Below, in pieces: positions 1 to 64,000 of a stretch of 64,000 nucleotides of DNA (position 1 is the stretch's first letter; the number at the start of each line of letters is the position of its first letter). The stretch comes from a virus. The notes beneath the pieces are model-generated. The model made no database searches, was not told where the DNA came from, and worked only from the letters and a program-made list of their open reading frames with translations. The stretch lies in IMG/VR virus record IMGVR_UViG_3300028608_000006, positions 167,789-231,788 of that record; one strand, written 5' to 3'. The position numbers and the translations under genes were made by a program.

Positions 1-563
1 TCGATGTCAACACCCCGCCACTTATCACCCCCTGTCAAAGTCAGTTGTTCACCGAACTTGGTCAGCTGATAATGCAGGACGTTATCCAAGGTGGCCATCA
101 GCATGTGGTCAGCCACGGTCTCGTTCTTCAACAGAGCGTAACCGATGTCCAGCAACTGGAATTCCACGGACACCATGTTCAGTGAGTCCTTGGTCGACAA
201 ATCCGCCAGAGCGGTGTTGTTCGCCGCCATAGGCGCGCTGGAGTCATGGAGTGGGATAGCCCTGAACCGATACATGGTCTGAGTGTAGCCCTGACGCTCT
301 GTGACCTCGATGTAGAGGTTATCCTTCACCGGCAGTACGTTGTTCTGGTATACACCCGGTTGCAGCTGAGCTTTGATCCGGCAGTCATCAGAGTGGTTCA
401 CCCCAAACAACGCCAAACGAGCAAACCCAGTCGGAACAATCAACGGAATCTGCTCAGTGGGGGTAATGACCATCGCGGACATGGTAAAGATTCGTTCGCC
501 ACCACCCTGGTCGATCGTGTTGGCATACGCGACCAGGTTGGCTAACGGCTTTGGTACATCCAT
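1..563 (-). CDS. Virion-type protein, partial at window edge
   Basis: Open minus-strand frame from an ATG at 563-561 running off the left edge, so only the first 187 residues are visible (starting MDVPKPLANLVAYANTID). I do not recognise it. It lies 3 bases downstream of the stop of the next gene (567-1283) and reads as the last visible member of a tightly packed four-gene run (1-4092) whose other members look like phiKZ-type virion proteins. No membrane segment or enzymatic motif is visible in the part present. A tail or baseplate role would be a guess from position only. Confidence 0.75.
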   Translation of the reverse strand, partial: MDVPKPLANLVAYANTIDQGGGERIFTMSAMVITPTEQIPLIVPTGFARLALFGVNHSDDCRIKAQLQPGVYQNNVLPVKDNLYIEVTERQGYTQTMYRFRAIPLHDSSAPMAANNTALADLSTKDSLNMVSVEFQLLDIGYALLKNETVADHMLMATLDNVLHYQLTKFGEQLTLTGGDKWRGVDI

Positions 564-566
564 GAC

Positions 567-1283
567 TTATCCTCTAAAGAGCCATTCGGACGTCTCAGTC
601 GCGTTCGACTCCAGATTCACCAGACTGTCCATTACGGCCGTAGAAGGCTGCACGGGGCGATCAGCGGTTGCCAGCATGCTGTCTGAGGTCACGAAGTCCT
701 GTTCTTGCAATGCATCAAGGTGACTGACGAAACTGATCTCGCCTTTCTCCTTGTTGTGGCTGAACAACATCGACAGGCCCATCAGACCGACCCTGTTCAA
801 TGCCTTGTCGGTAATCATCTGCTTCTCGATATCGTTATCGATCACAAACGGCTTGAGACGCTTGTAGATGGGGAACAGATACCAAGCCAGGGATTCCAAC
901 CAACGCAGCTCCTGAATCGGCGGTGTGCTGAACTCAGGAGCGTTGTTCTTGATCTCACACCAGAGCATGATGTATTCCTGGATCGATTCATAGATCTCAG
1001 GTACGACATGGTTAGCGTTGTTGAACCCCAGATCTTCATGCCCTGTCAAGTTCGGCAGGATGTCGATCATCTGACAGCAGTTCATCTTCCTGACTTGGTG
1101 GTTATCGAAGTAACCCGCGTCGTTGGCGTACCCTTCCTGCTTGGATTCGTAACGCGTACGCAGCTGGTCGATGTCCATCAAGGTCTTCGGAGCAATCCAC
1201 ACCGGGTAGGCACGGTTGTTCAGAATGTTGAACAGAAAGAAGACCCGATCTCGGATCTGGTTGTACCGCGAATGAGACATCAT
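567..1283 (-). CDS. Conserved jumbo-phage virion-type protein, unknown function
   Basis: 238 residues, acidic, no signal peptide or membrane helix. Two adjacent ATG codons at 1283 and 1280 overlap the stop of the upstream gene (TGA at 1282-1280), so translation is very probably coupled; either ATG may be used. The C-terminal third is low in hydrophobic content and Ser/Thr rich. I do not recognise a family. Its place in a four-gene overlapping run with three other non-enzymatic proteins suggests a tail or baseplate component, which is inference. Confidence 0.75.
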   Translation of the reverse strand: MMSHSRYNQIRDRVFFLFNILNNRAYPVWIAPKTLMDIDQLRTRYESKQEGYANDAGYFDNHQVRKMNCCQMIDILPNLTGHEDLGFNNANHVVPEIYESIQEYIMLWCEIKNNAPEFSTPPIQELRWLESLAWYLFPIYKRLKPFVIDNDIEKQMITDKALNRVGLMGLSMLFSHNKEKGEISFVSHLDALQEQDFVTSDSMLATADRPVQPSTAVMDSLVNLESNATETSEWLFRG

Positions 1284-2569
1284 AGAGGATCACCTAATTT
1301 GCGGCTGACCTCCAACAAGAGCATCAGGATCGCACCGTGGTAAAGTTGTTTGTTCTTGTCGAGGTCGAAGTAACCCTCGCAATAAGCAAGCAGCTTCTTC
1401 TTGTCCACGACTTTATCCCGAAGGATGGTGAGTACCAGTTGTTCAAACGTATCTTCCGGAGTGCCCTCAAAGAACAGTTCGGAGAACACGTAATTCGAGA
1501 AGTTCTTTTCAGTCGACGGCAACAGGATAGGGAACCCGTCCATGTTGAAGTAGGCTTTGTACTCCTTGTAGTCCTCTGGGTTGGTGCAGATGAACCACAT
1601 GAACTTGCTGGAACGCAGGTTACCGTAGAGCCGGGTATTCGCCAGACGCGTGGTCTGGATCATGGCAGCCTTATCGGAACAGATCCGCAGCAGGTTGAAA
1701 TCACCCCGCAGCAAGACTTCCCAGATGTTGATGGTGCCGTGATAACCCTTGTCCAAGCCGCCGTACTGTACGGAGAACTCGTTGATGAACGGGTACGTGG
1801 TTTGCAGCTCAGGAGGCAACACCGACCGGATAAAGCTAACCAGGTACTGGTCGTACACCTTCTCCCCGTTGGACGCATCGTAAGCAATGGTCTTCTCGGG
1901 GTTCCAGTAGAACTCACGCATCACGTAGTTAGCGATGGTGGCTTTCCAGTGTGACAGCTTTTGACCGATGTCGTAGGCTTCTGGACTGATAACGTCAGCA
2001 CCACTGTGCAGTGCTGCGTCACGGTCGTAAACCTGTTCATCCACCACACGGCCGTTCAGGATGTCGTACCATTCCTTGGTCAGAATCCCGAGGAACTGAA
2101 AGGTCAGGTAAAACATCTTGTTTGCGGTGACGTTACGAGGCTCAGGCTGTTCGGTTACCGTGAACAGGCCCGCGTTGCCATCGCCGATGTCCATGATCAT
2201 CACGTCATAGCGCACAGGTGCCAGCTTGCTGATCGACCAACCATTGAACGTTTCGGTGCTTTCGCCGTTCTCCGGGTTGAAGTTAAACGCCCCGTCACCT
2301 TCCTGCTTGATGATGGTTCGCTTGATTCGGGTGTAGCTTTGATACGTCCCGGTGTTCCCTGGAGAAAACGGGGTGGGTTCTTCATCAGCACCCAAGAAGC
2401 AACGGTAGTACTCGCACAGACGCGGAGCGCCATCCACCATACTCAGCAGACTGGTTTCAGGCTGATAAGAAGAGTCCACGATGGAGTGTTTGAAACTGTC
2501 ACTGTAAATCTTGGGGACATCCGGCGTAGGCGGAGTCTCTTTCCCCAGCGGAGTAATCGCAAAGGACAT
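1280..2569 (-). CDS. Virion-type protein, unknown function
   Basis: 429 residues, rich in aromatic residues (Tyr, Phe, Trp), soluble, with no motif I recognise. It starts at ATG 2569 in a TAATG overlap with the stop of the 507-residue gene upstream, and its own stop overlaps the next start. The aromatic-rich, mixed alpha/beta composition is typical of phage structural proteins. The tight overlap on both sides implies fixed stoichiometry with its neighbours. Structural role is inferred from context. Confidence 0.75.
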   Translation of the reverse strand: MSFAITPLGKETPPTPDVPKIYSDSFKHSIVDSSYQPETSLLSMVDGAPRLCEYYRCFLGADEEPTPFSPGNTGTYQSYTRIKRTIIKQEGDGAFNFNPENGESTETFNGWSISKLAPVRYDVMIMDIGDGNAGLFTVTEQPEPRNVTANKMFYLTFQFLGILTKEWYDILNGRVVDEQVYDRDAALHSGADVISPEAYDIGQKLSHWKATIANYVMREFYWNPEKTIAYDASNGEKVYDQYLVSFIRSVLPPELQTTYPFINEFSVQYGGLDKGYHGTINIWEVLLRGDFNLLRICSDKAAMIQTTRLANTRLYGNLRSSKFMWFICTNPEDYKEYKAYFNMDGFPILLPSTEKNFSNYVFSELFFEGTPEDTFEQLVLTILRDKVVDKKKLLAYCEGYFDLDKNKQLYHGAILMLLLEVSRKLGDPL

Positions 2570-4092
2570 TATCTTCTCTCCTGGATGATGTTCCAGGCAA
2601 TCAGCCCGGCATTCGAGGTGTAGGTGTTAATTGGACGCGTCGGGAACTTACCCCAGCCTTTAGCGATGTCTTGACGGACTTCGAACAGGTGGTTGATCCA
2701 GTGACTGTCAAACTGGTTCCAGTCGTATTCGTTCCAGAACGACTCAATGATCAAACGATCATCAGGATGATTGCGCATATCATCCCAGAAGGCGTCTGTG
2801 TAGTCGCGTATGGCCCAATCGATGCAAATGACGACCCGATATGTGTTACGCATCTCAGGCAGCCCAGAGAGCCAGATAGTACCCGTCTCGTCCAACGACA
2901 TCCGAGGAATGTGTACGCGCTGGTCATTACTGAACACTTGAATGGTGAAACAGCTCTCGTTATCACGGAAAGCAAACTCACGACGACGCAGGATGTAGTT
3001 CTTAACCCGTTCGTTCCATTCGTAGCCCGGGATCTCGAAGATGTTACCCAGCGCTTGGTTCTCGACATTCTGAACAGAACAGCGAACCTGGATAACCGGT
3101 TGCATCCACGCACGGAACTTCCAACGCCATGGATCGTGCAACGGTAGGCGGAGGTAGTACGGTGCTTGAATGTGACGGTCAGGGAAACCTAGGTCACGAG
3201 CAAACGCCACTTCAGGAGCCACACGCTTGTTGAACTGTTCTACGTGTTTTTCCTGAGGAGCCGGAATAAAGGCTTCAGGGATTTGGCTTTGGTAAACCAT
3301 CAGCGGGTACTGCAACTCCCAACCAATGAACTCTTGGAAGAAGAAGTTGTAGTTCATCGTGACTTCGTACTTACCAAAGGTTTCTGCTTTACGAGCCAGA
3401 GCGGTTTGCGGTTCGTCGAAGTAGATGCCGATGTTGTCCAGCTTCAGTGGGGCTACCATGCGCTTGAGGTTGCCCGCCACGTTACTGATCGTGGTGACCG
3501 GGGACTTGCAGCCAGCATCGAACCAATCCGGCAGCTCAGGAGTCGTAGGTTCGTTCGCCACTAGCAAACCGTGGATCGCTTTCATGAACTCGATAATCTG
3601 TGGGTTGATCACCAAGTGAATGTTGGCACTGAAGTTAAAGGCGGCGATCTGGTTGGCTTGCAAACGGTTGATGCGGTTAACAAAGGTCTTGGCAGAAGTC
3701 CGGCTATTAAAGTAAGCCGTGACCGCTACCTTGATGCGACGCCCTTCAAAGCTAGGCGTAAGAATCAGCGGCAACGCACCCCCGTCGGACCAAACCGGTA
3801 GTTCAGTCTCCATGCGGCGGGAGTTGCTGAAACCAGAGTTGAACTCATGCTGTTCAACTTCGGTAGCGATGAAAATCTTGTTACGGAATACACCGTCGGT
3901 ATAACGGACAGAGCGGTCGTCGTCAGTGGCGTTGTTGCCAACTAACTTAGCGATCTCGTTCTCACCGTTGAAGTAAATCTGGTTACCACTGTCCAGTCCG
4001 TAGAACTTGAGTACTTGACGGATGGAATCCATAATAGCTGGTCTGAAGAAAGCATTGTAGTCTTCCTCCGACTCAATAAAGGTGTTGAACAT
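2569..4092 (-). CDS. Virion-type protein, unknown function
   Basis: 507 residues, first gene of the leftmost minus-strand run (transcribed leftwards from about 4.1 kb). Aromatic rich with many Asn/Trp, no membrane segment and no catalytic motif visible. The start ATG at 4092 lies after the hairpin at 4123-4153, which separates this run from the gene at 4166. By size and composition it resembles tail or baseplate proteins of phiKZ-like phages, but I cannot assign a specific homologue. Confidence 0.75.
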   Translation of the reverse strand: MFNTFIESEEDYNAFFRPAIMDSIRQVLKFYGLDSGNQIYFNGENEIAKLVGNNATDDDRSVRYTDGVFRNKIFIATEVEQHEFNSGFSNSRRMETELPVWSDGGALPLILTPSFEGRRIKVAVTAYFNSRTSAKTFVNRINRLQANQIAAFNFSANIHLVINPQIIEFMKAIHGLLVANEPTTPELPDWFDAGCKSPVTTISNVAGNLKRMVAPLKLDNIGIYFDEPQTALARKAETFGKYEVTMNYNFFFQEFIGWELQYPLMVYQSQIPEAFIPAPQEKHVEQFNKRVAPEVAFARDLGFPDRHIQAPYYLRLPLHDPWRWKFRAWMQPVIQVRCSVQNVENQALGNIFEIPGYEWNERVKNYILRRREFAFRDNESCFTIQVFSNDQRVHIPRMSLDETGTIWLSGLPEMRNTYRVVICIDWAIRDYTDAFWDDMRNHPDDRLIIESFWNEYDWNQFDSHWINHLFEVRQDIAKGWGKFPTRPINTYTSNAGLIAWNIIQERR

Positions 4093-4122
4093 GTCGAATA
4101 CTCGTTGTACGAATGAACAAAT

Positions 4123-4153
4123 CCGGTATGGAAGGGGCCACCCTCCATACCGG
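4123..4153 (-). terminator. Intrinsic terminator hairpin
   Basis: Ten-base-pair stem CCGGTATGGA / TCCATACCGG (4123-4132 with 4144-4153) in the 73-base gap after the stop of the gene at 4166. On the minus strand the stem is followed by a short T-rich stretch (GATTTGTT). It probably ends transcription of the 4166-7844 run. Confidence 0.7.
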
Positions 4154-4165
4154 CATTATGCCTGC

Positions 4166-4894
4166 TTAACCGGCTTTGTCTTTATCACTGGCATCGAGAA
4201 GGCGATAGCGTACGAACCACAGACGATCATCGGGAGTCCTGAAGACAGCGAGATCGGAAACCCCGTCGTTCATCAGGTCAACCACTTCGGCTTCCAGCAT
4301 GTCCGCCACCGAAGGAGCGCACTCGATCGTGTGGTGAATCAGCTCAGCGGCCAAAGATTGAACGAAGCCCTTTCCCAGACCACCACCGCCAACCACGATC
4401 ACGTCGTAAGCCGGGAAGACCTTGCTGACCAAAGCCAGTTGAGCCTTCTGTTCACCCAACGAGCAGCACACGGCGATCTTCGGACGATCGAACTTGGCCT
4501 TGTCCTTCACGGTGATGGCGAGAGAGCCTTTAACGTGGATGGACGTCTCGAGGATGTAAACCCCGGAAGAGAGTGTCCCCTCAACACCGAACCGCACAGT
4601 ACCCTCATCGGCCTCGTAATCAACGCCAGGGGTCAGATACAAACGGTACTTAGCGGAAACAGCCGCCATCACGTCTTCCCAGCTGTCGCCTTCGCTTGCC
4701 ATGACTTCAGCACGCTGACCAGACAGGTAACGAGTGACGTCAACCTTTGGCATGGTAACCCGTTTGGTTTCCTCACCGATCTGGACAACGAAGACTGCCT
4801 TCTCTGGAGACTCAGCAGCGCCGGACTGAATGACCGCGCCAACCGGCAAACTTGCAAGCACAAGTTCCAGCACGCGAGGATTAACGTTACTCAT
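4166..4894 (-). CDS. Hypothetical protein of the inner-body gene run
   Basis: 242 residues, start ATG 4894 overlapping the end of the gene at 4887 by 8 bases. A hydrophobic stretch with the glycine run VIVVGGGGLGKGF (about residue 160) resembles a nucleotide-binding turn, but the remaining elements of a Rossmann fold are not evident, so I do not call an enzyme. It is the last gene before the terminator at 4123-4153. Function unknown; context suggests a head or internal virion protein. Confidence 0.7.
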   Translation of the reverse strand: MSNVNPRVLELVLASLPVGAVIQSGAAESPEKAVFVVQIGEETKRVTMPKVDVTRYLSGQRAEVMASEGDSWEDVMAAVSAKYRLYLTPGVDYEADEGTVRFGVEGTLSSGVYILETSIHVKGSLAITVKDKAKFDRPKIAVCCSLGEQKAQLALVSKVFPAYDVIVVGGGGLGKGFVQSLAAELIHHTIECAPSVADMLEAEVVDLMNDGVSDLAVFRTPDDRLWFVRYRLLDASDKDKAG

Positions 4895-6296
4895 CCTTCT
4901 TCCCCTTCTTATCGGTATCAGCGATGAAGATCTTTGGACTGATACCGGAGATAGCCTTTTGGATACCGGCCATCAGTTTGGTGTGAGCAGCCAGTTCGAA
5001 CTTAACGTCCTTCAGCTTCTCTTTACCGGTTTTGACCTTGTCTTGGACTTTGGCCTTTTTAGCCTTCGCCACGTCCTTGTTGCTTTCGTCACCGGTGGTA
5101 TCGCTGGACGCGGTCTTGATCTCAGCCACAGCCTTTTGAGCGTCGGTGATCTCAGCGTTCAGTTTACCGCCAGACGTAGCCTCTTTGGACATGAACCCCA
5201 TCAGGGCGTCGATGACCTTAGGGGCGTCGCTTGGGGTACGCAGCTGACTGACCAACCCTTTCAGCTTACCCGAAGGATCAACTTCAGCCATCAGGTTGGT
5301 AATACCTTCCCGGGCTTTGTCGTTGATCACCGCGGCCGTGTCCTTCATCGACTGCAAGGCCTTCTTGTTGTTATCAGCCATCAACTCAGCCGACTTAACC
5401 TTTTCTTCAGGCTTGCTGGTGGTGAAGAGGTCTTTGATAGCACCCAAGGATGCTGTCAGTGCGCTCCAAGCTTTCTCGCCCATGTCTTTGATCGCGTCAA
5501 AGATAGGACCTTCCTGACCGGCATAACCTTCCAGACGAATGTTGTTAGCATTCGCCACGCCAATGAAGTATTCCTTAGCAGGACTCTCGGTCCCGTTCAG
5601 GAAGTGCTCCATCCCCTCGATAATCATGAGGGGGTGTTCCAGCGCGCAGCCGCACAGACAGTCGGTGTCTTTACGACATTCCAACCCGTCCACATCGAAG
5701 TCAGGATCAGGGATCTCTTCCAGATCATCGGGGTCAACCTCTGGGTACTCTGGCAACCCAGCCTCGGCGCCGATCCGGCAGGCCACGAAGCAATCCGTCA
5801 ATTCAAAGACCTTTTGAATGTACTCGAGTTGGCGGACATAACCACGCAGGATGGCAACCGGGAACTCTTCCTCCCCGGCATTAAGCTGTGCCAGTTTACC
5901 CAGATTGAAACGCACGTCATCCATGAAGAGTGCGAGCGAACTGGTCTGGTCCATGGGACCGCCTTTGTTCCCCATTCCACTGATGGTCATCGCCAATGTC
6001 GTTGGGCGTTCGTAGTAAGCGTTATGCATGTCATTAAAGACATCTAAGAGGTAAAGGTTCAGCGCACTGTTAACCTTCATCTCCGCCGCATCGTAATACG
6101 AGAAGTTCTTCTCGATACAAGCCAGAACATTGTTGAGAAGCGAGCGAACCTTCTTCTCATCCATAGGCTCGTCACCACTGTAACTACCCAGAGACTCGAT
6201 GATCCGTTTCAGGATCGGGTGATCGTCCTTGGAGAACTCGAACATCTTGGTGATCAACATCATCCCCAAGAGAGACAACTGGAGGTAAAGACTCAT
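4887..6296 (-). CDS. Inner-body-like protein with probable propeptide cleavage site
   Basis: 469 residues. The N-terminal half carries a cluster of cysteines (Cys207, 213, 215, 217) that could bind metal. At residues 260-262 the motif GQE is followed by GPIF and an amphipathic Trp-containing helix, the arrangement seen in the other inner-body-like proteins here and consistent with cleavage by a phiKZ-type prohead protease (cuts after S/A/G-x-E). The C-terminal third is Lys/Ala/Glu rich and likely helical. I infer a packaged head protein processed during maturation. Confidence 0.65.
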   Translation of the reverse strand: MSLYLQLSLLGMMLITKMFEFSKDDHPILKRIIESLGSYSGDEPMDEKKVRSLLNNVLACIEKNFSYYDAAEMKVNSALNLYLLDVFNDMHNAYYERPTTLAMTISGMGNKGGPMDQTSSLALFMDDVRFNLGKLAQLNAGEEEFPVAILRGYVRQLEYIQKVFELTDCFVACRIGAEAGLPEYPEVDPDDLEEIPDPDFDVDGLECRKDTDCLCGCALEHPLMIIEGMEHFLNGTESPAKEYFIGVANANNIRLEGYAGQEGPIFDAIKDMGEKAWSALTASLGAIKDLFTTSKPEEKVKSAELMADNNKKALQSMKDTAAVINDKAREGITNLMAEVDPSGKLKGLVSQLRTPSDAPKVIDALMGFMSKEATSGGKLNAEITDAQKAVAEIKTASSDTTGDESNKDVAKAKKAKVQDKVKTGKEKLKDVKFELAAHTKLMAGIQKAISGISPKIFIADTDKKGKKDE

Positions 6297-6307
6297 GCCG
6301 AGGCTCC

Positions 6308-6796
6308 CTATTTGATTTTGACTTGAACTGTGCCTTTAAAGAGCACAGCGTTGCGAGCGTCGATGGTCATGTAGTCCTCAAACGAGCTGAGATCCACTTC
6401 GCTGAGCGACAGGCCGTTCAGACCTACCACGCGCTTCCACTGCGAGAACAACAGCCCCAGCGAGTCCCCAGGGCTCAGCTGGTCGGCCTCCTGAGCGATA
6501 ACCGGATACTCTTGGGTCAGCAGGTCGATGCTCAGTTTTTCATTCAAAGCGTCAGGAGTGGTGAGTGAGTCCTTGAACTCAAAGCCGGTAATGTCCTGAG
6601 GGATGGTTGCGAACAACTCGCCCAAGTCCACACGCTCAACCAACACAGCGTTCAGAGCATCGCCGCTCACAGCGTACTTGAACGACTTATCGTTGATCGG
6701 GTGAACCGTGCCGAAGCGAGGGTTCAGGTTAGTCAAGCCAGCCTGATGAACGGCCGACGAAACAATGACCGTTTGGTTAAACAGATTAAGCCGCAT
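6308..6796 (-). CDS. Hypothetical protein
   Basis: 162 residues, start ATG 6796 overlapping the 3' end of the 6786-7844 gene by 11 bases, 11 bases before the next gene. Acidic, soluble, no motif recognised. Located between two inner-body-like genes, so a virion or head-assembly role is likely but not shown by the sequence. Confidence 0.7.
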   Translation of the reverse strand: MRLNLFNQTVIVSSAVHQAGLTNLNPRFGTVHPINDKSFKYAVSGDALNAVLVERVDLGELFATIPQDITGFEFKDSLTTPDALNEKLSIDLLTQEYPVIAQEADQLSPGDSLGLLFSQWKRVVGLNGLSLSEVDLSSFEDYMTIDARNAVLFKGTVQVKIK

Positions 6797-7844
6797 GAGA
6801 CTTACCCTTGTTGACAGTGGCGTTCAGGATGGACAACGAAGCGAAAAGACCTTTGAAGATGGTCAGCTCCAGCAACTTAATGTTGGCCATGCCGTTACGC
6901 ATGATGGTTTGAAGGTCACTGATCGTGCTAACGTAGTGAGAGTTCTTGTCGGAGTCAGCCTTCTTGGTCTTCTCCAGCTCTTTGTTCAGAGCCTTAATGA
7001 AATCCTTTTCCAGCTTGACGGTGAACTCCATCAGGTCATCAGCGTTGTTCATCAACGCCTTGTGTTCCTTGAACAACCGCAAGACTTCCGTTTGGTTGGT
7101 ACGGAAGGTTGGGTTTTTAGACTGGTTAGGTGGGGACGGTACTTCGTGCAACTTACCGTTCTGATCCATCTTGAAGTCGTGGGAAGCAAAGAACGGAGTG
7201 GAGACGTTGAACCCTTTAATGCTCAGAGTCCCCATCCCCAAAGAGACAATCTTGTTGATCGTTTCTTTGAGTTGTGCAGGACCGTTGTTGGTAGGGGCGG
7301 TCATGTCGGTCAGAGACTTACACGCACCCTGAAGGATACCGACGTACAGAGCCACGCGCTTCATGGCTTCACCGCAATCGTGGAACGCCGAGGACATCCA
7401 AGACAGACTAGCTTCCGGTTTGGTCAGCTTATCGTAGATGTCCATGTAGTCGAGGGGATAATGGATCTCCCCGGTGTTGATGCCGTTCTTCTCGATGTCG
7501 AGTTCCAGGGACTTGGTCTTGCGGCTGACCGCTTCTTTCTTACCGGTAAAGAAAGAGAACAGCCACTTGAAGAAATCTTTGACGGCCTGGATAACAACCT
7601 CAACGCCCTTCTTAACTTTGTCGAGGAAACCCTCGTTGCCCGATACAACAGAAACTTCTGGCAGGGAGACGTGAGAGAAGATCGCTTGATAGAACTCTTC
7701 GTTACCACTTACGCGGTCGTACTCTTTGGAGAGTTCAAACTTGGTGTCTTCGTCGATCACATCGCTGTAACCTTTTTGGTCCGCGTTGTATTCTTCCAAC
7801 AACGTCGGGGTGTTGATAAAACGTGGACTATCAGTAATGGACAT
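6786..7844 (-). CDS. Inner-body-like protein (processed head protein)
   Basis: 352 residues. Two candidate cleavage sites of the S/A/G-x-E type are visible: GNE47-49 before EF and GNE69-71 before GF. The second is followed directly by an amphipathic, strongly aromatic helix (FFKWLFSFFTGKK, about residues 91-103), the same layout as in the genes at 7979, 18884, 24209 and 25359. The rest is Lys/Glu-rich and helical. phiKZ inner-body proteins gp89, 90, 93-95 and 97 are known to be processed in this way; membership in that group is inference from the shared layout. Confidence 0.75.
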   Translation of the reverse strand: MSITDSPRFINTPTLLEEYNADQKGYSDVIDEDTKFELSKEYDRVSGNEEFYQAIFSHVSLPEVSVVSGNEGFLDKVKKGVEVVIQAVKDFFKWLFSFFTGKKEAVSRKTKSLELDIEKNGINTGEIHYPLDYMDIYDKLTKPEASLSWMSSAFHDCGEAMKRVALYVGILQGACKSLTDMTAPTNNGPAQLKETINKIVSLGMGTLSIKGFNVSTPFFASHDFKMDQNGKLHEVPSPPNQSKNPTFRTNQTEVLRLFKEHKALMNNADDLMEFTVKLEKDFIKALNKELEKTKKADSDKNSHYVSTISDLQTIMRNGMANIKLLELTIFKGLFASLSILNATVNKGKSHAA

Positions 7845-7917
7845 AAGGAAGCCCCTTGTCAGTGGTTAATAGAACGTGCCTATAGCATCCCCTAAATATC
7901 AAAATGCAGACATAAGG

Positions 7918-7946
7918 CTATCGCCCGGGATTGCCCCGGGCGATAG
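7918..7946 (-). terminator. Intrinsic terminator hairpin
   Basis: Perfect 12-bp stem CTATCGCCCGGG / CCCGGGCGATAG with a short loop, downstream of the gene at 7979-9226 on the minus strand. It separates that gene from the start of the 7844 gene. The 70 bases between the hairpin and that start are AT-richer (reading CCTTATGTCTGCATTTTGATATTTAGG) and may hold a promoter. Confidence 0.8.
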
Positions 7947-7978
7947 CACTCATTTACGTCGTGCGCTAACCGCGAGGG

Positions 7979-9226
7979 TTAGACGTGAGCTGCAACGGCG
8001 TCCAGGGTCCAGCCGGCGCTACGGATCACTTGCTTGTTGACGGCCTGAGCGATCGACGACGAAGTCGCGAACACGGAACGTACAACCTGGATCTGAGCGT
8101 TGACTTCTTCAGCCTTTTCCTTGTCGTCCGCTTTCAGGACGTTCAGGGAGCCGATGACCTGGTCACGCTGCGACTTCGAGAAGGCAGCTGCGACTTTGTC
8201 GTTGCGGATGGCGGTAACGGTTGCTTTGACTTTGCCCAGGGCAGCAGTCAGAGCGCCTTTGTCAGCCTTGGCAGCAACTTCGCCGCTGGTCAGCTTGGAG
8301 GTGTCGCCGGTGCCGAAGAAGATCTTGATCGAGCGAGCCATTTCAGCTGCTTCTTTCAGATCTTTCGCCAGGCCGTCTTTCATCTCGGCGTGAACGCGAA
8401 CGCCAGCCGACATGCCGATCAGGGTCTTCTTGTCGCCTTCGCTCTTCTCGCCGGCGTTCACGTCGGACTTGGCGTCCTTCTTGAGTGCGGCCAGCAGGGA
8501 AGCGTAAGCGCTGTTGAAGGACGACAGATCGACCTTGGCAGCCGACTTGGCGATACCAGCGAAAGTAGCCAGGGCGCCTTTGGTGGCAGTCCAGCCTTCA
8601 GGGTCTTTGTTCAGACCGCCTTTCTCGTAGTCGAACAGGACGTTCCAGCCGCCCAGCTTGATCTTTTCCTTGACCTTCTCGGCCGCGGTGACGCGAGTGA
8701 CCAGTTGGTCATGGCGACGGCTCAGCTTTTCAGCGGCGTTGAACAGGCCGACGAAGAAGTTGATCACGGTGTTGAAGATGTGCTTGATGACTTCGATGGC
8801 TTTCTTGGCGTAACCTTTCACGGTTTCCATGAAGCCTTCCATGCCGCTGCGAGCCATGATCTGAGCGGTGGCCGCATCGGACATGGATTCAACGCCGCAA
8901 CGCTCGATGGAAGCGCCGCCCAGCTTGGTGTTCAGCTTGGCCGCACGGTTGTACATGCTGGCGAAAGCGGTGGAGTTGAACTGGCCGGAGCTGATCAGGC
9001 ATTCGAGGCCTTCAACCACTTCCTGGATTTCTTCGACGGCTTCGTCCTGCTGCTTGACTTCTTCACGCAGCTCTTCGATTTCCTGGCCTTGTTGCTCCAG
9101 GACTACCTGAACTTCGGCGACTTCAGCGCGAACCGAATCTTCAGCACCGGCTTCGATAACTACGTTGTCGGCAGCGCCGCCCATTTCCAGTTCTTCGAAA
9201 CCCTTGTAGCGATCAAGAATGTTCAT
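7979..9226 (-). CDS. Inner-body-like protein with coiled-coil propeptide
   Basis: 415 residues, start ATG 9226 with AAGGAT upstream. Residues about 27-75 are Glu/Gln/Val rich with heptad character and predict a coiled coil. Candidate cleavage sites are GVE111-113 before SM and GME128-130 before GF, the latter followed by an amphipathic helix with FF and VINFFVGLF. Removal of a coiled-coil propeptide would free an Ala/Lys-rich helical mature protein. Third-position G/C use is very strong, suggesting high expression. Probably one of the abundant proteolysed inner-body proteins. Confidence 0.75.
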   Translation of the reverse strand: MNILDRYKGFEELEMGGAADNVVIEAGAEDSVRAEVAEVQVVLEQQGQEIEELREEVKQQDEAVEEIQEVVEGLECLISSGQFNSTAFASMYNRAAKLNTKLGGASIERCGVESMSDAATAQIMARSGMEGFMETVKGYAKKAIEVIKHIFNTVINFFVGLFNAAEKLSRRHDQLVTRVTAAEKVKEKIKLGGWNVLFDYEKGGLNKDPEGWTATKGALATFAGIAKSAAKVDLSSFNSAYASLLAALKKDAKSDVNAGEKSEGDKKTLIGMSAGVRVHAEMKDGLAKDLKEAAEMARSIKIFFGTGDTSKLTSGEVAAKADKGALTAALGKVKATVTAIRNDKVAAAFSKSQRDQVIGSLNVLKADDKEKAEEVNAQIQVVRSVFATSSSIAQAVNKQVIRSAGWTLDAVAAHV

Positions 9227-9273
9227 GCGGTATATCCTTCGTTAACGAATTGAGTTTGGTTGTTTATAAACAG

Positions 9274-10251
9274 TTAAGCGAAAACACCCAGTACACCATG
9301 AATGTACCGGTCGGTGTATCCGACCACACGCGGAGTGAATCCACTATAAAATGCAAGCGCTCCACTGTTCCCTTCCAGAAGCTTCTCAGCTTCTTTCAAC
9401 GCAGACTTGCTGACTCGGTATTCCAGCTTGGTCAAGTTCTCGTCAACACCCTTGACCATTTCGGACCAAGACTTGATGAATGCGAGGTAGCCATCGTAGG
9501 CCGCCTTGACGCGCTGGTGCAGGTTGTTCACCTTGTCCAACTTGTTCAGCAGTTCGCTGACGTTGGATTTGGAGAATGAAACATTTCCACCTTCGCCAGC
9601 AGGAGTATCCCCCGACATAGAATATTTCGGAGCATTTCCGTCTGCATTGTTGAACTCCCATTCCTTACCGCCTGGGAGAACACCCGATGCTTCGAACGCA
9701 GGGTACTTCAACTTCTCGCACGCATCGATAACCTTAAAGACGTCATCCGTGTGTTTGGCGTCTTTCAGTTTCCGCACGGCAATCAGCTGGGCGTCGAGGT
9801 GATCCAGGACGGCCTTGCTGTGTTTGTCCAGAAGCTCTAGGTGAGCGATGAGAGTGTCCATGTCGTGAGAGATGGTACTCGGGTCGCCCTTGGAGGTGAT
9901 CATCGCTACCTGAGTCGCTGTGAGCTTCAGGTTGTGCTCGTCTTCTTTCGCCGTCGCCGCCAGCAAGCGCTTGATGTAAGACTTGTTGTCGTCGAAAGCT
10001 TTAGACAGCTGGTTACCCGCAGCGCTAATGCCAGCAGTAAAGGCACTCAGTGCTTTACCACCGACCCACATCGTGACGCTCAACAACCCTGTTCCGAGTT
10101 GCTGCATGCTGTCACCGAAGGCTTCGTTCCCCGCTACAGAATAGGGATCGGTTGCCATCAGCTGACCCAGCAGGTTCAGATCGTGGTTCGCTTGCATCAG
10201 CTTGATGTGCTGTTCCAGACCCGATGTGAGGTCCTGTTGAAGCTGTGACAT
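9274..10251 (-). CDS. Inner-body-like protein
   Basis: 325 residues from ATG 10251 (preceded by AAGGACGAGGTGG); an in-frame GTG two codons earlier is less likely. Residues 41-43 (GNE) before AF match the prohead-protease site seen in neighbouring proteins, and a Gly/Ala-rich hydrophobic stretch follows (about residues 52-80). The rest is helical and Lys/Asp rich. Its terminator was not identified; the next gene (7979) begins 48 bases on. Inner-body membership is inferred. Confidence 0.7.
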   Translation of the reverse strand: MSQLQQDLTSGLEQHIKLMQANHDLNLLGQLMATDPYSVAGNEAFGDSMQQLGTGLLSVTMWVGGKALSAFTAGISAAGNQLSKAFDDNKSYIKRLLAATAKEDEHNLKLTATQVAMITSKGDPSTISHDMDTLIAHLELLDKHSKAVLDHLDAQLIAVRKLKDAKHTDDVFKVIDACEKLKYPAFEASGVLPGGKEWEFNNADGNAPKYSMSGDTPAGEGGNVSFSKSNVSELLNKLDKVNNLHQRVKAAYDGYLAFIKSWSEMVKGVDENLTKLEYRVSKSALKEAEKLLEGNSGALAFYSGFTPRVVGYTDRYIHGVLGVFA

Positions 10252-10269
10252 ATCCACCTCGTCCTTGGT

Positions 10270-11589
10270 TTAAGGCGTGTTAACCTTGATGGAAGTATGG
10301 CAGAGTTCGATCAGGCCAGCGATGATCAGAACCAGATAGCTGTTCACCGCAACGCGGATGTCCAGCAGCTCCATTTGGTTCTTCCGCACGATGGCAGAGA
10401 AAGTAACCAGGAGTTTGTGTTTCAGTTCTTCGCTGATGTCCGACTCGAAGAAGCCTTTGGTGATGTCGTCGCAATCGGCACCGGACAGCTTGAATTTCTC
10501 GCCGCCCTCGAAAACCTTGTTCCATTCCTTCAACACATCGCGCAGGTTTTTGACGACTGCTTTGATCTGTTGCGAAGACAGGGACATGATCTCCAGATCC
10601 AACTTCGAGTACATCAGCGGGGCCGTGTTGTCGAAGAAGGTTGTGTCGATGTCGATATAACGCTGAACGAAGTCTTCAGCCGCACCCAGGGACTTGTTGT
10701 TCCGGCCGTTGTCGTTCTGGCGAACGTCTACGAAGTAGGCACCACCCATCAGTTCAACGGATTGCTTGGCAGTGATGCCACCGGTCGAATGCTGAGGGCA
10801 CGGGTAGGTGCATTCCTTGAAGCGTTCCGAAGGAATGGAGATCGGCAACAGCGCAAAACGCTCTTCAGCTTGGGCTTGGCTCAGACCAGAGAAACCGCCG
10901 AAGAAGGCCAGCGTCGAGTTGAGGCTGTTGCGGTTGTTGAGGTAGTAGTTCTGGCTCAAGCCGGACAGGGAGCGGCTCAGCTTGGTCAGATCTTCAGACC
11001 AGTTCTCGCTGACCTTGCCATTCACCTTGAACAGGTTGAACAGACGGTTGCCCAGGAGAATCTTTTCACGGTCCTTTTCGAACGGTGGGGAAGAGTTGAT
11101 CGAGTTTTCCAGCAAGTCCACCGAACCAGCCAGAGAGTCCTGACTTTGGGTGAACAGGATGTAAGCCTCTTTAAAGCTAATCCCCATCTGCGAAACGATC
11201 GAACGGGACTTCTTGAAGAAATCCTCCATGAAGCTCTCACAGCCTACCAGGCGCGTGAAAAGGTAATCTTTGGGCATCAGGGTAAACCCCAGTGCTTCAG
11301 AGCCTTCTACGGCGCTCATACCGTCTGCTGGAGGGATGTCCACTTCGGAACGCGCCAGCTGGGCATCCATGACTTGTGCCAGGGTGGGAGACACTTCGTG
11401 GGCCTTGAGGGCTTGCAGGGTATCTTTCACGGACTGAACACGATCACGCGAGTTGTCCAGTTCGTTCTGGTAACGGCTGAGGTCACCCGTTTCCGTGGCG
11501 CTGGCTACGAGTTCCGCAGACGTCACCACGTTAATGGCGGCCATCTCAGCCGCCAGCTTTTCGTTTGCAAGTACCTCAGGACTAGCCAT
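10270..11589 (-). CDS. Inner-body-like protein with two cleavage-type sites
   Basis: 439 residues. The start ATG 11589 overlaps the stop of the upstream gene (ATGGCTAG). Residues 96-98 (GSE) before ALGF and 116-118 (GCE) before SF repeat the two-site pattern of the paralogues at 24209 and 25359. A 117-residue Ala/Glu-rich, probably helical leader would be removed. No enzymatic motif. Likely an internal head protein. Confidence 0.7.
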   Translation of the reverse strand: MASPEVLANEKLAAEMAAINVVTSAELVASATETGDLSRYQNELDNSRDRVQSVKDTLQALKAHEVSPTLAQVMDAQLARSEVDIPPADGMSAVEGSEALGFTLMPKDYLFTRLVGCESFMEDFFKKSRSIVSQMGISFKEAYILFTQSQDSLAGSVDLLENSINSSPPFEKDREKILLGNRLFNLFKVNGKVSENWSEDLTKLSRSLSGLSQNYYLNNRNSLNSTLAFFGGFSGLSQAQAEERFALLPISIPSERFKECTYPCPQHSTGGITAKQSVELMGGAYFVDVRQNDNGRNNKSLGAAEDFVQRYIDIDTTFFDNTAPLMYSKLDLEIMSLSSQQIKAVVKNLRDVLKEWNKVFEGGEKFKLSGADCDDITKGFFESDISEELKHKLLVTFSAIVRKNQMELLDIRVAVNSYLVLIIAGLIELCHTSIKVNTP

Positions 11590-12094
11590 AGTAATTTTCC
11601 CCGCCCAGGAGTAGAAGGATACGTCCTACAGCGGCTGGACCGACGCCCGCGGCAAGACGATAAAGGTCGTAGTCTTCCAGACGGTAGCCGTCCTTCAGAA
11701 ACGGTTCTGTGGTGCCAGGCCGGTGACGGGTCTGGTACGTAGCAGATCGGGCGCGGGCAGAGGCTTCAAGAGCGTGTTCTTCCATGCGCAGCGAAGTCAA
11801 GATCGTTTGGTGACCTTGCTTGCCGTTGAGGTAATGCACGATATCGCGAATCAGGTTCGCCAGAGGCCCACGGCCGCCATCGAAGTTGATCTCGAGGAAC
11901 TGAGCGAAGTTGTTACCGGTCAGGCGCTTTGCTTCCCGCAGTGTTTCCACGGCAACGTAGCCTTTGATAACCAACTCGAAGTCGTTGTAGGAATCCTGCC
12001 GCAGAAGGCGCAGGTTCCTGAACGAGCCACTCAGATCCTGATCGGACAACGACGCTTCCACGTAGCCGTTTTTGATCAGTCTGTAATCAGGCAT
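11582..12094 (-). CDS. Virion-type protein, unknown
   Basis: 170 residues from ATG 12094 (MPDYRLIK), chosen because it sits just before the stop of the upstream gene (TGA 12089-12087) with GAGAAG as ribosome site; the frame is open further upstream but that part is antisense-like and low quality. The C-terminus is Gly/Leu rich. No known family recognised. Translationally coupled to both neighbours. Confidence 0.7.
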   Translation of the reverse strand: MPDYRLIKNGYVEASLSDQDLSGSFRNLRLLRQDSYNDFELVIKGYVAVETLREAKRLTGNNFAQFLEINFDGGRGPLANLIRDIVHYLNGKQGHQTILTSLRMEEHALEASARARSATYQTRHRPGTTEPFLKDGYRLEDYDLYRLAAGVGPAAVGRILLLLGGENYYG

Positions 12095-12968
12095 ATTTCT
12101 TCTCGATCTGTTCGATGGCAACAGTGTTCTTGATGATCTCGTCTTGGTAGATTTCGATCTGACGTTCGAGCTGTGGATCTTCACCGCCACCTTTCTTGTT
12201 GATGGCTTGCGAGATCTTCATCGCGAACAGTTCGTTATCACGACGCATGTTTTCGATGCGCATGATGTTGATCTTGGCCCAGGCCAGGTGGAACCAGAAC
12301 ACTGGGTTGACCATGTGCACGCCGAAGCCTTGCTTGAGCAGGTCGACCTTGGCATCGCCCTCCATGCTTTCCAGCACGTCCAGGGAGTTCTGGCTGACTT
12401 CCACATCCGGCACGCTGTTGAGGCGCAGGAGGATGCCACGGGAGCCCTTGAGCAGCTCGACGGTCAGGGTACGGAAGAACAACTCGGTACCATTGATCCA
12501 GCGCGTGTCATACTTCGACAGGTACTGGTCAGGCTGGATGTCCTTGTTGTTCATGGTCAGCAATACATCGAAGACCATACGCACGTACTTGATCCAGAAG
12601 GTCAGGTGCTCGATCAGGTTGAGGATGTTCACCTGTTTAAGGGTGATCAACTTACCGTCCCAGATCTTTTCGTTGTAGCCCTTGATCAACTTGATCGTTT
12701 CAGGTACCAACGCCTGGATGCAGGCAAGACCAGCGGAAATGGTTTCCGGCAGCTCACCCATGTGCACACCATTGGCACGCAGAGCTTTTTCCAGACCCTT
12801 GGTGATGATCCAGTGGCCGGCCACGGCGCTCAGGTCCACATTGCTGTTCTTGATACGAGCAATGTTGGATTCGAGATCAGTGGCGGCAACAGTGATGTTC
12901 AGCAAGGAGGAGATGATGTCTTCTTGCTTGAACGTCTGTACGCCAGCACTATATTCAACTGCGTTCAT
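12087..12968 (-). CDS. Virion-type protein, unknown
   Basis: 293 residues, mostly helical, moderately hydrophobic, with no clear membrane span, no motif recognised. ATG 12968 directly abuts the stop of the 370-residue gene (12969), and its end overlaps the next gene, so the three are one operon. The run 9.3-14.1 kb is consistent with an internal-head gene cluster. Confidence 0.7.
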   Translation of the reverse strand: MNAVEYSAGVQTFKQEDIISSLLNITVAATDLESNIARIKNSNVDLSAVAGHWIITKGLEKALRANGVHMGELPETISAGLACIQALVPETIKLIKGYNEKIWDGKLITLKQVNILNLIEHLTFWIKYVRMVFDVLLTMNNKDIQPDQYLSKYDTRWINGTELFFRTLTVELLKGSRGILLRLNSVPDVEVSQNSLDVLESMEGDAKVDLLKQGFGVHMVNPVFWFHLAWAKINIMRIENMRRDNELFAMKISQAINKKGGGEDPQLERQIEIYQDEIIKNTVAIEQIEKKYA

Positions 12969-14081
12969 TTACGCACCCCCGTTCAACAGTTTGACCAGAT
13001 CAGCCAGCGTGTTGCTGCCGGTGTCTTTCTTGGATTTGGACGACAGATCCTTACGGGTGTAAGTCTCCGCCATGTTCGCGCCGTGCGTGTAGAACGTGTA
13101 GATACCACGGTCTTCGTTGCACACGACGATGGTGTTGGCCTTGACCGCCGAGAAGATCGACTCACGGGACTTCGCATCGTCAAAGCGCTTACCGATATCC
13201 AGCTCGAGCTGGTTAGCAGTGTCCTTGGTGAAGACGAAGGTGTTGGCCAGGTTGTTGAAACTGACCAGACCGGTACGGATCGCCGCCATGCGGTTGCCGG
13301 TTTCGCGGTTCAGGGCTTCTTTGTAGTAGCCGGACATGTCTTCGTTCTTGAGGCGGAAGCGCTCTTTCACGATGTCCAGACCGCTGACGAATTCCGGGGA
13401 GGTGATCTCACCAGTCTTGACCATCAGCATGCGAGCCCAGAAACCGTCGTCGCCTTTGGCAGCCGAGAAGACACGAGCCAAGTCTTTCGGTTGAGTCGGA
13501 ACTGGGATCTGACGGAAGGTCAGCGGGAATTCGATCTTGGCACCGTTGTCACCGTAGATAGTCGCGTTGACTACCTTGCCGATGGCCAGCGGAGCGAACT
13601 CGTGGATGTCCGGGAAGGTCTTGCCGCCAACCTGTACATAGTTGGTCTTGCCTTCGTCGTCGTCCTTCTTGTCGTCTTCATTGCCGACGATGTTGTCGTT
13701 CAACGCCTCAGCACCCAGGATCGACAGCATGCCGCCGCGATTTGGGTTGATGGTGCCGACGATGTCACGGACCTTGACACCCATGCCAGCAGAGTTCTGC
13801 AAAGCCAGGTGAGTCAGGGTGGCCACGACGTCACGCAACATGATGATTTGGATCAAGTCGGACATGAATTCTTGGTGCAGCAGCGAGCCTTCAATCACGC
13901 ACATTGGGGCAATGATTGCTTGGTTCGCGGACTGTGTCACCGACGTGGTGGAAACCACATTGTATGAATGTTTTGCCCGCTCGGCTACCTGAGCAGCCGA
14001 CCCGATATCTTTGCTGTCTGGGTAGATCTTAGACGCGAAGTCGAGAAAGAACGACCCCAGATTAAGTACACTTCCGATCAT
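12969..14081 (-). CDS. Virion-type protein, unknown
   Basis: 370 residues, first gene of the leftward run. It has an acidic low-complexity linker (about residues 138-148, Asp/Lys/Glu) that divides an N-terminal helical part from a C-terminal alpha/beta part. GAE and GNE tripeptides occur just before the linker and could be protease sites. It is divergent from the plus-strand gene at 14109 with only 27 bases between, so promoters must lie inside coding sequence or be shared. Confidence 0.7.
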   Translation of the reverse strand: MIGSVLNLGSFFLDFASKIYPDSKDIGSAAQVAERAKHSYNVVSTTSVTQSANQAIIAPMCVIEGSLLHQEFMSDLIQIIMLRDVVATLTHLALQNSAGMGVKVRDIVGTINPNRGGMLSILGAEALNDNIVGNEDDKKDDDEGKTNYVQVGGKTFPDIHEFAPLAIGKVVNATIYGDNGAKIEFPLTFRQIPVPTQPKDLARVFSAAKGDDGFWARMLMVKTGEITSPEFVSGLDIVKERFRLKNEDMSGYYKEALNRETGNRMAAIRTGLVSFNNLANTFVFTKDTANQLELDIGKRFDDAKSRESIFSAVKANTIVVCNEDRGIYTFYTHGANMAETYTRKDLSSKSKKDTGSNTLADLVKLLNGGA

Positions 14082-14108
14082 GTTAACCTCTCCAAGAAGG
14101 AATAATTT

Positions 14109-15182
14109 ATGGCTGATAGCCCAAGTTCTAATGAGGGATGGTTTGACGGGACACCAGGAAACGAGAAACCTACTGTCGCGCTTGATTCACATAGCGTCCC
14201 CGAATACCTAGATTATGCGTTCAGAGAAAATGGTGGACCTGGTTACCAGAGTGCGTTGGTTAACATGCTCCGAGGCATCAGAATTCTCGGTCCAGGGAAC
14301 CAGCTAGCGCCCATCCCCGACGACACCATAGGATTAGCGTTTGTTAGCCGTCCGATGTTGAACCTGTCTGACGAAAACGTCATTAAACACCCGCAGTTGG
14401 CTCCTTTGTACAAGCCTCAGAAAAACACGCTGATGGCTTACATTAAAGGTTTGCTGGATCCGACGTGGGGACGTGGTAACAGTGGGCTCACCGACATCCT
14501 TGATCCGTTGTATCCCTGGATCCCACCGTGCTCCAACTTCCTCAAGGTTAGCTCGGGCTTTCCTGACCTGCAATTGACCATGGGTAAGTCGACTCCTGGT
14601 TTCCGTAAAGAAGTTTACCAGTACGTGAACAGCGTGCTTAAAGTGAACTACGATTACGACATGCGTCAGTCCTACCACACGTCCAAGCCTAGCGTGCTTC
14701 CTTATATGTTTGAAGCTTGGGTCCACTACATCGAAGCGGTGAAGTTGGGCGATGAAGGGATGGAGCCTTATCCCGAGGCATTGATCGAGAACTACGTCGA
14801 TTACGACTGCCGCATCTACCACATGATCTTGAACAAGGACATGCGGAGTATCGAGTGGTTGTTCTGTAGCGGTAGTTCCGTGCCTACGACGTTCCCATCG
14901 GGTGCCTTCAGTACCATCGACCGGACACAGAATACGTTGCGTGGTCAAGGGCAGGATGAGCTGGAGATTAACTTCTCCTCCGTGGGATTCCGTTTCGGTA
15001 ACATTCAAATTGCCGACATGTTCAACCGCACCACCGTCAAGTTCAACCCAGGTATGTTGCCTGCGGTGCGTGAGCAAAATTACCGTCTGTTGTCCATGTC
15101 CGAGTATTTCTCTGGTGGGTATGAAGTGTACCCGTGGATCAACATTGACACCATGAAGTTAGAATACTGGAGTCGGCTCTAA
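14109..15182 (+). CDS. Virion-type protein, unknown
   Basis: 357 residues, ATG 14109 preceded by AAGAAGGAATAATTT. Rich in Tyr, Pro and Asn, no membrane or catalytic signature. It overlaps the next gene by one base (TAATG). These two are the only plus-strand genes in the first 22 kb and form an operon divergent from the inner-body cluster. Probably a tail or head-tail structural protein; I cannot name a homologue with confidence. Confidence 0.7.
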   Translation: MADSPSSNEGWFDGTPGNEKPTVALDSHSVPEYLDYAFRENGGPGYQSALVNMLRGIRILGPGNQLAPIPDDTIGLAFVSRPMLNLSDENVIKHPQLAPLYKPQKNTLMAYIKGLLDPTWGRGNSGLTDILDPLYPWIPPCSNFLKVSSGFPDLQLTMGKSTPGFRKEVYQYVNSVLKVNYDYDMRQSYHTSKPSVLPYMFEAWVHYIEAVKLGDEGMEPYPEALIENYVDYDCRIYHMILNKDMRSIEWLFCSGSSVPTTFPSGAFSTIDRTQNTLRGQGQDELEINFSSVGFRFGNIQIADMFNRTTVKFNPGMLPAVREQNYRLLSMSEYFSGGYEVYPWINIDTMKLEYWSRL

Positions 15183-18109
15183 TGGCTATGTCCCAAGATG
15201 ACCTGGAACGGTTGGCGAATAACCCACAGCGTGGGATCAACCTGATCATTGACGAAGTCGAACGCAACTGGTTTAACGGCACCGTCAAGCTGAACAGCAA
15301 AGCTCACCCCGCTGTACTCTGCATGGACCTGATCCTGGGTACCTCGCATGGCTTCCTGAACCGTTTGAGTGATGCCACCAGTAAGGTGGCCTTGAAGCAC
15401 GCTCGTAACGTCAGCGACCTCAGCCGCAACATGGGTGACGACGAACGCTTTGGTCTGTTCGCCATGCCGTCGGAATCCACCATGCAGTGGGCGATCTCCG
15501 AAGATGCTTTCAAAGAGATCTCGAAAGAAGTCACGGTCGTTCAGGGTAAGACCACCTTTACCTACCAAGCGATCCTGATTCCTAAGGACTCGACCTTCGA
15601 CGTTAACGGTTATTCCTTTGCTGTTAACAACGGTGTTGAAATCCGCTGGAGTGAGAAGGCTGGTTGGCAGGCTGTGTACGACGAGCAGACCAATAACCCG
15701 TTCCAACCGATCGGCACTAACCTGATCGACAAGGACAAGAAGATTGTTAACGGTACGGTTTACCGACTGTTCAACATTCCGGTGACTCAGCTGGCTATTA
15801 AGTCGGTCGAGAACATCACGTCCAACGAAGGCTCGGGTTGCCGCGGCACTGTTGAGTATCCGGACTACCTGTTCGGTGTGCGTGCGTTCTTGGTCAAGGA
15901 CAACGTCCTGAAGGAGATTGCGGTCAGTTACGATCAGGATGTATTCGATCCACTGACGGTGACGCTGGCGCTGGACATCGACACAGTGAACAACCTGTTC
16001 AACTACGAGATCCCGGACGTCTACATCACCAACAAGCTGGGTACGGGCTCCATTCGCATTTACGCTTACACCACCAAAGGGGAACTGACCAAGAACCTCA
16101 CCCTGACCCCTTCGCAGGTGATCATCCCGAACTACCAGGACTTCCGTTACGGTGCAGGTAAGCTGGGTGATACCTCGGCCATGCTGCGTAACGCCAAGGG
16201 TGCTGCGTGGGCCATGACCACGGTTACCACTGGTGGTAGCAACCCGATCCCGTTCAACCAGATGAAGCAAGCCCTCATCGATGATCGTCGTCAACGTAAC
16301 ACCCCGATTACTCAGAGCAACCTGAAAGGCAAGGTTGAGAACTACGGTTACGGTTCTGTGAAGACCATCGACTACCTGACCGGTCGCGCATACTCCCTGA
16401 GCAAGGAACTCCCTATTCAGGACAACAAGGGCTTCTACGCTCCGATGTCTTGCTACGTGGGCAGTCACTTGGCTTCGGCGAACGATCTGGTGGGCGCAGG
16501 TGTGGTGCTGGACAACGGTAAGCGCATTACCATCCCGCACAACGTCTTGTTCGATATCACCTCGCCTACGTCTAAGTTGGTTAACCAAATCAACAAAGAT
16601 CGCTACTTGGGGATGTCGAGTGAACAGCTGGTTGACTTGACCGCTGATAGCACTCTGGTCTACACGCCGTTCTACTACGTGCTGGACATGACCAACAACC
16701 AAGCTGTGCTGCGCACTTATCACCTTGATGCACCGGTGGTTCGTAACCAGACCTTCGTGGCGGAGAACTCTACCCTGGGCTTTGAACTGGGTGTGGGTTC
16801 GATTGCGATTGACCACATCGACACGGGTTACCTGATCACAGTCGTGACCAAGTCTAACGATGCGTATAAACAGCTGGACAACAACCAGCTGGGTCTGCAA
16901 CTGTCGATCAACCCACAAGACTCCAGTAGCCTGGCCAGTATTGCGGGTGTGTTGGTGGGCGTGACTGAAGACAACGAACGTATTTGGGAATTCCGTATGG
17001 AGACCAAGTTCGATGTGGACGTCAACGATATCATCTACTTCACCAACCTGCATCAGTTCGGTACGGTTCAGCCAAGCACTGGCTCGACACTGGCCATCGA
17101 CATGACCTTCATCTTCTGCTTCGTAGGGGACATGGAGTTCAGTAAGTCGGACTCTGATGCGAAGATCGATCAAACCATCTTCCCTGAAGACATGGTGGCG
17201 ATCATCGAAACCAGCTACGGTATTACCTTCGGGAAACTGATGGGTAACCTGTACAGCCGGATTCGTCCGTTGGTGGGTGAGGCGCAGTACCTGCGTTACG
17301 CGGCTGACGTTCCTGAGACTTATCAGGACAACAAGCTGAAGCGTGAGAACGGTGAGTTGGTGTTCGATCCTGAAACTGGACTGCCTATCCTGGAGCACAA
17401 GATCGGGGATGTGGTGTACAACGACAATGGCACCCCTCGTCTATTGTACCGCGCTGGCGTGGACGTGGTGGTGGATGCACAAGGCAAGCCGGTTGAGGTA
17501 GCGCCTCGTGACTTGAAGTACCATTGGGACTTCATTGCTTTCGACGGTAACTACTTCTTCTCTGACGACCCGTATGACATCCAGTTTGCTCTGGATACGA
17601 AGAACTACTTCGTTAACGTCATCACCAAAGACATGGAAGCCTTTACCTCGGAAGCGCTGGACCGTACTGACTTGTTCTACCAGCCGCGCAGTAAGCTGGG
17701 GTACCAAAAGGTTGTGGTCAACAGCAACTACGAGTCGTTCCTCAAGCAGGACCTGGAATTCACCATTACGTATTACCTGACGGCCGCTGGTTATCGCAAC
17801 CAGAACCTGAAGGATGCGTTGACCGACAGCACGCCACGGGTTATCAACATGGCGCTGTACGGGGCTACCACAATCGCTATCACCAGTTTCGTTACCAGTC
17901 TGATGCAGGATGCTGGCGACCAAGTGGTGAGCGTGAAGCTGAGTGCCTTGTCGGGTGACACCACTGTTGACGTTATCAGTAACGCCGACACACTCACTGG
18001 CTTCTGCGTTCGCAAGATGCTGAAGTTGTCGGGTGATGGTGGTGTGGGTGTTAAGGAGGCGATTGACGTCATCTTCTTGCCGCACGATGCCAGTACCGCA
18101 AATATCTAA
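15182..18109 (+). CDS. Large virion structural protein
   Basis: 975 residues, the largest gene in the window, starting in a TAATG overlap at 15182 (an in-frame ATG at 15188 is an alternative). Beta-rich composition (many Val, Thr, Asn, Tyr, alternating polar/apolar), no catalytic motif. Codon use is strongly C/G at third positions. It ends at a convergent terminator. The size and beta-rich make-up suggest a baseplate or tail structural protein; specific assignment is not possible from the sequence alone. Confidence 0.75.
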   Translation: MAMSQDDLERLANNPQRGINLIIDEVERNWFNGTVKLNSKAHPAVLCMDLILGTSHGFLNRLSDATSKVALKHARNVSDLSRNMGDDERFGLFAMPSESTMQWAISEDAFKEISKEVTVVQGKTTFTYQAILIPKDSTFDVNGYSFAVNNGVEIRWSEKAGWQAVYDEQTNNPFQPIGTNLIDKDKKIVNGTVYRLFNIPVTQLAIKSVENITSNEGSGCRGTVEYPDYLFGVRAFLVKDNVLKEIAVSYDQDVFDPLTVTLALDIDTVNNLFNYEIPDVYITNKLGTGSIRIYAYTTKGELTKNLTLTPSQVIIPNYQDFRYGAGKLGDTSAMLRNAKGAAWAMTTVTTGGSNPIPFNQMKQALIDDRRQRNTPITQSNLKGKVENYGYGSVKTIDYLTGRAYSLSKELPIQDNKGFYAPMSCYVGSHLASANDLVGAGVVLDNGKRITIPHNVLFDITSPTSKLVNQINKDRYLGMSSEQLVDLTADSTLVYTPFYYVLDMTNNQAVLRTYHLDAPVVRNQTFVAENSTLGFELGVGSIAIDHIDTGYLITVVTKSNDAYKQLDNNQLGLQLSINPQDSSSLASIAGVLVGVTEDNERIWEFRMETKFDVDVNDIIYFTNLHQFGTVQPSTGSTLAIDMTFIFCFVGDMEFSKSDSDAKIDQTIFPEDMVAIIETSYGITFGKLMGNLYSRIRPLVGEAQYLRYAADVPETYQDNKLKRENGELVFDPETGLPILEHKIGDVVYNDNGTPRLLYRAGVDVVVDAQGKPVEVAPRDLKYHWDFIAFDGNYFFSDDPYDIQFALDTKNYFVNVITKDMEAFTSEALDRTDLFYQPRSKLGYQKVVVNSNYESFLKQDLEFTITYYLTAAGYRNQNLKDALTDSTPRVINMALYGATTIAITSFVTSLMQDAGDQVVSVKLSALSGDTTVDVISNADTLTGFCVRKMLKLSGDGGVGVKEAIDVIFLPHDASTANI

Positions 18110-18117
18110 AGGCAAAC

Positions 18118-18158
18118 ATAACCCCTACCCCAGCCAGCAACGGCGGGGTAGGGGTTAT
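18118..18158. terminator. Convergent bidirectional terminator
   Basis: Stem ATAACCCCTACCCC / GGGGTAGGGGTTAT (14 bp) between the plus-strand gene ending at 18109 and the minus-strand gene ending at 18171. Each strand has a short T/A tail (TTATT or TTATG) after the stem. It shares the sequence GGGTTATTCACGCTTG with the terminator at 24152-24193. Confidence 0.85.
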
Positions 18159-18170
18159 TCACGCTTGCGC

Positions 18171-18887
18171 TCAGTCCGGATCAGTGAAGGAGTGCAGGTA
18201 GCCCGCAAACAACAGCGAGAGTTCCATGACTGCATCCAGCGAACCAAACCGCCAGTCCACATCAGACAGGCTCACGCTGTAGGACGTCGGGAAGTTTTCC
18301 TCGATGAACTTGTCGTGAGCTTTGCCGATCAGGTCGGGGATGTTTTCCAGGAACAGGTAGTCACCGTTTTCAACGGATTCCACGGTAGTGGTCAAGTCGA
18401 CCCACTTCTTTGGACCCGAAGCCAACAGCTGAGCTTTGATCTCGTACACACCCCAGTTAACGAAGTTGATGTAACGAGACACCTGAGCCTTAACAACGTT
18501 GAGCATCCGGGCCGTGTCAGGACAGTCCAGAGGGCGTGCGTTGATGTTGTCCAGGATCACCTGCACTTCGCTTTGGATGTAAACACCCATCCCGTTGAAG
18601 TACTGACGAGTCTTGTCCGTGCTGATGGAATCGCTGATGCGCTTGTCCAGCCCCATGTTGAGGATGATCTGACCATTCTCCTTAGGGAACGTGCTGTACA
18701 TGCGAACCTTCAGGTCGTTCGCTTCACGGGTTGGCCAGAAGCGGTTGATGATCTCGTTGGCTTCCTTCAGGCTGACACCCTCACGAAGTTGTTCCGCCAA
18801 GGTCTTCAACGCATCAGTATGCGCAACCATCTCTTCGCGTGCCGCATTACGGAACTCGACAAGACGATCGTAGGTAACGTCGGTCAT
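18171..18887 (-). CDS. Hypothetical virion-type protein
   Basis: 238 residues, ATG 18887 overlapping the stop of the 509-residue gene by ATGA. Soluble, helical in its first half, no motif recognised. Last gene of a leftward run of three before the convergent terminator. Likely expressed together with the inner-body-like protein upstream. Confidence 0.7.
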   Translation of the reverse strand: MTDVTYDRLVEFRNAAREEMVAHTDALKTLAEQLREGVSLKEANEIINRFWPTREANDLKVRMYSTFPKENGQIILNMGLDKRISDSISTDKTRQYFNGMGVYIQSEVQVILDNINARPLDCPDTARMLNVVKAQVSRYINFVNWGVYEIKAQLLASGPKKWVDLTTTVESVENGDYLFLENIPDLIGKAHDKFIEENFPTSYSVSLSDVDWRFGSLDAVMELSLLFAGYLHSFTDPD

Positions 18888-20413
18888 ACCAATTTCCCCC
18901 AGCCAGTTTGTTTGGCGAAGTTGTTGAACGAGGTTTTCACGCCGGCCAAGTCTTGGACGATGATCTCGTTCACGACCTTGCTGTTGCGTTCGTAGAAGGT
19001 CTTCGCGTCTGCGTCCTTAATAACGACCAAATCGGCCTCATAAGGGTAACCTTCCACATCGGCCGACGGACTATGGCCTTTGCTGCGCGCGTCTTGGTTG
19101 ATCTTGGCGATGGTGTCCATATCGTCAAGCAAGGCGTGGTAGTAGTAGGCGTGCGCACGGTTGTACCAGTCAACCAAGTTCGACGCCTGACGTTCTACCA
19201 GCATCAACGAGTTCGACACGCTGAAGCAGAACTGGGTGTAGCTCCGCACGTTGACACACAGTTGCTGATAAGCCGCCAGCAGGTGTGGTTGATTGTAGTA
19301 CCCAGCGATCTGCTCGATCTTGTCCGCTTCACCGCGTTCGACGATATCACCCAGTTTCCGGAAGTCGGTCTTCTGGATGTCAACGGTGTTCTCGGTGATC
19401 TCAATGTAACGCGCATTGAGGAACTGGATCTGATTGAGCAACAGCGGAACGTCCTGCTTCTGGATCTTGACGCTTTCAGTCACCAGAGTTTCCTGGATCT
19501 TCTTGCGGCATTCGCTGAAACCGTTCTGAAGCTCTTCGTTGCTGAACTTCAGGCTGTACAGAACTTCGTACAGCTTGGAGACCTGGTCCGAGATCGCATC
19601 GACGTTGAGGGCGGTGGATACTTCCAAGATCTCTTTGAGCAGGCGGTTGATTTCAGGTGAAGTTTCTGCCGTCCGTCCCAGCGAAGGGGTGCTTGCCCGA
19701 ACACGAGTCTTGGTGTACTCCTTACCGATGCTAGTCCGCAGCGCTTGGTTAGCACGGGTAATCTTGTCAGCGGACTGGTTCAGCTTAACCATGGCTTGTT
19801 GCAGCAACGGCATGGCTTCAACCAACGAGTCGATCGTACCCTGATCGGTTTCGAACTTGCTCTTCATCAGAGTCAGTTGAGCAACCCGATCCTGGTTAGG
19901 CGGCAGGTTCATCAGGAAGTTCTCGACGTTGTAGTCGGCTGCCGGGAAACCCAGACCGCTCAGCGTCGTAACGAATTCCTGTTTCATCTTGCCCAGGTTG
20001 TCGTTGATTTCCTTGTTGATGCGTGCGCTCTTACGGAAACCGAAGATACCCTTAACCGTATCCACCACCCAGTTCACCGCCATGCGGATATACTTGATGA
20101 TGTTCTCGATGAACTTCTTGAAACCTTCCACGATGGCGCCGAAGAAACCCTCAGCACCAACCCGGGCATTGCGCTCAGACGGGAACGGGTCGTAATGCTC
20201 GTGACCCACCAGTTTGAAGTGGGCGGCGACGCGCTTGGAGAACTTACCCAGTTGCAACGACTCGGCACCAGTAACCATCATGGTGGCTTCGTCTTGCTGG
20301 GTTTCCTTCCACATCTCGGTCAGATCAACACGTTGTTTCTCGGTTCCAGGCTCGTACGAATCGTCCGGGTGACCGCTGGCGACTTGTTTGTACGCGTCCA
20401 GGAATTCATTCAT
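18884..20413 (-). CDS. Inner-body-like protein (processed head protein)
   Basis: 509 residues. Candidate propeptide sites: GAE49-51 before SL and GAE86-88 before GF. The second is followed by a long amphipathic segment with aromatic and Ile/Val residues (about residues 89-126), matching the pattern in 6786, 7979, 24209 and 25359. The remainder is long-helical, Gln/Asn/Lys rich. Start ATG 20413 overlaps the stop of the upstream gene (ATGAATGA). Assigned to the inner-body group by layout, not by sequence identity. Confidence 0.7.
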   Translation of the reverse strand: MNEFLDAYKQVASGHPDDSYEPGTEKQRVDLTEMWKETQQDEATMMVTGAESLQLGKFSKRVAAHFKLVGHEHYDPFPSERNARVGAEGFFGAIVEGFKKFIENIIKYIRMAVNWVVDTVKGIFGFRKSARINKEINDNLGKMKQEFVTTLSGLGFPAADYNVENFLMNLPPNQDRVAQLTLMKSKFETDQGTIDSLVEAMPLLQQAMVKLNQSADKITRANQALRTSIGKEYTKTRVRASTPSLGRTAETSPEINRLLKEILEVSTALNVDAISDQVSKLYEVLYSLKFSNEELQNGFSECRKKIQETLVTESVKIQKQDVPLLLNQIQFLNARYIEITENTVDIQKTDFRKLGDIVERGEADKIEQIAGYYNQPHLLAAYQQLCVNVRSYTQFCFSVSNSLMLVERQASNLVDWYNRAHAYYYHALLDDMDTIAKINQDARSKGHSPSADVEGYPYEADLVVIKDADAKTFYERNSKVVNEIIVQDLAGVKTSFNNFAKQTGWGKLV

Positions 20414-20819
20414 GGCCGTTATCCAGCTCGGACATCAGGTAGTCCACCAGCACGCGGAACTGCTCGCACTGAGTGATGTCAACGCCTTCGGTGCCTTCAA
20501 CCACCACAACCACGGTGAAAGGCTCAGGCAGCTTACCTTGCAGGATCAGGGAAGCGCGCAGGCGGTTCATGCGGTCTTTAACGGTGGCGTGGACAAACGA
20601 ACCGTTGATTGGGGAGATCTTGTTCCAGCGATCCAGTTGAGCCCAGACGCGCTCTTCTTCGTTTTCGCTCAGACCGATGCTGCACGAGGATTTGAAGTGG
20701 CTGCGGATGATCGCAGTGGCGTAGGCTTCCAGCGCGAACTTGGCGCACTGCTCAGGGCAAGTGATACCCAGCTCTACCAGTTTGGCTTTGTAGTCGAGTA
20801 CGTGAGGCAAATGGGACAT
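20406..20819 (-). CDS. Small hypothetical protein
   Basis: 137 residues from ATG 20819, chosen for the AGGAG ribosome site upstream. Contains a predicted beta strand VVVVVEG near the C-terminus and three to four cysteines. No family recognised. It is the first gene of the leftward run 18171-20819 and is coupled to the inner-body-like gene. Confidence 0.65.
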   Translation of the reverse strand: MSHLPHVLDYKAKLVELGITCPEQCAKFALEAYATAIIRSHFKSSCSIGLSENEEERVWAQLDRWNKISPINGSFVHATVKDRMNRLRASLILQGKLPEPFTVVVVVEGTEGVDITQCEQFRVLVDYLMSELDNGHE

Positions 20820-20858
20820 GGTAATGCTCCTGTTCATTAAGGGTGGCAAACTGGTGGA

Positions 20859-22289
20859 TTAGAACTCGAAGGTTTTGTTTTCTTCTCGTTCCTGGATGTT
20901 GTCTGGATCACGGCGGGCTTTCAACGCAGCCAACTTGTGAGAGAAGTTGTTAATCTCGTGGTTGGCAAGAACTTGGGTGTAGTGCTCGATCTCTTGCAGC
21001 TTGAAATCACCGCCATTGAAGACCCAACCCATGGCACGCTTGATAACAGTATCTTCGTACCACGGTTTGAATTTCTTACTCAGCTCGAGCATTTTGTCGA
21101 CAGACTTAACCAGTTCGGCTTTATCAGTCGGGCTAACGTTCTTGTCTTCACGGATCTTGGCGATCATCTGACGCAATGCATCTTCGAAACGACGGTGGTC
21201 GGCGTTGTACACACCCGAGTAACCACGACCGAAGTAAGCACAAACAAACGACACAGTGAACACTGCGCCGCTGAAAACGATGAACGGCACCAAGGTGGTG
21301 CTCGCCGCAACGAACAGCGTGATTGGTGTCAGCAAGATCAGCTCGAGGATGATCGTGGTCAGGGCTGCGGTGATCAGACTGTTGATCACGATGGTGATAG
21401 CACCGACATCAGCAAAGGCGGAGATAGCAGCGATGATGCCTTTATCACAACCCATACGAAGGGCGTACATGTCAGCAATTACTTCTGACGACATCTGTTC
21501 AACACCCACGGACAAACTACGACGGCTGTTACGCTGTACGGTCAACTTGTTCCAGTAGAGGACGAACGCCTCATCGGTAGGGTTCTGTGCAATGGCTTGC
21601 AGTTCAGCGATCTTGGCTGGATCGAGTTCGAGGATCGACGCAGCATCCTTGAGAACCACCACACGGTCTTCTTCACGCTCAGCCTTGCGGTAGTGCATCA
21701 GTGCGGCCTTGGCAACCAGGTTGTCCGAAGCAGCGGTGTAGATCATCATGCAACCACCGAACACATGTCCGAGTTCGTGAGCAACAGCACCCGCCATGAT
21801 GCCGTGGATAGGAACGCCGTACTTGGCGATCTTGGCTGGTTCAAACGTATCGTTCAGGTTGACGTTGATGTACAAGTTAACTGGAACCGATTTGAAGCTA
21901 CCGCCGACCTTACCAGTCTTGTAGTCAATAGTCCCCTTGAACATCTTGACCTTGTTCTCGGCAAACCAACGGTACAGGGTGGTCTTGGTGATACCCATCA
22001 ACTGGTCTACACCGTCGTTGTTGAGAACGTGATGCGGCGAAAAGTAACCGGTGTCAACCGCGAGGTTGCCTTTCTTTTCGTAGTTGATGTTGATGTTGTT
22101 GAAGCCAGTGAACTCTTCGATGATCGGGAGGATCTCGTCACCGATGTTTTCGCTCAGGACAGCCTTACCGGACTCCGTCGAGATATTTCTCTCGAAGGCA
22201 GCACTCAGGACGTCGTAGAACCGGGTGGATTGGAAGTCAATGAATTCATTACCAGCACGGTCGGATTTAAGAAAATCAATAGAGATCAT
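20859..22289 (-). CDS. Membrane zinc metalloprotease, M48/HtpX-like
   Basis: 476 residues from ATG 22289, selected for the strong AAAGGAG ribosome site; an open extension upstream is non-coding. The zinc motif HELGH is at residues 171-175 and a downstream SSEVIAD (Glu269, with Ala-Asp following) matches the E-x-x-AD third-ligand region of family M48 (HtpX, Ste24, OMA1). Two strongly hydrophobic segments follow (about 294-320 and 322-352), as membrane spans. An N-terminal AGNE tripeptide (12-15) resembles the prohead-protease site. A promoter-like element lies upstream at 22320-22343. Substrate unknown; it could act on a host membrane, on early vesicle-like compartments, or be packaged. Confidence 0.75.
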   Translation of the reverse strand: MISIDFLKSDRAGNEFIDFQSTRFYDVLSAAFERNISTESGKAVLSENIGDEILPIIEEFTGFNNININYEKKGNLAVDTGYFSPHHVLNNDGVDQLMGITKTTLYRWFAENKVKMFKGTIDYKTGKVGGSFKSVPVNLYINVNLNDTFEPAKIAKYGVPIHGIMAGAVAHELGHVFGGCMMIYTAASDNLVAKAALMHYRKAEREEDRVVVLKDAASILELDPAKIAELQAIAQNPTDEAFVLYWNKLTVQRNSRRSLSVGVEQMSSEVIADMYALRMGCDKGIIAAISAFADVGAITIVINSLITAALTTIILELILLTPITLFVAASTTLVPFIVFSGAVFTVSFVCAYFGRGYSGVYNADHRRFEDALRQMIAKIREDKNVSPTDKAELVKSVDKMLELSKKFKPWYEDTVIKRAMGWVFNGGDFKLQEIEHYTQVLANHEINNFSHKLAALKARRDPDNIQEREENKTFEF

Positions 22290-22319
22290 GCGCGGACGCT
22301 CCTTTAAGTTATACACAGA

Positions 22320-22343
22320 CCCTATTAATATAGTGTCAAAAGC
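22320..22343 (-). promoter_or_regulatory. Promoter-like element in divergent spacer
   Basis: On the minus strand reads GCTTTTGACACTATATTAATAGGG, a weaker match to the element found before chmA, phuZ and the RNA polymerase genes. The core is nearly palindromic (TATTAATATA), so it could serve the metalloprotease (minus) or the DNA polymerase gene (plus, ATG 22367). Confidence 0.45.
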
Positions 22344-22366
22344 AGGCATAAAATGCAGGGTACTCC

Positions 22367-24148
22367 ATGGAACCAAATAGCTCCCCCATAATTGCCAAAG
22401 TGTGCAAACATGCCGCTCAGTCGATTAATCGTTTTGACAAGAACAAAGATTTGCTGTGCGCCAAGATCACCAATATTCATGAAGATGGTTCACGTTCGAA
22501 TTCCCTGATCTCGCTGGAGAACTACAAGCAGCCGATCTGGATCGTTAAAGAAGACAAACGCAAGTTCAAGCAGCACAAAGATTACATCGAAGAGTCCATG
22601 TGCAAAGAGTACAAGGTACCTCGGTGTTCGTTGGCAGCTGCGGTCAACAAGTATTACTACGGGCGCTCTGACAGCTCGTATGACCTTCGTCAGGCAAAGA
22701 ACAACCCTCACGTATTCGGATTGGATCAAACCCCTCCAGTTCACTTCAAGCGACGCTTCTTCGAGAAGTACGGCGACTATCAAGAAACCGAGTCTTACAC
22801 CTTAGCGGCTTATGACGTTGAGGGCGACATGTTCAAGAAGGGCGTGCCGATCATGATGGCCTCGGTGACCTTCAAGACCAAAGCGTACTTCGCGGCATGT
22901 CGTGGCTGGTATTCCGAGAAGGCCGGCAAACATCTCGAAGACCACGAGATCATCAAGAACTTGAAGGAAGCTGAGTACAAGTACCTCAGTGACCACGTCA
23001 AGCGTCGTAACTGCACGATCGAGTATGAGTTGTTCGATACTCCGGGGCAGGTGGTTAATGCGTGTATTCAGAAGATGCACGAATGGGAACCGGACTGGGT
23101 AGCTGCTTGGAACGCGGCTTACGACATGGAGGCTAACGAGAAAGCTTTGTTGGCCGACGGCTATGACTTGGCTCAGGTGTATTCTGATCCTCGCATTCCT
23201 CGTGAGTACAAGTCCTACAAGTATCACCCGGGTCGTACGCACAAGCATAAAGAAGATGGCACGAAGATGCCGTTGGAATGGCAAGAGCGTTTCCCAACCA
23301 TTCGCACCATGGCCACCTTTCAGTTTGCGGATGCGGGTTCGTTCTACGCGATCAAGCGCCAACCAGTTGAAGGTAAGCTCCAGGACACCTCTCTGCAAGG
23401 CATTGCGACCAAAGAGGAAGTACCGGGTAAGTTGTACACCGTAGAGGGCGCAGAGCACGGCGTAGGCTCTCCTCAGTGGCATCGTTACATGCAGCAGTAT
23501 CACCCGTACCTGTACTCCATGTACAACATCTGCGACAACTTCGTTATTGAAGAGATTAACGAGAAGACCAGTGACTTCAGTCTCTCGTTGCCGATGTTGT
23601 TGAAATACTCGGAATACTTCAACTACGTGTCTCAGCCAAGCATGATCTCGGACACCCTGTCCTTCATGGCGCGTGAGCGTGGTTACGTATGGGGTTCAAC
23701 TCCAAGCAACCGGGATAAACAGTTCTCTGAGAAGTTGCCGACTCTGGGTGATTGGATTGCGTTGCTCGATACTGAGAAGAACGCTTCCTTCGGTAAGTTA
23801 CTCTTTGCCGGGCTGGAGGACGTCTACAGTAACGGTCGTACGGATACTTCTGACATCGACGTGGAAGGTGCTTACCCAACAGCAACCCTTGCGCTCAATG
23901 CCGGTGGTAAAACGACCATGGCGGAGGTCTACGGTATTCAAGGGGCTGACCCTATGAAGTTCCGAGAGATCGCGGTTAACTACGCCAGCAGTACACAGGC
24001 TAACGCATTCGGGTTGTGTCATGACCTGTTCCGTTTCCCTGCTCCTCGTGATCTGAAGAAGATCTTCGAAGAAGCGTTGATCGCACAAGGTAAAGAAGCT
24101 GAACTGAAGAAACTGCAAGAAAATGAAGCAATGAAAAGAGCCGCCTAG
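22367..24148 (+). CDS. Family B DNA polymerase, N-terminal half (exonuclease and motif A)
   Basis: 593 residues. Proofreading motifs are in order: Exo I YDVEGD (Asp150, Glu152), Exo II NAAYD (Asp253), Exo III YNICD (Tyr386, Asp390). Polymerase motif A follows as DVEGAYP (Asp498-Pro504). The protein ends about 90 residues later with no motif B (K-x3-N-S-x-Y-G) and no motif C (DTD). Those motifs are found instead in the gene at 58024-60102 on the other strand. The two proteins together give a complete polymerase with the break between motifs A and B. Ends at a convergent terminator. Confidence 0.85.
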   Translation: MEPNSSPIIAKVCKHAAQSINRFDKNKDLLCAKITNIHEDGSRSNSLISLENYKQPIWIVKEDKRKFKQHKDYIEESMCKEYKVPRCSLAAAVNKYYYGRSDSSYDLRQAKNNPHVFGLDQTPPVHFKRRFFEKYGDYQETESYTLAAYDVEGDMFKKGVPIMMASVTFKTKAYFAACRGWYSEKAGKHLEDHEIIKNLKEAEYKYLSDHVKRRNCTIEYELFDTPGQVVNACIQKMHEWEPDWVAAWNAAYDMEANEKALLADGYDLAQVYSDPRIPREYKSYKYHPGRTHKHKEDGTKMPLEWQERFPTIRTMATFQFADAGSFYAIKRQPVEGKLQDTSLQGIATKEEVPGKLYTVEGAEHGVGSPQWHRYMQQYHPYLYSMYNICDNFVIEEINEKTSDFSLSLPMLLKYSEYFNYVSQPSMISDTLSFMARERGYVWGSTPSNRDKQFSEKLPTLGDWIALLDTEKNASFGKLLFAGLEDVYSNGRTDTSDIDVEGAYPTATLALNAGGKTTMAEVYGIQGADPMKFREIAVNYASSTQANAFGLCHDLFRFPAPRDLKKIFEEALIAQGKEAELKKLQENEAMKRAA

Positions 24149-24151
24149 CAA

Positions 24152-24193
24152 CCATACCCTACCCATTCCCCGACAAAGGGAATGGGTAGGGTT
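24152..24193. terminator. Convergent bidirectional terminator
   Basis: Fifteen-base-pair stem ACCCTACCCATTCCC / GGGAATGGGTAGGGT in the 60-base gap between the polymerase gene (plus) and the inner-body paralogue (minus). The downstream GGGTTATTCACGCTTG is identical to that at the 18.1 kb terminator. Confidence 0.85.
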
Positions 24194-24208
24194 ATTCACG
24201 CTTGGGTG

Positions 24209-25276
24209 TTACTTAAGGCCGAAGATACGACGCACGGTGTCGCACAGGCTTTGGATGGTCAGGCAAGTGGTGTGGACGTAGCTGACGGTGCTGTTGATCG
24301 CAATCATCATGTCCTTCGCCACAGCCAGCTCGGCACGGGCGCCGGCTTTACGTTCAGCATGCTTATCCGACCAGCTCAAAGCCTTTTCGCACTCGGTGAT
24401 ACGATGCTCCAGGTTGTGCTTGTTGGCTTTGATGAAACCGTTAATGCTGTCGATGGTTTTCATCTGATGCTGAAGCACTTCGAGCACACGAGCACCCTGA
24501 CCCATATCGCTCACGATCATTGCGCCGTCGATGTGGTTGATGGCGGAACGGATGGCCGAGATATCATTGTTGTAGATCTCGGTGATCAGGTGCTTGTAGA
24601 AGTTGTAGCTTTCATTCGCACCCACATGGATTTCCACATCAGTGTGGAGCTTGGTAATGTGAGCAACCAAGCCGGCACCTTTCTCTTTCACGAGCTTAAG
24701 GCCAGTTTGCAACTTCTTTTGCTGCTTGTGGTTAAGCTTGGCGAACTTCTCGGCGACCTTCTTGGTTTCAGCAGGAGAAGGAGCCGGGGTGGCTTGGATG
24801 ACCTGGATGAGTTCCTGGACTTCCTTAACTTCGGCAGGGGTGGTCACTGGATCAGCAACAACCTTCTGCATGCTTTCCACCAGCTTGTGTTGAACGGCTT
24901 TCGTGTCCCCCGATGGCTTTTCGAGCGCAACCTTCGCCACAGTCAGCGCTTCTTTGGTGTTATCGATCTCAGCCTGAGCACCACCTTCCTTCTTACCGAA
25001 GAAGAAACCCCAGATAGACTTGAACAACTTCTGGACGTATTCCCAGACAGCTTTAAGGCCATCGCCGATAGAACCGAAGAAGCTTTCGTTACCATCAACC
25101 TTCTGCTGACGGGTCAGGCTGTCGTTTGCACCCAACACCGCGTAGGTGTATTCCTGAGCACGGGTCAAGCCAAAGCCTTCGCTACCAGTAACGCCACCCA
25201 TGGTGTCGTCCATTGCAACAAAGATGGTTTCCAGGTGGTCGTTATCAATCTGACCGTAATCTTCGCTAGCTTCCAT
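24209..25276 (-). CDS. Inner-body-like protein, paralogue A
   Basis: 355 residues. Closely resembles its upstream neighbour (25359) through the N-terminal part: a shared block AMDDT-GGVTG, then GSE33 before GFGL, then GNE64 before SFF and an amphipathic aromatic helix (LFKSIWGFFFGKK, residues 84-95). Two candidate prohead-protease sites are thus conserved between paralogues. The C-terminal parts are helical and much more divergent. phiKZ also has families of paralogous processed inner-body proteins, which this pair recalls. Confidence 0.8.
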   Translation of the reverse strand: MEASEDYGQIDNDHLETIFVAMDDTMGGVTGSEGFGLTRAQEYTYAVLGANDSLTRQQKVDGNESFFGSIGDGLKAVWEYVQKLFKSIWGFFFGKKEGGAQAEIDNTKEALTVAKVALEKPSGDTKAVQHKLVESMQKVVADPVTTPAEVKEVQELIQVIQATPAPSPAETKKVAEKFAKLNHKQQKKLQTGLKLVKEKGAGLVAHITKLHTDVEIHVGANESYNFYKHLITEIYNNDISAIRSAINHIDGAMIVSDMGQGARVLEVLQHQMKTIDSINGFIKANKHNLEHRITECEKALSWSDKHAERKAGARAELAVAKDMMIAINSTVSYVHTTCLTIQSLCDTVRRIFGLK

Positions 25277-25313
25277 GTCGTATTCCCCAAATAAGCAAAT
25301 ATAGGTTAAAGGG

Positions 25314-25341
25314 CCAGAGCAACCGATTAAAGTTGCTCTGG
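25314..25341 (-). terminator. Intrinsic terminator hairpin
   Basis: Perfect 10-bp stem CCAGAGCAAC / GTTGCTCTGG with an 8-base loop, just after the stop of the 25359 gene (minus strand). The following minus-strand sequence AACCTATATTTGC is AT-rich and may contribute a promoter for the 25276 start. Confidence 0.75.
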
Positions 25342-25358
25342 CTCAGTTTGCCGACGCC

Positions 25359-26432
25359 TTACAGGCCGAAGACCTTATTGGTGCGGTGTTGCAGATCAAC
25401 CTGGACGGAGATCGTCTTCTTCATCGACTGCGCAATGGCGGTGGTGAAGGAGAGAATGCCGCGCAGCATGCCCAGCTCGGTGTTCTTGTGCTTGGCAACC
25501 CAGTCGCCCTTGTCGTCCTTGTCGGTCTTGGCCAGGAACGCTTGGCATTCCTTGATCTTCGTGCTGACCTGAGGAGCGTGTTTGGAGAAGCTGGCGGCCA
25601 GGGTTTTAACGCCGTTCAGGTTGTCGATGATCAGCTTGGCCAGTACAGCGGCGTCAGACTGGGACTTGACTTCTTCGCGGTTTTTCAGCGCGGTGATGAC
25701 GGCCTGTTCTTTCGGCACGATGGACTTGGCTTCGCCAACGATGTCCTTGGCCAGGTCTTCGGTGAGTTCGAACTTGCCGCCTTCGTCGCCTTCAGCTTTC
25801 TCGACTACGCCGATGTACTTGCCTTTGGCGTCGATCACGGCCATGGCCGCCAGCTTGAAGCGGTTCTGGGCGTCTTTGTTGACTTTCGGCAACTCATTCG
25901 CCATCTCTTTCACGAGTGCTTTCTTCTCGGTGAGATCCAGGCCGGCTTCTTTCAATCGACCGATGAAAGCGTTCTTGTCGGATTCGGCAGCAGCCGCGAT
26001 CGATGCTTTGCGCATCTTGTCGAACTGGTCTTCGATCTGCTTGTCGTTACCGGTGCCAACCGCCGCTACTTCAGCAGCCAGTTCCTTGACTTCGGCAACA
26101 GCCGCGTCAACTTCTTTGCCCACGTCGCGCTTGAAGAAGAACTCCCAGACCGACTTGAACATCTTGACGATGTAGTCGTAGGTAGCCTTCAAGCCGCCGC
26201 CAACAGCGCTGAAGAAGCTTTCGTTGCCGTCGATGGAGCTGGCGCGCAGAGTACCGCTGGCCATCAGAACGCCTTCAGCATAACGCTGGGCTTCAGTCAG
26301 ACCGAAACCTTCAGCGCCGGTCACGCCGCCGATAGTGTCGTCCATGGCGTCGAACATGATTTCGACATGAGGGATATCCGGGATCGACGAAACTTCGTTT
26401 TCTTCACCGGGTACAAGAGCAAGAGGATCCAT
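25359..26432 (-). CDS. Inner-body-like protein, paralogue B
   Basis: 357 residues, ATG 26432 with AAGGAAG upstream. Paralogue of the adjacent 24209 gene: same AMDDT-GGVTG block, GAE41 before GFGL and GNE71 before SFF, then MFKSVWEFFFKRD (residues 91-103). The remainder is Ala/Lys/Asp-rich and helical. Strong third-position C/G bias suggests high expression. Both paralogues begin with about 70 residues that would be removed by the head protease. Confidence 0.8.
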   Translation of the reverse strand: MDPLALVPGEENEVSSIPDIPHVEIMFDAMDDTIGGVTGAEGFGLTEAQRYAEGVLMASGTLRASSIDGNESFFSAVGGGLKATYDYIVKMFKSVWEFFFKRDVGKEVDAAVAEVKELAAEVAAVGTGNDKQIEDQFDKMRKASIAAAAESDKNAFIGRLKEAGLDLTEKKALVKEMANELPKVNKDAQNRFKLAAMAVIDAKGKYIGVVEKAEGDEGGKFELTEDLAKDIVGEAKSIVPKEQAVITALKNREEVKSQSDAAVLAKLIIDNLNGVKTLAASFSKHAPQVSTKIKECQAFLAKTDKDDKGDWVAKHKNTELGMLRGILSFTTAIAQSMKKTISVQVDLQHRTNKVFGL

Positions 26433-26471
26433 ATGCAGCTTCCTTGATTCTTAAGAGTTGGAGGAGGGCGA

Positions 26472-27125
26472 TTAAACGCTGGCGAGTTTGTTGAAGTACT
26501 GGGTCAGGTTCACTTGCCCCTGACGCGGCAACGTCCGTACAGCATAGGTGATGTCGACCAGCTTCTTCAGCTTGTAGCGAACGTTCCAGTTCACCGCAAA
26601 CTTGGTCAGCAGTTCAACGTAAGACTGGTAGGCCGCAACGTTGTCACGGTAGGCGCCTTTGCTGATGCCCTGGAGGAAACGGAAAGCAGTGCCACCGGTG
26701 AAGACTTTCTGGTTGTCGCGGATTTGTTGCAGCAGGTGGTCGGTCACAACCACATACGCTTCGAAGTCCTGCTTCAGGGTGTTGCCGATGGTTTCGATGA
26801 AGCTAACCATCTCGTCGTCACGTTCCTTGGTGCTGGCGAAACCTTCATCGCCACGCAGGAACTTCATGTGCCGATCGATACGAGCGATCATGTCGGCAGT
26901 GACCAGGGTGCCTTTGGCGTTGAGCATTTTGCCCACACCGATGACATCAGGGATCGGAGCCAGGGTAGGCTCGGCGGCTTTTGGTGCTTCAGCAGGTTTG
27001 TTAACAGGCGCTGCTGGAGCTTGCTTGGTAACCACGGCAGTAGAAACAACCGGGGATTTATCAGCGACACTACCCACCTCGTCAACAGCCGGAGGGGTGT
27101 ACTCTTTGGAATCGTTGGTGCTCAT
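26472..27125 (-). CDS. Small inner-body-like protein
   Basis: 217 residues from ATG 27125 (AAAGGG upstream). The first 60 residues are a Pro/Ala/Val-rich disordered leader; GDE92-94 before GF matches the protease-site pattern of the neighbours. The rest is helical. First gene of the leftward run through 24209. Assignment to the processed head proteins is by motif and position. Confidence 0.65.
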   Translation of the reverse strand: MSTNDSKEYTPPAVDEVGSVADKSPVVSTAVVTKQAPAAPVNKPAEAPKAAEPTLAPIPDVIGVGKMLNAKGTLVTADMIARIDRHMKFLRGDEGFASTKERDDEMVSFIETIGNTLKQDFEAYVVVTDHLLQQIRDNQKVFTGGTAFRFLQGISKGAYRDNVAAYQSYVELLTKFAVNWNVRYKLKKLVDITYAVRTLPRQGQVNLTQYFNKLASV

Positions 27126-27179
27126 TGAAAGGGCCCTTTCGTCTGAGTAATAAGGCAAAAATAGAGACGTGATGTCATA

Positions 27180-27215
27180 GAATATCCCTAAGGAGTCGCC
27201 CCCTTAGAGATATTC
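27180..27215 (-). terminator. Intrinsic terminator hairpin
   Basis: Imperfect inverted repeat GAATATCCCTAAGG / CCTTAGAGATATTC in the gap after the gene at 27225. On the minus strand it lies between that stop and the 27125 start; the intervening AT-rich stretch (reading TCTATGACATCACGTC) may hold a promoter. Confidence 0.6.
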
Positions 27216-27224
27216 TTAGATGGT

Positions 27225-27545
27225 TTACGGTTTGCTGATATTAAGCTTTTTAGCCAACGCCAACAGTTCTCGGTCTTCTTTAGAAAGCCCGTCCGTTGGT
27301 GGTGCCGCAGCGGCATCAGCCTTAGCCCGCTGCTCATCCCCTTTGGTAATCCCCTTAACTAAACTCTCCACTAAGAAAGCTGGCAGGTTAAGGTAATCAT
27401 TGAGTGGGATGATGTCTTTCAATTTACCCCAACCGTATTGATGACCAATAGCGTCAATCGACCACGGGTGGTAGTACTCATTCTCCTTTTCAATGAATGC
27501 AACAGAGGAATGAGGCTTCAGGGTAGAACGGTCGTAATACCCCAT
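27225..27545 (-). CDS. Hypothetical protein, true start uncertain
   Basis: 106 residues from ATG 27545, but that ATG has no well-spaced ribosome site and the frame stays open upstream past 27667, into the end of the preceding gene, with credible protein sequence (for example DEYRAVVANLFGLNLKD). No ATG, GTG or TTG occurs in frame in that extension. The real product may be about 40 residues longer, started at CTG or ATA or reached by a -1 frameshift from the upstream gene. C-terminus is Ala/Lys rich. Function unknown. Confidence 0.6.
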   Translation of the reverse strand: MGYYDRSTLKPHSSVAFIEKENEYYHPWSIDAIGHQYGWGKLKDIIPLNDYLNLPAFLVESLVKGITKGDEQRAKADAAAAPPTDGLSKEDRELLALAKKLNISKP

Positions 27546-27667
27546 GTTGAAGTCGTGCAGTATGCCTTCCTGAAAGTCCAGCTTCTCTCGACTGGTGTCT
27601 TTGAGATTCAGTCCAAACAGGTTAGCTACTACTGCACGATACTCATCGCTGAACTCTCTCTCGAACT

Positions 27668-29392
27668 CTATTCGGAGATGGCTTCTTTGGTGGCGGCTGC
27701 CGCTTCTGCCGCTTGAGTCATCAGCTTCAACTGGGTGAGGGTAAAAAAAGCCATGAATGGGTCGATAGGGGTGTAACCATAACGACGTTCAGGATCCTGG
27801 AACTCTTCGGTACGACGCTTGCACGCCGGGCAGTGGTAGTTAGCCACAGCGACGAAGGTGCGAGCCATCATAGGCGATTTGTTCAGGATGAAGGCAGAGA
27901 GTTTCTTGTTCAGCTCTTTGCTGTCCAGGATAACTTCCATGCAACCCTTGTTGAACTCGGACGCATCACATTCCGAACGCTTCAACACCACGTCTTCGTC
28001 ATCGCTACCAGGAGCGGCCACGGACACGAAGGATTGGATCCAGTGCAGGAACTCGGTCGAGCCCAGAGTGGTCAGCAACAGACCCACTTGAGTTTGGAAC
28101 TCGGCTTCGTTAACCACCTGCCCACGGATTTCCTGGAGCTGTGGATTGATACGACCGGCGTAGTAGTCGAAGGTTTCGAAAGCTTCGGCCAGCGACGCAG
28201 GACCCACGGTGAAGTAGATCGACTTGTCGGCGTTGTAGACGCGGTTGCTGTCCAGACCGTAAGTGGTCTTTTCGATCATGGCCAGCGTCTCTTCGATGCT
28301 GTACTTGATCTTGGAGTTGAAGATGTTGGCGTAGATAGCCGCTTCTTCATCGGTTTCGATGGAGTGACGAACACGAACCAACTTGTCCGGGTCTGCCACT
28401 TCGAACGCCGACCAGTCGCACATCTCGTTCAGACAACGCAGCTGGAGGTTCACACCATTGCTGTGGGTGGAGCGCAGCAGTGCCATGCAGATCGTACCGA
28501 AGTCACTGAAACGGATAACCCGTACCAGGTCCTTGAAGTCGACAATGCCAGTCACCGAACTGTTGACGATACGAGCCGCCAAGAAGTCCCAGACCACACG
28601 CATGCCAGCGATCACCGACAGACTCACAGTGTTACCGCCTACGGTGCGAACGTAGCCTTTAACAGTGCGGTTGATGTCGTTGACCAGACCAGCCAATTCC
28701 AGCTTGCTTGGACGGGTGAAAGTCAGCGAGCAGAACGAATCACGCAACAGCACGTCGAACTGGAACTCACCGTCTTCCGCACGCATCGCCGAGCGACGCA
28801 TTACTTCCGATACGCTGAAGCCCTTAGTGGCACGACCCGGCTTCTTGCCCAGGATGTCACCGGTGACGATGTCGCTGCCACGATCGCTGACGTTGGAGAT
28901 GCCGTCTTCGTTCATGACCTTGGAACGGATCTTGATGCTGTCGACATGCTCTTCCATGAAACGGTAGAGGTCGGCGCACAGTCTGTTCATTTCTTCACGA
29001 GTTTTGCTCGGGAAGTTGGCTTCGATGTACTGAGCCCAGTCAGCATTAGTAGAAGCAACCATGCCCTCAGTTGCTTCACCGCGTTCGTGCAACGACTGCA
29101 TCGCCGTCACAGACAGCCACTTCGAAAGCAGGGTGTTAGCCTTTTCGTTGTTGGCGCGGGAGTTGCCCAGGAAGATCGGCAGGTAACCGAGTTCACGATC
29201 TTCTTCAGTACCGCTACGGGTAACTTCAGACACCGAAGGCAGGACTTTCTTCATCGGGGTGTTTTCAGCGGTATGCACATCGGCATACGCAGCTTCGGCT
29301 ACCGGAGGAGATGCAACAGCACCACCTACGTTATTGACCGCACCGCCCACATTGTTGACTTCACCAACTGGGCCAGTTTCAGATTCACTCAT
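27668..29392 (-). CDS. Virion-type protein, unknown
   Basis: 574 residues from ATG 29392 (AAGGAAA upstream). Begins with an unstructured leader holding a doubled seven-residue repeat (NNVGGAV twice, about residues 13-26). A CPAC pair near the C-terminus (about residue 525) with additional cysteines could bind zinc. The C-terminal end is Ala/Glu rich. No catalytic family recognised. Follows the basic protein gene at 29420 by 27 bases in an operon. Confidence 0.7.
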   Translation of the reverse strand: MSESETGPVGEVNNVGGAVNNVGGAVASPPVAEAAYADVHTAENTPMKKVLPSVSEVTRSGTEEDRELGYLPIFLGNSRANNEKANTLLSKWLSVTAMQSLHERGEATEGMVASTNADWAQYIEANFPSKTREEMNRLCADLYRFMEEHVDSIKIRSKVMNEDGISNVSDRGSDIVTGDILGKKPGRATKGFSVSEVMRRSAMRAEDGEFQFDVLLRDSFCSLTFTRPSKLELAGLVNDINRTVKGYVRTVGGNTVSLSVIAGMRVVWDFLAARIVNSSVTGIVDFKDLVRVIRFSDFGTICMALLRSTHSNGVNLQLRCLNEMCDWSAFEVADPDKLVRVRHSIETDEEAAIYANIFNSKIKYSIEETLAMIEKTTYGLDSNRVYNADKSIYFTVGPASLAEAFETFDYYAGRINPQLQEIRGQVVNEAEFQTQVGLLLTTLGSTEFLHWIQSFVSVAAPGSDDEDVVLKRSECDASEFNKGCMEVILDSKELNKKLSAFILNKSPMMARTFVAVANYHCPACKRRTEEFQDPERRYGYTPIDPFMAFFTLTQLKLMTQAAEAAAATKEAISE

Positions 29393-29419
29393 GTTCAACG
29401 TTTCCTTGAAGCGTGGAAG

Positions 29420-30373
29420 TTAAGCAACAGGTTGTTCGATAACGTCGCCGGCCTGGAGCTGGGCGATGGATTCGCGCAGGCGTTCGGCATTCGCATCGGT
29501 GGACAGAAGATGTTCAGTGTCATCGCCCACGACATCTTTCTCGACATCAGGAGCTTCGAGCAGAACCGCGTCAGCGACATCAGCGTCGATCACAGGGTCG
29601 GAAGGCATTGGGTTTTCCGGGGTGTAGCTGTGCAGCACGTCAGCCGCGTCGCCTTCAGCGGAAACCTGGGTGTGGTACAGGGGGAAAACCTTTTCCATAC
29701 GCTCGCAGTGCAGGGTGCGCATGTATTCGAAGATCGGGGTGGTTTCCTTGTTGTGGTGCTCGTCAGCGTAACCGTCGATTTCCGGCTTACGTGGGGTGAG
29801 CATCAACATGATGTCCGGGATGGTACCGTCAAACAGACGCGCCAGCATCTCGGTGTAGTGCATGAAGATGTCCATGTAATCTTCAGGCTCTTTCTTGCCA
29901 TCGACGAATGCCACGATTGCGTTGATGTCTTCAGTCACCTTGGTGATCTGTTCATCGCAACGGTTGATCAGCGCTTGTTCTTCAGGAGTGATCTCGAAGC
30001 GCTTCTCGTCAGCCAGACGGCAGAACACTTCAACGCCGGAGTGCACACGGATGATCGCAGGGATCACGTCGTTGATGTTCTGCATGACGATGACGTTGGT
30101 CAGCTTGTCTTCCATACTGGTGGCTTCGTCGAACTGAGCCTTGGTCATCTTGCCCTGACGAACCTTCTTCTTCAGCTGCTTCAGACGACGATTGGCCTGA
30201 TCGGCAATGCTTTCGTCGGTGGCCTGTTCGGAGTACAGCTTGGCCATTTCACGGCGACCAATGATCTTCTTGCTGAACGCCTCTTCTTTACGGGCGTGTA
30301 CTTGCTTTTGCTTAGCGCGCTTCTGACGTTTGGCTTGTTTGTTTGCGCGCAGCGAAGTTTGTTTGGTAGCCAT
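29420..30373 (-). CDS. Bipolar charged protein, possibly scaffold or nucleic-acid associated
   Basis: 317 residues. The first 35 residues are very basic (Lys/Arg/Gln repeats, such as KQAKRQKRAKQKQ) and the last 90 are very acidic and Pro/Ala rich, with a helical core between. Such bipolar proteins often bind nucleic acid or act as head scaffolds, but nothing shows which here. Divergent from the plus gene at 30416 across 42 bases. Confidence 0.65.
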   Translation of the reverse strand: MATKQTSLRANKQAKRQKRAKQKQVHARKEEAFSKKIIGRREMAKLYSEQATDESIADQANRRLKQLKKKVRQGKMTKAQFDEATSMEDKLTNVIVMQNINDVIPAIIRVHSGVEVFCRLADEKRFEITPEEQALINRCDEQITKVTEDINAIVAFVDGKKEPEDYMDIFMHYTEMLARLFDGTIPDIMLMLTPRKPEIDGYADEHHNKETTPIFEYMRTLHCERMEKVFPLYHTQVSAEGDAADVLHSYTPENPMPSDPVIDADVADAVLLEAPDVEKDVVGDDTEHLLSTDANAERLRESIAQLQAGDVIEQPVA

Positions 30374-30415
30374 ATGCTATGTTCCTTTTAATTAACAGCC
30401 AATGGTAAAGCCCCA

Positions 30416-31381
30416 ATGATTATTGAGAGCCAAGATGCGGTAGTGATGCATGAGGATGAAGATCTTGCCGCCACCCTCATCGGCGGGATCTGGACTGACT
30501 TTAAGGCTTCTATTCCCGAGCCCCAAGCTAGAATATTAACCGAGGGGTTCAATTTAATTCTCCTCGGAATGCCAGCAGGTGAATCATCTGTCGGTGACCT
30601 CGAAGACGACGAGAGCTACGACGGTGATCGCGTTGACTCCCTGCTGCCGAACGTGGTTTTGGGTATGTTGGTCGATGACACTGTCCATACCGCTGAAAAG
30701 AAAAATAACCTGTTTCAGCTCATAACCGGCAATATAATCGAAACGCTGGTGAAGATGGGCTTCACGCTCAACGAAGACGAAGTCAGTCAAGAGCGTCTGA
30801 CCGAACTGTGTCAATTGGTCTCCCTGTTCTACGACCTGCACAACTACCAAGACCTCATTGGTCTGGCTGACGTTCTGGACTCGGCGGACATCCCACCGAA
30901 AGAACGTTACCTGATGGTAATGCAGAAATACCTGGGTATGAACTTCGACATTGATGTCTACGAGCTCATGGTAGACGATGTGAGCGAGGTTACGCTCAAA
31001 GCCATCCGTGACGCTCTGTTGCAAGAGGACATCACTGAGATGCCCCCACAGATGATCGTAAAGCGGGTCATCCAGAACAAAGAGCTGCTGGACGGAACGC
31101 TGGCTTACAAACACATCCGTAACAACGGTTCTGTGGGTGGGTCTGTTCAAAGCTTCCTGAACTTCTACCGCCGTGAGCTGGAACGCCTCACTGACGAACC
31201 TACTTCGGACAACATGATCCAGTACGGTAAAGAAGTCATGGCGATCTTCCTGGCCAGTGAGCTGAACACACCGGTATTGAAAGACAAGCTGATCCGTTAT
31301 CTCGCCGACATCGTCACTGACTACCAAGCGATGATGCAGGTTGAATCACTCATTAACCGGTTGGTACTCACCGATGACTAA
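30416..31381 (+). CDS. Conserved protein preceding RNA polymerase beta' gene, unknown
   Basis: 321 residues, acidic and helical, start ATG 30416. Its stop TAA overlaps the start of the RNA polymerase gene (ATGACTAA at 31374-31381), so the two are translationally coupled. No motif recognised. Coupling suggests the product is needed with the virion RNA polymerase or the virion core. AT-rich codons are commoner in its first 100 residues than in its neighbours. Confidence 0.7.
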   Translation: MIIESQDAVVMHEDEDLAATLIGGIWTDFKASIPEPQARILTEGFNLILLGMPAGESSVGDLEDDESYDGDRVDSLLPNVVLGMLVDDTVHTAEKKNNLFQLITGNIIETLVKMGFTLNEDEVSQERLTELCQLVSLFYDLHNYQDLIGLADVLDSADIPPKERYLMVMQKYLGMNFDIDVYELMVDDVSEVTLKAIRDALLQEDITEMPPQMIVKRVIQNKELLDGTLAYKHIRNNGSVGGSVQSFLNFYRRELERLTDEPTSDNMIQYGKEVMAIFLASELNTPVLKDKLIRYLADIVTDYQAMMQVESLINRLVLTDD

Positions 31382-32672
31382 ACTCGAGTTTCTCAAGCAC
31401 TGCTTTGATAACAAGGGTTACGGGCTGAAAGCAGCACTTCAGTCCATGATCACCATTCAGTTTGAAGACGAAGACTCGTCGGGGGCTTTCAAGAAGATCC
31501 CGTTTGCGGTCTTCGTGGAAGGGGGTAAGTACCACACCCTCGTAGGTGATGAAGTCGTAGTGGTTGAAGGGGATGCCAAGGTACCTCTCTTCCACATGGA
31601 CTTCCTGATGGATCTCCCTGCTGACTTCCACCCCTGCCTGAAGAACACTGCGGTCAAGACCACCTTCGGGTTGTTCCTATTCAACGTGATCCTCTTCTGG
31701 GAACCCTTCCAAGGTAAGGTGGACTACGTCAACAAGGAATTCACCAAGGGCCTGATTGAAGGCCTGCTGAGCCGCTTGATGGTGGACAACCCTAAGCCGG
31801 GTGAAGAAGTTCCTGAAGGCAAGGCCAGTGTTGATGACTGCCTGAAGTTCAGCGAGAACTGCAACTTCCTCGAAGGGTTGGGGAGTCACTTCATTAAACC
31901 GGGTGGCGTGGACATTCTGGTGGTTGATCCGTCGATCACTAAGTTCCTCAATGAACAGTTCGAACTGCACAAGCACGAGCTGAACAACCCGGTTGTCTTT
32001 ACCGAGATCGTTGACAAAGCGGTAAAGATGGACGAAGAGATCCAGCGTAAGGGTCCGAGTAAGAACTTCTTCATTAACAAGAAGTTTATTCACACGGCTC
32101 GTAAGCGGATGTTCTTGGCGTTTGGTATTGAACCGAATGCCACGGGTGATGGTTGGGTGGCTTTGCCTCAGTCGCTGAACACCGGTATTGACCCTAAGCA
32201 CATCGTTGACTACATCAATACCTCGGTAGCGGGTTCGTACTCCCGTTCCATGGCAACAGGTGACGGTGGCGCTCAGGTAAAAGAAACCCTGCGTCTGGTG
32301 GGTCGTTCCTCTGTCGCAATGGAAGACTGCGGTAGCCCGGTGGGCGAGTTGATCCGTATCGACGACAAGAACAAGAAAGGTTGGATCGGTGGCTATCAGA
32401 TTGTTGACGGTAAGGCTGTACTGCTTACTGAAGAAAGCATCAACAAACTGATCGGCAAGAAGATCTCCATCCGTGTAACCGAGTATTGCACCACGCCTGA
32501 CGGCAACTACTGTCGTGTTTGCTGTGGTGAGAGTCTGGGTATGCTGGCAACTCGTATCAGTGCTGAGGTAGTGCTTATCCCGACTACGTCCATGTTGACA
32601 CGAATGAAGGCAGCTCACACCGCGGGTGGTACGGTTGTGCGTCTGGATCTGAAGACAGCGATTCGTGGTTGA
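31374..32672 (+). CDS. RNA polymerase beta' C-terminal subunit, probably virion polymerase
   Basis: 432 residues from ATG 31374; an in-frame TTG at 31341 is less likely. Diagnostic beta' elements: MEDCGSPVGE (equivalent of the EDDCGT element), then a zinc site TEYCTTPDGNYCRVCCGES, and MLTRMKAAHTAGG matching the trigger-loop end TMRTFHIGG of cellular beta'. A second beta' C-terminal gene (37420) lies beside the RNA polymerase beta gene in the order of the phiKZ non-virion enzyme, so this copy most likely corresponds to phiKZ gp80 of the packaged polymerase that reads early promoters. That choice is by elimination. Confidence 0.8.
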   Translation: MTKLEFLKHCFDNKGYGLKAALQSMITIQFEDEDSSGAFKKIPFAVFVEGGKYHTLVGDEVVVVEGDAKVPLFHMDFLMDLPADFHPCLKNTAVKTTFGLFLFNVILFWEPFQGKVDYVNKEFTKGLIEGLLSRLMVDNPKPGEEVPEGKASVDDCLKFSENCNFLEGLGSHFIKPGGVDILVVDPSITKFLNEQFELHKHELNNPVVFTEIVDKAVKMDEEIQRKGPSKNFFINKKFIHTARKRMFLAFGIEPNATGDGWVALPQSLNTGIDPKHIVDYINTSVAGSYSRSMATGDGGAQVKETLRLVGRSSVAMEDCGSPVGELIRIDDKNKKGWIGGYQIVDGKAVLLTEESINKLIGKKISIRVTEYCTTPDGNYCRVCCGESLGMLATRISAEVVLIPTTSMLTRMKAAHTAGGTVVRLDLKTAIRG

Positions 32673-32696
32673 AGCAAAAAAAATAAACAAGCTATA

Positions 32697-32725
32697 CCTC
32701 TCCTCCCCGTAATGGGGAGGAGAGG
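32697..32725. terminator. Convergent bidirectional terminator
   Basis: Twelve-base-pair stem CCTCTCCTCCCC / GGGGAGGAGAGG with a 5-base loop, between the RNA polymerase gene (plus) and the HNH gene (minus). The flanks GCTATA and GGCTATG extend the pairing slightly. Confidence 0.85.
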
Positions 32726-32732
32726 CTATGCC

Positions 32733-33236
32733 TTATGCGTGGAGTTTCTCAGGTGGGATGACCCATTGGAGGTTGCCCATATCGAAGTTGGCCTTGTCGT
32801 TGTCTTTATGACTGACGATCAAGTCCTTTGGATGGTGCCCTGCCAAATGGTCAGGGACTGGTAAGAAGGCACACGCTATTGCCCGGTGAATAGTCAGGGG
32901 TTCAGGCTTCTTCTTAATGTTCGTCACGATGTGCGGGTAACCGCTGGAATCGAGGTTCCAATCAACAAACTTTGGATCCGTGGAATTTCGTAGGTTGGCG
33001 ATGCGACCTTTGTTGCTAATGAAGTACAGGTACGGGGCCACTCTAACGTTCGCTCCAGGCACCGTTAACGCTGCTTCGTGCCGGAAGTACACCAACGGCA
33101 TGAAGACCTCGTAGTCGGGGTCGTGAGCAACCTTAGAGCGCAGCGTGTCATTAATGATACCAAGCGTGAACGGGTATTCGAACTCGCGATACAGTTTCAT
33201 TTCTGGGGTGCTGAGCATCGTCTCTAGAAATTCCAT
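32733..33236 (-). CDS. Free-standing HNH homing endonuclease
   Basis: 167 residues from ATG 33236 (GAGG upstream). The C-terminal half shows the HNH_3/NUMOD-type pattern: a DSSGYPHIV strand, TIHRAIACAF, then IVSHKDNDKANFDMGNLQW, giving the H-N-N/H cleavage site with the final NL-W pair typical of the family. Such genes are selfish elements inserted between phage genes. It sits next to the virion-type RNA polymerase gene and has its own flanking hairpins on both sides, as an inserted cassette would. Confidence 0.85.
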   Translation of the reverse strand: MEFLETMLSTPEMKLYREFEYPFTLGIINDTLRSKVAHDPDYEVFMPLVYFRHEAALTVPGANVRVAPYLYFISNKGRIANLRNSTDPKFVDWNLDSSGYPHIVTNIKKKPEPLTIHRAIACAFLPVPDHLAGHHPKDLIVSHKDNDKANFDMGNLQWVIPPEKLHA

Positions 33237-33276
33237 AATGCGTATACCTCGAAGTGTAGGGACAGGCAAGCATATC

Positions 33277-33304
33277 CCTAACGGATCCCGGAAGGACCGT
33301 TAGG
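33277..33304 (-). terminator. Intrinsic terminator hairpin
   Basis: Perfect 8-bp stem CCTAACGG / CCGTTAGG with a 12-base loop, between the HNH gene start and the stop of the 33327 gene; ends the small-gene run 33327-35029 on the minus strand. Confidence 0.65.
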
Positions 33305-33326
33305 AACATTAACAGGAACGTGTTGC

Positions 33327-33812
33327 TTACAGATCTATTGCGCCACTCAGGAGGAACATGACTTTGTCCCCTAAGTGGGTGGTGGAGAAGTTCAGTTTAG
33401 CCATGAACTCCGGCAACCGTAACATGTCCCCCAGGACCATTAACGTTGCCAGATCGTTGAACTGCGAGACGGTTTCTATCGCTAGACACAGCTTGGTAGT
33501 AACCCAGGCGGTGTGCACAGTGGCGATGTCGTTGAGGTACACCTCATTCGTCACATCGACACCCGTCTTCGCATCCATCTCCTTCATGACTTCCATGAGG
33601 AACTCCAGCGACGCCATGACGTTGCTTTCTGGATCGTCCATGTAGACTTCGGGATCATCCACCACCGGCATGTACACCGCCATGGCGTTGGGCAGATCCT
33701 TCACGACGTTGAATAGCGCTTCCATCAGGATAAACGCTAGGAAGTCAGGACTGACGTCTGCGTAGAGCTCTTCCCGTGTTGCAGGGTTTAAGTTGATGGT
33801 TAGGCTTTTCAT
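33327..33812 (-). CDS. Small hypothetical protein
   Basis: 161 residues, acidic, helical, Met/Leu/Val rich, no motif recognised. ATG 33812 overlaps the stop of the upstream gene by four bases (ATGA type). Last gene of a five-gene run of small proteins read from the helicase side. Early genes of phiKZ-like phages are often of this size, but function is unknown. Confidence 0.65.
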   Translation of the reverse strand: MKSLTINLNPATREELYADVSPDFLAFILMEALFNVVKDLPNAMAVYMPVVDDPEVYMDDPESNVMASLEFLMEVMKEMDAKTGVDVTNEVYLNDIATVHTAWVTTKLCLAIETVSQFNDLATLMVLGDMLRLPEFMAKLNFSTTHLGDKVMFLLSGAIDL

Positions 33813-34183
33813 GCGACCGCCGGTTCAGGAACCTCGATCAACACGACGATGCCGGCTGCGGTAACGTTCGTGATTTCGAACTTGTTGTTGGCGTAGGGCT
33901 TCAGGTTCTGGATCGCTTCAGCGTACAGCGGCGTTTTCTCGAAACGCTCGAACGACTGCAAGATAACCTTGCCTTCGGACTTGCAGTACTTCTGGATATC
34001 TTCCTGGCGAACCAGCTTCGGAGGGATTTCCAGATAGCGCTCAACCAACGCACCGCTGATGTCGTTGAACTGATCGCCTTCCATGATGCAGCGAATACGC
34101 TCTTTTGCCAGCAACTGCACCAGGTAGTAGTTGCTGTATTGCTCTACTTCGGGTGTAGGGACGAACAGGGAACGAATGCTCAT
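33809..34183 (-). CDS. Small hypothetical protein
   Basis: 124 residues from ATG 34183, which overlaps the stop of the upstream gene (TGA 34182-34180). An open extension before this ATG belongs to the neighbour's other frame. Soluble, with a hydrophobic C-terminal strand (GIVVLIEV). No family recognised. Confidence 0.65.
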   Translation of the reverse strand: MSIRSLFVPTPEVEQYSNYYLVQLLAKERIRCIMEGDQFNDISGALVERYLEIPPKLVRQEDIQKYCKSEGKVILQSFERFEKTPLYAEAIQNLKPYANNKFEITNVTAAGIVVLIEVPEPAVA

Positions 34184-34614
34184 AATCTGACTCCTTCGGC
34201 CAACAGCAGCCATTGGTTTTTGTAGGCACGAGCCACCTTGATGGATTTAATGTCGTACCCGTTGTATGCCGCGTTGATCACGTCTTCGTTATGGGTATAA
34301 AAAGCCGTAATCAAATCGTCTACTTGGTTGCAGTAGTTGATGAACCCGATTTCAGGATTGCTCATGAAGTTCCAGAGTTCTTCACCATGTGCCGCCAAGA
34401 TGATGTTGCCGTGACCATCCCACAGACGGTCCTTGAGATGACCATAATACCAGCCATCGTCAAACCAATCATCAGCAGCCCCACTATCCATCATCATTTC
34501 GATGAGGCCTTCCTCAACCACCGCTGTAACAACATGCGATGCATTGTGAATGCCGGGGCACTTTAGTAGGAGTGGTATTAACTTGACGCGGTCGTCTTTT
34601 TCAAACAACGCCAT
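34180..34614 (-). CDS. Small hypothetical protein, paralogue of next gene
   Basis: 144 residues. Aligns by eye over its length with the adjacent 34616-35029 product: LLLKCPGIHNASHVV against VILRCPKVGLLSQVV near the N-terminus, and INYCNQVDDLITAF against LGYCDELTKALETF followed by WLLLAEG against WIIAVKGG at the C-terminus. An acidic loop with several Trp/Asp (about 48-62) is specific to this copy. Function unknown; a diverged tandem duplicate. Confidence 0.7.
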   Translation of the reverse strand: MALFEKDDRVKLIPLLLKCPGIHNASHVVTAVVEEGLIEMMMDSGAADDWFDDGWYYGHLKDRLWDGHGNIILAAHGEELWNFMSNPEIGFINYCNQVDDLITAFYTHNEDVINAAYNGYDIKSIKVARAYKNQWLLLAEGVRL

Positions 34615-34615
34615 G

Positions 34616-35029
34616 TCATCCTCCCTTTACAGCAATTATCCAGTGGTTGGGAAGTTTCTTGAGTAGTAGCATGTCGCCATTGGAATGGTGGCGCTGTACT
34701 AAATCAATCACAGTTCGATTTTCCAAAGCAAATGTTTCCAACGCTTTGGTCAGTTCATCGCAGTAACCAAGGAACGTGGAGTAGGGATCACGCCTGAAAC
34801 TAATGTGCTCTTCCTCACTCCCATTGAACGTAACGTCCCCGTCGATCTCGTAGAACTGATCTTCGAGGCAACGCTGGTAGACACCTAGGTAGGTGCCCTC
34901 CAGAATCTCATCCCCATACGACAGGGCTGAGAACATCGCGTCTTCCAAGGCGTCTTCGACAACCTGACTGAGCAACCCTACCTTAGGACAGCGTAGGATC
35001 ACCGTCCGGTAAGTATCCTTCTTATTCAT
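34616..35029 (-). CDS. Small hypothetical protein, paralogue of 34180 gene
   Basis: 137 residues, start ATG 35029. Shares its N- and C-terminal blocks with the gene at 34180 (see there). It lies 27 bases after the helicase gene and is probably cotranscribed with it. No known domain recognised. Confidence 0.7.
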   Translation of the reverse strand: MNKKDTYRTVILRCPKVGLLSQVVEDALEDAMFSALSYGDEILEGTYLGVYQRCLEDQFYEIDGDVTFNGSEEEHISFRRDPYSTFLGYCDELTKALETFALENRTVIDLVQRHHSNGDMLLLKKLPNHWIIAVKGG

Positions 35030-35056
35030 AACGGTAACTCATGAAGGTACCGCGCA

Positions 35057-37360
35057 CTACTGGAGTGCGCAGTTAGAGTCAATCACCTTAAACGTTTTCT
35101 TCTTCGCCTCAAAGGCGACTTCACGTTTGCGGAAGTACTCTTTATGCTTAGGCTGGCTAGCACACACCCCGAATACGAACCGTGGGGTGATGCGGTTGTC
35201 GAATGTCTTCAACGCCTTGTCACGTAAACGCCCAATCATTTGTTTGTTGCGTTGAGTCGAACCGACCGTATGCATACAGAGCACAGTTACTAAACCATCA
35301 ATGTCCTTACCCGTTCCGCAACTACCAGGTGTCGTAATGACCACCTCGTGTTTCATGTACTTCAACTTATCGGCGTCTTTACCTTTGGTATCCTCGCCGT
35401 GGAAGGTGACGATGTCCATGCCGGGGTATTCCTTAAGGAACATCTCGAGCATAGCCTCGCACATGCTGACCCTGGAGAAGAAGAACAGACACTTAGTGCC
35501 CTCCTCTCGGCATTCGAGGTAATACTCCTCGAACATCTTCTTGGCCACTTCAAAGTAGAAGTTGGTGACCGTCCGATTGTTCAGAATGCTCTGTTCCCAG
35601 GTTAGGTCATTGTAACTACCGAACTGCTGGGTCTTCAGGTTATAACGTCGCGGGTTGATGTCGTACAGATAAGCGACAATGTCGATGTAGTTCTCAGGCT
35701 CCGGTTCCTTAAGCCGGATGTGAATTGGGAAGAGGATCCGATAGATCTTGTTAATGAACGGATCATCGCCAGACAGAGTTGCAGACAACACAACCAGCTT
35801 GGGGAAGTTACCATACATCAACGAAATGCAGACCTGGTGAATCGCCTCGTGACCTTCGTCAATGATCCTGAGACCGCACTGGAGGCTCTCAAAGATCTTG
35901 TCTAGGCTCGGAGTCTTGGGATCCTTCTTCTCGTTCCTGAAGTGCACGTCAATGCGTGTCATCGGCACAATGATGACCTTCGGATCGATCTCACCCCTCA
36001 GCATCACTTCCTGCAACAAGCACAGGTCCTGTTCCCACACCAAGACATCGGCAGGTTGCAGGTCGATGATGTCACCCAAGGCTTTAATCCAAGTGGTGAT
36101 GTACCGAGGTTGAATCGTAATCAGGGTTCGCTTGCCCATCAACAACATTGTCCGAAGGCCCATGTAGGTGTTGTGCGTAACGAGGTAGTCCTTGATCACA
36201 AAGCACTTTGATTCGTGCTCCACCGAGATGCAGGTGGTTTCAACTGGTCGATCGATCTCAATCCGATTAATCCGCAACGCCAGATCACGGTTGTCGTGTT
36301 CCCACATCGCTTCCACCTTTTCTTGAAAGGTGAACAAGACATGTGGGGTCCGGTGGGTAATCACAACGTAATTATCACCATCAGAGTAATGGGCTTTTGC
36401 AACACCCCCTACACTCCACACCAGATCACGAACCATCTTGGCGCTAGTACCGTAGTCGGAGCGATAGATGATTGACCCATCGGCCTGTGGCTCACCTGTA
36501 GCGTCCAACAACCCACGAAGCAACCCCATGCGCTGAGAGTGAGAACCCTCGAGGTACTTCTCGGTCAGGAACCGATCTGTTTGCCCGATCAGGTAGGCGT
36601 CGATAATGTCGCCGCGATCAGGATTGCGTTCACTGGCCGTTAAAGGAATGCGCCAGACTTTCTCTGGGCTGTCCACTAACTCTTGGGTGGTCTTAACCTC
36701 CCATTTTGACCAGCCATCCGCTCTGACTTCCCACTGGTGCTCAGGACACGCCACAACCGTCCTGCCGTCCTCGAAGGTCAGCTTGTACGTTGGTGTCACG
36801 CCTTGAGGGAAAACCCCTGTGACGTACGTGTGAGAGCCGTCAGGTGCCATGACCAGATCGTTCATCTTGACCTGTCCGATGGGCTTCCAACCTTTAGCTG
36901 TTCTGACCGGAGTACTGTTGGCCAGCGCTTTACCGTAACCTGTGGAGGCGTTGTTAACCTTCACAGCACCCGGAGCCAATTGGTAGTTAACCCACTCATC
37001 CTGACCGGGACGGGTGTTCTCGTAACCAGGACGAAACTTAAATCGAACGTCCTTGCCAACCAATTCCGGTTCAGTTACCAGCTCAACCCGAGACGGGTTA
37101 TAGCCTTTATACTGAGCGAACGCGATGAACTCTTTTAACAAACTTGCGGGGAGACGGTATTCACTCTTGTCAAAGTTCGACCGAGCAAACACATGAGTCA
37201 CTTCCATCTTTGTTCTACCGGTACCAGGAATTGGCACTTTCCCCATTTTGTAAAGGTTGGCCCGGCAGAAAGGCAGTATTACTTGTGCGGCGAACTCACC
37301 GTAGAACCCAAAGATTCGGAGGTAGTTATGCGCTCGCGAGATAGTGGCAACGTGGCGCAT
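35057..37360 (-). CDS. SF2 DNA helicase (UvsW-like) interrupted by an intein
   Basis: 767-residue precursor. Extein motifs: P-loop ASTGYGK (138-144) joined after splicing to Thr398 to give GYGKT, Walker B IIDEGHE, motif III LSATLSG, and motif VI QMIGRLR. After intein removal the helicase is 514 residues, in the range of phage UvsW-type branch-migration/recombination helicases, with an N-terminal non-helicase domain of about 130 residues. Because the intein breaks the ATP-binding loop, activity depends on splicing. Starts at ATG 37360; transcription continues into the small genes 33327-35029. Confidence 0.85.
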   Translation of the reverse strand: MRHVATISRAHNYLRIFGFYGEFAAQVILPFCRANLYKMGKVPIPGTGRTKMEVTHVFARSNFDKSEYRLPASLLKEFIAFAQYKGYNPSRVELVTEPELVGKDVRFKFRPGYENTRPGQDEWVNYQLAPGAVKVNNASTGYGKALANSTPVRTAKGWKPIGQVKMNDLVMAPDGSHTYVTGVFPQGVTPTYKLTFEDGRTVVACPEHQWEVRADGWSKWEVKTTQELVDSPEKVWRIPLTASERNPDRGDIIDAYLIGQTDRFLTEKYLEGSHSQRMGLLRGLLDATGEPQADGSIIYRSDYGTSAKMVRDLVWSVGGVAKAHYSDGDNYVVITHRTPHVLFTFQEKVEAMWEHDNRDLALRINRIEIDRPVETTCISVEHESKCFVIKDYLVTHNTYMGLRTMLLMGKRTLITIQPRYITTWIKALGDIIDLQPADVLVWEQDLCLLQEVMLRGEIDPKVIIVPMTRIDVHFRNEKKDPKTPSLDKIFESLQCGLRIIDEGHEAIHQVCISLMYGNFPKLVVLSATLSGDDPFINKIYRILFPIHIRLKEPEPENYIDIVAYLYDINPRRYNLKTQQFGSYNDLTWEQSILNNRTVTNFYFEVAKKMFEEYYLECREEGTKCLFFFSRVSMCEAMLEMFLKEYPGMDIVTFHGEDTKGKDADKLKYMKHEVVITTPGSCGTGKDIDGLVTVLCMHTVGSTQRNKQMIGRLRDKALKTFDNRITPRFVFGVCASQPKHKEYFRKREVAFEAKKKTFKVIDSNCALQ
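36170..36928 (-). mobile_element. Class 3 intein in helicase P-loop
   Basis: Residues 145-397 of the helicase precursor (253 residues), inserted between the Lys and Thr of the P-loop. It begins with Ala145 (ALANSTPVRTAKGW) instead of Cys/Ser. Block B is ACPEHQW, giving His208 and Trp210; block F contains Cys377 (ETTCISVEH); block G ends VTHN with Thr395, His396, Asn397 and Thr398 as the +1 residue. Trp, Cys and Thr at these places are the WCT signature of class 3 inteins, which splice through the block F cysteine. A LLRGLLDATGE element (280-290) looks like one LAGLIDADG motif; the partner motif is not evident, so the endonuclease is probably inactive or reduced. Confidence 0.85.
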
Positions 37361-37387
37361 TGTAGCAGCCTCTTAACAAAATAAACG

Positions 37388-37403
37388 AGAACCCCGAAGG
37401 GTT
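37388..37403 (-). terminator. Intrinsic terminator hairpin
   Basis: Compact stem GAACCC-CGAA-GGGTTC; on the minus strand it is followed by TCGTTTATTTTG. It lies between the stop of the RNA polymerase beta' gene and the helicase start. Confidence 0.75.
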
Positions 37404-37419
37404 CCCGCTATCGGGTGTG

Positions 37420-39435
37420 TTAAGACGCACCTAACGCCCAGAAGCTCTCAAGTACGGAACCTTGACGGTCCATGGTCATGAAAGTACGCGGGTCGTTAAG
37501 AACGTTCTGTTGTTTCTCAAAGATTAACAAACCGCCTCCGCCCCGGCTGGTGATGCAGTTAATGAAACTGGAGAAGTACTTATCCCCAGAACCGTTAGCC
37601 ATTGCGAAGGACAGGTTGTTTGGATCTCTGGCCAGACAGCAATACAGTAGAGCTTCTACGTGCACTGCGTTAATACCTTTGATCTCCTGGTTAATAAGTG
37701 TCCAGAACTCAGACAATACTTCACCAAAGATCTTCGGCGTTACCACTTGGTTCCGCCATGCGGTATTGCGCTTGTTGAAGGTCATGAAGTTTTCCACACG
37801 AGCCCGGTGCATGTCCAAATCCTCACGAGTATAAGGAAGGGCAAACATCGGAGCCAGCGTGTTCCAATCAGACAGGTCGATGGAGATGAAGCGCTTATCC
37901 ACCGTGTTCCAACCTTTATCCAGCACGAAGCGCAGGAAGTCCAAGGAGAAACGAGCATTACGCGACGACACCGACGTGATAGCCGAATGCTGCTGCGTGG
38001 TCTTGCCACCCATCATGATGTCTTCCACTTGGTAGCGGAAGGTAACGTCAGAGAAGTACGGGAGCTTATCCAGCCCAACGTCGTCCAATACATCGAGCGA
38101 CTTCAGGTCAGACAGGTCCTTAACAATCGACGACTTCAGAATCAGCTCGGAACCCGGTACGCAGATCTCAGCCTTCAGGAAGATTTCATCCCCGTTGGTA
38201 TAAATGATATCTTTGTCCCGGACGTGAGGCACAAACTTCCGCGAGGTTGCGTTGCGGATGTAGTGCTTAGTACTGAGCATTTTCTGCCCCATCGGGTTAC
38301 ATAAGGTAGTACCCGAGTACATTCCCACGTTCGCGTCTTTCATCATCATGACGTTAAACGGGATGGTCGACTTCATTTTGCCGTAGCAGCGACCGCACGG
38401 CTGGCCAGGGTTGTGAGAGTTACAGAACGCCATGCTGCGGAAGGTAACGACGTCACCGGTCTTGATCGTGTCGACGTTGCGTTGATCAATCAGAACCGAT
38501 GAACCGTCCGCTAGGATGATGTACTTGCCCATCAAGGACAAAGCCATCTCCATGTTGAGGATCTTCATAGGAACGCCCACAGTCGTCCCACAGTCGTTCA
38601 TGTGCAAGATGCTGTGTAACGGCGCCGACAGCAAGTGAATCTTGCGGTGGAACCACTCAGCGTCCTTCAGACCCTTACCGTTGTTGATCAGCGACTTACC
38701 GGATGAGTTACGTTCACCCAAGGAGTCAGCCAGGTTGGTGATGCCGTGAGCATACGGCACGTTAACCGAGTTCGGGAAGATGGTGTTGTTCAAGTCAAAC
38801 ACCGAACCACGAATGATCGTCGTCTGGAATGCTTGGTTGATACTCACGCCACCTGTCCGCGCCAGCAGTGCCATGGTGTTGGTATTCAGACTCTCGGCTT
38901 CACGCAGATAGTTACTGAACACTTTCTCGCCATCGTCAATGCTGATCTCGTGCGCCAAGATACGGTCACGGATATCCATGATGCCGACGTCTTCCATCAG
39001 CTCGGCCACAGACTCAGCCGTCGCCGAAATTACCGACGCCTCACTCATCACCACAATCATGTTGTTGAGTTTGGTTTGCCAGATGTGGATCAGTCGCTTG
39101 ATACTGTCAGTCTCAACAGGATCATCGATCTCCGGCATAACGCTTTCCAGAATCCAGTTCACCGGAATGGCCAGAGTATCGTCGCTGTACACCACCTCCT
39201 TATGTTCTGGATTCTTGTTGGACGGGACCAGCTCGTCAATCGAGTAAGCCACGTTGTTGTACTTGCGGTGAACGATCAAGCCTTGCCATGTCAGCATCAT
39301 CGCGAACAGGCAGGACATTGTCTTCTTACCTTCGTCGTCCACCACCTCTACTGCTTGGCGGTGACCACGACAACGAAGGATATCCGCTTCAGTGAGGTTG
39401 GCCCATTCACGCAGGCTAATTTGCATCATGCCCAT
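37420..39435 (-). CDS. RNA polymerase beta' C-terminal subunit, non-virion polymerase
   Basis: 671 residues. Beta' elements: a bridge/funnel-like segment SGKSLINNGKGLKD, DCGT (281-284), a zinc-type site with Cys338, Cys347 and Cys350 (PGQPCGRCYG), and GQKMLSTKHYIRNAT (383-397) in the place of the QLTMRTFH trigger-loop end. Start ATG 39435 overlaps the stop of the beta C gene by TAATG, so the two subunits are coupled. The order beta C then beta' C matches phiKZ gp71-73 and gp74 as I recall them, subunits of the polymerase that transcribes late genes. Confidence 0.85.
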   Translation of the reverse strand: MGMMQISLREWANLTEADILRCRGHRQAVEVVDDEGKKTMSCLFAMMLTWQGLIVHRKYNNVAYSIDELVPSNKNPEHKEVVYSDDTLAIPVNWILESVMPEIDDPVETDSIKRLIHIWQTKLNNMIVVMSEASVISATAESVAELMEDVGIMDIRDRILAHEISIDDGEKVFSNYLREAESLNTNTMALLARTGGVSINQAFQTTIIRGSVFDLNNTIFPNSVNVPYAHGITNLADSLGERNSSGKSLINNGKGLKDAEWFHRKIHLLSAPLHSILHMNDCGTTVGVPMKILNMEMALSLMGKYIILADGSSVLIDQRNVDTIKTGDVVTFRSMAFCNSHNPGQPCGRCYGKMKSTIPFNVMMMKDANVGMYSGTTLCNPMGQKMLSTKHYIRNATSRKFVPHVRDKDIIYTNGDEIFLKAEICVPGSELILKSSIVKDLSDLKSLDVLDDVGLDKLPYFSDVTFRYQVEDIMMGGKTTQQHSAITSVSSRNARFSLDFLRFVLDKGWNTVDKRFISIDLSDWNTLAPMFALPYTREDLDMHRARVENFMTFNKRNTAWRNQVVTPKIFGEVLSEFWTLINQEIKGINAVHVEALLYCCLARDPNNLSFAMANGSGDKYFSSFINCITSRGGGGLLIFEKQQNVLNDPRTFMTMDRQGSVLESFWALGAS

Positions 39436-41780
39436 TACAAGCCCCCGTAAATATTGTCAGTACCGCCGGTAACCCCGGTCATGTGCAGGTCTTCACCGAA
39501 TGCTACCGGATTAGGCAAGCGCTTACCCGAGTAACGTGGTTCGGCAGGTGGAGCTGGTTCCGGTTCAGGCTTATTAAGACCGCTCTCAGCCAACTCGAGT
39601 GCCACGCCGCTCAACTGGCTCATATCGAGCAGGTTGTTGATTGGCTCCATGGTTCGGTCAGTCGGGAGTTCATGACGGATGGTGTAACCCGAGTCAGACA
39701 ACATACTTGCAGCCATCTTCACGGCCCGGTTGTTCTGATACTCGTCTGGCTTCACAATCTGATCGATGTTAAACGGATCGTCTGCCCGGATAATACGGCG
39801 CACCATCACTTTACGCAGATCCGGTGAATACGCCATGGCCAATTGCTTAGCCGTTTCCTGACCACCGTGTTGGCTGGTGCGCAGACGACCTTCCGTTTCA
39901 CCCGTGTTACGGTTGCCCTGATCTCGCAGCCAGCTGGAGTACTTGCTGCTGTCGTTCAGTTTAGCCGGCATACCGAACAGGTTGGACTTAGGCAATGCCT
40001 GAGCCGACATATCCGTACCGAACTTATCCAGCATCATGAAGTGCTGGTTACTGATCAGGATTGGGTTCACGGTCTCCACGTACTCACCCAGCGAGTTCAT
40101 GAAGGTTGCCTTCTGCGGTTTGAAGGGATACTTCGCGCGCAGGGCGTTGATGATCGCCACACCATACAACCGGGTGTTACTGCGAACATGGATAGAGATC
40201 ATCTTGTCGCAGCAGTGGTCGACGTAATCCTTAATGTCGTCCGCATTGGTGTAGGTCGCCCGAACGATCTCACCGAACTCCGGGAACCCAGTTTCGCAGA
40301 ACTCGAGGATCATTGCGTAAGCTTCAGCGTACTGACCCAGGTTACGAAGCAACCGCGCTTCTTTCTGGATGTTAACGTTGATGTAGTTGATACTGAGCTC
40401 CATCAACATCGAGTAGATCTGACGACGGAACGCTGGCGTGTTGTTGATGATGACTTCCGCACGAGTACCGTCCGCATAGGTCGGCGCCATGTGGTCCTCG
40501 ATGATGCTCACCGCAACACCTTTGTCGCCGTTCAACCCTGCGAACTTGAACTTGATCTTGCCAGGCACGATTTCGCGCAGCAGGATATTAATGTTCCAGT
40601 CCTTCAACTTGACCCGCTTGATCCCCCGGCTGAGTGGGTTGATCTTGCCAGTGTTGGTATTACGGGTGTAGTTGCCGTATGCCGAGTTAATGAAGGTATC
40701 CAGTTCCAGCGTGATCGGGATGTCATTACCACGGTTGTTCGCGATACGACGTTCGTACCAACGAATCACGTTGTTGTGCATCTCGTTCTGCTTCTTCTCA
40801 TAACGCTCGAGAAGAATGTTGTGTGGCTGCTCGATGTAATCCGTACCGCGATTGTTAGCGCGGTTCTTCATGCGGTCACTCAACACTTCGACCGACATTA
40901 CTTCCGAGTTGATCGGAGCGTAAAACAGTTGATCGTAGGTCAGGTCCGGGATACGCAAAGCTTTACGTGTCAACGACACCAAGGAGTTCTCGGTGATGCG
41001 ACGACGGAAGCCCATGACGATGCCGTCTTCACGAATGCGCTGACCCGATTGTGGGAACGGGCAGTCATTACCTTGTGCATCTTTGTAAAGCATCAACGGA
41101 ACGAATTCTTCCTCGTTCCACTGGAAACCACGTTCGTGCTTGAACATGCACTTCAAACGTTCTTCAGCGTACGATCGAGTCAGCTGAATTGCATCCTCCT
41201 CGGTAACGTGGCTGGAGATCGCTGCAACGCGGGTGTTCATGCCGAAGCACCATTCGCCGCTTTCGCTGATCCGTGGGGACTTGGCGAAGACCGTGCCTTT
41301 CGGGAAGGTGGCCAGTGGCGACATCAGCTTGCGCATCACGTCTTTGTCGTAGACAAACTCGAACCCCACATATGTGTTCTGTGTGTTGTACCGGGGGAGT
41401 TCAAGAATGTCGTACATGTTCTTTTCGTCATTCTTATAAATGACGTACACTTTGTTCCAGGCGTCAGTCATCTCACGCGGGTCTTGGCTCCCCACGAAGA
41501 ACACTTCTTCCACTTGCATGTTGGCTGGCGCTACAATCTGGCGAGCAGTTTGAGCGTAACCTTGTTTCCACTCAAAGCCAGTCACCATCATGCGCTCATC
41601 GGCACCCGAGGTAACTACCGACTTCGGAATCATGTTGCCGGCCATGTACAGACGACCAGCAGAAGCCGACCACGGGAACAGAATCAGGTTGTTACTGACA
41701 CCCACCAGCGCAGGATGGATTTGGTTCGGTCCGCAGATGTATTTATATTTAACATCTTGCTGAGTCTCGTTGTCACTCAT
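39435..41780 (-). CDS. RNA polymerase beta C-terminal subunit, non-virion polymerase
   Basis: 781 residues. The decisive element is KFKFAGLNGDKGVAV (410-424) followed by MAPTYADGTRAEVIIN (431-446), matching bacterial beta KMAGRHGNKGVIS and MPY-DG-PVDIVLNP. The invariant RH of GRHGNKG is LN here. A Pro/Glu-rich linker precedes the last 35 residues. There is a promoter-like element at 41833-41861 upstream of ATG 41780. By motif and neighbours it corresponds to phiKZ gp71-73. The N-terminal beta part (phiKZ gp123-like) is not in the window. Confidence 0.85.
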   Translation of the reverse strand: MSDNETQQDVKYKYICGPNQIHPALVGVSNNLILFPWSASAGRLYMAGNMIPKSVVTSGADERMMVTGFEWKQGYAQTARQIVAPANMQVEEVFFVGSQDPREMTDAWNKVYVIYKNDEKNMYDILELPRYNTQNTYVGFEFVYDKDVMRKLMSPLATFPKGTVFAKSPRISESGEWCFGMNTRVAAISSHVTEEDAIQLTRSYAEERLKCMFKHERGFQWNEEEFVPLMLYKDAQGNDCPFPQSGQRIREDGIVMGFRRRITENSLVSLTRKALRIPDLTYDQLFYAPINSEVMSVEVLSDRMKNRANNRGTDYIEQPHNILLERYEKKQNEMHNNVIRWYERRIANNRGNDIPITLELDTFINSAYGNYTRNTNTGKINPLSRGIKRVKLKDWNINILLREIVPGKIKFKFAGLNGDKGVAVSIIEDHMAPTYADGTRAEVIINNTPAFRRQIYSMLMELSINYINVNIQKEARLLRNLGQYAEAYAMILEFCETGFPEFGEIVRATYTNADDIKDYVDHCCDKMISIHVRSNTRLYGVAIINALRAKYPFKPQKATFMNSLGEYVETVNPILISNQHFMMLDKFGTDMSAQALPKSNLFGMPAKLNDSSKYSSWLRDQGNRNTGETEGRLRTSQHGGQETAKQLAMAYSPDLRKVMVRRIIRADDPFNIDQIVKPDEYQNNRAVKMAASMLSDSGYTIRHELPTDRTMEPINNLLDMSQLSGVALELAESGLNKPEPEPAPPAEPRYSGKRLPNPVAFGEDLHMTGVTGGTDNIYGGL

Positions 41781-41832
41781 TACAATCTCCTACCCACAAA
41801 TGCTCTGTTACAAAAAGAAATTGTTACCATAT

Positions 41833-41861
41833 CTAAACTAATGATATAGGTTTAAAATCGG
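41833..41861 (-). promoter_or_regulatory. Early-type promoter element before RNA polymerase beta gene
   Basis: On the minus strand reads CCGATTTTAAACCTATATCATTAG followed by TTTAG, about 50 bases before ATG 41780. It shares the CCTATATCATTAG core with the chmA element and the ATTTT upstream block with the others. Confidence 0.65.
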
Positions 41862-41887
41862 TTAACCCCATCTTTGCAGGTAGCTTT

Positions 41888-42217
41888 ATGCCAATTCCCA
41901 ATAACGAAATCAATGCCGACAAGGATGTGTTCTTTACTGAACGCTTTAAGACCCTTGTCCGGTCTGAAAAGGAGTTGTTGAAACGCACAGCTCACCAGAA
42001 GCCCATCATTGAAAAGAACGTGTTGTACGCCTACCGTAACGACATCTACCGTCTGCTGCGGCATTTCGAGATCCCGTCGTATATGTGGTGGGCAACAGCT
42101 TACATCAACGGTGTTGAAAACCCCACACAGGACATCACCCATCTGGAATACATCCTCATGATGGATGAGAGCATTCTTGCTTCGGCAATCTCCCGCAGTA
42201 ATACGGTTCAGGGATAA
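41888..42217 (+). CDS. Small conserved phage protein, possibly baseplate wedge
   Basis: 109 residues, ATG 41888 with AGGT upstream, divergent from the RNA polymerase gene and ended by a hairpin. The core IEKNVLYAYRNDIYRLL followed by IPSYMWWATAYINGV faintly recalls the T4 gp53 baseplate wedge pattern (Tyr-rich, then MYINGI), but the match is weak. It is the only plus-strand gene between 32.7 and 55.7 kb. Credible as a real gene from its own ribosome site and terminator. Confidence 0.65.
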   Translation: MPIPNNEINADKDVFFTERFKTLVRSEKELLKRTAHQKPIIEKNVLYAYRNDIYRLLRHFEIPSYMWWATAYINGVENPTQDITHLEYILMMDESILASAISRSNTVQG

Positions 42218-42241
42218 AAAATAAATGAGTGCGAAGAAATG

Positions 42242-42266
42242 GGTAGGGGAGCACTGCTCCCCTACC
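42242..42266. terminator. Convergent bidirectional terminator
   Basis: Perfect 12-bp palindrome GGTAGGGGAGCA / TGCTCCCCTACC with a single-base centre, between the plus-strand 109-residue gene and the minus-strand Met-rich gene. Confidence 0.85.
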
Positions 42267-42286
42267 TATGACTTATAGCCGCTTAC

Positions 42287-43738
42287 TTACCAGGATGCTG
42301 GACCAGCGCCGCCACCGTTGTCCGGGTAGACGCTAGGTGCGATGCCGCCGGCGGTGATTGGCTGGTTCATCATTGCCATCATCGGGTTCTGCATCATCAT
42401 CGGATTCATCATCATCATGGGGTTCATGTTCATCATGTTCTGACCCCCCATCATGTTGTTCATCAGAGCCTGGTTCTGCATTTGCATTGGGTTCAGCTCA
42501 ACGCGTTGCAGGAAGTTACCACGACGGGTGCAGTGGTACATCACAGGACCGCCGGTCATGCCGTTTACCGCATGGTGCAGCACACGACCCAGGTTCTGGT
42601 CGATCTCGGTACGAACATAACGATCGCCCGCTTGCATTGGTGGAGGAGTGAGGTCGTAATCACCTACCATCATGCTTTGGTTGTTGTTACCCTGGTTGTT
42701 GTTTTGCTGTTGATTGGTTTGTTGCATCTGCTGACCACCTTGATTGGTGGACGAGGAGACAGACAACAGGCCAGCCATGTCATTGCGACCCATGGCTTGG
42801 TTGCTGGTTTCTTCCATTGTGTTGTGGCTGTTGTAGTCCATGATCGGGACCTGACGATAAGTTTCTGGCAATTCCTCCAGATACTCATTCCAGTTCATGT
42901 CGATCATGTACACGCCGGCCTTGTCGAAGTCGCCGCGGAAGGTATTTTGTACCTTGTTCAGTTGATCCGCGATTTCGCTGTAGCAGCCCAGGTACGAGAT
43001 CAAACGTGCAGCCACCGGAGTGGTCGACTCGAACTCGTAGTCACCCGGGTTGTTGACCGCCGGCAGGATGGACTGGAACAGATGACGCGCCAGCTTGAGA
43101 GCAGCAATCGACACGCTGTGGTTGTTGAGCTCCACAGTTTGGTTGTCGCTGATGCCTTCCGAGCGAGCCAGGCGTTTAACGATCTCGTTGTAGAACGGGA
43201 ACGAAGGACGAGTCTTGTAGTAGACACGTTCGCCAGTGGCTTTGCTGCGACCGCCGCCTTTGGTCACGGTGAAGTGAATGAAGCGGTTGTCGAGGCCGTC
43301 TTCTTCCAGCTCGATGTGCATACGGGCGAACAGTTGGTTCAGTTCGTCACGCACAGAACGCTTGGCTTCTTTCAGGGGCTCCATCATGTCGATGATGTCC
43401 TGACGCCATGCTTTCTTTGGACGCGCCGCCGAAGCAATGCTGAACAGCACGATCGGGTACGCACGGAAGACCGACAGCAGTTTCATGCAGGTCATCTTGC
43501 GGATGATCTTGAAGACCTCAGTCTCCTTGCTGGTGATGTTCTCGCAGGCTGGGTGGAAGAACACCTTGTTGACCACGTTGCCGTCGAGGATGTTGCTCAG
43601 TGGCAGGTACATGTCCATCTCGTCAATACGGATGGGGAACTCTTCGCCGTTGATCACGAACATGATGCGACCGTCGTCCTTGACAGCGCAGTTCCAGGAT
43701 TTCAACATTGCAGCGTACAGCTTGTTCAATTCGTTCAT
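42287..43738 (-). CDS. Protein with Met/Asn-rich tail (phiKZ gp70 position)
   Basis: 483 residues. The first 310 form a folded, mixed alpha/beta part; then a Gln/Asn-rich linker (about 330-355); a short folded stretch; then an extreme Met/Asn/Pro tail (416-458) with repeats such as NPMMMMNPMMMQNPMM, ending in a Gly-rich Trp terminus. It lies between the PicA-position gene and the RNA polymerase beta gene, the place of phiKZ gp70. No enzymatic motif seen. The low-complexity tail could drive condensation or shell contact; that is speculation. Confidence 0.7.
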   Translation of the reverse strand: MNELNKLYAAMLKSWNCAVKDDGRIMFVINGEEFPIRIDEMDMYLPLSNILDGNVVNKVFFHPACENITSKETEVFKIIRKMTCMKLLSVFRAYPIVLFSIASAARPKKAWRQDIIDMMEPLKEAKRSVRDELNQLFARMHIELEEDGLDNRFIHFTVTKGGGRSKATGERVYYKTRPSFPFYNEIVKRLARSEGISDNQTVELNNHSVSIAALKLARHLFQSILPAVNNPGDYEFESTTPVAARLISYLGCYSEIADQLNKVQNTFRGDFDKAGVYMIDMNWNEYLEELPETYRQVPIMDYNSHNTMEETSNQAMGRNDMAGLLSVSSSTNQGGQQMQQTNQQQNNNQGNNNQSMMVGDYDLTPPPMQAGDRYVRTEIDQNLGRVLHHAVNGMTGGPVMYHCTRRGNFLQRVELNPMQMQNQALMNNMMGGQNMMNMNPMMMMNPMMMQNPMMAMMNQPITAGGIAPSVYPDNGGGAGPASW

Positions 43739-43755
43739 GAGTCGTTAACTCCTTA

Positions 43756-45195
43756 TCAGTAGCCGAAGTGTTCTTTGATGTTGGTGAGGTAGTTCTTCGC
43801 CGAACTCAGACCCACGTCATTACCAGCAATGTTGGTGCTGGTGCGGTTGATGCAGTACGTGGCGTTGGTGAACTGCTTGGTCAAAGCCAACTCACCGTTG
43901 AAGGCGATTGCCACCGTGGTCTCACCGAACATGTAGGAGTCAACTTCCACGTTCATGATGGTTTTCTGGTGGGCGTAAACCGAAGTGTACTTCTGGAAGA
44001 AGTGAGACTTCAGCAGTTCCTTGAATTTCTCCACGCGGTTGATCACGTAGTCATCGTGGTTGAGTACCGACATGGCCTCACCCGGAATGATTACGACGCC
44101 GTCTTCGTCACCGGCCATCCCGTTGAAATCCATCGGGTTGTTGGTGGCGCTGAAGTGGAAACTGGCCAGACCGCTTTGCAGCAACAGGTGAACCGTCAGG
44201 AACGCCAGCTCGGACGCCATCAGTTCGTGCGGGTTAGCACTGCCGTAAGCGGTGCTGGTGGCCAGCGTGTTGTCAGCCGCGAAGTTGCTCGACTGCAACA
44301 TGTTCAGGTTGAGTACGTCAGGGAAGTTGTTGAAGACCGTGTGGATCTCGCCAATCGAGAAACCCTGGAACCCCATCATGCTGTAGCCACCGGTGTTGAA
44401 CATCATGGTGGCGAAGAATGGGTTCTCGGTTACACCGATCTCGCCCAGACCCTGACTGCTCAGGTTATCAGCGATACCCATTTCCAAACCACCGAACTCG
44501 GCTTCTGTACCGGCGTTAGTCGCCAGACGCAGCAGCTCACGGGTGTGGTGAGTTGGGTTCAGGTTCTGGGTCTTCGAGACCACCATGGTCGTCTTGAGGT
44601 CAGTACCCACAGTGCCGTCGTAACGATCAGCACGACCTTCGTTCTCGCAAGCCAGGAAGCCCAGTGCTTCGTTGCCCACATCGATCGGACGCAGAGAGCG
44701 CAGGTTCTTGATCTGGTTAGGATCACCCATCAGGAATTGGTGGGAGGATTCCACAACCGTTTTGGTCATTGGGAAGCCGGAACTGTCTGCCACGTTCTGG
44801 GTCAGTGTATTCCACGCACGGACTGGAACGAATGTGACATCATTACTGATACCTTCGACCGACGCGGTACCGCCCACCAAGTAACCCACAACCGACAGCT
44901 CTTGTTGCACCAAAGCATTCGACTGCACCATGAAGCGCAGCATACCGATACCCCGGCGAACGTTCCAGCCGTCTTCTACTGTTACCATGCCCTGAGGCTG
45001 AGGCGACAGACCACCGGACATGGCGGCAACGTTGTTCAGTGTCGTTGCGGTAATGCCGCCTTGGTGTTGTTCCATCATCAGCTTGTCGAGTGCCATGCTG
45101 TCGATGTTCATGGTGTTGTGGCGGTGTACGTGATCGTGGTTCTGGTTACCCATGCCGAAGACTGCTTGGGTAAGGGTAATCGTTTGTTCGCTCAT
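43756..45195 (-). CDS. PicA-position protein (candidate nuclear import factor)
   Basis: 479 residues, soluble, rich in Asn, Thr and Gly, with a His cluster near the N-terminus (NHDHVHRHN, 19-27). No domain recognised by motif. Its place, directly after the candidate fifth RNA polymerase subunit and before the gp70-like and beta C genes, is where I recall phiKZ gp69 / PhiPA3 gp63 (PicA, needed for moving proteins into the phage nucleus). Assignment is by gene order only. Confidence 0.5.
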   Translation of the reverse strand: MSEQTITLTQAVFGMGNQNHDHVHRHNTMNIDSMALDKLMMEQHQGGITATTLNNVAAMSGGLSPQPQGMVTVEDGWNVRRGIGMLRFMVQSNALVQQELSVVGYLVGGTASVEGISNDVTFVPVRAWNTLTQNVADSSGFPMTKTVVESSHQFLMGDPNQIKNLRSLRPIDVGNEALGFLACENEGRADRYDGTVGTDLKTTMVVSKTQNLNPTHHTRELLRLATNAGTEAEFGGLEMGIADNLSSQGLGEIGVTENPFFATMMFNTGGYSMMGFQGFSIGEIHTVFNNFPDVLNLNMLQSSNFAADNTLATSTAYGSANPHELMASELAFLTVHLLLQSGLASFHFSATNNPMDFNGMAGDEDGVVIIPGEAMSVLNHDDYVINRVEKFKELLKSHFFQKYTSVYAHQKTIMNVEVDSYMFGETTVAIAFNGELALTKQFTNATYCINRTSTNIAGNDVGLSSAKNYLTNIKEHFGY

Positions 45196-45219
45196 TGGAT
45201 GCCTCTGGTTACAAGGTTA

Positions 45220-46776
45220 TTAAGAGTTGTTGTGGCGGATCAGTGCGATGAGCTCGTTCTTGATTTCGACTTCAATCTCCATCGGGAACATAGCTCCTTT
45301 TGCGACGCGGTTGTAAATGTCCGGATCGTCCAGTACCCCATACTCGAGGTTGGAGGTCCAGATACCGTTCCCCAGTTTCTCCAGGAAATCGGTGGCAGAC
45401 ACGATGGCTTCGTTAAACGAGCGCCCTTCATTGTTGCGGGACTGAATGTCACAGATCGACGTGAGGAACTCTTTGTCTTCTGTGTTCAGTTTCAGTCCTT
45501 CCGACAAGCTTCGCAGACCGTCCGGGTTATGGATCGCACCCAGAACAGACGGCAGGTACTTAAAGCCGAGCTCAGCCAACCGAACTTGCCCCAGTGCAAT
45601 CGCGGCCATCAGCTGAGTGTAGTTGAAAGTCCAGAACACCATCGGAGAAACTTCGAAAGCGTAAGTGAGCTGCAATACCTTAAGAATATGGTCGTGCAGT
45701 TCAAAATCCCAGTTTGGAGGTAGGCGGTCATAGACAGCTTCCACCAACTCTACCTGTTTAATGCCTAGGCCCATGCACTGGAACTTGAAGCGATCTTTCA
45801 CACGCTCCTTGTCAGTCTCATCGAACAGGCCAAAGGTAAAGTACTCGGCTTGCTTTTCTTCGTTGGCTGTCTTGGTAGACTCTGCAACTTGATAGCGTTC
45901 ATAGATCGAGCGCTTATCGTCGTCGTCGCCTTCGGAGAAGTCTTTCTTGTTCAGCTTGCTGCCGCTGGTCTCGTGTTGCTTAACCGAGGCGTTGATTGCG
46001 GTGGCCAGGTTCTTGCCGTCTTCCGTTTCCGGGATGACCGCGCAGCACAGGCGGCTGAAGATGGTGTTGTACAGAACCTTCTCGGTAAAGTACTCGTTAC
46101 TGGCAACCGCGTCGACCTGAGACGGGATACCACGTTTGTTGAAGGCAAACTGCACGTAAGTGTACAGCTTGTGCCAGCCCGGCATTTGGTTGATGCGTGG
46201 GTTGTTCTTGATCAACTCGCCGCACACCAGTTCACTGTGACCTGTACCCATGGTCATGTCAAAGCGACTGAGCAGGGAGAAGATGATCGGGAACGCTGCA
46301 CGGCACACAAATGCAAACTTGACCATCTCAACGTAGTCAACGTCGGTGATGGTGGTTTCTGCTGGGTAGTCACCTTTGCTGGCGGCCACACTCAGGTCCG
46401 GCGGGATGGCCAGATGTCGCGAGTACTGAATGAACGCACAGTACTTTGGAATATCGATGAACTCGAACAGGTTGTTAACGATTGGCAGCACTCGAGAGAT
46501 TTCGATGTTGTAGTCAAGAAATTTACCACTCTCAACGATTGCATGTGCCTTCTCGAACAACTTGAACAGTTCGATTTTCTTTTCCGTGGAGAATGTCGCT
46601 TCCACGTATTCATTGAAGCAGTCGAACAGGTTGGTTTCTTTGTCGTCTTTTTCCTTCAATACCTTTTCCAACCGGACGGTGGCTTTACCGTTGAAGCGGA
46701 GGGTCTTATCGTTGAGCGTCACGATAATAGCTTCTATCGTCTTCTTACTGCTCCGGCGGACCTCAACATTAAACAT
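45220..46776 (-). CDS. Candidate fifth subunit of non-virion RNA polymerase (phiKZ gp68-like)
   Basis: 518 residues, helical, with an acidic disordered stretch (about residues 278-292, EGDDDDK). No motif is diagnostic, as is expected for phiKZ gp68, the promoter-recognition subunit that lacks similarity to sigma factors. Length is close to what I remember for gp68 (about 520). Gene order ChmC-like, this gene, PicA-position, gp70-position, RNA polymerase beta C matches phiKZ. A promoter-like element lies 38-68 bases upstream. Confidence 0.55.
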   Translation of the reverse strand: MFNVEVRRSSKKTIEAIIVTLNDKTLRFNGKATVRLEKVLKEKDDKETNLFDCFNEYVEATFSTEKKIELFKLFEKAHAIVESGKFLDYNIEISRVLPIVNNLFEFIDIPKYCAFIQYSRHLAIPPDLSVAASKGDYPAETTITDVDYVEMVKFAFVCRAAFPIIFSLLSRFDMTMGTGHSELVCGELIKNNPRINQMPGWHKLYTYVQFAFNKRGIPSQVDAVASNEYFTEKVLYNTIFSRLCCAVIPETEDGKNLATAINASVKQHETSGSKLNKKDFSEGDDDDKRSIYERYQVAESTKTANEEKQAEYFTFGLFDETDKERVKDRFKFQCMGLGIKQVELVEAVYDRLPPNWDFELHDHILKVLQLTYAFEVSPMVFWTFNYTQLMAAIALGQVRLAELGFKYLPSVLGAIHNPDGLRSLSEGLKLNTEDKEFLTSICDIQSRNNEGRSFNEAIVSATDFLEKLGNGIWTSNLEYGVLDDPDIYNRVAKGAMFPMEIEVEIKNELIALIRHNNS

Positions 46777-46814
46777 GGGAATACTCCAGATGGAAAATTA
46801 CTATTATTGCTTTA

Positions 46815-46844
46815 CCTACTAATAATGTAGGCTCAAAAATATCC
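46815..46844 (-). promoter_or_regulatory. Early-type promoter element
   Basis: Minus strand reads GGATATTTTTGAGCCTACAT then TATTAGTAGG, ahead of ATG 46776. The ATTAGTAGGTAAA 3' part is identical to that of the chmA element at 55551-55579. Confidence 0.7.
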
Positions 46845-46866
46845 AACGAGCCATAAGTCCGTTAAT

Positions 46867-46893
46867 CGAACGCAGGGGAATCCCCTGCGTTCG
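46867..46893 (-). terminator. Intrinsic terminator hairpin
   Basis: Perfect 13-bp stem CGAACGCAGGGGA / TCCCCTGCGTTCG with a one-base loop after the gene at 46911 (minus strand), directly before the promoter-like element of the next gene. Confidence 0.85.
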
Positions 46894-46910
46894 TTATTAA
46901 AGGCTATGCC

Positions 46911-47648
46911 TTAGAAGTCGACATCTTCGTCGAACGAATTACCGCCGCTATCGAAGTCGTTACCGCCACCCGAGTTACCGCCGCCACCGCCATTGCCACC
47001 ACGGTTACCGCCAGCCGCCGGAGCGCCATCTTTAGGCTTGGCCGGTTCCCAGCTGGTGGTGTCCATGTTGTCGAGGATCGGACGGTGGAAGTTGACCCAG
47101 GCACGAACAGCCCAACGCGACATCACGCCTTCGTCGATGTAACGCTCGCCAGCATCGTTCTTCATGTAGACGACGGTGTCTTTCGGACCCTTGAACTTGA
47201 ACTGGACTTTGTAGTCGCCCTTGCTGTAGCCCAAGGTGATGCAACCGTCTTTGTCGCGGGTGATGGTCAGGAACACTTGCAGGACTGGCTGGTCGGACAT
47301 GCGACCGCTACCGCCGGCGAATACGAACTGCTTCCACTGCACCGCGATCTGGCGGGTCTTGAAGTCCGGGTTAGTGGTCGCTTCAATCAGTGCATCGAAC
47401 AACACGCCACGGTGCATGTAGTCCATTTCCACTTCTTTGTGGTTGGTCTTAGCGCCTTCTTTATAGACACCGTCGTTGACCTTGAGCATCAGCTTGCCGT
47501 TGTTGGCTTGCTCCCACATCAACTGTGCAGGATACTTCGCACCGGCAACCGGCTCGATGGAAGTTGGGTGCGGCTGACGGTAGTCGTTCAGCAGGATTTT
47601 CTTACGAGGTGTGAAGGCAGGGCGTTGACCGTTGTTGTTACCATTCAT
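46911..47648 (-). CDS. Single-strand nucleic-acid-binding-like protein (ChmC candidate)
   Basis: 245 residues. A beta-rich core (about 15-200, with KLMLKVNDGVYKE, VLQVFLTITRDKDG and YKVQFKFKGPKDTVVYMK) is followed by a Gly/Asn-rich linker (GGNRGGNGGGGGNSGGGN) and an acidic, aromatic tip ending DEDVDF, the layout of single-strand-binding proteins. It immediately precedes the gp68-like gene, where PhiPA3 gp61 (ChmC, a Whirly-fold RNA-binding protein of the phage nucleus) is found. It could be ChmC or the phage SSB; the sequence does not separate them. Confidence 0.6.
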   Translation of the reverse strand: MNGNNNGQRPAFTPRKKILLNDYRQPHPTSIEPVAGAKYPAQLMWEQANNGKLMLKVNDGVYKEGAKTNHKEVEMDYMHRGVLFDALIEATTNPDFKTRQIAVQWKQFVFAGGSGRMSDQPVLQVFLTITRDKDGCITLGYSKGDYKVQFKFKGPKDTVVYMKNDAGERYIDEGVMSRWAVRAWVNFHRPILDNMDTTSWEPAKPKDGAPAAGGNRGGNGGGGGNSGGGNDFDSGGNSFDEDVDF

Positions 47649-47712
47649 GATTGATGACCTTGGATAAGGAAATGAAGAAGTTTTTGTCTATATACATTGG
47701 GTTGCGGTGAGA

Positions 47713-48519
47713 TTAAAGCATTAACAGTAACCCAGCTTTATCCACACCTGAAGGCAGGCTGTTGATGGTGCCCCTTATACGACCAATGGTCGTAGCGGAT
47801 GTCCAGTGATTGTCCGTGGCGAGCTTCTTGACCAGTTCTCGGATGCCATGAGAGGAAGCCTTGAAGTTGGTAGACTTGTCGCCAAAGATCTGAATAGTGA
47901 GGCGGTTGAACGGGATGTAATGCAGTTCTTTACCGCCAGTCAGCTTGGTGTACCAAAGCGTGAACGGCTTGAGAATCCCGGTATGGGACTCCAGTAGCCA
48001 TAACCGCGCAATACCCGCGGCAGTGGTTAGATCGACGACATGGTGCGTCAATACAATCCCTTTGCCATTGAACGGGGGTAGCTTAGCTTTGGTTTCAACA
48101 ATCATCTTGCCATACTGCTTGATCAACTTCTCCACCACCACATTAACCAATGCAGCAGTGACCTTTTGCTTCTCAGTCGCGTTCTTCGAGTTCTTCGAAT
48201 GGTCCACGAGATCAGCTTTAGGGAAGTCGCTTTTCAATCCGCTGTAGTCAGGGCAGTACACCACCATTTGAATAGGTTTGTGTTTACGGGCTTGATCCAA
48301 CCACCCGCCAATAAGACGCAAGTCACTGGAGACATCTTCCGCCAACTGAACAGCATCGTGGGCTTCTTTGTCAGCTGTCTCGTAGGACTGCATGGCATTA
48401 CGGATCAGCGTACGCAGGTTGAACATCACCGTGTCCGCCGAGCGTATACCATTAGCGCCTTCGCCTTCGAAAGCAAGGGAAGTCCCGACGGACATCCCCA
48501 GTGTACCGGTGGATCTCAT
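47713..48519 (-). CDS. Hypothetical protein
   Basis: 268 residues, ATG 48519 overlapping the stop of the phosphoesterase gene (ATGA). Mixed alpha/beta, basic, with no motif recognised. It lies between SbcD-like and ChmC-like genes, which suggests DNA metabolism, though nothing in the sequence shows it. Its own 64-base downstream gap (47649-47712) is AT-rich, reading AATGTATATAGAC on the minus strand, a possible promoter for the ChmC-like gene. Confidence 0.65.
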   Translation of the reverse strand: MRSTGTLGMSVGTSLAFEGEGANGIRSADTVMFNLRTLIRNAMQSYETADKEAHDAVQLAEDVSSDLRLIGGWLDQARKHKPIQMVVYCPDYSGLKSDFPKADLVDHSKNSKNATEKQKVTAALVNVVVEKLIKQYGKMIVETKAKLPPFNGKGIVLTHHVVDLTTAAGIARLWLLESHTGILKPFTLWYTKLTGGKELHYIPFNRLTIQIFGDKSTNFKASSHGIRELVKKLATDNHWTSATTIGRIRGTINSLPSGVDKAGLLLML

Positions 48520-49631
48520 AGGAACTCCCTGAGCACCGACATGGCCTCGTCTTCTGATATGTCATGCTTTTCCAGATCTGCTTTGATCTCTGGAAGTAAC
48601 GCAGATTCAATGTTGTCTTTGTTGATCGTCACACCCTCGTAGACCGTGCTGTCAAATAACTCTTCATCCAACAAGACACCTTCGGCCATCTCGTTTTCAG
48701 CTTTGATCCGCAGGTCAGGGTATTCCCGACTCAACACCGACACAACCGGGTTCACAATCTCAGCCAAGCCACCCATGATGCGAAGGTTACTGTGCTTAGG
48801 GAAATTGCGATCCCGTATAAAGGTGTGAATGTCCGCTACCAGTCGTTCAGGAGTAATATCCTTTTCGACATTCATCGTGACGTAAGGCAGCGCATTCTTG
48901 TTTTCCCAGAAGACCGGCTTAAAGTCTCCCGTCTTCAAATTCAAATCAATGCAGTAGCCGCCCTTCGGATGTTCCTCACCGTGTTTATCACGATCGAACG
49001 AACCCGAGGTATACAACTTGCCAATCTGAACAGGTTTGTGGATATGACCTGCGAAGATGGCGTACTTAACGATACTTTCCCAGCGCTCCAAGTTGTGTGC
49101 CTTGTGACGGGCCTTGGGATGCAGCTGGAACTCGAAAGCACCGTGAAAGGCAATCATGTCAACCTTATCAAGGTTGGCCGCTCTGAGGACCTGTAGGGCC
49201 TTCTCCCAGATATCGTCTGGAGTCATGGTTCCCATGTTGTCCGGAACATACATGACGGTTAAGCCATCCTGATCCGGGTAGGTCTCAATGCACAAGGTAT
49301 CAATGTAGCGGAAATCTAAACCTTCCGGTGCAATGAACTGGAAGTGTGCCGGCTGACCCATGTCGTGAGACTCAGTACCAGCCAGAAAGATCACTCTGAC
49401 ATTGTGCTTCTTGCAACGGAGGAAGAACTGTTTAGCCCACTCCTCAACACGAAACATGTCAGGGTTAGGGCGTTCCACCATGCGTTCAAAGAAGTCGCCA
49501 CCAAAGAAGATCGTATCCACCTTGTCCAAGTCGTGGTCCTTATAAAGGAAGGTCGACAAGTTACCCAAGATGTGTTTCGTTGGTGTGTTGCTGTGTAGCG
49601 TGTGGTGATCTGAACTCCAGAGCATCCGCAT
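48516..49631 (-). CDS. SbcD/Mre11-like metallophosphoesterase
   Basis: 371 residues. Calcineurin-like nuclease motifs in order: SSDHH (Asp8, His10 region), FFGGDFFE (about 43-50), AGTESHD (about 86-92, in place of GNHD), AFHGAFE (about 165-171) and FAGHIHKP (about 195-202). This is the SbcD/Mre11/T4 gp47 layout, a manganese-dependent DNA exonuclease/endonuclease subunit used in recombination and end processing. No SbcC partner is visible in this window. Starts MRMLWSS after AAAGGGGAAG. Confidence 0.85.
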   Translation of the reverse strand: MRMLWSSDHHTLHSNTPTKHILGNLSTFLYKDHDLDKVDTIFFGGDFFERMVERPNPDMFRVEEWAKQFFLRCKKHNVRVIFLAGTESHDMGQPAHFQFIAPEGLDFRYIDTLCIETYPDQDGLTVMYVPDNMGTMTPDDIWEKALQVLRAANLDKVDMIAFHGAFEFQLHPKARHKAHNLERWESIVKYAIFAGHIHKPVQIGKLYTSGSFDRDKHGEEHPKGGYCIDLNLKTGDFKPVFWENKNALPYVTMNVEKDITPERLVADIHTFIRDRNFPKHSNLRIMGGLAEIVNPVVSVLSREYPDLRIKAENEMAEGVLLDEELFDSTVYEGVTINKDNIESALLPEIKADLEKHDISEDEAMSVLREFL

Positions 49632-49645
49632 GTGGAACTTCCCCT

Positions 49646-49798
49646 TTACACTTTACGCGATACCGCCACAGTTACCAGTGTCTTGGACTTACTGAGTCGG
49701 GTCATCAACCGATATGCGGCGATTGCTTGTTTGCCCGGGACCAGCTTATCGAAAGTGTAGTAATTCGTACCGATCAAGACTAATGGATGAACTGTCAT
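49646..49798 (-). CDS. 50-residue small protein
   Basis: ATG 49798 preceded by AAGGAAG at good spacing; the frame MTVHPLVLIGTNYYTFDKLV... ends at TAA 49648-49646, 15 bases before the phosphoesterase start. It fills what would otherwise be the only sizeable hole in this operon. Basic C-terminal half (SKSKTLVTVAVSRKV). No family recognised; the good ribosome site and exact fit make a real gene likely. Confidence 0.6.
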   Translation of the reverse strand: MTVHPLVLIGTNYYTFDKLVPGKQAIAAYRLMTRLSKSKTLVTVAVSRKV

Positions 49799-49807
49799 GT
49801 TGCTTCC

Positions 49808-50566
49808 TTAGCATTCCAGTGGATTGGCTGGGGCTTCACGCTCTGCGGCAGCGGTGGTGGTCGGTGCAGCTTCAACCTTGCCTTCGATGATGAACTGATT
49901 CAGGCTCAGCTCGGCGAGGAACTTGTACTCTTCAGCACTCACCAGTTCTTTACGGTGGTCGCGGTAGAGAATGTCACGCGACTTGGTGATGTCTTCGATC
50001 GGCGCTTTGCCACGACGGATGAAGTCCTTGATGTAGTAGACCTTGCGCTCTACCTCAGGGATGATGCCGTACTTGGTGTAGAACTCAGGCGACACCAAGT
50101 CGGTGATGGTCAGACGCTCGGCCTGGAGGTGCTTCTTCACCATGCTGGCCACGCCCATGCTGGCGTTTGGATCCTGGCTGCGAGTGGTGTCGGCCTGAAC
50201 CTGCTGGATGTGACGGCTCACGGCACGCATCATCTCGAAGTCGTGCGGGGTCATGTTGTGTGCGATCAGCGGCTTCACCAGCAATACCGGTTGGTCGTTG
50301 TCGTCCACTACCAGCACCGACTGAGTACCACGGTTGCTCATGGTGTGCCACTTCGGTGCGTTGAAGTAGTTGACGCCCAGATCGTTACCCAACGCAAAGC
50401 CCATCAGCCATTCTTTTACGAAGTCCGCTTCACGCAAAACCGCCGCTACGTTGAACGGCATGTCGTCGTTGCCCAGCATGAGTTTGCCGTCGACGTTGAT
50501 AACCTGAATATCCTTGAGCCAGCCGAAATCTTCCGCGATAATGGCCTGACGTTGTTCTTTGTTCAT
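49808..50566 (-). CDS. Hypothetical early-block protein
   Basis: 252 residues from ATG 50566, which overlaps the stop of the upstream gene (ATGA) and has GGAG at correct spacing; the ATG at 50578 is less likely. Soluble, acidic, Ala/Thr-rich C-terminal tail. No motif recognised. Part of the operon between the beta' N gene and the phosphoesterase gene. Confidence 0.7.
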   Translation of the reverse strand: MNKEQRQAIIAEDFGWLKDIQVINVDGKLMLGNDDMPFNVAAVLREADFVKEWLMGFALGNDLGVNYFNAPKWHTMSNRGTQSVLVVDDNDQPVLLVKPLIAHNMTPHDFEMMRAVSRHIQQVQADTTRSQDPNASMGVASMVKKHLQAERLTITDLVSPEFYTKYGIIPEVERKVYYIKDFIRRGKAPIEDITKSRDILYRDHRKELVSAEEYKFLAELSLNQFIIEGKVEAAPTTTAAAEREAPANPLEC

Positions 50567-50967
50567 CCCAATCTCCATGTGTCAATGAGTTTATATTGTT
50601 CGCCGGTGATCAACACCGCATTAGCCAGATCGTAAGCCACGCCGTCACTGATGACCTTAACGGCGATGATGAGTCTGTATTGATTGACCTGCCCAGTAAG
50701 ATTTTCCCTGCTGACCGACACCGAGCAATCAGAGAACAGTTCCTTGATGTAACGCTCCAGCTCATCACGGGCTTGTTCTATCAGTTTGTCAGGATCCTGC
50801 CCGTACTGCTTAATGAGGAAGTAAAAGCTTGGGACTTTGCCCATGACCTTGCCCTGGTTCCGACGACTTGTGAACCAGTACGTAATGTGCTTAGACAACG
50901 CGTCAACAACGGAGTTAAATTCCCATCCGTTTGACGTGGTCATCGTTCCAACCAAAAATGTTCCCAT
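50563..50967 (-). CDS. Small hypothetical protein
   Basis: 134 residues from ATG 50967 (GGAAGG upstream), preferred over an open but improbable extension to 51021. Alpha/beta with a central strand pair (YRLIIAVKVISDGV). The pattern of an N-terminal helix and two strands vaguely recalls small phage wedge or anti-host proteins, but I cannot assign it. Coupled to the next gene by ATGA. Confidence 0.65.
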   Translation of the reverse strand: MGTFLVGTMTTSNGWEFNSVVDALSKHITYWFTSRRNQGKVMGKVPSFYFLIKQYGQDPDKLIEQARDELERYIKELFSDCSVSVSRENLTGQVNQYRLIIAVKVISDGVAYDLANAVLITGEQYKLIDTWRLG

Positions 50968-51030
50968 AAATGTGGCCTTCCGTTGAAATATAGAGACTGT
51001 TGCCTTCGTAATATCAAACAAAAAAATAAA

Positions 51031-51061
51031 CTAAACAGGAAGGGGTTACCCTCCTGTTTAG
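51031..51061 (-). terminator. Intrinsic terminator with U-tract
   Basis: Ten-base-pair stem CTAAACAGGA / TCCTGTTTAG; the minus strand continues TTTATTTTTTTG, a classical U-tract. It ends the chmA-distal unit after the 51073 gene. Confidence 0.85.
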
Positions 51062-51072
51062 CTCATCGTCTA

Positions 51073-51711
51073 TTACTCGGCTTCAGGCTCTACATACGAC
51101 TTCAGCTTGGCACCTTCCTCACTGGTCAAGTCAAACATCTTCTTGGCCCTGTGATGGTCGATAGCCACCCACGTCTTATGAGAGTCTACCCGCTCACGGA
51201 ACGACAACTGTCCGCCAACGGTATCGAAGTAATGAGTGTGGCGAAGCTGGGCTTTGTCATCGACAGTTTCCAGATTCAGCACGCCGTTCATTACCCGACG
51301 GTAGAACAAGTTGTCTGCACCTACACCGGTGTTCCAGTTACTGAAGTCACCACCGTAGCCGGAGATTTCTTCATCGAGGTACATTTGCATCATCGCAGGG
51401 TGAGCCATGATGATGTCACGCATGTGGCCTTGAGCGCCTTGGAGCGCTTCGATGCTCCCCAAGTAACCGATCTCATAGCGACCTACGTAATCACCATCCG
51501 ACGTACCCAGCAGACGTTTACCCATTTCCCAAGCACGCGAGTTCACGAACTTGTCGAATGTTTCCAACGTCTTATTCGCTTGCTGAGCCAGCCAACCTCC
51601 TGCCCCCTGCAAGAGTGAAGCGCTCTGGTTTACATAGTCGCCGTACTTGGCGATTTGGTTCTCGGTAAAGCTACCCGAGATTGCGTAACTAAAAGCGTTT
51701 GCGCTGTTCAT
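51073..51711 (-). CDS. Hypothetical protein following RNA polymerase beta' N gene
   Basis: 212 residues, start 2 bases after the beta' stop (TGATATG), so coupled to it. Soluble, Gly/Ala/Tyr rich in the middle, no motif recognised. By position it would correspond to phiKZ gp56. Followed by a strong terminator. Confidence 0.65.
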   Translation of the reverse strand: MNSANAFSYAISGSFTENQIAKYGDYVNQSASLLQGAGGWLAQQANKTLETFDKFVNSRAWEMGKRLLGTSDGDYVGRYEIGYLGSIEALQGAQGHMRDIIMAHPAMMQMYLDEEISGYGGDFSNWNTGVGADNLFYRRVMNGVLNLETVDDKAQLRHTHYFDTVGGQLSFRERVDSHKTWVAIDHHRAKKMFDLTSEEGAKLKSYVEPEAE

Positions 51712-51712
51712 A

Positions 51713-53350
51713 TCACTCCTGGATAAGATCAGTCTGTGCCATGAGCGTGTTGAGGTTCATCAAGTTTGTTGCAGCTTGACCAGCGTAGCCACCCACCCGG
51801 AACGGAATGTTCTTGTCGAGTACTTGGTGGTGACCGAAACCGCCGTACGCTTTGGCCTTGGACTCGTTATCGAAAATAGCGACGATATACATCTGGTCGC
51901 CGTCGAAGTCAGCGTTGAAAGTTTTGACCCCCAGGATTGGGAGTTTGATGCTTTCGTCTGACAGATCACGGTTGGCCTTGAGGAAGAACGAACGCAGACT
52001 GAGGAATTCGATCGAAGGATTTCGACCGGTCTCAATCAAGCACTTGCGATTAACTTCCATGTCCGTGAAGAAGTCATCGATCTCCGGAACAATCTCAAAC
52101 GCCGCTTTGTTAATGAGCGCCTGCGATTTCCAAGGAGTCATGCCCAGCCGGTATAGATAGCTGGTGATGTGATATTCCAAAATGGCAATACACATCTTCC
52201 ACGGTACAATCAACACATCGGTATCAATGATGCCGGTCTGCGAGGTGATCACAGAACGACCCGTGAACGGAATGGAACCCGCACACACATGCTTCCGGGA
52301 AATCGCTGGTTTGTTAAACAACGCTTTCGGGTTGTTCACCTGACGGTACTGGTCTGCCAGCAACACCAAGTTCTTGCCGACAATGTCGACGTTCCGGCGA
52401 TGGTCCTTGCTATCCAACTGATAACAGGTGTTGGACTTCAGGGTGTCAGCAATCGCGTTATACAGCTGCGCGGTTTCAGGATGGTGAGAGTAGCTGTACA
52501 CATCCTTGCCGGTTCGCTCAAACACTGTGGAGTAGCGCTTGGGAACCTTGATGTACTGACAGAATGCGAGGTGCTTGTACTTGTGGTAGAACGCCAGGAA
52601 CTTGTGACCTTCCTGCGGGTGTTTGCTGTAACGCTTACCCGGTCCCACCAGAATGTATTCCATGATCTGATCAGCGTTCTCAAAGAACGTGTTCAGGTTC
52701 GGATCCCGGATACCCAATGCTTCGAGCATCTGGAACAGAATGATCATGGTGCCGTTCTTTTTCTTCTTCTCAGCCTTTTGATAGGTTGGGTCGATGAAGT
52801 AACGCGGAACGGATACTTTGGGGCTCGGGTTCCCGATTGAAATGTTGCTAAAGAATGTAGTGAAGAACCCGATGTTGACAAAGCTCTTGACACCTTCTGG
52901 ACATTTGAGCCAGAGGTTAGTGTCATCACCCTTGTCGAGGAACTGCTGGGCTTCGTCACCACACTTGGTGCAAACGCGCCCACTACCCAGTAGGTAGTTA
53001 CCCACCAACCCGCCGGTGCCTGGAGCACAGCTACAACGCGCGACAGTGTCGAACGAGTTGCTGTCAAACTCCAACCGAGTCATACGAGCGAGTGCTTCGC
53101 GGTCGTCTTCTAGGTTGAAGTCGAAATCGTTGAGGTATACCTGATTCAACCGACTGGTATCGTGCAGGTAGTTAAAGTCCTCGAATTCCGGGTACAGCGG
53201 TAAAGAGAATTTCGGATCGTCATACAGCGGACCAGGAAACTTCTTCGCGTACCCATGGAAGTGCATAATGGGGTCGAGTTGGTCTGGTCGCTTTACAGTT
53301 AACGCCGCAATTGCTCGTTCGTTGGAAGGAGTTAATTCTGGCAACTTCAT
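51713..53350 (-). CDS. RNA polymerase beta' N-terminal subunit (catalytic loop)
   Basis: 545 residues. Zinc ribbon Cys106, Cys108, Cys127, Cys130 (CSC...VCTKCGDE) matches beta' CLCG...CEKCGVE. The catalytic NADFDGDQM (479-487, Asp481/483/485) is complete, so this subunit carries the metal-binding aspartates. The protein stops about 60 residues past the catalytic loop, the remainder of beta' being a separate gene (37420). It lies directly downstream of the chimallin candidate, as phiKZ gp55 follows gp54, so I place it in the non-virion enzyme. Confidence 0.88.
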   Translation of the reverse strand: MKLPELTPSNERAIAALTVKRPDQLDPIMHFHGYAKKFPGPLYDDPKFSLPLYPEFEDFNYLHDTSRLNQVYLNDFDFNLEDDREALARMTRLEFDSNSFDTVARCSCAPGTGGLVGNYLLGSGRVCTKCGDEAQQFLDKGDDTNLWLKCPEGVKSFVNIGFFTTFFSNISIGNPSPKVSVPRYFIDPTYQKAEKKKKNGTMIILFQMLEALGIRDPNLNTFFENADQIMEYILVGPGKRYSKHPQEGHKFLAFYHKYKHLAFCQYIKVPKRYSTVFERTGKDVYSYSHHPETAQLYNAIADTLKSNTCYQLDSKDHRRNVDIVGKNLVLLADQYRQVNNPKALFNKPAISRKHVCAGSIPFTGRSVITSQTGIIDTDVLIVPWKMCIAILEYHITSYLYRLGMTPWKSQALINKAAFEIVPEIDDFFTDMEVNRKCLIETGRNPSIEFLSLRSFFLKANRDLSDESIKLPILGVKTFNADFDGDQMYIVAIFDNESKAKAYGGFGHHQVLDKNIPFRVGGYAGQAATNLMNLNTLMAQTDLIQE

Positions 53351-53387
53351 TTACAATAACTCCAAAAATATAAGAAGGCGTAGATAA

Positions 53388-53417
53388 GGGTTAGGAAGAC
53401 CGAAGCCTCCCTAACCC
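53388..53417 (-). terminator. Intrinsic terminator hairpin
   Basis: Eight-base-pair stem GGGTTAGG / CCTAACCC extended by partial pairing, after the chimallin candidate on the minus strand. Partial read-through into the RNA polymerase gene 37 bases on would explain a shared promoter with much lower expression of the latter. Confidence 0.7.
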
Positions 53418-53446
53418 CATCCATGTTTACTTAACCTTGGTTAGAA

Positions 53447-55462
53447 TCAACCGAAGGCTTGACCCATGCCGTAGCCTGCACCGATGCCGGCACCGCTTGG
53501 GTTGTTGCTGCCAACCGAGGTGTAGGTAGCCAGACCAGCGCCCGGTGCGAACACCAGAGTGTTGGAACGGAACGAACCCAGGTTGTTGGCGACGTTCAGA
53601 GTACCGATGCCGTCCATTGCTTCGCCGATAACGGCCATCAGCTGCGGATCCCAGATGTGAGTCTGAGCGAACGAGTTGATGTGGACTGCGCCGTCGAAGA
53701 TCGACTGGTTCAGTTCCAGACGCAGTTTCTGGCAACGAGCTTTGAAGTCCTCGTTGGTCATGCCGTACTGGGTAGCCAGGTACTGCTGGATCGACGCGGT
53801 GCCGCCTTTGCCCTTGAGGTGACCGAGCATCATCTCGTCCAGCTCTTGGGTGTTCAGCTTCTTGCCGCCGATTTCCGCCAGGCCGTTGACAGTGATGACC
53901 GGAGTACGGTGCAGCACAGGCATGCTTGGGTTCCAGCCGGTGGTGGCCTTGATGTTGCGATCAACCAGAGTCGAGAACGCACCATTCGACAGCGCATCCA
54001 GGATGGCGATCATGGTTTGTACTTCTTCCTTGCGGTTCTTGCTCGCCAGGCGAACCAGGAAGTTCTGGATCGAGGCGTGCGGGCCGCATGGGTTGATGTT
54101 GACCTGGAACGTAGCGTGCGGGCTGACGTTCTGACGGATCCAGGAGTTAACCAGGTCGGTGTCAGAAACAGTCTTCTCGGTCAGCACGATGCGGTTAGGC
54201 ACGGTACCAACTTGAGCCAGCATTTCGTCGATACGGACTTCCAGGGAAGCCAGGTTACCGCGAGCGCCAACGCTGTGCTTACGCAGAGCTTCAGCGAACA
54301 CGAAGTTGTTGTTGGTTGCCATCAACAGGTACAGGCCGAAGAAGAACGGCGCCAGACCTTGGTTGTAGCTCATCATCTCGCCAGCTTGCGCTTCTTCGAT
54401 GGTGATCACCGGTGCCAGAGGACGGTAGCCCTGTGGGTAGATGCCGCCGCCCAGGTTCATCATGCGTTGCAGGGCTTCTTGCTGCTGACGACCGGAAGCG
54501 GCTGCCAGTTGAGCGGTGTAGGCCTGGAACGATTGTGCGTTCAGAGCGACCGTTGCGGTAACGCGAGCGATCTCCTTGCTGTTCGCAGCGTAGGCGTTCG
54601 GGTTGTTGATGTTGTTCATGGTGGAAGCGATCACTTCCATGTTGGCCGCCGACAGAGTCTTGCCGGCGGTTACACGACCGCTGATAGCCGAGACGCGGGC
54701 TTCAGCATGACCGTCCTTGCCGTAAGGCGAGGTCTTGTTGGCGAAAGGCGAAGGCAGTTTCTGACCAGCGATGGCCATTTCCTGCGGAACCTTGACCAGC
54801 AGTGCTTCTTCCCATGCACCGGTGAGGTACTGAGACAGAGCGTGCGGACGATCTTTCGGATCACCAGCTTCTGGGTGGTCCAGCATTTCCAGGTCGACAA
54901 CCACCATGTTGATGATGGTAACGGCCTTGACGCCTTTGGATTCGCCGACGCGGGTGTAGTGAGCACGCAGGTTGTCGACGACGTTCTTGTCGGCGTAGCT
55001 GGCCGGGGTCAGTGGCGCCGATACCGATTGCGAAACGCCGGTGCCGAAGCCCATCGGGGTGTTCATGCGGATGTATTCGGAGCTGATGGTCAGGTGCTTG
55101 TTGGAGAACAGAGCGCCCATGACGTACAGCACGCCGCCGATTTCGCGGTAGAAGCAGATGCCAGGCAGAACAGGCGAGATCGACGGAGTCATGGATTCGA
55201 CGTCCGGGATGATGCTCAGTTGCAGCTCGGTCGTGGTGGACGACTTGATGCGCTTGTAGGTTTCGATGATCGCTTCGGTGGTGTCCGCTACTTCTTTCAG
55301 GTTGCGGTTGTCCGAGGTCATCGAGACCAGACCGAACAGACCAGCGAGGCCGCCTTTAGCCAGACCGGAAGTGGTGGTCAGGATTGCTGCGTCATCGGCA
55401 GCATCTTTACCTGCTGCGTTGTTGCCGTCTTCCCAGGAAGATTTGCCAGTGTTAACGCTCAT
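53447..55462 (-). CDS. chmA: Chimallin candidate (phage nucleus shell protein)
   Basis: 671 residues from ATG 55462 (GGAG upstream); an open upstream extension is non-coding and overlaps the promoter. The body is soluble, alpha/beta and Ala/Asn rich with a flexible Gly-rich C-terminal tail (last 30 residues, GSNNPSGAGIGAGYGMGQAFG-like). Third-position C/G bias is among the strongest in the window, as expected for a very abundant protein. It has the best copy of the early-type promoter element and is followed by the RNA polymerase beta' N gene, exactly as phiKZ gp54 is followed by gp55. Known chimallins are about 610-630 residues. Identification rests on position, promoter and size, not on a recalled sequence match. 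Confidence 0.7.
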   Translation of the reverse strand: MSVNTGKSSWEDGNNAAGKDAADDAAILTTTSGLAKGGLAGLFGLVSMTSDNRNLKEVADTTEAIIETYKRIKSSTTTELQLSIIPDVESMTPSISPVLPGICFYREIGGVLYVMGALFSNKHLTISSEYIRMNTPMGFGTGVSQSVSAPLTPASYADKNVVDNLRAHYTRVGESKGVKAVTIINMVVVDLEMLDHPEAGDPKDRPHALSQYLTGAWEEALLVKVPQEMAIAGQKLPSPFANKTSPYGKDGHAEARVSAISGRVTAGKTLSAANMEVIASTMNNINNPNAYAANSKEIARVTATVALNAQSFQAYTAQLAAASGRQQQEALQRMMNLGGGIYPQGYRPLAPVITIEEAQAGEMMSYNQGLAPFFFGLYLLMATNNNFVFAEALRKHSVGARGNLASLEVRIDEMLAQVGTVPNRIVLTEKTVSDTDLVNSWIRQNVSPHATFQVNINPCGPHASIQNFLVRLASKNRKEEVQTMIAILDALSNGAFSTLVDRNIKATTGWNPSMPVLHRTPVITVNGLAEIGGKKLNTQELDEMMLGHLKGKGGTASIQQYLATQYGMTNEDFKARCQKLRLELNQSIFDGAVHINSFAQTHIWDPQLMAVIGEAMDGIGTLNVANNLGSFRSNTLVFAPGAGLATYTSVGSNNPSGAGIGAGYGMGQAFG

Positions 55463-55550
55463 GTTGTAACTCCATTGCTCTGAAGAATTAGTGGGGTATA
55501 TCGTAATCGCTGTTTTTAACAGTATTGCTAATAGATCTTCTAGCGATTTA

Positions 55551-55579
55551 CCTACTAATGATATGGGTCTCAAATATTC
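55551..55579 (-). promoter_or_regulatory. Early-type promoter element before chimallin candidate
   Basis: Minus strand reads GAATATTTGAGACCCATATC then ATTAGTAGG, about 90 bases before ATG 55462. Best defined copy of the recurrent element; its ATTAGTAGGTAAA end is identical to the copy at 46815-46844. Confidence 0.75.
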
Positions 55580-55680
55580 TAGCCCCACACCAAATCGGTC
55601 AAAATGCGCTATCGACCCTCCCGGATTTCTCCAGGAGTCTTAACGGTGTATACAATAGGAACATAATTAGGATTTAATTT

Positions 55681-56778
55681 ATGCTCACTTTGTCTTTTCC
55701 AAGTCCTACTTCCTTTGTTTACCCGAAAGTCAACTACGGAAGCTTAGGCAATCTACGCCGTCAAACCGAATTTAACCGCAAGGCTTTCCGGGATTACGTG
55801 GCAGTAAACATCTTCAATCTCGAGAACGAACACCTGCTGGTAGGATTGCTACAACAGTTAAGTATTGATCCAGAGTGGACCCTCGAGTACGTTGTGGAGT
55901 ACACTCGGTTCCGTGCCTATTCATTGTGCACGCTGTACAACATTACTTCACTCAGTCATGTGGGCAACGCTATCGATACCGGCTTCTATCGTGAGGCCAC
56001 GCACGAGCACTGGTGTTTGATCGAGGATGACCGCGTCTATAAAGAAGCGACCTTCGATCTGGAGTCTTCTACCCCGATTGTTCCGCTGTACACCACACGG
56101 ACCGACCATGGGTATCGCCACAACGCCATCAAGCTCTGGCGTAACCCAAACCCACCAAAGGACCTTGCCATCATCGGCTTGAACCTTGTAGAGCTTGCTG
56201 TGGGCTGGTGGAAGTACATGCGGGATCCTCAGTTCGATGGCACAGGGATCTCAGCATACGTCTGCCGCTTTGCGTTGGTCAATGCTCAGTTGGTGCACAA
56301 CCAGATGGCGGTCTTCAACTGCCTGTACGAGCACATGGTGAATGGCATTCCTCTGGACGACCTGCTCAAGACTGACATGGTGAGTTTCATCACCCTCAGC
56401 GAGACCAAGTTGCTCAAGGAGTACATTGAGTTCCTCGTGATTCAGTTTACCCACAACCGACTCATGGACCTCAATCACCTGATGGTGCAGCTGCAAAGCA
56501 TTTATAAGCACCCGTACTTCAACTACGTGGATGCGGGTAAGTCAGCGTTGTTCTCACAGACCTGCTGGATCTGGGAGCCGCCTATCCTGAAGCTCTACGC
56601 TCTGTACCTGACGATTGCCAATTCGAAAGGCTATAAGGCAGCGGACATCAACACCCACATCAACCGGTCGCATTCTGGTCGTGTCAACAACTACCAACGC
56701 ATTCCGGAGATGTACTTCCGTAAACACTTCATCGATTTGGCCAATAAAGTCAATGCCTTGAACAAAATAAATGTGTGA
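55681..56778 (+). CDS. Hypothetical phage protein
   Basis: 365 residues, ATG 55681 with AGGA upstream, divergent from the chimallin candidate across a 218-base spacer that holds the promoter element and no further gene. Aromatic rich, helical in its second half, with several cysteines; no motif recognised. Followed by its own terminator. Single-gene plus-strand unit; role unknown. Confidence 0.7.
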   Translation: MLTLSFPSPTSFVYPKVNYGSLGNLRRQTEFNRKAFRDYVAVNIFNLENEHLLVGLLQQLSIDPEWTLEYVVEYTRFRAYSLCTLYNITSLSHVGNAIDTGFYREATHEHWCLIEDDRVYKEATFDLESSTPIVPLYTTRTDHGYRHNAIKLWRNPNPPKDLAIIGLNLVELAVGWWKYMRDPQFDGTGISAYVCRFALVNAQLVHNQMAVFNCLYEHMVNGIPLDDLLKTDMVSFITLSETKLLKEYIEFLVIQFTHNRLMDLNHLMVQLQSIYKHPYFNYVDAGKSALFSQTCWIWEPPILKLYALYLTIANSKGYKAADINTHINRSHSGRVNNYQRIPEMYFRKHFIDLANKVNALNKINV

Positions 56779-56786
56779 AACATATC

Positions 56787-56824
56787 CCCTCTGAGCAGCT
56801 CCTTTCGGGGCTGCTTGGAGAGGA
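56787..56824 (+). terminator. Intrinsic terminator hairpin
   Basis: Stem CCCTCTGAGCAGC / GCTGCTTGGAGAGG (one mismatch) followed by AGTTATTTATTT on the plus strand, ending the 55681 gene. Confidence 0.75.
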
Positions 56825-56921
56825 GTTATTTATTTACTAAACATTCTGTGGGAAAGACCTTTTCCGGGAGTACCGGGAAACGAATTCCAGATGTTAGATG
56901 AGATGTCATAAAAACCCACTT

Positions 56922-56949
56922 GGAGAGGCAAGCTTTAGGCTTCCTCTCC
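56922..56949 (-). terminator. Intrinsic terminator hairpin
   Basis: Stem GGAGAGG-AAGC / GGCTTCCTCTCC after the 56968 gene; the minus strand continues AAGTGGGTTTTTATG. Together with the hairpin at 56787 it brackets a 100-base stretch (56825-56921) in which I see only a weak inverted repeat (TTTCCGGGAGTACCGGGAAA). Confidence 0.7.
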
Positions 56950-56967
56950 GGGTCGGGTTATGGCCGC

Positions 56968-57294
56968 TTAAAGCTTATCGTTGCCCGCCGTAAGGAACCA
57001 GAACCCACTCTCCACATCGATCTCAACTTCCACCAACTGCTTACCCAGATCGGCTGCATCTTCGATCAAGGTAATGATGTTGTTGTCATTGCAGTAGTGG
57101 ACATTCAGCGTACGACCTTGCATGTCCTTTACTGTCATAGGGACAGTGTTGTCGAACCGCACAGTCGCACCTTCGATGGCCGGGGTAACCTGTAACAACC
57201 AGGACTCCTCTGGGCCCGGGATTGGATTCGTCTCAGACTGGTTGCCCTTGACGTAATAACCGCGGTCGCACTTTGCAACAGTAATACTTCCCAT
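56968..57294 (-). CDS. Small hypothetical protein, paralogue of 57307 gene
   Basis: 108 residues, beta-rich. Aligns by eye with the neighbour at 57307: AKCDRGYYVKG against SKGPEGYYVLP, SWLLQVTP against RWVLQVDP, DMQGRTLNVHY against DAKGRLLTAHT, and GFWFLTA against LWFHVV. A diverged tandem copy of unknown function. Last gene of the minus-strand run that includes the polymerase C-terminal half. Confidence 0.7.
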   Translation of the reverse strand: MGSITVAKCDRGYYVKGNQSETNPIPGPEESWLLQVTPAIEGATVRFDNTVPMTVKDMQGRTLNVHYCNDNNIITLIEDAADLGKQLVEVEIDVESGFWFLTAGNDKL

Positions 57295-57306
57295 AATACC
57301 CTCCGA

Positions 57307-57654
57307 TTAATCGAGTTTAATCTTCAGCTTACGGACAACGTGGAACCAGAGATGGTTTCCCTCGTTAGCCTTGATCTCCACATCCTCATCCGTGATCTTC
57401 AGGATCTCTCCAATAGTGAAGTGCTGGATAAATCCCTCTTCATCCGTGTGAGCCGTGAGTAGCCGCCCTTTGGCATCGCGGAACTCAAACTCCTTAGACA
57501 GTGGCTTGCGTGGATCCACCTGAAGCACCCAACGTTCCTTAACGGTTTCGTCGAGTACCTCAAGTTGGAAGCTCGGGCTCCTTCTGTCTTGTTCAACACG
57601 GAACGGAAGCACGTAGTAGCCTTCCGGTCCTTTGCTCAGCGTAAACGTTTCCAT
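57307..57654 (-). CDS. Small hypothetical protein, paralogue of 56968 gene
   Basis: 115 residues, beta-rich with charged C-terminus (VVRKLKIKLD). Shares four blocks with the gene at 56968. No domain recognised. Starts 2 bases after the stop of the 57657 gene. Confidence 0.7.
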   Translation of the reverse strand: METFTLSKGPEGYYVLPFRVEQDRRSPSFQLEVLDETVKERWVLQVDPRKPLSKEFEFRDAKGRLLTAHTDEEGFIQHFTIGEILKITDEDVEIKANEGNHLWFHVVRKLKIKLD

Positions 57655-57656
57655 GG

Positions 57657-58016
57657 CTATTCCTTGATGCCATAAACGTGATAGAAGAACTCAGGGGTCG
57701 TAATGATCTCTGGGTTTTCAAAGCACGTGTGGGTCTCAATGAACTCTAACATCTGTTTCATCTGTCCCGGGCATTGCAGGCGAAAGACAAACCGCTCGCG
57801 GTTAAACGTTGTTGCAATTTTGAAATCATCCAGCACCGTCAAGTGATCGGGGTGTTGGATCGGTGTGTCGCCGACCGGATAAATACGAATGCATTCTTCC
57901 AGGAAGTCGGCGGAGTAATGGCTTTCAATCGCGAACTCCAAACGACTTGGAGTGTGGACAAAGATATGAACCCCCTCGTCCGGGTTATGCAGAATTGTGC
58001 GCTTGATGTTTCTCAT
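57657..58016 (-). CDS. Small hypothetical protein
   Basis: 119 residues from ATG 58016 (GAGGTGG upstream), rather than an in-frame GTG at 58022. Alpha/beta, His/Phe rich, no motif recognised. Lies 7 bases after the polymerase C-terminal gene, so probably cotranscribed with it. Confidence 0.65.
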   Translation of the reverse strand: MRNIKRTILHNPDEGVHIFVHTPSRLEFAIESHYSADFLEECIRIYPVGDTPIQHPDHLTVLDDFKIATTFNRERFVFRLQCPGQMKQMLEFIETHTCFENPEIITTPEFFYHVYGIKE

Positions 58017-58023
58017 GTCCACC

Positions 58024-60102
58024 TCAGTGTTCGTCGGATACCAAACGAGATGTCTTGGAGTTCATGATGAACAGACCCAAGGTTTCCAGAATGGCGTACA
58101 CAGACTTCAAGTTCTGGCTGATCAACAGACGCACGTCCACGATCGGCATGACCTCTTTCGGGATACCACCCATGCCAGTGATCATGTCCACCGGGATGTA
58201 CAACGAGGTCAAGTTATCACGCCCGCTGATGTACTGCTCCAGATTCGCCACAATGTGGTTAGTCCGGTGCTCATCAAAGAACGCTTTGATCTTGGTCTTG
58301 TTGTTCAGGGCCAAGTTGACCTTGTACGCCTTATAAGGCAGAACCGGTGCTTTACCGTATTTGTCAGCGAAGACCTTTTCCCACATTTCGTGGTAGTAGT
58401 AGATCGAAGAGTCAGGATTGGTGTAGGAGTCCTGATCCTTGATACCGTTCTTCGTCAACCAGCCCCAGCCGCCTTCCTCGATGTCCTTGATGAGGTCGCG
58501 TTCGATGTTCCCTACCTCGTGTAGCAGAGAAGGTGCATCGAGCTGTGAGCGGCCGTACAGGGCGTCCAGGATCTTGCGCATGAGTTTGGTGGTAAAGTCC
58601 CGAACCAACAGGGCAATCTTCACGCCCCGTAAGTGAACCCCTTTCAACTCAAGGTCGGCGTGATCGTTGAGGATGCCTTCCACCATGAGTTGCAGCGCAT
58701 AGTAGTGTTTCGACATCGAAGTCGTCACGTACGAACCGAACAGGTATTCGTTCTTCATGTTCAGACGGTGTAGGTACTTCTTCGCCACGTTCATGTTCTT
58801 GCTGAGACGCGCGTGCTGGTCTACGGCAATCGAACGGATGAAGTAGGTCAGTACCCCGTTGAACTTCAGGCCGGTGTCGGCATCACTGGCGTAATCGTCA
58901 ATGATCAAGTCAACGCTGTAAATCGAGGAGTCAGTGTCGGAAGTCAGTACAGACTCACGCACCATCTCTTTTACATCGAACAGACCAGTCGGCGGAATCT
59001 TCGACTTGAGGAAAGCCCGGATAAAGCTATCCCACTTCACTTCCAAACCAATGTGGTAGTTGTTGAGGTGGTTCATTTGCAGCGGGGTGGCTTTCTTACC
59101 CAGCTTGGTGATGCAGAGGATCTTGTAGTCACCGTTGGCTGGCTTGGGGAAGTCAGCAGCGTCAGCGCCTTCAGGGATCTCTGGGATCAAGCACCATTCA
59201 GCGAAGTACTGTTTCATCAGCAATGGGTTAGTGACGTACAACCCACGCAGGTCCATCGAGCACAACAGGATCGTCAGTTCCAGTGGGTCGAGGTCAGCGA
59301 GAAACATTTCAATCGCGCGCAGGTTTGCCGGGCTATCCCAGTAATACTTGGTGCAACGAATTACCATGTCCATCACTTGCGGGACAGTGGCGTAGGACAT
59401 ACGGTATTCGTCGATTACCGACTGGATCAAATCACGGTCAGCATACCGCAGCTGAGCAATGAAGTACTCCATCGTCTTGTTGTACGTCAACAACAGACGG
59501 TTACCGGTGATCAGTCGTTCGTTGGTCAGGTTCGCTGTCGAGGTTACCGCACGGCAGGTACTGGTCAGCGAGGTGTGACCCGACTTGTTGAACAACGGTG
59601 TACCCGAAGACGACATACCACCCGATTGGGCGTTGTTGAAGATCTTCAGGGCGTTCTGGATTTCGTTGAACGCTTTCCAAGCTTCAGAGCCTTTCGGTAC
59701 TTCACCACGTTTGCCTTTATAAAGACGACGGAATTCGATGAAGATCTCCGTACCCGAGGCGTTAACCGATTGCTCTTCCATCGTGTTCTTGTAAGCAACA
59801 AACGACGGAGACAAATGCCAGTTGTTATCTTCCACAGTCTGGAAGAACTCACGCGCTGGCTGGATGACCGGAACCCGATCCCCATGCTTGTTCTTTTGGA
59901 AGACCTTGAACTTGGCTTCCTTAAACCCGTTTTCATTCGGGATGAAGACTTCTTTAATCAGACCGAGGATATAGTCGTAGTCGTACTTGTAAACAAGCGC
60001 CAGATACATAGCGGCTTGTTCGTGATAATGCCTGACGAGGTTACGATCGGAGCTGTAATTGACTTCGACAAAAGGTGATAGGTGGAGAGCTTGAGCGCCC
60101 AT
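58024..60102 (-). CDS. Family B DNA polymerase, C-terminal half (motifs B and C)
   Basis: 692 residues. Motif C is TSDTDSS (Asp389 and Asp391), the metal-binding DTD of family B. Upstream, NEIQNALKIFNNAQSGG (146-162) fits motif B (Lys153, Asn157, Gly161; compare ALKILxNSxYG). No exonuclease motifs and no motif A are present; those are in the gene at 22367-24148. The remaining 290 residues would hold the thumb. Neither protein alone has a full active site, since motif A and motif C aspartates bind the same metals. The product must pair with the other half. Confidence 0.82.
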   Translation of the reverse strand: MGAQALHLSPFVEVNYSSDRNLVRHYHEQAAMYLALVYKYDYDYILGLIKEVFIPNENGFKEAKFKVFQKNKHGDRVPVIQPAREFFQTVEDNNWHLSPSFVAYKNTMEEQSVNASGTEIFIEFRRLYKGKRGEVPKGSEAWKAFNEIQNALKIFNNAQSGGMSSSGTPLFNKSGHTSLTSTCRAVTSTANLTNERLITGNRLLLTYNKTMEYFIAQLRYADRDLIQSVIDEYRMSYATVPQVMDMVIRCTKYYWDSPANLRAIEMFLADLDPLELTILLCSMDLRGLYVTNPLLMKQYFAEWCLIPEIPEGADAADFPKPANGDYKILCITKLGKKATPLQMNHLNNYHIGLEVKWDSFIRAFLKSKIPPTGLFDVKEMVRESVLTSDTDSSIYSVDLIIDDYASDADTGLKFNGVLTYFIRSIAVDQHARLSKNMNVAKKYLHRLNMKNEYLFGSYVTTSMSKHYYALQLMVEGILNDHADLELKGVHLRGVKIALLVRDFTTKLMRKILDALYGRSQLDAPSLLHEVGNIERDLIKDIEEGGWGWLTKNGIKDQDSYTNPDSSIYYYHEMWEKVFADKYGKAPVLPYKAYKVNLALNNKTKIKAFFDEHRTNHIVANLEQYISGRDNLTSLYIPVDMITGMGGIPKEVMPIVDVRLLISQNLKSVYAILETLGLFIMNSKTSRLVSDEH

Positions 60103-60164
60103 ATCGACTCACTTGATCCGGTAGCGTTAGAAATAAAAGACGCAGGCAAAAAAGAAAAGAAGGT

Positions 60165-60194
60165 ACTACGCGTCCTAATAATAGGGCGCGTAGT
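60165..60194 (-). terminator. Intrinsic terminator hairpin
   Basis: Stem ACTACGCG / CGCGTAGT with a 14-base loop between the 60209 gene and the polymerase gene; the minus strand continues ACCTTCTTTTCTTTTTTG. The 106-base gap otherwise holds only the polymerase ribosome site. Confidence 0.7.
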
Positions 60195-60208
60195 ATTTGG
60201 TTAGAACT

Positions 60209-60628
60209 TTACTCGTCTTTCACGTTCAGGGTGTACGTCGCACCGAGGTTGGCCAAGAAGGTCTTGATCGGTGCACGGAATTCTTCACGGAAGTTCGTGA
60301 TCTGGAGCGTGGCAATGCGGCCGTCCACAATCCGCCACGAGGACTCTTGGATCCAAGGGATACCAATGACCTCGATTCTGCCGTTGGCCCACTGGACCGC
60401 CATGTAGTTGTACTTGGACGGATCGTTGACAAAGCCAACCTTCTCATCGAAGTACGGGAACAGGGCAGTGTGCTTGAGAACCAGTTGCGGTTCCATCAAC
60501 ATGGCGGCTTGGTAATTGATGTCGCTGGCAATTACCGTAACCTGTACCCGTTCGTCGCCGTTGACGCCGTTTACCATTAACTGGAAACTGACTTTGTCAC
60601 CGCTCTTGGGGTTAATAATGTCGGGCAT
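60209..60628 (-). CDS. Small hypothetical protein
   Basis: 139 residues, beta-rich (SFQLMVNGVNGDERVQVTVI), soluble. First ATG 60628 kept. No family recognised. Last gene of the leftward run of small genes 60209-62773 that precedes the polymerase C-terminal half. Confidence 0.65.
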   Translation of the reverse strand: MPDIINPKSGDKVSFQLMVNGVNGDERVQVTVIASDINYQAAMLMEPQLVLKHTALFPYFDEKVGFVNDPSKYNYMAVQWANGRIEVIGIPWIQESSWRIVDGRIATLQITNFREEFRAPIKTFLANLGATYTLNVKDE

Positions 60629-60641
60629 CGGGGTGGAACTC

Positions 60642-60962
60642 CTAGTAGTCGATTTCGAGAAGGATCAAAGGCAGGATGAAATGCCGCTTACCGTTGTTCA
60701 CTACATGACCTGGAGAACGAGTCACCAGAATGTTGTTGATGTTACCGAACGTGTGGCGGCGTAGCAGGATATCGGTGAGGACAGCGTCCGACGCGTACGA
60801 ATCTGCATCCATCAAGTCTTCAACGTGTTGATCGATCACTTCCCTGAAATACTCAAACGTCATATTGGGAAGTGGACTATCTCTATCGTCTTGACCGTAA
60901 TGGGTGGTCAGGTGTTCGGCCAGCTCATCGTAATCCACGCCCACAATATGTGTTAGTTTCAT
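60642..60962 (-). CDS. Small hypothetical protein
   Basis: 106 residues, acidic N-terminal half, His/Asp rich, hydrophobic C-terminus (FILPLILLEIDY). Starts 4 bases after the stop of its neighbour. No motif recognised. Confidence 0.65.
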   Translation of the reverse strand: MKLTHIVGVDYDELAEHLTTHYGQDDRDSPLPNMTFEYFREVIDQHVEDLMDADSYASDAVLTDILLRRHTFGNINNILVTRSPGHVVNNGKRHFILPLILLEIDY

Positions 60963-60966
60963 AGGA

Positions 60967-61263
60967 CTACTCGAAATATTCGAAGATAAACGTAACCGTG
61001 GTGTTTTGCACCCGGGTGGTTCTCAGCACAAACTTTTTGAACTGCATCATGGCGCCTTGCAGAATCATCATCGTCTCAAAGAATTCCTTCTTCAGCCGCT
61101 CGTTCTCTTCCGGGATAGGATGTGTGAACCCCATCGTCGATGCGGGAAAGGGATCATCGATCGGGATGTTCATAGTAGCAAACAGTGAGTGATACTGACT
61201 AACCAGCTCCTGGACATCCGTTACCGGAGGCACCCGCACCGTGTGCGAAAAGAACTTGCTCAT
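60967..61263 (-). CDS. Small hypothetical protein, overlaps upstream gene
   Basis: 98 residues; its first 21 codons overlap the end of the 61199 gene in another frame (65 bases). A central helix rich in Met, Phe and Lys and a C-terminal strand. No family recognised. The long overlap could mean a later real start, but no better ribosome site is seen inside. Confidence 0.55.
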   Translation of the reverse strand: MSKFFSHTVRVPPVTDVQELVSQYHSLFATMNIPIDDPFPASTMGFTHPIPEENERLKKEFFETMMILQGAMMQFKKFVLRTTRVQNTTVTFIFEYFE

Positions 61264-61576
61264 CTTCTATCTCCAGTAGAATTACGTAAGGCATGACGTC
61301 CCAGCGGATTAACCGACCGGCAACGACGTAGGCTCTGACTTGGTTTCCGATCTCGGTCATGGCCGCGCTGGCTTCCAGATAAAGCATCTGTGCAATCAGC
61401 GGATCCAAATCCAGTTCGGAGAAAATGTACTCGATGGTCAGATCACCTCGGTAGTCATTCGCCTTCCATACTTGGATAAGCGAGAACAGTACCGTAACAA
61501 ATTCATCGGGACCAAATTCCAGCCGTTTAAAAATCTCCGGCAATTTCCCCAGAGGTATCGATACCATCCTGCTCAT
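61199..61576 (-). CDS. Small hypothetical protein in overlapping run
   Basis: 125 residues from ATG 61576 (GGGAG upstream; ATG 61567 possible). Overlaps the end of the 61527 gene by 50 bases and the start of the 60967 gene by 65. Contains a strand (YVILLEIEDEQVLF) and a Gly/Ala-rich end that lies in the overlap. Function unknown. Confidence 0.55.
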   Translation of the reverse strand: MSRMVSIPLGKLPEIFKRLEFGPDEFVTVLFSLIQVWKANDYRGDLTIEYIFSELDLDPLIAQMLYLEASAAMTEIGNQVRAYVVAGRLIRWDVMPYVILLEIEDEQVLFAHGAGASGNGCPGAG

Positions 61577-62015
61577 GATCAAACTCCCGAGGGTCAAGCC
61601 CAATCAAGACATTACACGTTGGCAAAAGCCGGTAAGCAAAGCGATGTTCAATATTGGATCTCGGCAGTATAGAGATAACTTTGGTGTTGAGTGCCGATAC
61701 AATATCCTGAATGATCTCGTCACGATCTTCAGCTAACGTATACTTCTTAGCCAGGTGAGTAGAGTACCGTGCATCACCCGGCTGGTGGGTTATTCGCGCA
61801 TCCCCCAGAAAGACCCCTTGGCTGCCAGCGAAAGTATCCACTGCCATCTGCAACATACCGACAGCCATTTCGTTGTAGCGATCAAACCCCGGTGGTATAC
61901 CGGTACTAGCGCCGCTGACCTCGGTTCGAATCCGAGACAACAAATCGCCCGCCTCGATCTGAAAGTAACGGAGTTCGGGGCTTAAGTTGGCGAGAAAACT
62001 CTCGATCGAATTCAT
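61527..62015 (-). CDS. Hypothetical protein in overlapping run
   Basis: 162 residues, ATG 62015, whose first 36 codons overlap the 3' end of the 61906 gene by 110 bases. Alpha/beta, with no motif recognised; NSIESFLANLSPELRYF at the N-terminus looks like genuine protein, which supports the long overlap. Function unknown. Confidence 0.6.
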   Translation of the reverse strand: MNSIESFLANLSPELRYFQIEAGDLLSRIRTEVSGASTGIPPGFDRYNEMAVGMLQMAVDTFAGSQGVFLGDARITHQPGDARYSTHLAKKYTLAEDRDEIIQDIVSALNTKVISILPRSNIEHRFAYRLLPTCNVLIGLDPREFDHEQDGIDTSGEIAGDF

Positions 62016-62460
62016 TCAACAGCTCCGGATTCGGATTATCTGAAACGACGTCAGTAATCTCCGGACGTCTTGCTCTGGTGTGGACCTTCCGCACTGACTT
62101 CGCTTCGGCTAGGACTGTAGCGTCCAGATCCATTTGCACAGTAATACGGTGGAAGGTGTTAGACAGCTTCTTGCTTTCCAGCTTGATCTTCAGCCGAGGA
62201 TCCCAACCCATACGCGCCATGTCTGCCTTGATCTGTTTGACCAAGTTCATGACGGTCTCATCTACGCGTGGCAAACCCATCTCCAACTCGTAGACTTCTG
62301 CCAACCCTTCAAACATTTCCGAATGGGTGGCTTTGGGAAAGTTGATCACCTCAACAGCGGCTTCGATTAAACGTTCGGCAACGACCTCTTTTGCACTGGT
62401 GTGCTGGTCTCCCAGGAAAATCAAATCCCGAGCCATTTGTTTAACGTCAAACACTGACAT
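61906..62460 (-). CDS. Hypothetical protein in overlapping run
   Basis: 184 residues, ATG 62460. The first 140 residues are helical then beta; the last 35 are Arg/Ser rich and encoded within the overlap with the 61527 gene, so they may be a by-product of the overlap. No family recognised. Confidence 0.6.
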   Translation of the reverse strand: MSVFDVKQMARDLIFLGDQHTSAKEVVAERLIEAAVEVINFPKATHSEMFEGLAEVYELEMGLPRVDETVMNLVKQIKADMARMGWDPRLKIKLESKKLSNTFHRITVQMDLDATVLAEAKSVRKVHTRARRPEITDVVSDNPNPELLNEFDREFSRQLKPRTPLLSDRGGRFVVSDSNRGQRR

Positions 62461-62476
62461 ACCTCCTCCCCTAGCT

Positions 62477-62773
62477 TTAATAAATAAACGTCAACAACAA
62501 CCGTTGCGATTTACCGCCCATGCGTTTCATATCAACACGCGCACTGGCAGGTACACCCAGGGTCGCCTGAGTCAACGTTTCGTTAAGCAATGGGATAGTC
62601 CCAAAGCGGAAAGGCAACACTTCAGAGTACTCGTTCAGGTTGTTATACCCCAAATCGATCAGTACCTGAGAAACCTCGTAAGGTCCTATTGCCCTCTGTA
62701 AGATCTTTTCTCCTCCAGCAATAGGTCTGCATAGGGAGAACGGCGTTAAGTCGATAGAGAAGCTCTTAGACAC
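62477..62773 (-). CDS. Small hypothetical protein, GTG start
   Basis: 98 residues from GTG 62773, preferred because GAGGG lies at proper spacing and the preceding open stretch to ATG 62854 (Cys/His/Tyr mix) does not look coding and has no ribosome site. Beta-rich, no motif recognised. First gene of the leftward small-gene run; the region 62774-62860 upstream, with CCTTATGTCCG, may hold its promoter. Confidence 0.6.
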   Translation of the reverse strand: MSKSFSIDLTPFSLCRPIAGGEKILQRAIGPYEVSQVLIDLGYNNLNEYSEVLPFRFGTIPLLNETLTQATLGVPASARVDMKRMGGKSQRLLLTFIY

Positions 62774-62860
62774 GTTGTAGCCCTCTTGTAAGCGGTCATG
62801 GCTATAAATATGTCCTTGGCAGTAAGAAACCAGTCTACAAATAAAGACGGACATAAGGGG

Positions 62861-62898
62861 CTATAAGCAGGGAGAGCATGTGCTCTCCCTGCTTATAG
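62861..62898 (-). terminator. Strong intrinsic terminator of phuZ
   Basis: Perfect 18-bp stem CTATAAGCAGGGAGAGCA / TGCTCTCCCTGCTTATAG around a two-base loop, 13 bases after the phuZ stop on the minus strand. The longest perfect hairpin in the window. Confidence 0.85.
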
Positions 62899-62910
62899 TT
62901 AACCTGGGTG

Positions 62911-63906
62911 TTACATGATCATGCCGTTGGCATCAGCGCCGTTCGACACGTCTTTCTGCTTCACGAAGGTAGTCGCTACTTCGGCCTTGTGGTCGTCGAG
63001 CTTCTGCATTTCTTCTTCCAGCTTGGCCAGAGCTTCACCGTGGTCCAGGACCATGTGCAGTTGGGTCATGCCTTTCGGAAGTGGAACGCCTTCCGCGAAG
63101 ACGCCGGTGGTACGGTAGCTGGTGCCTTCGAACACAGGGATAACAGCATCGCTGGATTCGAACAGGCTGGCCACTGCAACCGGGATCTTGCCTTTGTGGT
63201 TCTTGCAGGTGTCCTGGTCGTAGAAGGTCACTTCCGAGAGTGCCGGCGGAATGCTGGAGTGCTCGGAGTAACGCAGGTAGTTGGCGATGTCTGCGTAGTC
63301 CATTTCCTCGTTGGCTTCGGTGAGGAACAGGGACAGCAGGTTCAGGCGCTCAACGACTTCTTCGTTGACTTCGCCACGGGTCTTCTCGGCCGTGTTGATG
63401 TTGTGCAGGTAGATCACCGGCGCATTCAACTGGGACGGCAGGGTTTGGTTGGCCAGGGAGCGCAGGGAGCCGACGGAGTTTTCCTTTTCCTTGGTGGAAG
63501 TGAAGTCCGAGATTTCGCACAGCACAACCGGCAGACCCATCTTGATCAGCGCACGCGCCATCAGGACAGCCATCATGGAACCAGTACCGCCAGCGGTGTT
63601 GCTAACCACAACGTTGAACGAAGTTGGTTTGTGCTTGGCCAGAACGGCGTTGATGAAAGGAACGGCTTTCTCGTAGTTGGTCGCTTTGACCTTACCCGAG
63701 CCACGAGCCATTTCGTCGGCGGAGCCAGCAGCGTGGATACGTTCGATCGGGAACAGGTCGCCAGCGGTGTTAGCGCCGGACGCATCGAGGCCGATCATGA
63801 TGGCGTTTTTGTTGCCAGGAGTACGGGCGTTTGCTTTCAGAGCTTTACCGATGTTGACGCCAGTGCCACCGCAGAGGTAATAAGTAATACCGGAAACAGT
63901 TGTCAT
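62911..63906 (-). CDS. phuZ: PhuZ tubulin/FtsZ-like GTPase
   Basis: 331 residues. G-box CGGTGVNIG (12-20) and the tubulin signature NTAGGTGSMM (103-112) form the GTP site; DYAD at 203-206 supplies the acidic T7-loop residues that trigger hydrolysis in the neighbouring subunit. After the second domain comes a long charged helix (about 285-310) and a tail with acidic residues near the end (NGADANG), as in PhuZ of 201phi2-1, where the tail drives filament assembly. Known PhuZ spindles position the phage nucleus and carry capsids. An early-type promoter lies upstream and an 18-bp terminator follows, so it is a single-gene unit. Confidence 0.95.
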   Translation of the reverse strand: MTTVSGITYYLCGGTGVNIGKALKANARTPGNKNAIMIGLDASGANTAGDLFPIERIHAAGSADEMARGSGKVKATNYEKAVPFINAVLAKHKPTSFNVVVSNTAGGTGSMMAVLMARALIKMGLPVVLCEISDFTSTKEKENSVGSLRSLANQTLPSQLNAPVIYLHNINTAEKTRGEVNEEVVERLNLLSLFLTEANEEMDYADIANYLRYSEHSSIPPALSEVTFYDQDTCKNHKGKIPVAVASLFESSDAVIPVFEGTSYRTTGVFAEGVPLPKGMTQLHMVLDHGEALAKLEEEMQKLDDHKAEVATTFVKQKDVSNGADANGMIM

Positions 63907-63955
63907 GTGTTTATCTCTTCAGTGTGGAAAATTTGGAACAACCTTAATTGGTTAT

Positions 63956-63984
63956 CCCACAAGTAATATAGGGGTGAAATTCTC
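63956..63984 (-). promoter_or_regulatory. Early-type promoter element before phuZ
   Basis: Minus strand reads GAGAATTTCACCCCTATATT then ACTTGTGGG, 50-80 bases before ATG 63906. It contains TATATTAC, which I recall as the core described for phiKZ early promoters. A run of ten G (minus strand, 63988-63997) lies just upstream. Confidence 0.7.
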
Positions 63985-64000
63985 TTGCCCCCCCCCCTTA

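Follow-up and report, generated by a model that had tools for sequence, protein, structure and literature searches.

A 253-residue insert that divides the Walker A loop of a phage SF2 helicase is very probably a class 3 intein without a homing endonuclease, which would splice out of a 767-aa precursor and restore the active enzyme. The gene lies in the window, the whole 64,000-nt stretch of viral DNA that we analysed, taken from a record of 231,788 bp (Table 1).

Position of the insert in the helicase

The precursor matched the phrog_16 DNA helicase profile over residues 9–744 of its 767 (PHROG profiles, E 3.5e-43) and Pfam Helicase_C (E 8e-6). Together with the Walker A residues GYGK/T, the DEGH box, an SAT motif at residues 526–528 and a motif VI region, these matches point to an SF2 DExH helicase; the Rad25-like kinship of the phiKZ-type helicase is taken from PMC7824862. 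Both helicase halves are conserved and in frame among relatives. The structure model of the whole precursor was poor (pLDDT 65.5) and lends the intein-containing helicase part no structural support.

The insert translates without a stop into 253 residues (ALANSTPV...VTHN), in frame within the 767-aa ORF, and exactly splits Walker A, the junctions reading NNASTGYGK/ALANSTPV...VTHN/TYMGLRT. The initial annotation had placed a 253-residue insertion between Lys144 and Thr398 of the P-loop, and translation confirmed this to the residue; its residue numbers were right throughout, and the features it named are present, with the Ala start, HQW at 208–210, Cys377 (intein Cys233) and THN at 395–397. Helicases of the same family with an empty site carry GxGK-T/S, which fixes both splice junctions. 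Such sites are found in Erwinia phage RisingSun (GGGK-TFCAL), Vibrio phage Aphrodite1 (GQGK-TFMAT) and Pseudomonas phage OBP (GFGK-SFMAI), as well as in two metagenomic relatives, L179 (TGNGKTFM) and L199 (TGYGKTYM), whose C-exteins are ∼60% identical to that of the window.

Table 1. Features of the helicase gene, its intein and other genes discussed. Positions are those of the window, except for the second and third inteins, which carry G000:C1 coordinates.
Feature	Position	Strand	Evidence
Precursor gene, SF2 (DExH) helicase, 767 aa including intein	35057..37360	-	Uninterrupted ORF; phrog_16, Pfam Helicase_C
N-extein, residues 1-144, ends GYGK (first part of Walker A)	36929..37360	-	Empty-site homologues GxGK-T/S
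Class 3 intein (probable), 253 aa, Ala1 to Asn253 (precursor residues 145-397)	36170..36928	-	Motifs, PDB matches, model
Block B H-Q-W, residues 208-210 (His B:10, Trp B:12; intein His64/Trp66)	36731..36739	-	His and Trp invariant, 36 sequences
LAGLIDADG motif 1 remnant AYLIGQT (full forms PYxLGxxLGDG)	36578..36598	-	Alignment with FishSpeaker, ZK_P1, D6, Proteus 10, JN03
LAGLIDADG motif 2 remnant LLRGLLDATG (full forms LLxGLLDTDG; acidic residue to Thr)	36494..36523	-	Alignment
Cys377 (intein Cys233), block F nucleophile F:4	36230..36232	-	Invariant, 36 sequences
T-H-N intein end (Thr G:5, His G:6, Asn G:7; Thr251-His252-Asn253)	36170..36178	-	Invariant, 36 sequences
C-extein, residues 398-767, starts at Thr+1 of Walker A	35060..36169	-	
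Walker B / motif II DEGH, residues 501-504	35849..35860	-	Sequence; invariant in close relatives
Helicase motif VI region QRNKQMIGRLR, residues 703-713	35222..35254	-	Sequence; close relatives invariant at nearly all positions
Upstream neighbour, phage RNA polymerase subunit	37420..39435	-	phrog_3015, E 4.2e-191
Next gene upstream, phage RNA polymerase subunit	39435..41780	-	phrog_3295, E 2e-218
Nuclear shell protein homologue	53447-55588	-	phrog_4795, E 4.5e-139
Second intein (L041), Walker A of SNF2-like helicase, GSGK/AMPKSTK...THN/TFTSL	G000:C1:63352-64161	+	Class 3 set, without endonuclease acidic motifs
Third intein (L042), Walker A of terminase large subunit, RQQGK/MQRNSSK...THN/TVSVQ	G000:C1:7826-8713	-	Class 3 set, without endonuclease acidic motifs

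Two further observations concern the same loop. Six intein-free helicase homologues (L197, L200, L201, L202, L205 and L218) have GK-G at Walker A rather than GK-T/S and so offer no nucleophile at +1, where a class 3 intein requires one; this form might reflect resistance to invasion, or it might be a scar. In a helicase relative, L229, the Walker A loop is interrupted soon after its first Gly by an insert starting with CICGQSKIFF (LQTG/CICG), whose sequence suggests a class 1 intein located elsewhere in this loop.

Class 3 motifs, predicted fold and selection

Class 3 inteins are defined by Trp B:12, Cys F:4 and Thr G:5 (PMC5050341, PMC7664689), and the role of their block F Cys has been described (PMC5050341, PMC5222942, PMC7664689). 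In the window intein these residues are Trp66, Cys233 and Thr251, all invariant in an alignment of 36 sequences, as are His64, His252 and Asn253; the +1 residue is Thr. Position 1 holds Ala145 and thus no Cys, Ser or Thr nucleophile, and across relatives it may be A, M, L, E, S, V, Q, G or, rarely, C, a variability that is expected of a residue that is not the nucleophile. Block B departs from that of the class 3 intein DnaBi1, reading CPEHQW as against DxxH (PMC6195587).

By phmmer, the insert matched class 3 inteins in the PDB from residue 1 onwards (6bs8, E 7e-8; 6rix/6riy, E 8e-7). The class 1 intein gp41-1, which has THN, was matched at a similar level, so similarity alone leaves the class unsettled and the residues settle it. 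Intein-bearing phage PHROG families were matched with E values down to 1.6e-13, while Pfam and NCBIfam searches named the insert only below their cut-offs, and we did not take family names as proof. The phmmer matches to designed repeat proteins (Cake, Scone) added up numerous very weak stretches, and we set them aside. AlphaFold2 modelling of residues 145–397 gave a confident predicted HINT domain (pLDDT 94.6, pTM 0.91), for which Foldseek returned 6bs8, 6rix and 6riy at target-normalised TM scores of 0.77–0.86 and E values of 6e-9 to 6e-8, with 0.86 for 6bs8_C and 0.82 for 6rix_B. It also grouped the model with PI-SceI, an intein having an endonuclease part. The motif set, the PDB matches and the predicted fold thus bear out the class 3 identity that had been proposed for the insert.

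From these features we propose that, once the 767-aa precursor has been translated, the block F cysteine, Cys377, would attack the Lys144–Ala145 peptide bond and the acyl group would then be transferred to Thr398; cyclisation of Asn397 would leave Lys144 joined to Thr398, restoring GYGKT. Proper ATP binding would be impossible before this point, and the active 514-aa helicase would depend on splicing. Such a dependence had been suggested from the start, and our reading agrees with it.

A predicted class 3 intein need not be functional: one in Arthrobacter is reported to be a pseudogene (PMC3196547), and the splicing of the window intein is something that we infer. An intein that is splicing-dead, or that cleaves at one end only, would leave a helicase that is non-functional or in two pieces. 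However, the splicing residues are intact in all aligned relatives and, as noted above, both helicase halves are conserved and in frame. The intein frame is also open in the relatives read, and dN/dS over the whole intein was ∼0.05–0.22 in the pairs compared (simple pairwise estimates that are approximate because dS was often high). The whole intein is under purifying selection, and we regard a dead or half-cleaving element as very unlikely.

Loss of the homing endonuclease

An active LAGLIDADG endonuclease has two motifs, each ending in an acidic residue. Aligned with full-length relatives at the same site, the window intein has lost ∼70 residues around the first motif, between AYLIGQT and LLRGLLDATG, and neither remnant keeps its acidic residue. 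The acidic motifs (GDG or a close variant, plus DTDG) are absent in the window clade but intact in the inteins of FishSpeaker, ZK_P1, AerS_266, D6, Proteus 10, Rebecca, JN03 and Kwan. Judged by its motifs, the homing endonuclease of the window intein is dead. The initial annotation had suspected such a loss, which stood, and had seen a single LAGLIDADG-like motif, which needs refining, as remnants of both halves are present. L003–L009, L013, L014, L018 and L019 share the ∼70-residue gap, and L180 matches them in spacing, a pattern that suggests a single ancestral loss.

The remnant of the endonuclease is still under purifying selection, with dN/dS of 0.01–0.28 in the pairs compared (again approximate, with dS often high). 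Its conservation and the confident fold of the insert would also suit an extra domain that stays in the mature helicase, but the insert splits Walker A between its Lys and Thr, homologues without it have a clean site, and the catalytic residues for its removal are invariant. Retention in the mature protein is therefore scarcely credible, and excision of an endonuclease-less class 3 intein remains our preferred reading.

Related inteins and their insertion sites

Rarity, which had been ascribed to class 3 inteins, was not borne out in phages: 362 phage records match the insert, and homologous inteins occupy the same helicase site in phiKZ-like phages, among them EL, D6, AerS_266 and FishSpeaker. 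Using a profile of the family, we fetched 66 loci from viral contigs and read the junctions, from alignment positions, for the 38 outside the close clade of the window. GK directly precedes the intein, and Thr or Ser follows it, at 34 of these 38 loci (in L099 shifted by one residue). The other four are L096, with RK, L102, which could not be placed from a partial match, and L056 and L057, which have no C-extein after THN. The latter two contain a class 3-like intein in which VTHN is followed by GEC and a stop. Judging by the sequence next to the junction alone, ATPases of several kinds are among the hosts.

One site lies outside this range of proteins. In Pseudomonas phage EL (NC_007623.1, 45452-46543), a full-length class 3 intein is inserted in an RNA polymerase subunit at ERNAAGK/SLTNN, where the peptide resembles Walker A although the protein is no P-loop ATPase. 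The RNA polymerase of the window has a stretch matching the EL site, GERNSSGKSLINN, without an intein. Since the EL subunit was invaded at AAGK/S, the target may be DNA encoding GK-T/S rather than an ATPase as such.

A close known counterpart is the helicase intein of EL (PPEV_gp040, YP_418073.1), which shares with the window intein the gene, the K/T site, the gene order next to an RNA polymerase subunit, the WCT set and the lack of intact endonuclease motifs. At 248 aa, it is nevertheless only 36% identical, belongs to a different intein branch and begins with Met. EL inteins are presumably among those listed in InBase. Full-length class 3 inteins of FishSpeaker, D6, AerS_266, JN03 and PhiPA3 belong to the same family and share the Walker A site but, unlike that of the window, keep the acidic residues of both LAGLIDADG motifs; the PhiPA3 intein sits in a SNF2-type helicase.

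Among characterised class 3 inteins, MsmDnaBi1, MchDnaB1 and MleDnaB (6bs8, 6rix and 6riy) have the HINT fold, the WCT set and Ala1, as in the window. DnaBi1 is likewise inserted in a P-loop (PMC6195587), and class 3 splicing has been shown for Msm and Mle (PMC5222942). These mycobacterial mini-inteins differ in being 139–145 aa long, in residing in the replicative helicase DnaB, in the +1 Ser of DnaBi1 and in having no folded endonuclease remnant comparable to that of the window intein. In mycobacteriophages, the TerL1-a inteins also separate the invariant P-loop Lys from the invariant Thr (PMC5050341), but their host protein is a terminase; the likeness drawn here is that of the insertion site.

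Gene context and phage type

Only 59 bp separate the helicase gene from the nearest RNA polymerase subunit gene, and most of the related phages that we looked at also have an RNA polymerase gene directly or a short way upstream of it. As RNA polymerase subunit genes adjoin it, a role in transcription fits the helicase better than recombination-dependent replication, the role of UvsW-type helicases, for which, although it had been put forward for this gene, we found no support. A published comparison points the same way: the helicase of group 1 jumbo phages, which is Rad25-like, may cooperate with the phage RNA polymerase, perhaps in the manner of RapA (PMC7824862). PADLOC found nothing. Besides a phage DNA polymerase, the window encodes a homologue of the nuclear shell protein, so that by gene content the phage is of the nucleus-forming type of jumbo phage, in a clade of chimallin-encoding phages.

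Three inteins in one genome

Searching the record with the family profile identified three class 3 inteins, in the helicase, in an SNF2-like helicase and in the terminase large subunit (the last two proteins named by similarity to annotated phage homologues). The same three sites are occupied in the records of eight relatives, seven close ones and the more distant L015, and neither there nor in the window genome does any of the three have endonuclease acidic motifs. Other phages show other combinations of sites, down to none. In a further record, L245 (G013:C1:39054-39794), a free-standing 314-aa frame resembles the SNF2-site intein but ends in VTR, not VTHN; going by its sequence, it is a possible intein remnant or split form.

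Full occupancy by endonuclease-dead elements in all nine genomes would fit a domestication of the three inteins into a common timer or redox switch that acts after translation. In the chimallin-encoding clade, the three Walker A inteins would then be retained with splicing jointly timing or conditioning the activation of the ATPases during infection. Redox control of the class 3 DnaBi1 of Mycobacterium smegmatis (PMC6195587) and further cysteines at positions 61 and 242 of the window intein are in keeping with such a switch. Nevertheless, the related phages L179, L188, L196 and L199 keep the helicase without the intein, sites are gained and lost independently of each other, and intein presence changes state at least 12 times on the helicase tree. 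Because relatives lack the helicase intein and inteins come and go among related phages, we consider domestication unlikely, and joint timing equally so.

Probable movement of the intein between phages

The distribution of the intein is patchy: its presence needs 12 changes on the 51-row helicase tree, and even sister phages differ, the helicase intein being present in VP4B and absent in L209. In the intein tree, the window clade has one group of helicase-site inteins and a separate one of SNF2-site inteins, and most terminase-site inteins fall into a group of their own. In FishSpeaker, by contrast, the two inteins at the helicase and SNF2 sites are sisters, which suggests a jump from P-loop to P-loop within a genome or close lineage.

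Intein and extein trees also conflict. Exteins group the window with L005, and with L003 and L009; inteins group the window with L003 and exclude L009 from a group to which L004 and L013 belong. In AU tests, the extein data rejected the intein groupings (p 2e-5 and 0.002) and the intein data also rejected those of the exteins, though less strongly (p 0.032 and 0.024), all of these values being optimistic in that the groups were named after the trees had been seen. Given this disagreement, the element appears to have passed from phage to phage despite a seemingly dead endonuclease; within the window clade, copies lacking endonuclease function appear to have switched to other lineages of the host gene. 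Exchange by recombination between helicase genes is the simplest reading; an alternative would be cutting in trans by another endonuclease. The element would thus descend from LAGLIDADG class 3 inteins that sit mainly at the Walker A K/T or K/S junction of phage ATPases, and the endonuclease-less lineage would be maintained by splicing precisely, by being inherited and by recombining with relatives.

Discussion

The window intein is sound but not unprecedented, as its family recurs at exactly the Walker A loop in many phage ATPases. Taken alone, it is a good and easily tested example of class 3. More useful is the wider picture of a class 3 family that occupies the Walker A loop of many different phage ATPases at the K/T or K/S junction, where full endonucleases, eroded ones and empty sites form a natural series for how inteins persist and move after the loss of their endonuclease.

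Follow-up and report, generated by a model that had tools for sequence, protein, structure and literature searches.

The window analysed here, a stretch of 64,000 nucleotides forming the end of a virus record of 231,788 bp (record positions 167789-231788), almost certainly carries the conserved nucleus-and-transcription genes of a jumbo phage that forms a nucleus and belongs to the EL/RisingSun branch of the Chimalliviridae. The kind of block is already known from the conserved core blocks of this family (PMC10299810), to which a regulatory map and an SSB-like tail of ChmC are added. Gene identity, gene order, promoter-like sites and the modelled fold of the shell protein were determined here (Table 1). 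The two ends of the record repeat approximately 127 bp, except for a C run of differing length, and the record thus probably represents a complete, circular map. A near-identity DNA search against named phages returned a single 63-bp match, and the phage is an uncultivated new species of the branch comprising Pseudomonas phage EL and Erwinia phage RisingSun. As is characteristic of Chimalliviridae, ChmA, a multisubunit phage RNA polymerase (RNAP) and conserved core blocks are encoded. All open reading frames (ORFs) named in an initial annotation of this DNA were recovered on the minus strand exactly where it had placed them. Long plus-strand ORFs opposite the block, such as one of 668 aa at 39843-41849, were discarded as antisense shadows; the minus-strand frames hold conserved genes.

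Table 1. Genes and predicted regulatory elements of the window (positions from the first nucleotide of the window)
Feature	Position	Strand	Evidence
Early promoter of phuZ, predicted	63962..63982	-	21.8 bits
PhuZ spindle tubulin	62911..63906	-	phrog_4733 E 1.5e-82
Divergent family B DNA polymerase, gp50 homologue	58024..60102	-	PF20286 E 8e-239
Early (virion-RNAP type) promoter of chmA, predicted, ATATTTGAGACCCATATCATT	55557..55577	-	23.0 bits
ChmA, chimallin, phiKZ gp54 homologue, 671 aa	53447..55462	-	phrog_4795, EL/RisingSun identity, fold
GC-rich hairpin between chmA and RNAP beta'-N	53385..53420	-	read directly
RNAP beta' N-terminal subunit, gp55 homologue, 545 aa	51713..53350	-	phrog_2987, PF00623
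phiKZ gp59 homologue, 212 aa	51073..51711	-	phrog_3254 common with gp59; 72% EL gp027
phiKZ gp62 homologue	50563..51021	-	phrog_3294
EL gp029/RisingSun gp35 homologue, 256 aa	49808..50578	-	phrog_14597; 40% identity
SbcD/Mre11-like nuclease, gp65 homologue	48516..49631	-	phrog_100 E 9e-40; phiKZ gp65 E 9e-34
phiKZ gp66 homologue	47713..48519	-	phrog_3229
ChmC, RNA-binding nuclear-shell protein, gp67 homologue, 245 aa	46911..47648	-	phrog_3284 E 6e-58
Perfect GC hairpin CGAACGCAGGGGATTCCCCTGCGTTCG between chmC and gp68	46867..46893	-	read directly
Early promoter of gp68-picA-gp70, predicted	46821..46841	-	18.2 bits
Sigma-like fifth RNAP subunit, gp68 homologue, 518 aa	45220..46776	-	phrog_3209 E 1e-115
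PicA/Imp1 nuclear import protein, gp69 homologue, 479 aa	43756..45195	-	phrog_3141 E 2e-88
gp70 homologue (PhiPA3 gp64, shell-associated), 483 aa	42287..43738	-	phrog_3520 E 4e-109
Intrinsic terminator after gp70, GC-rich hairpin with 11-pair stem	42242..42266	-	
Early promoter of RNAP beta-C, predicted	41840..41860	-	20.0 bits
RNAP beta C-terminal subunit, single gene	39435..41780	-	phrog_3295 E 2e-218
RNAP beta' C-terminal subunit, gp74 homologue	37420..39435	-	phrog_3015 E 4e-191
gp75-type helicase, intein-like insert in P-loop	35057..37360	-	

The 671-residue protein, previously proposed as a chimallin candidate, matches phrog_4795 ('nuclear shell protein') with E 1e-138 and is 53-56% identical to the ChmA proteins of EL and RisingSun; a tblastn search detected relatives in 69 phage records, with a coverage of at least 80% in all of them. 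A model built from 16 sequences (window and IMG/VR) reached a mean pLDDT of 56, i.e. modest confidence, and its Foldseek comparison with the PDB yielded nine chimallin chains of 201phi2-1, Goslar and PhiPA3 (e.g. 7sqq, 7sqt and 8fne; E 2e-18 to 3e-15) as the only significant matches, the next one having an E-value of 0.46. Chimallin protomers are joined by flexible N- and C-terminal tails; residues 1-54 and 626-671 of the model show pLDDT values below 50, as disorder would give. No second ChmA homologue, and hence no better one, was found in the 231,788-bp record. Neither of the two outcomes by which the initial annotation would have been refuted was observed. Family membership, identity and modelled fold together indicate that the protein is chimallin, which by homology would form the shell round the phage DNA.

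The proteins phiKZ gp54, 55, 59, 62 and 65-70 fall into PHROGs common to their counterparts in the window. Given that the E-values of these matches were helped by EL proteins, which are presumably members of the families, we added a position-free test, in which profiles of the EL branch were compared with the 192 phiKZ ORFs of at least 150 aa. The expected phiKZ protein ranked first in five of five cases, namely ChmA, ChmC, gp68, PicA and gp70. These first ranks carry the test; the E-values for ChmA (16-sequence profile, E 0.14) and gp68 (E 0.001) are weak taken alone. PicA found phiKZ gp69 with E 3e-6, and hhalign aligned the two collinearly across 398 columns (E 1e-4), while the gp70 homologue reached E 4e-7 in the profile test and E 1e-11 by BLAST to PhiPA3 gp64. 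The hhalign comparison of EL-branch with phiKZ-branch ChmC was weak (E 0.004) and the EL-branch profile alone gave E 0.23; an extended profile was therefore needed, and with 18 diverse ChmC sequences, phiKZ and PhiPA3 being left out, phiKZ gp67 came first at E 2e-7. ChmC, gp68, PicA and gp70, which had initially been named from their positions, thus gained support from common PHROGs and from their rank.

Both homology to gp69 and the place between gp68 and gp70 identify the predicted import protein as PicA/Imp1; no solved relatives of PhiPA3 ChmC or PicA were detectable by sequence. Further upstream lies a homologue of phiKZ gp59, a protein that is probably the import factor Imp3. In a published antisense screen, gp59 is an uncharacterised hit (PMC12571901). 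PicA (gp69) lets selected proteins into the nucleus (PMC11087766), and PhiPA3 gp61, gp63 and gp64 sit within a well-conserved block (PMC10643120). Several elements had gone unnamed in the initial annotation, namely the gp59, gp62 and gp66 homologues, the SbcD-like nuclease and the early-promoter sites. The first in-frame start of the gp62 homologue is TTG, giving an N-terminus approximately 18 residues longer than in EL and RisingSun, and the neighbouring 256-aa gene stands at the place of gp63/gp64.

The beta' N-terminal subunit of the non-virion RNAP matches phrog_2987 (E 1.4e-138) and, above the cut-off, PF00623; it contains the active-site motif NADFDGD and is 57% identical to its RisingSun and 65% to its EL counterpart. 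The beta-C and beta'-C genes, which had been counted within the interval 42287-55579, do exist, but lie just left of it. Two halves of beta-C are homologous to phiKZ gp71 and gp73. The gp123 homologue, beta-N, was located outside the window at record position 158263-159915, and together with beta'-N, beta-C, beta'-C and gp68 of the window it completes the coding capacity for a five-part non-virion polymerase. The enzyme is of the phiKZ type, with four beta/beta' fragments, a DxDGD motif and a gp68-type fifth subunit, the phiKZ protein being the sigma-like subunit of the non-virion RNAP (PMC12571901). Sequence searches of the PDB with the EL-branch profiles of gp68 and ChmC gave no match, the sequences being too distant for a profile of three members; solved structures containing phiKZ gp68 are 7ogp, 7ogr, 8que and 9rjs.

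The phiKZ protein gp67 is ChmC (PMC12571901), an mRNA-binding protein with a possible role in mRNA export (PMC12908238); RNA binding and export of mRNA are also reported in PMC13282480. Homology of the window protein to phiKZ gp67 and PhiPA3 gp61 follows from phrog_3284 and the first rank. Its C-terminus consists of a Gly-rich linker and an acidic, SSB-like tip (FDEDVDF), and the first five ChmC proteins compared all have a low-complexity Gly/Asn/Ser linker, an acidic tip and a final Phe. Bacterial SSB shows the layout of binding domain, Gly-rich linker and DDDIPF tip, ending in MDFDDDIPF in E. coli (PMC5531588), to which the RisingSun ChmC tip FDEDIPF may be compared. A tail rule written after the first tails had been seen (a terminal Phe and, within the last nine residues, three or more acidic ones and none that is basic) selected only the five ChmC from a compared set of 132 proteins. 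The tail occurs in 20 of 22 ChmC homologues (20 of 20 before Goslar and SPN3US were added), the deviating tips being ...DDDDPSVAFDGLAF in Goslar and ...SYDEFL in SPN3US.

One reading is that ChmC, besides carrying mRNA, may supply the SSB that nucleus-forming phages otherwise seem to lack. A role as single-strand-binding protein of the phage, besides or instead of mRNA export, with an acidic tip recruiting partners, appears possible, albeit with the balance against it. Applied to whole genomes, the tail rule singled out ChmC alone in this record (232 called genes) and in EL (206); in phiKZ (349) it selected ChmC and one further protein. The SSB-family OB domain (PF00436) had no match in this genome, in 16 chimalliviruses or in SPN3US. 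By contrast, phiR1-37, a phage with msRNAPs but without chimallin (PMC10299810), has such an SSB and lacks ChmC; this contrast comes from a single genome. Furthermore, Iyer et al. assign an OB-fold SSB to other jumbo phage groups, but not to the phiKZ group (PMC7824862). Against this, published reports describe RNA binding and mRNA export, the Goslar and SPN3US tips deviate, and the RNA chaperone Hfq also bears an acidic tail (PMC5606850). Single strands might likewise be covered by a host SSB or by an unrecognised one, the search for the T4 gp32 type (PF08804) having had no positive control. No SSB-family domain was recognised in ChmC and Foldseek comparison of its model with the PDB gave no match at E 0.001; filing it as an SSB was rejected on these grounds, and an apparent repeated four-strand-plus-helix topology (Whirly/PC4-like) is not claimed, given the empty fold search. 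What we tentatively propose, at well below even chances, is an SSB-like mode of action, in which a nucleic-acid domain outside the SSB family would be combined with a Gly/Asn-rich linker and an acidic tip docking replication, nuclease or transcription partners. The tip bears on the identity of the protein that coats single strands within the phage nucleus and on how ChmC finds its partners.

Generic sigma-70 promoter and terminator scans showed no excess over shuffled sequence; promoters are therefore argued solely from a phage-trained matrix and terminators solely from hairpins at conserved places. The matrix comprises 21 positions and was derived from eight sites of EL, RisingSun and phiKZ only. 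Whatever the threshold between 12 and 16 bits, it returned exactly four sites in the window (1.6 to 0.2 in simulated sequence), located upstream of chmA, gp68, RNAP beta-C and phuZ. They agree with the AT-rich early motif described for this group's virion RNA polymerases (PMC7598289, PMC5312081), and in the EL record a putative promoter is annotated where the gp68-picA-gp70 site lies. The rest of the record holds 14 further distinct sites, all on the minus strand, a fifteenth being the phuZ site repeated at the record start; 143 of the 232 called genes are on this strand. The hairpin between chmA and beta'-N, missed by the generic terminator scan, is likely a terminator or attenuator, and EL and RisingSun have similar ones there, as they have hairpins at the place of the one between chmC and gp68. 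No early promoter match of its own was found by the matrix scan for the unit from beta'-N to chmC; polymerases reading through from the chmA promoter, or a promoter used later, presumably account for its transcription.

Every functional step of the following course is drawn from characterised homologues (PMC12571901, PMC11087766, PMC10643120, PMC12908238). Most likely, virion RNA polymerase would enter the cell together with the DNA and start at the AT-rich early promoters, leading to expression of chmA, gp68-picA-gp70, RNAP beta-C/beta'-C and phuZ. ChmA would self-assemble into the shell, through which PicA would pass selected proteins; the gp70 and gp59 homologues would probably be close to PicA. 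The non-virion polymerase, assembled from the beta and beta' fragments and the sigma-like gp68, would transcribe middle and late genes inside, and ChmC would coat the transcripts and help to export them. Given the large sequence distance from the studied phages and a genome known from its genes alone, the genes could be homologous without a nucleus being built, the shell protein or import factor having changed its function in this branch. We consider this very improbable: wherever the fetched DNA extends to them, ChmA, ChmC, PicA, gp68 and gp70 are found intact and conserved throughout the branch, the ChmA proteins of EL and RisingSun belong to the same nuclear-shell family, and PhuZ is present.

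A nucleus-forming phage is also what the gene order suggests. It runs from PhuZ through the DNA polymerase, a head-protein gene on the opposite strand, ChmA, beta'-N, gp59, gp62, the 256-aa gene, SbcD, gp66, ChmC, gp68 and PicA to gp70, and is identical, as far as fetched, in EL, RisingSun and 20 IMG/VR loci, among which EL and RisingSun are themselves included (L027, L035). In phiKZ and PhiPA3 it is kept with small insertions, bearing out the agreement with phiKZ gp54-55 and gp67-74 that the initial annotation had pointed out. That this resemblance is coincidental, with ChmC, PicA, gp68 and gp70 merely occupying expected positions, would fit the initial lack of sequence evidence for these four and direct BLAST searches of ChmC, PicA and gp68 against phiKZ that were empty at E 0.01, but has a negligible chance in view of the position-free first ranks and the agreeing PHROG memberships.

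Compared with known systems, the window corresponds to EL gp23-gp35 plus gp38-39 and to RisingSun gp28-41 plus gp43-44. RisingSun gp28-gp45 (NC_042018) shows identical genes and order, including an intact beta'-N (543 aa) and, like the window, a small gene on the opposite strand (gp42); its proteins are 40-61% identical, its helicase has no intein, and it carries extra small genes gp31-33. EL gp23-gp39 (NC_007623) is also identical in order, with 40-72% protein identity and promoters annotated at both phuZ and its gp68 homologue, two of the places found in the window, but differs by the insertions gp025 and gp037 (an annotated transposase), an intein-like insert in RNAP beta'-C and a beta'-N ORF that stops at 480 aa. 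With phiKZ gp54-gp75 and PhiPA3 gp53-gp68 the core order of ChmA, beta'-N, gp59, gp62, gp65-gp70, beta-C, beta'-C and helicase is shared, whereas ChmA, ChmC, PicA and gp68 are not alignable by BLAST and small extra genes occur among gp56-gp64; in phiKZ, beta-C is moreover divided between gp71 and gp73, which flank gp72, where the window has one gene. Nucleus-building and transcription genes hence stay together although single proteins have diverged beyond the reach of BLAST, and the genome adds deep-branch sequences of shell, import and RNA-binding proteins. The Chimalliviridae have 72 core genes in seven blocks of kept order (PMC10299810); the region described here is one such block in the same conserved order, now from an uncultivated new species of the EL/RisingSun branch.

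The gp75-type helicase of the window carries an intein-like insert that interrupts the protein exactly at the P-loop, with the junctions GYGK/ALANSTPV and VTHN/T. The first residue of the insert is Ala, and a block-B Trp, a block-F Cys and a block-G Thr are present; class 3 inteins start with Ala and have these same three block residues. The insert-bearing helicase was matched over its full length in Pseudomonas phage EL and in 10 of 12 IMG/VR relatives, and among the relatives compared the insert is absent from Erwinia phage RisingSun and from genomes G004 and G005. A related insert resides in the EL RNA polymerase (RNAP) beta'-C. In the whole record (G000), the 1089-aa homologue of a 717-aa phiKZ protein is probably a terminase large subunit with an intein, since the helicase's intein-like region likewise finds a match in the terminase of EL, itself 1089 aa long.

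Features discussed in the text (window coordinates unless prefixed)
Feature	Position	Strand	Remark
HNH/NUMOD4 homing-type endonuclease	32733-33269	-	related to phiKZ gp72
gp75-type helicase, 767 aa	35057-37360	-	~255-residue intein-like insert in P-loop
Small gene, 109 aa, phrog_3455	41888-42217	+	between gp70 and beta-C
1089-aa homologue of 717-aa phiKZ protein (phiKZ 12584-14737)	G000:6041-9310	-	probable terminase large subunit with intein

The genome is probably circularly complete, because about 127 bp are common to both record ends (window 63962 and G000:91), apart from a C run of unequal length. More than a third of the called genes of the record are on the plus strand, yet all early-promoter matches (18/18) are on the minus strand, and early transcription therefore appears to proceed in a single direction around the genome.

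The small gene is conserved in RisingSun (gp42, 51%) despite its orientation opposite to all its neighbours. RNAP beta'-N comprises 543-545 aa in the window's phage and RisingSun, whereas in EL (L002:28226-31274) it reaches 480 aa, with gp025 coming next, a difference that points to EL having an insertion or intron. In phiKZ, gp72, the relative of the endonuclease, is placed between the RNAP genes gp71 and gp73.
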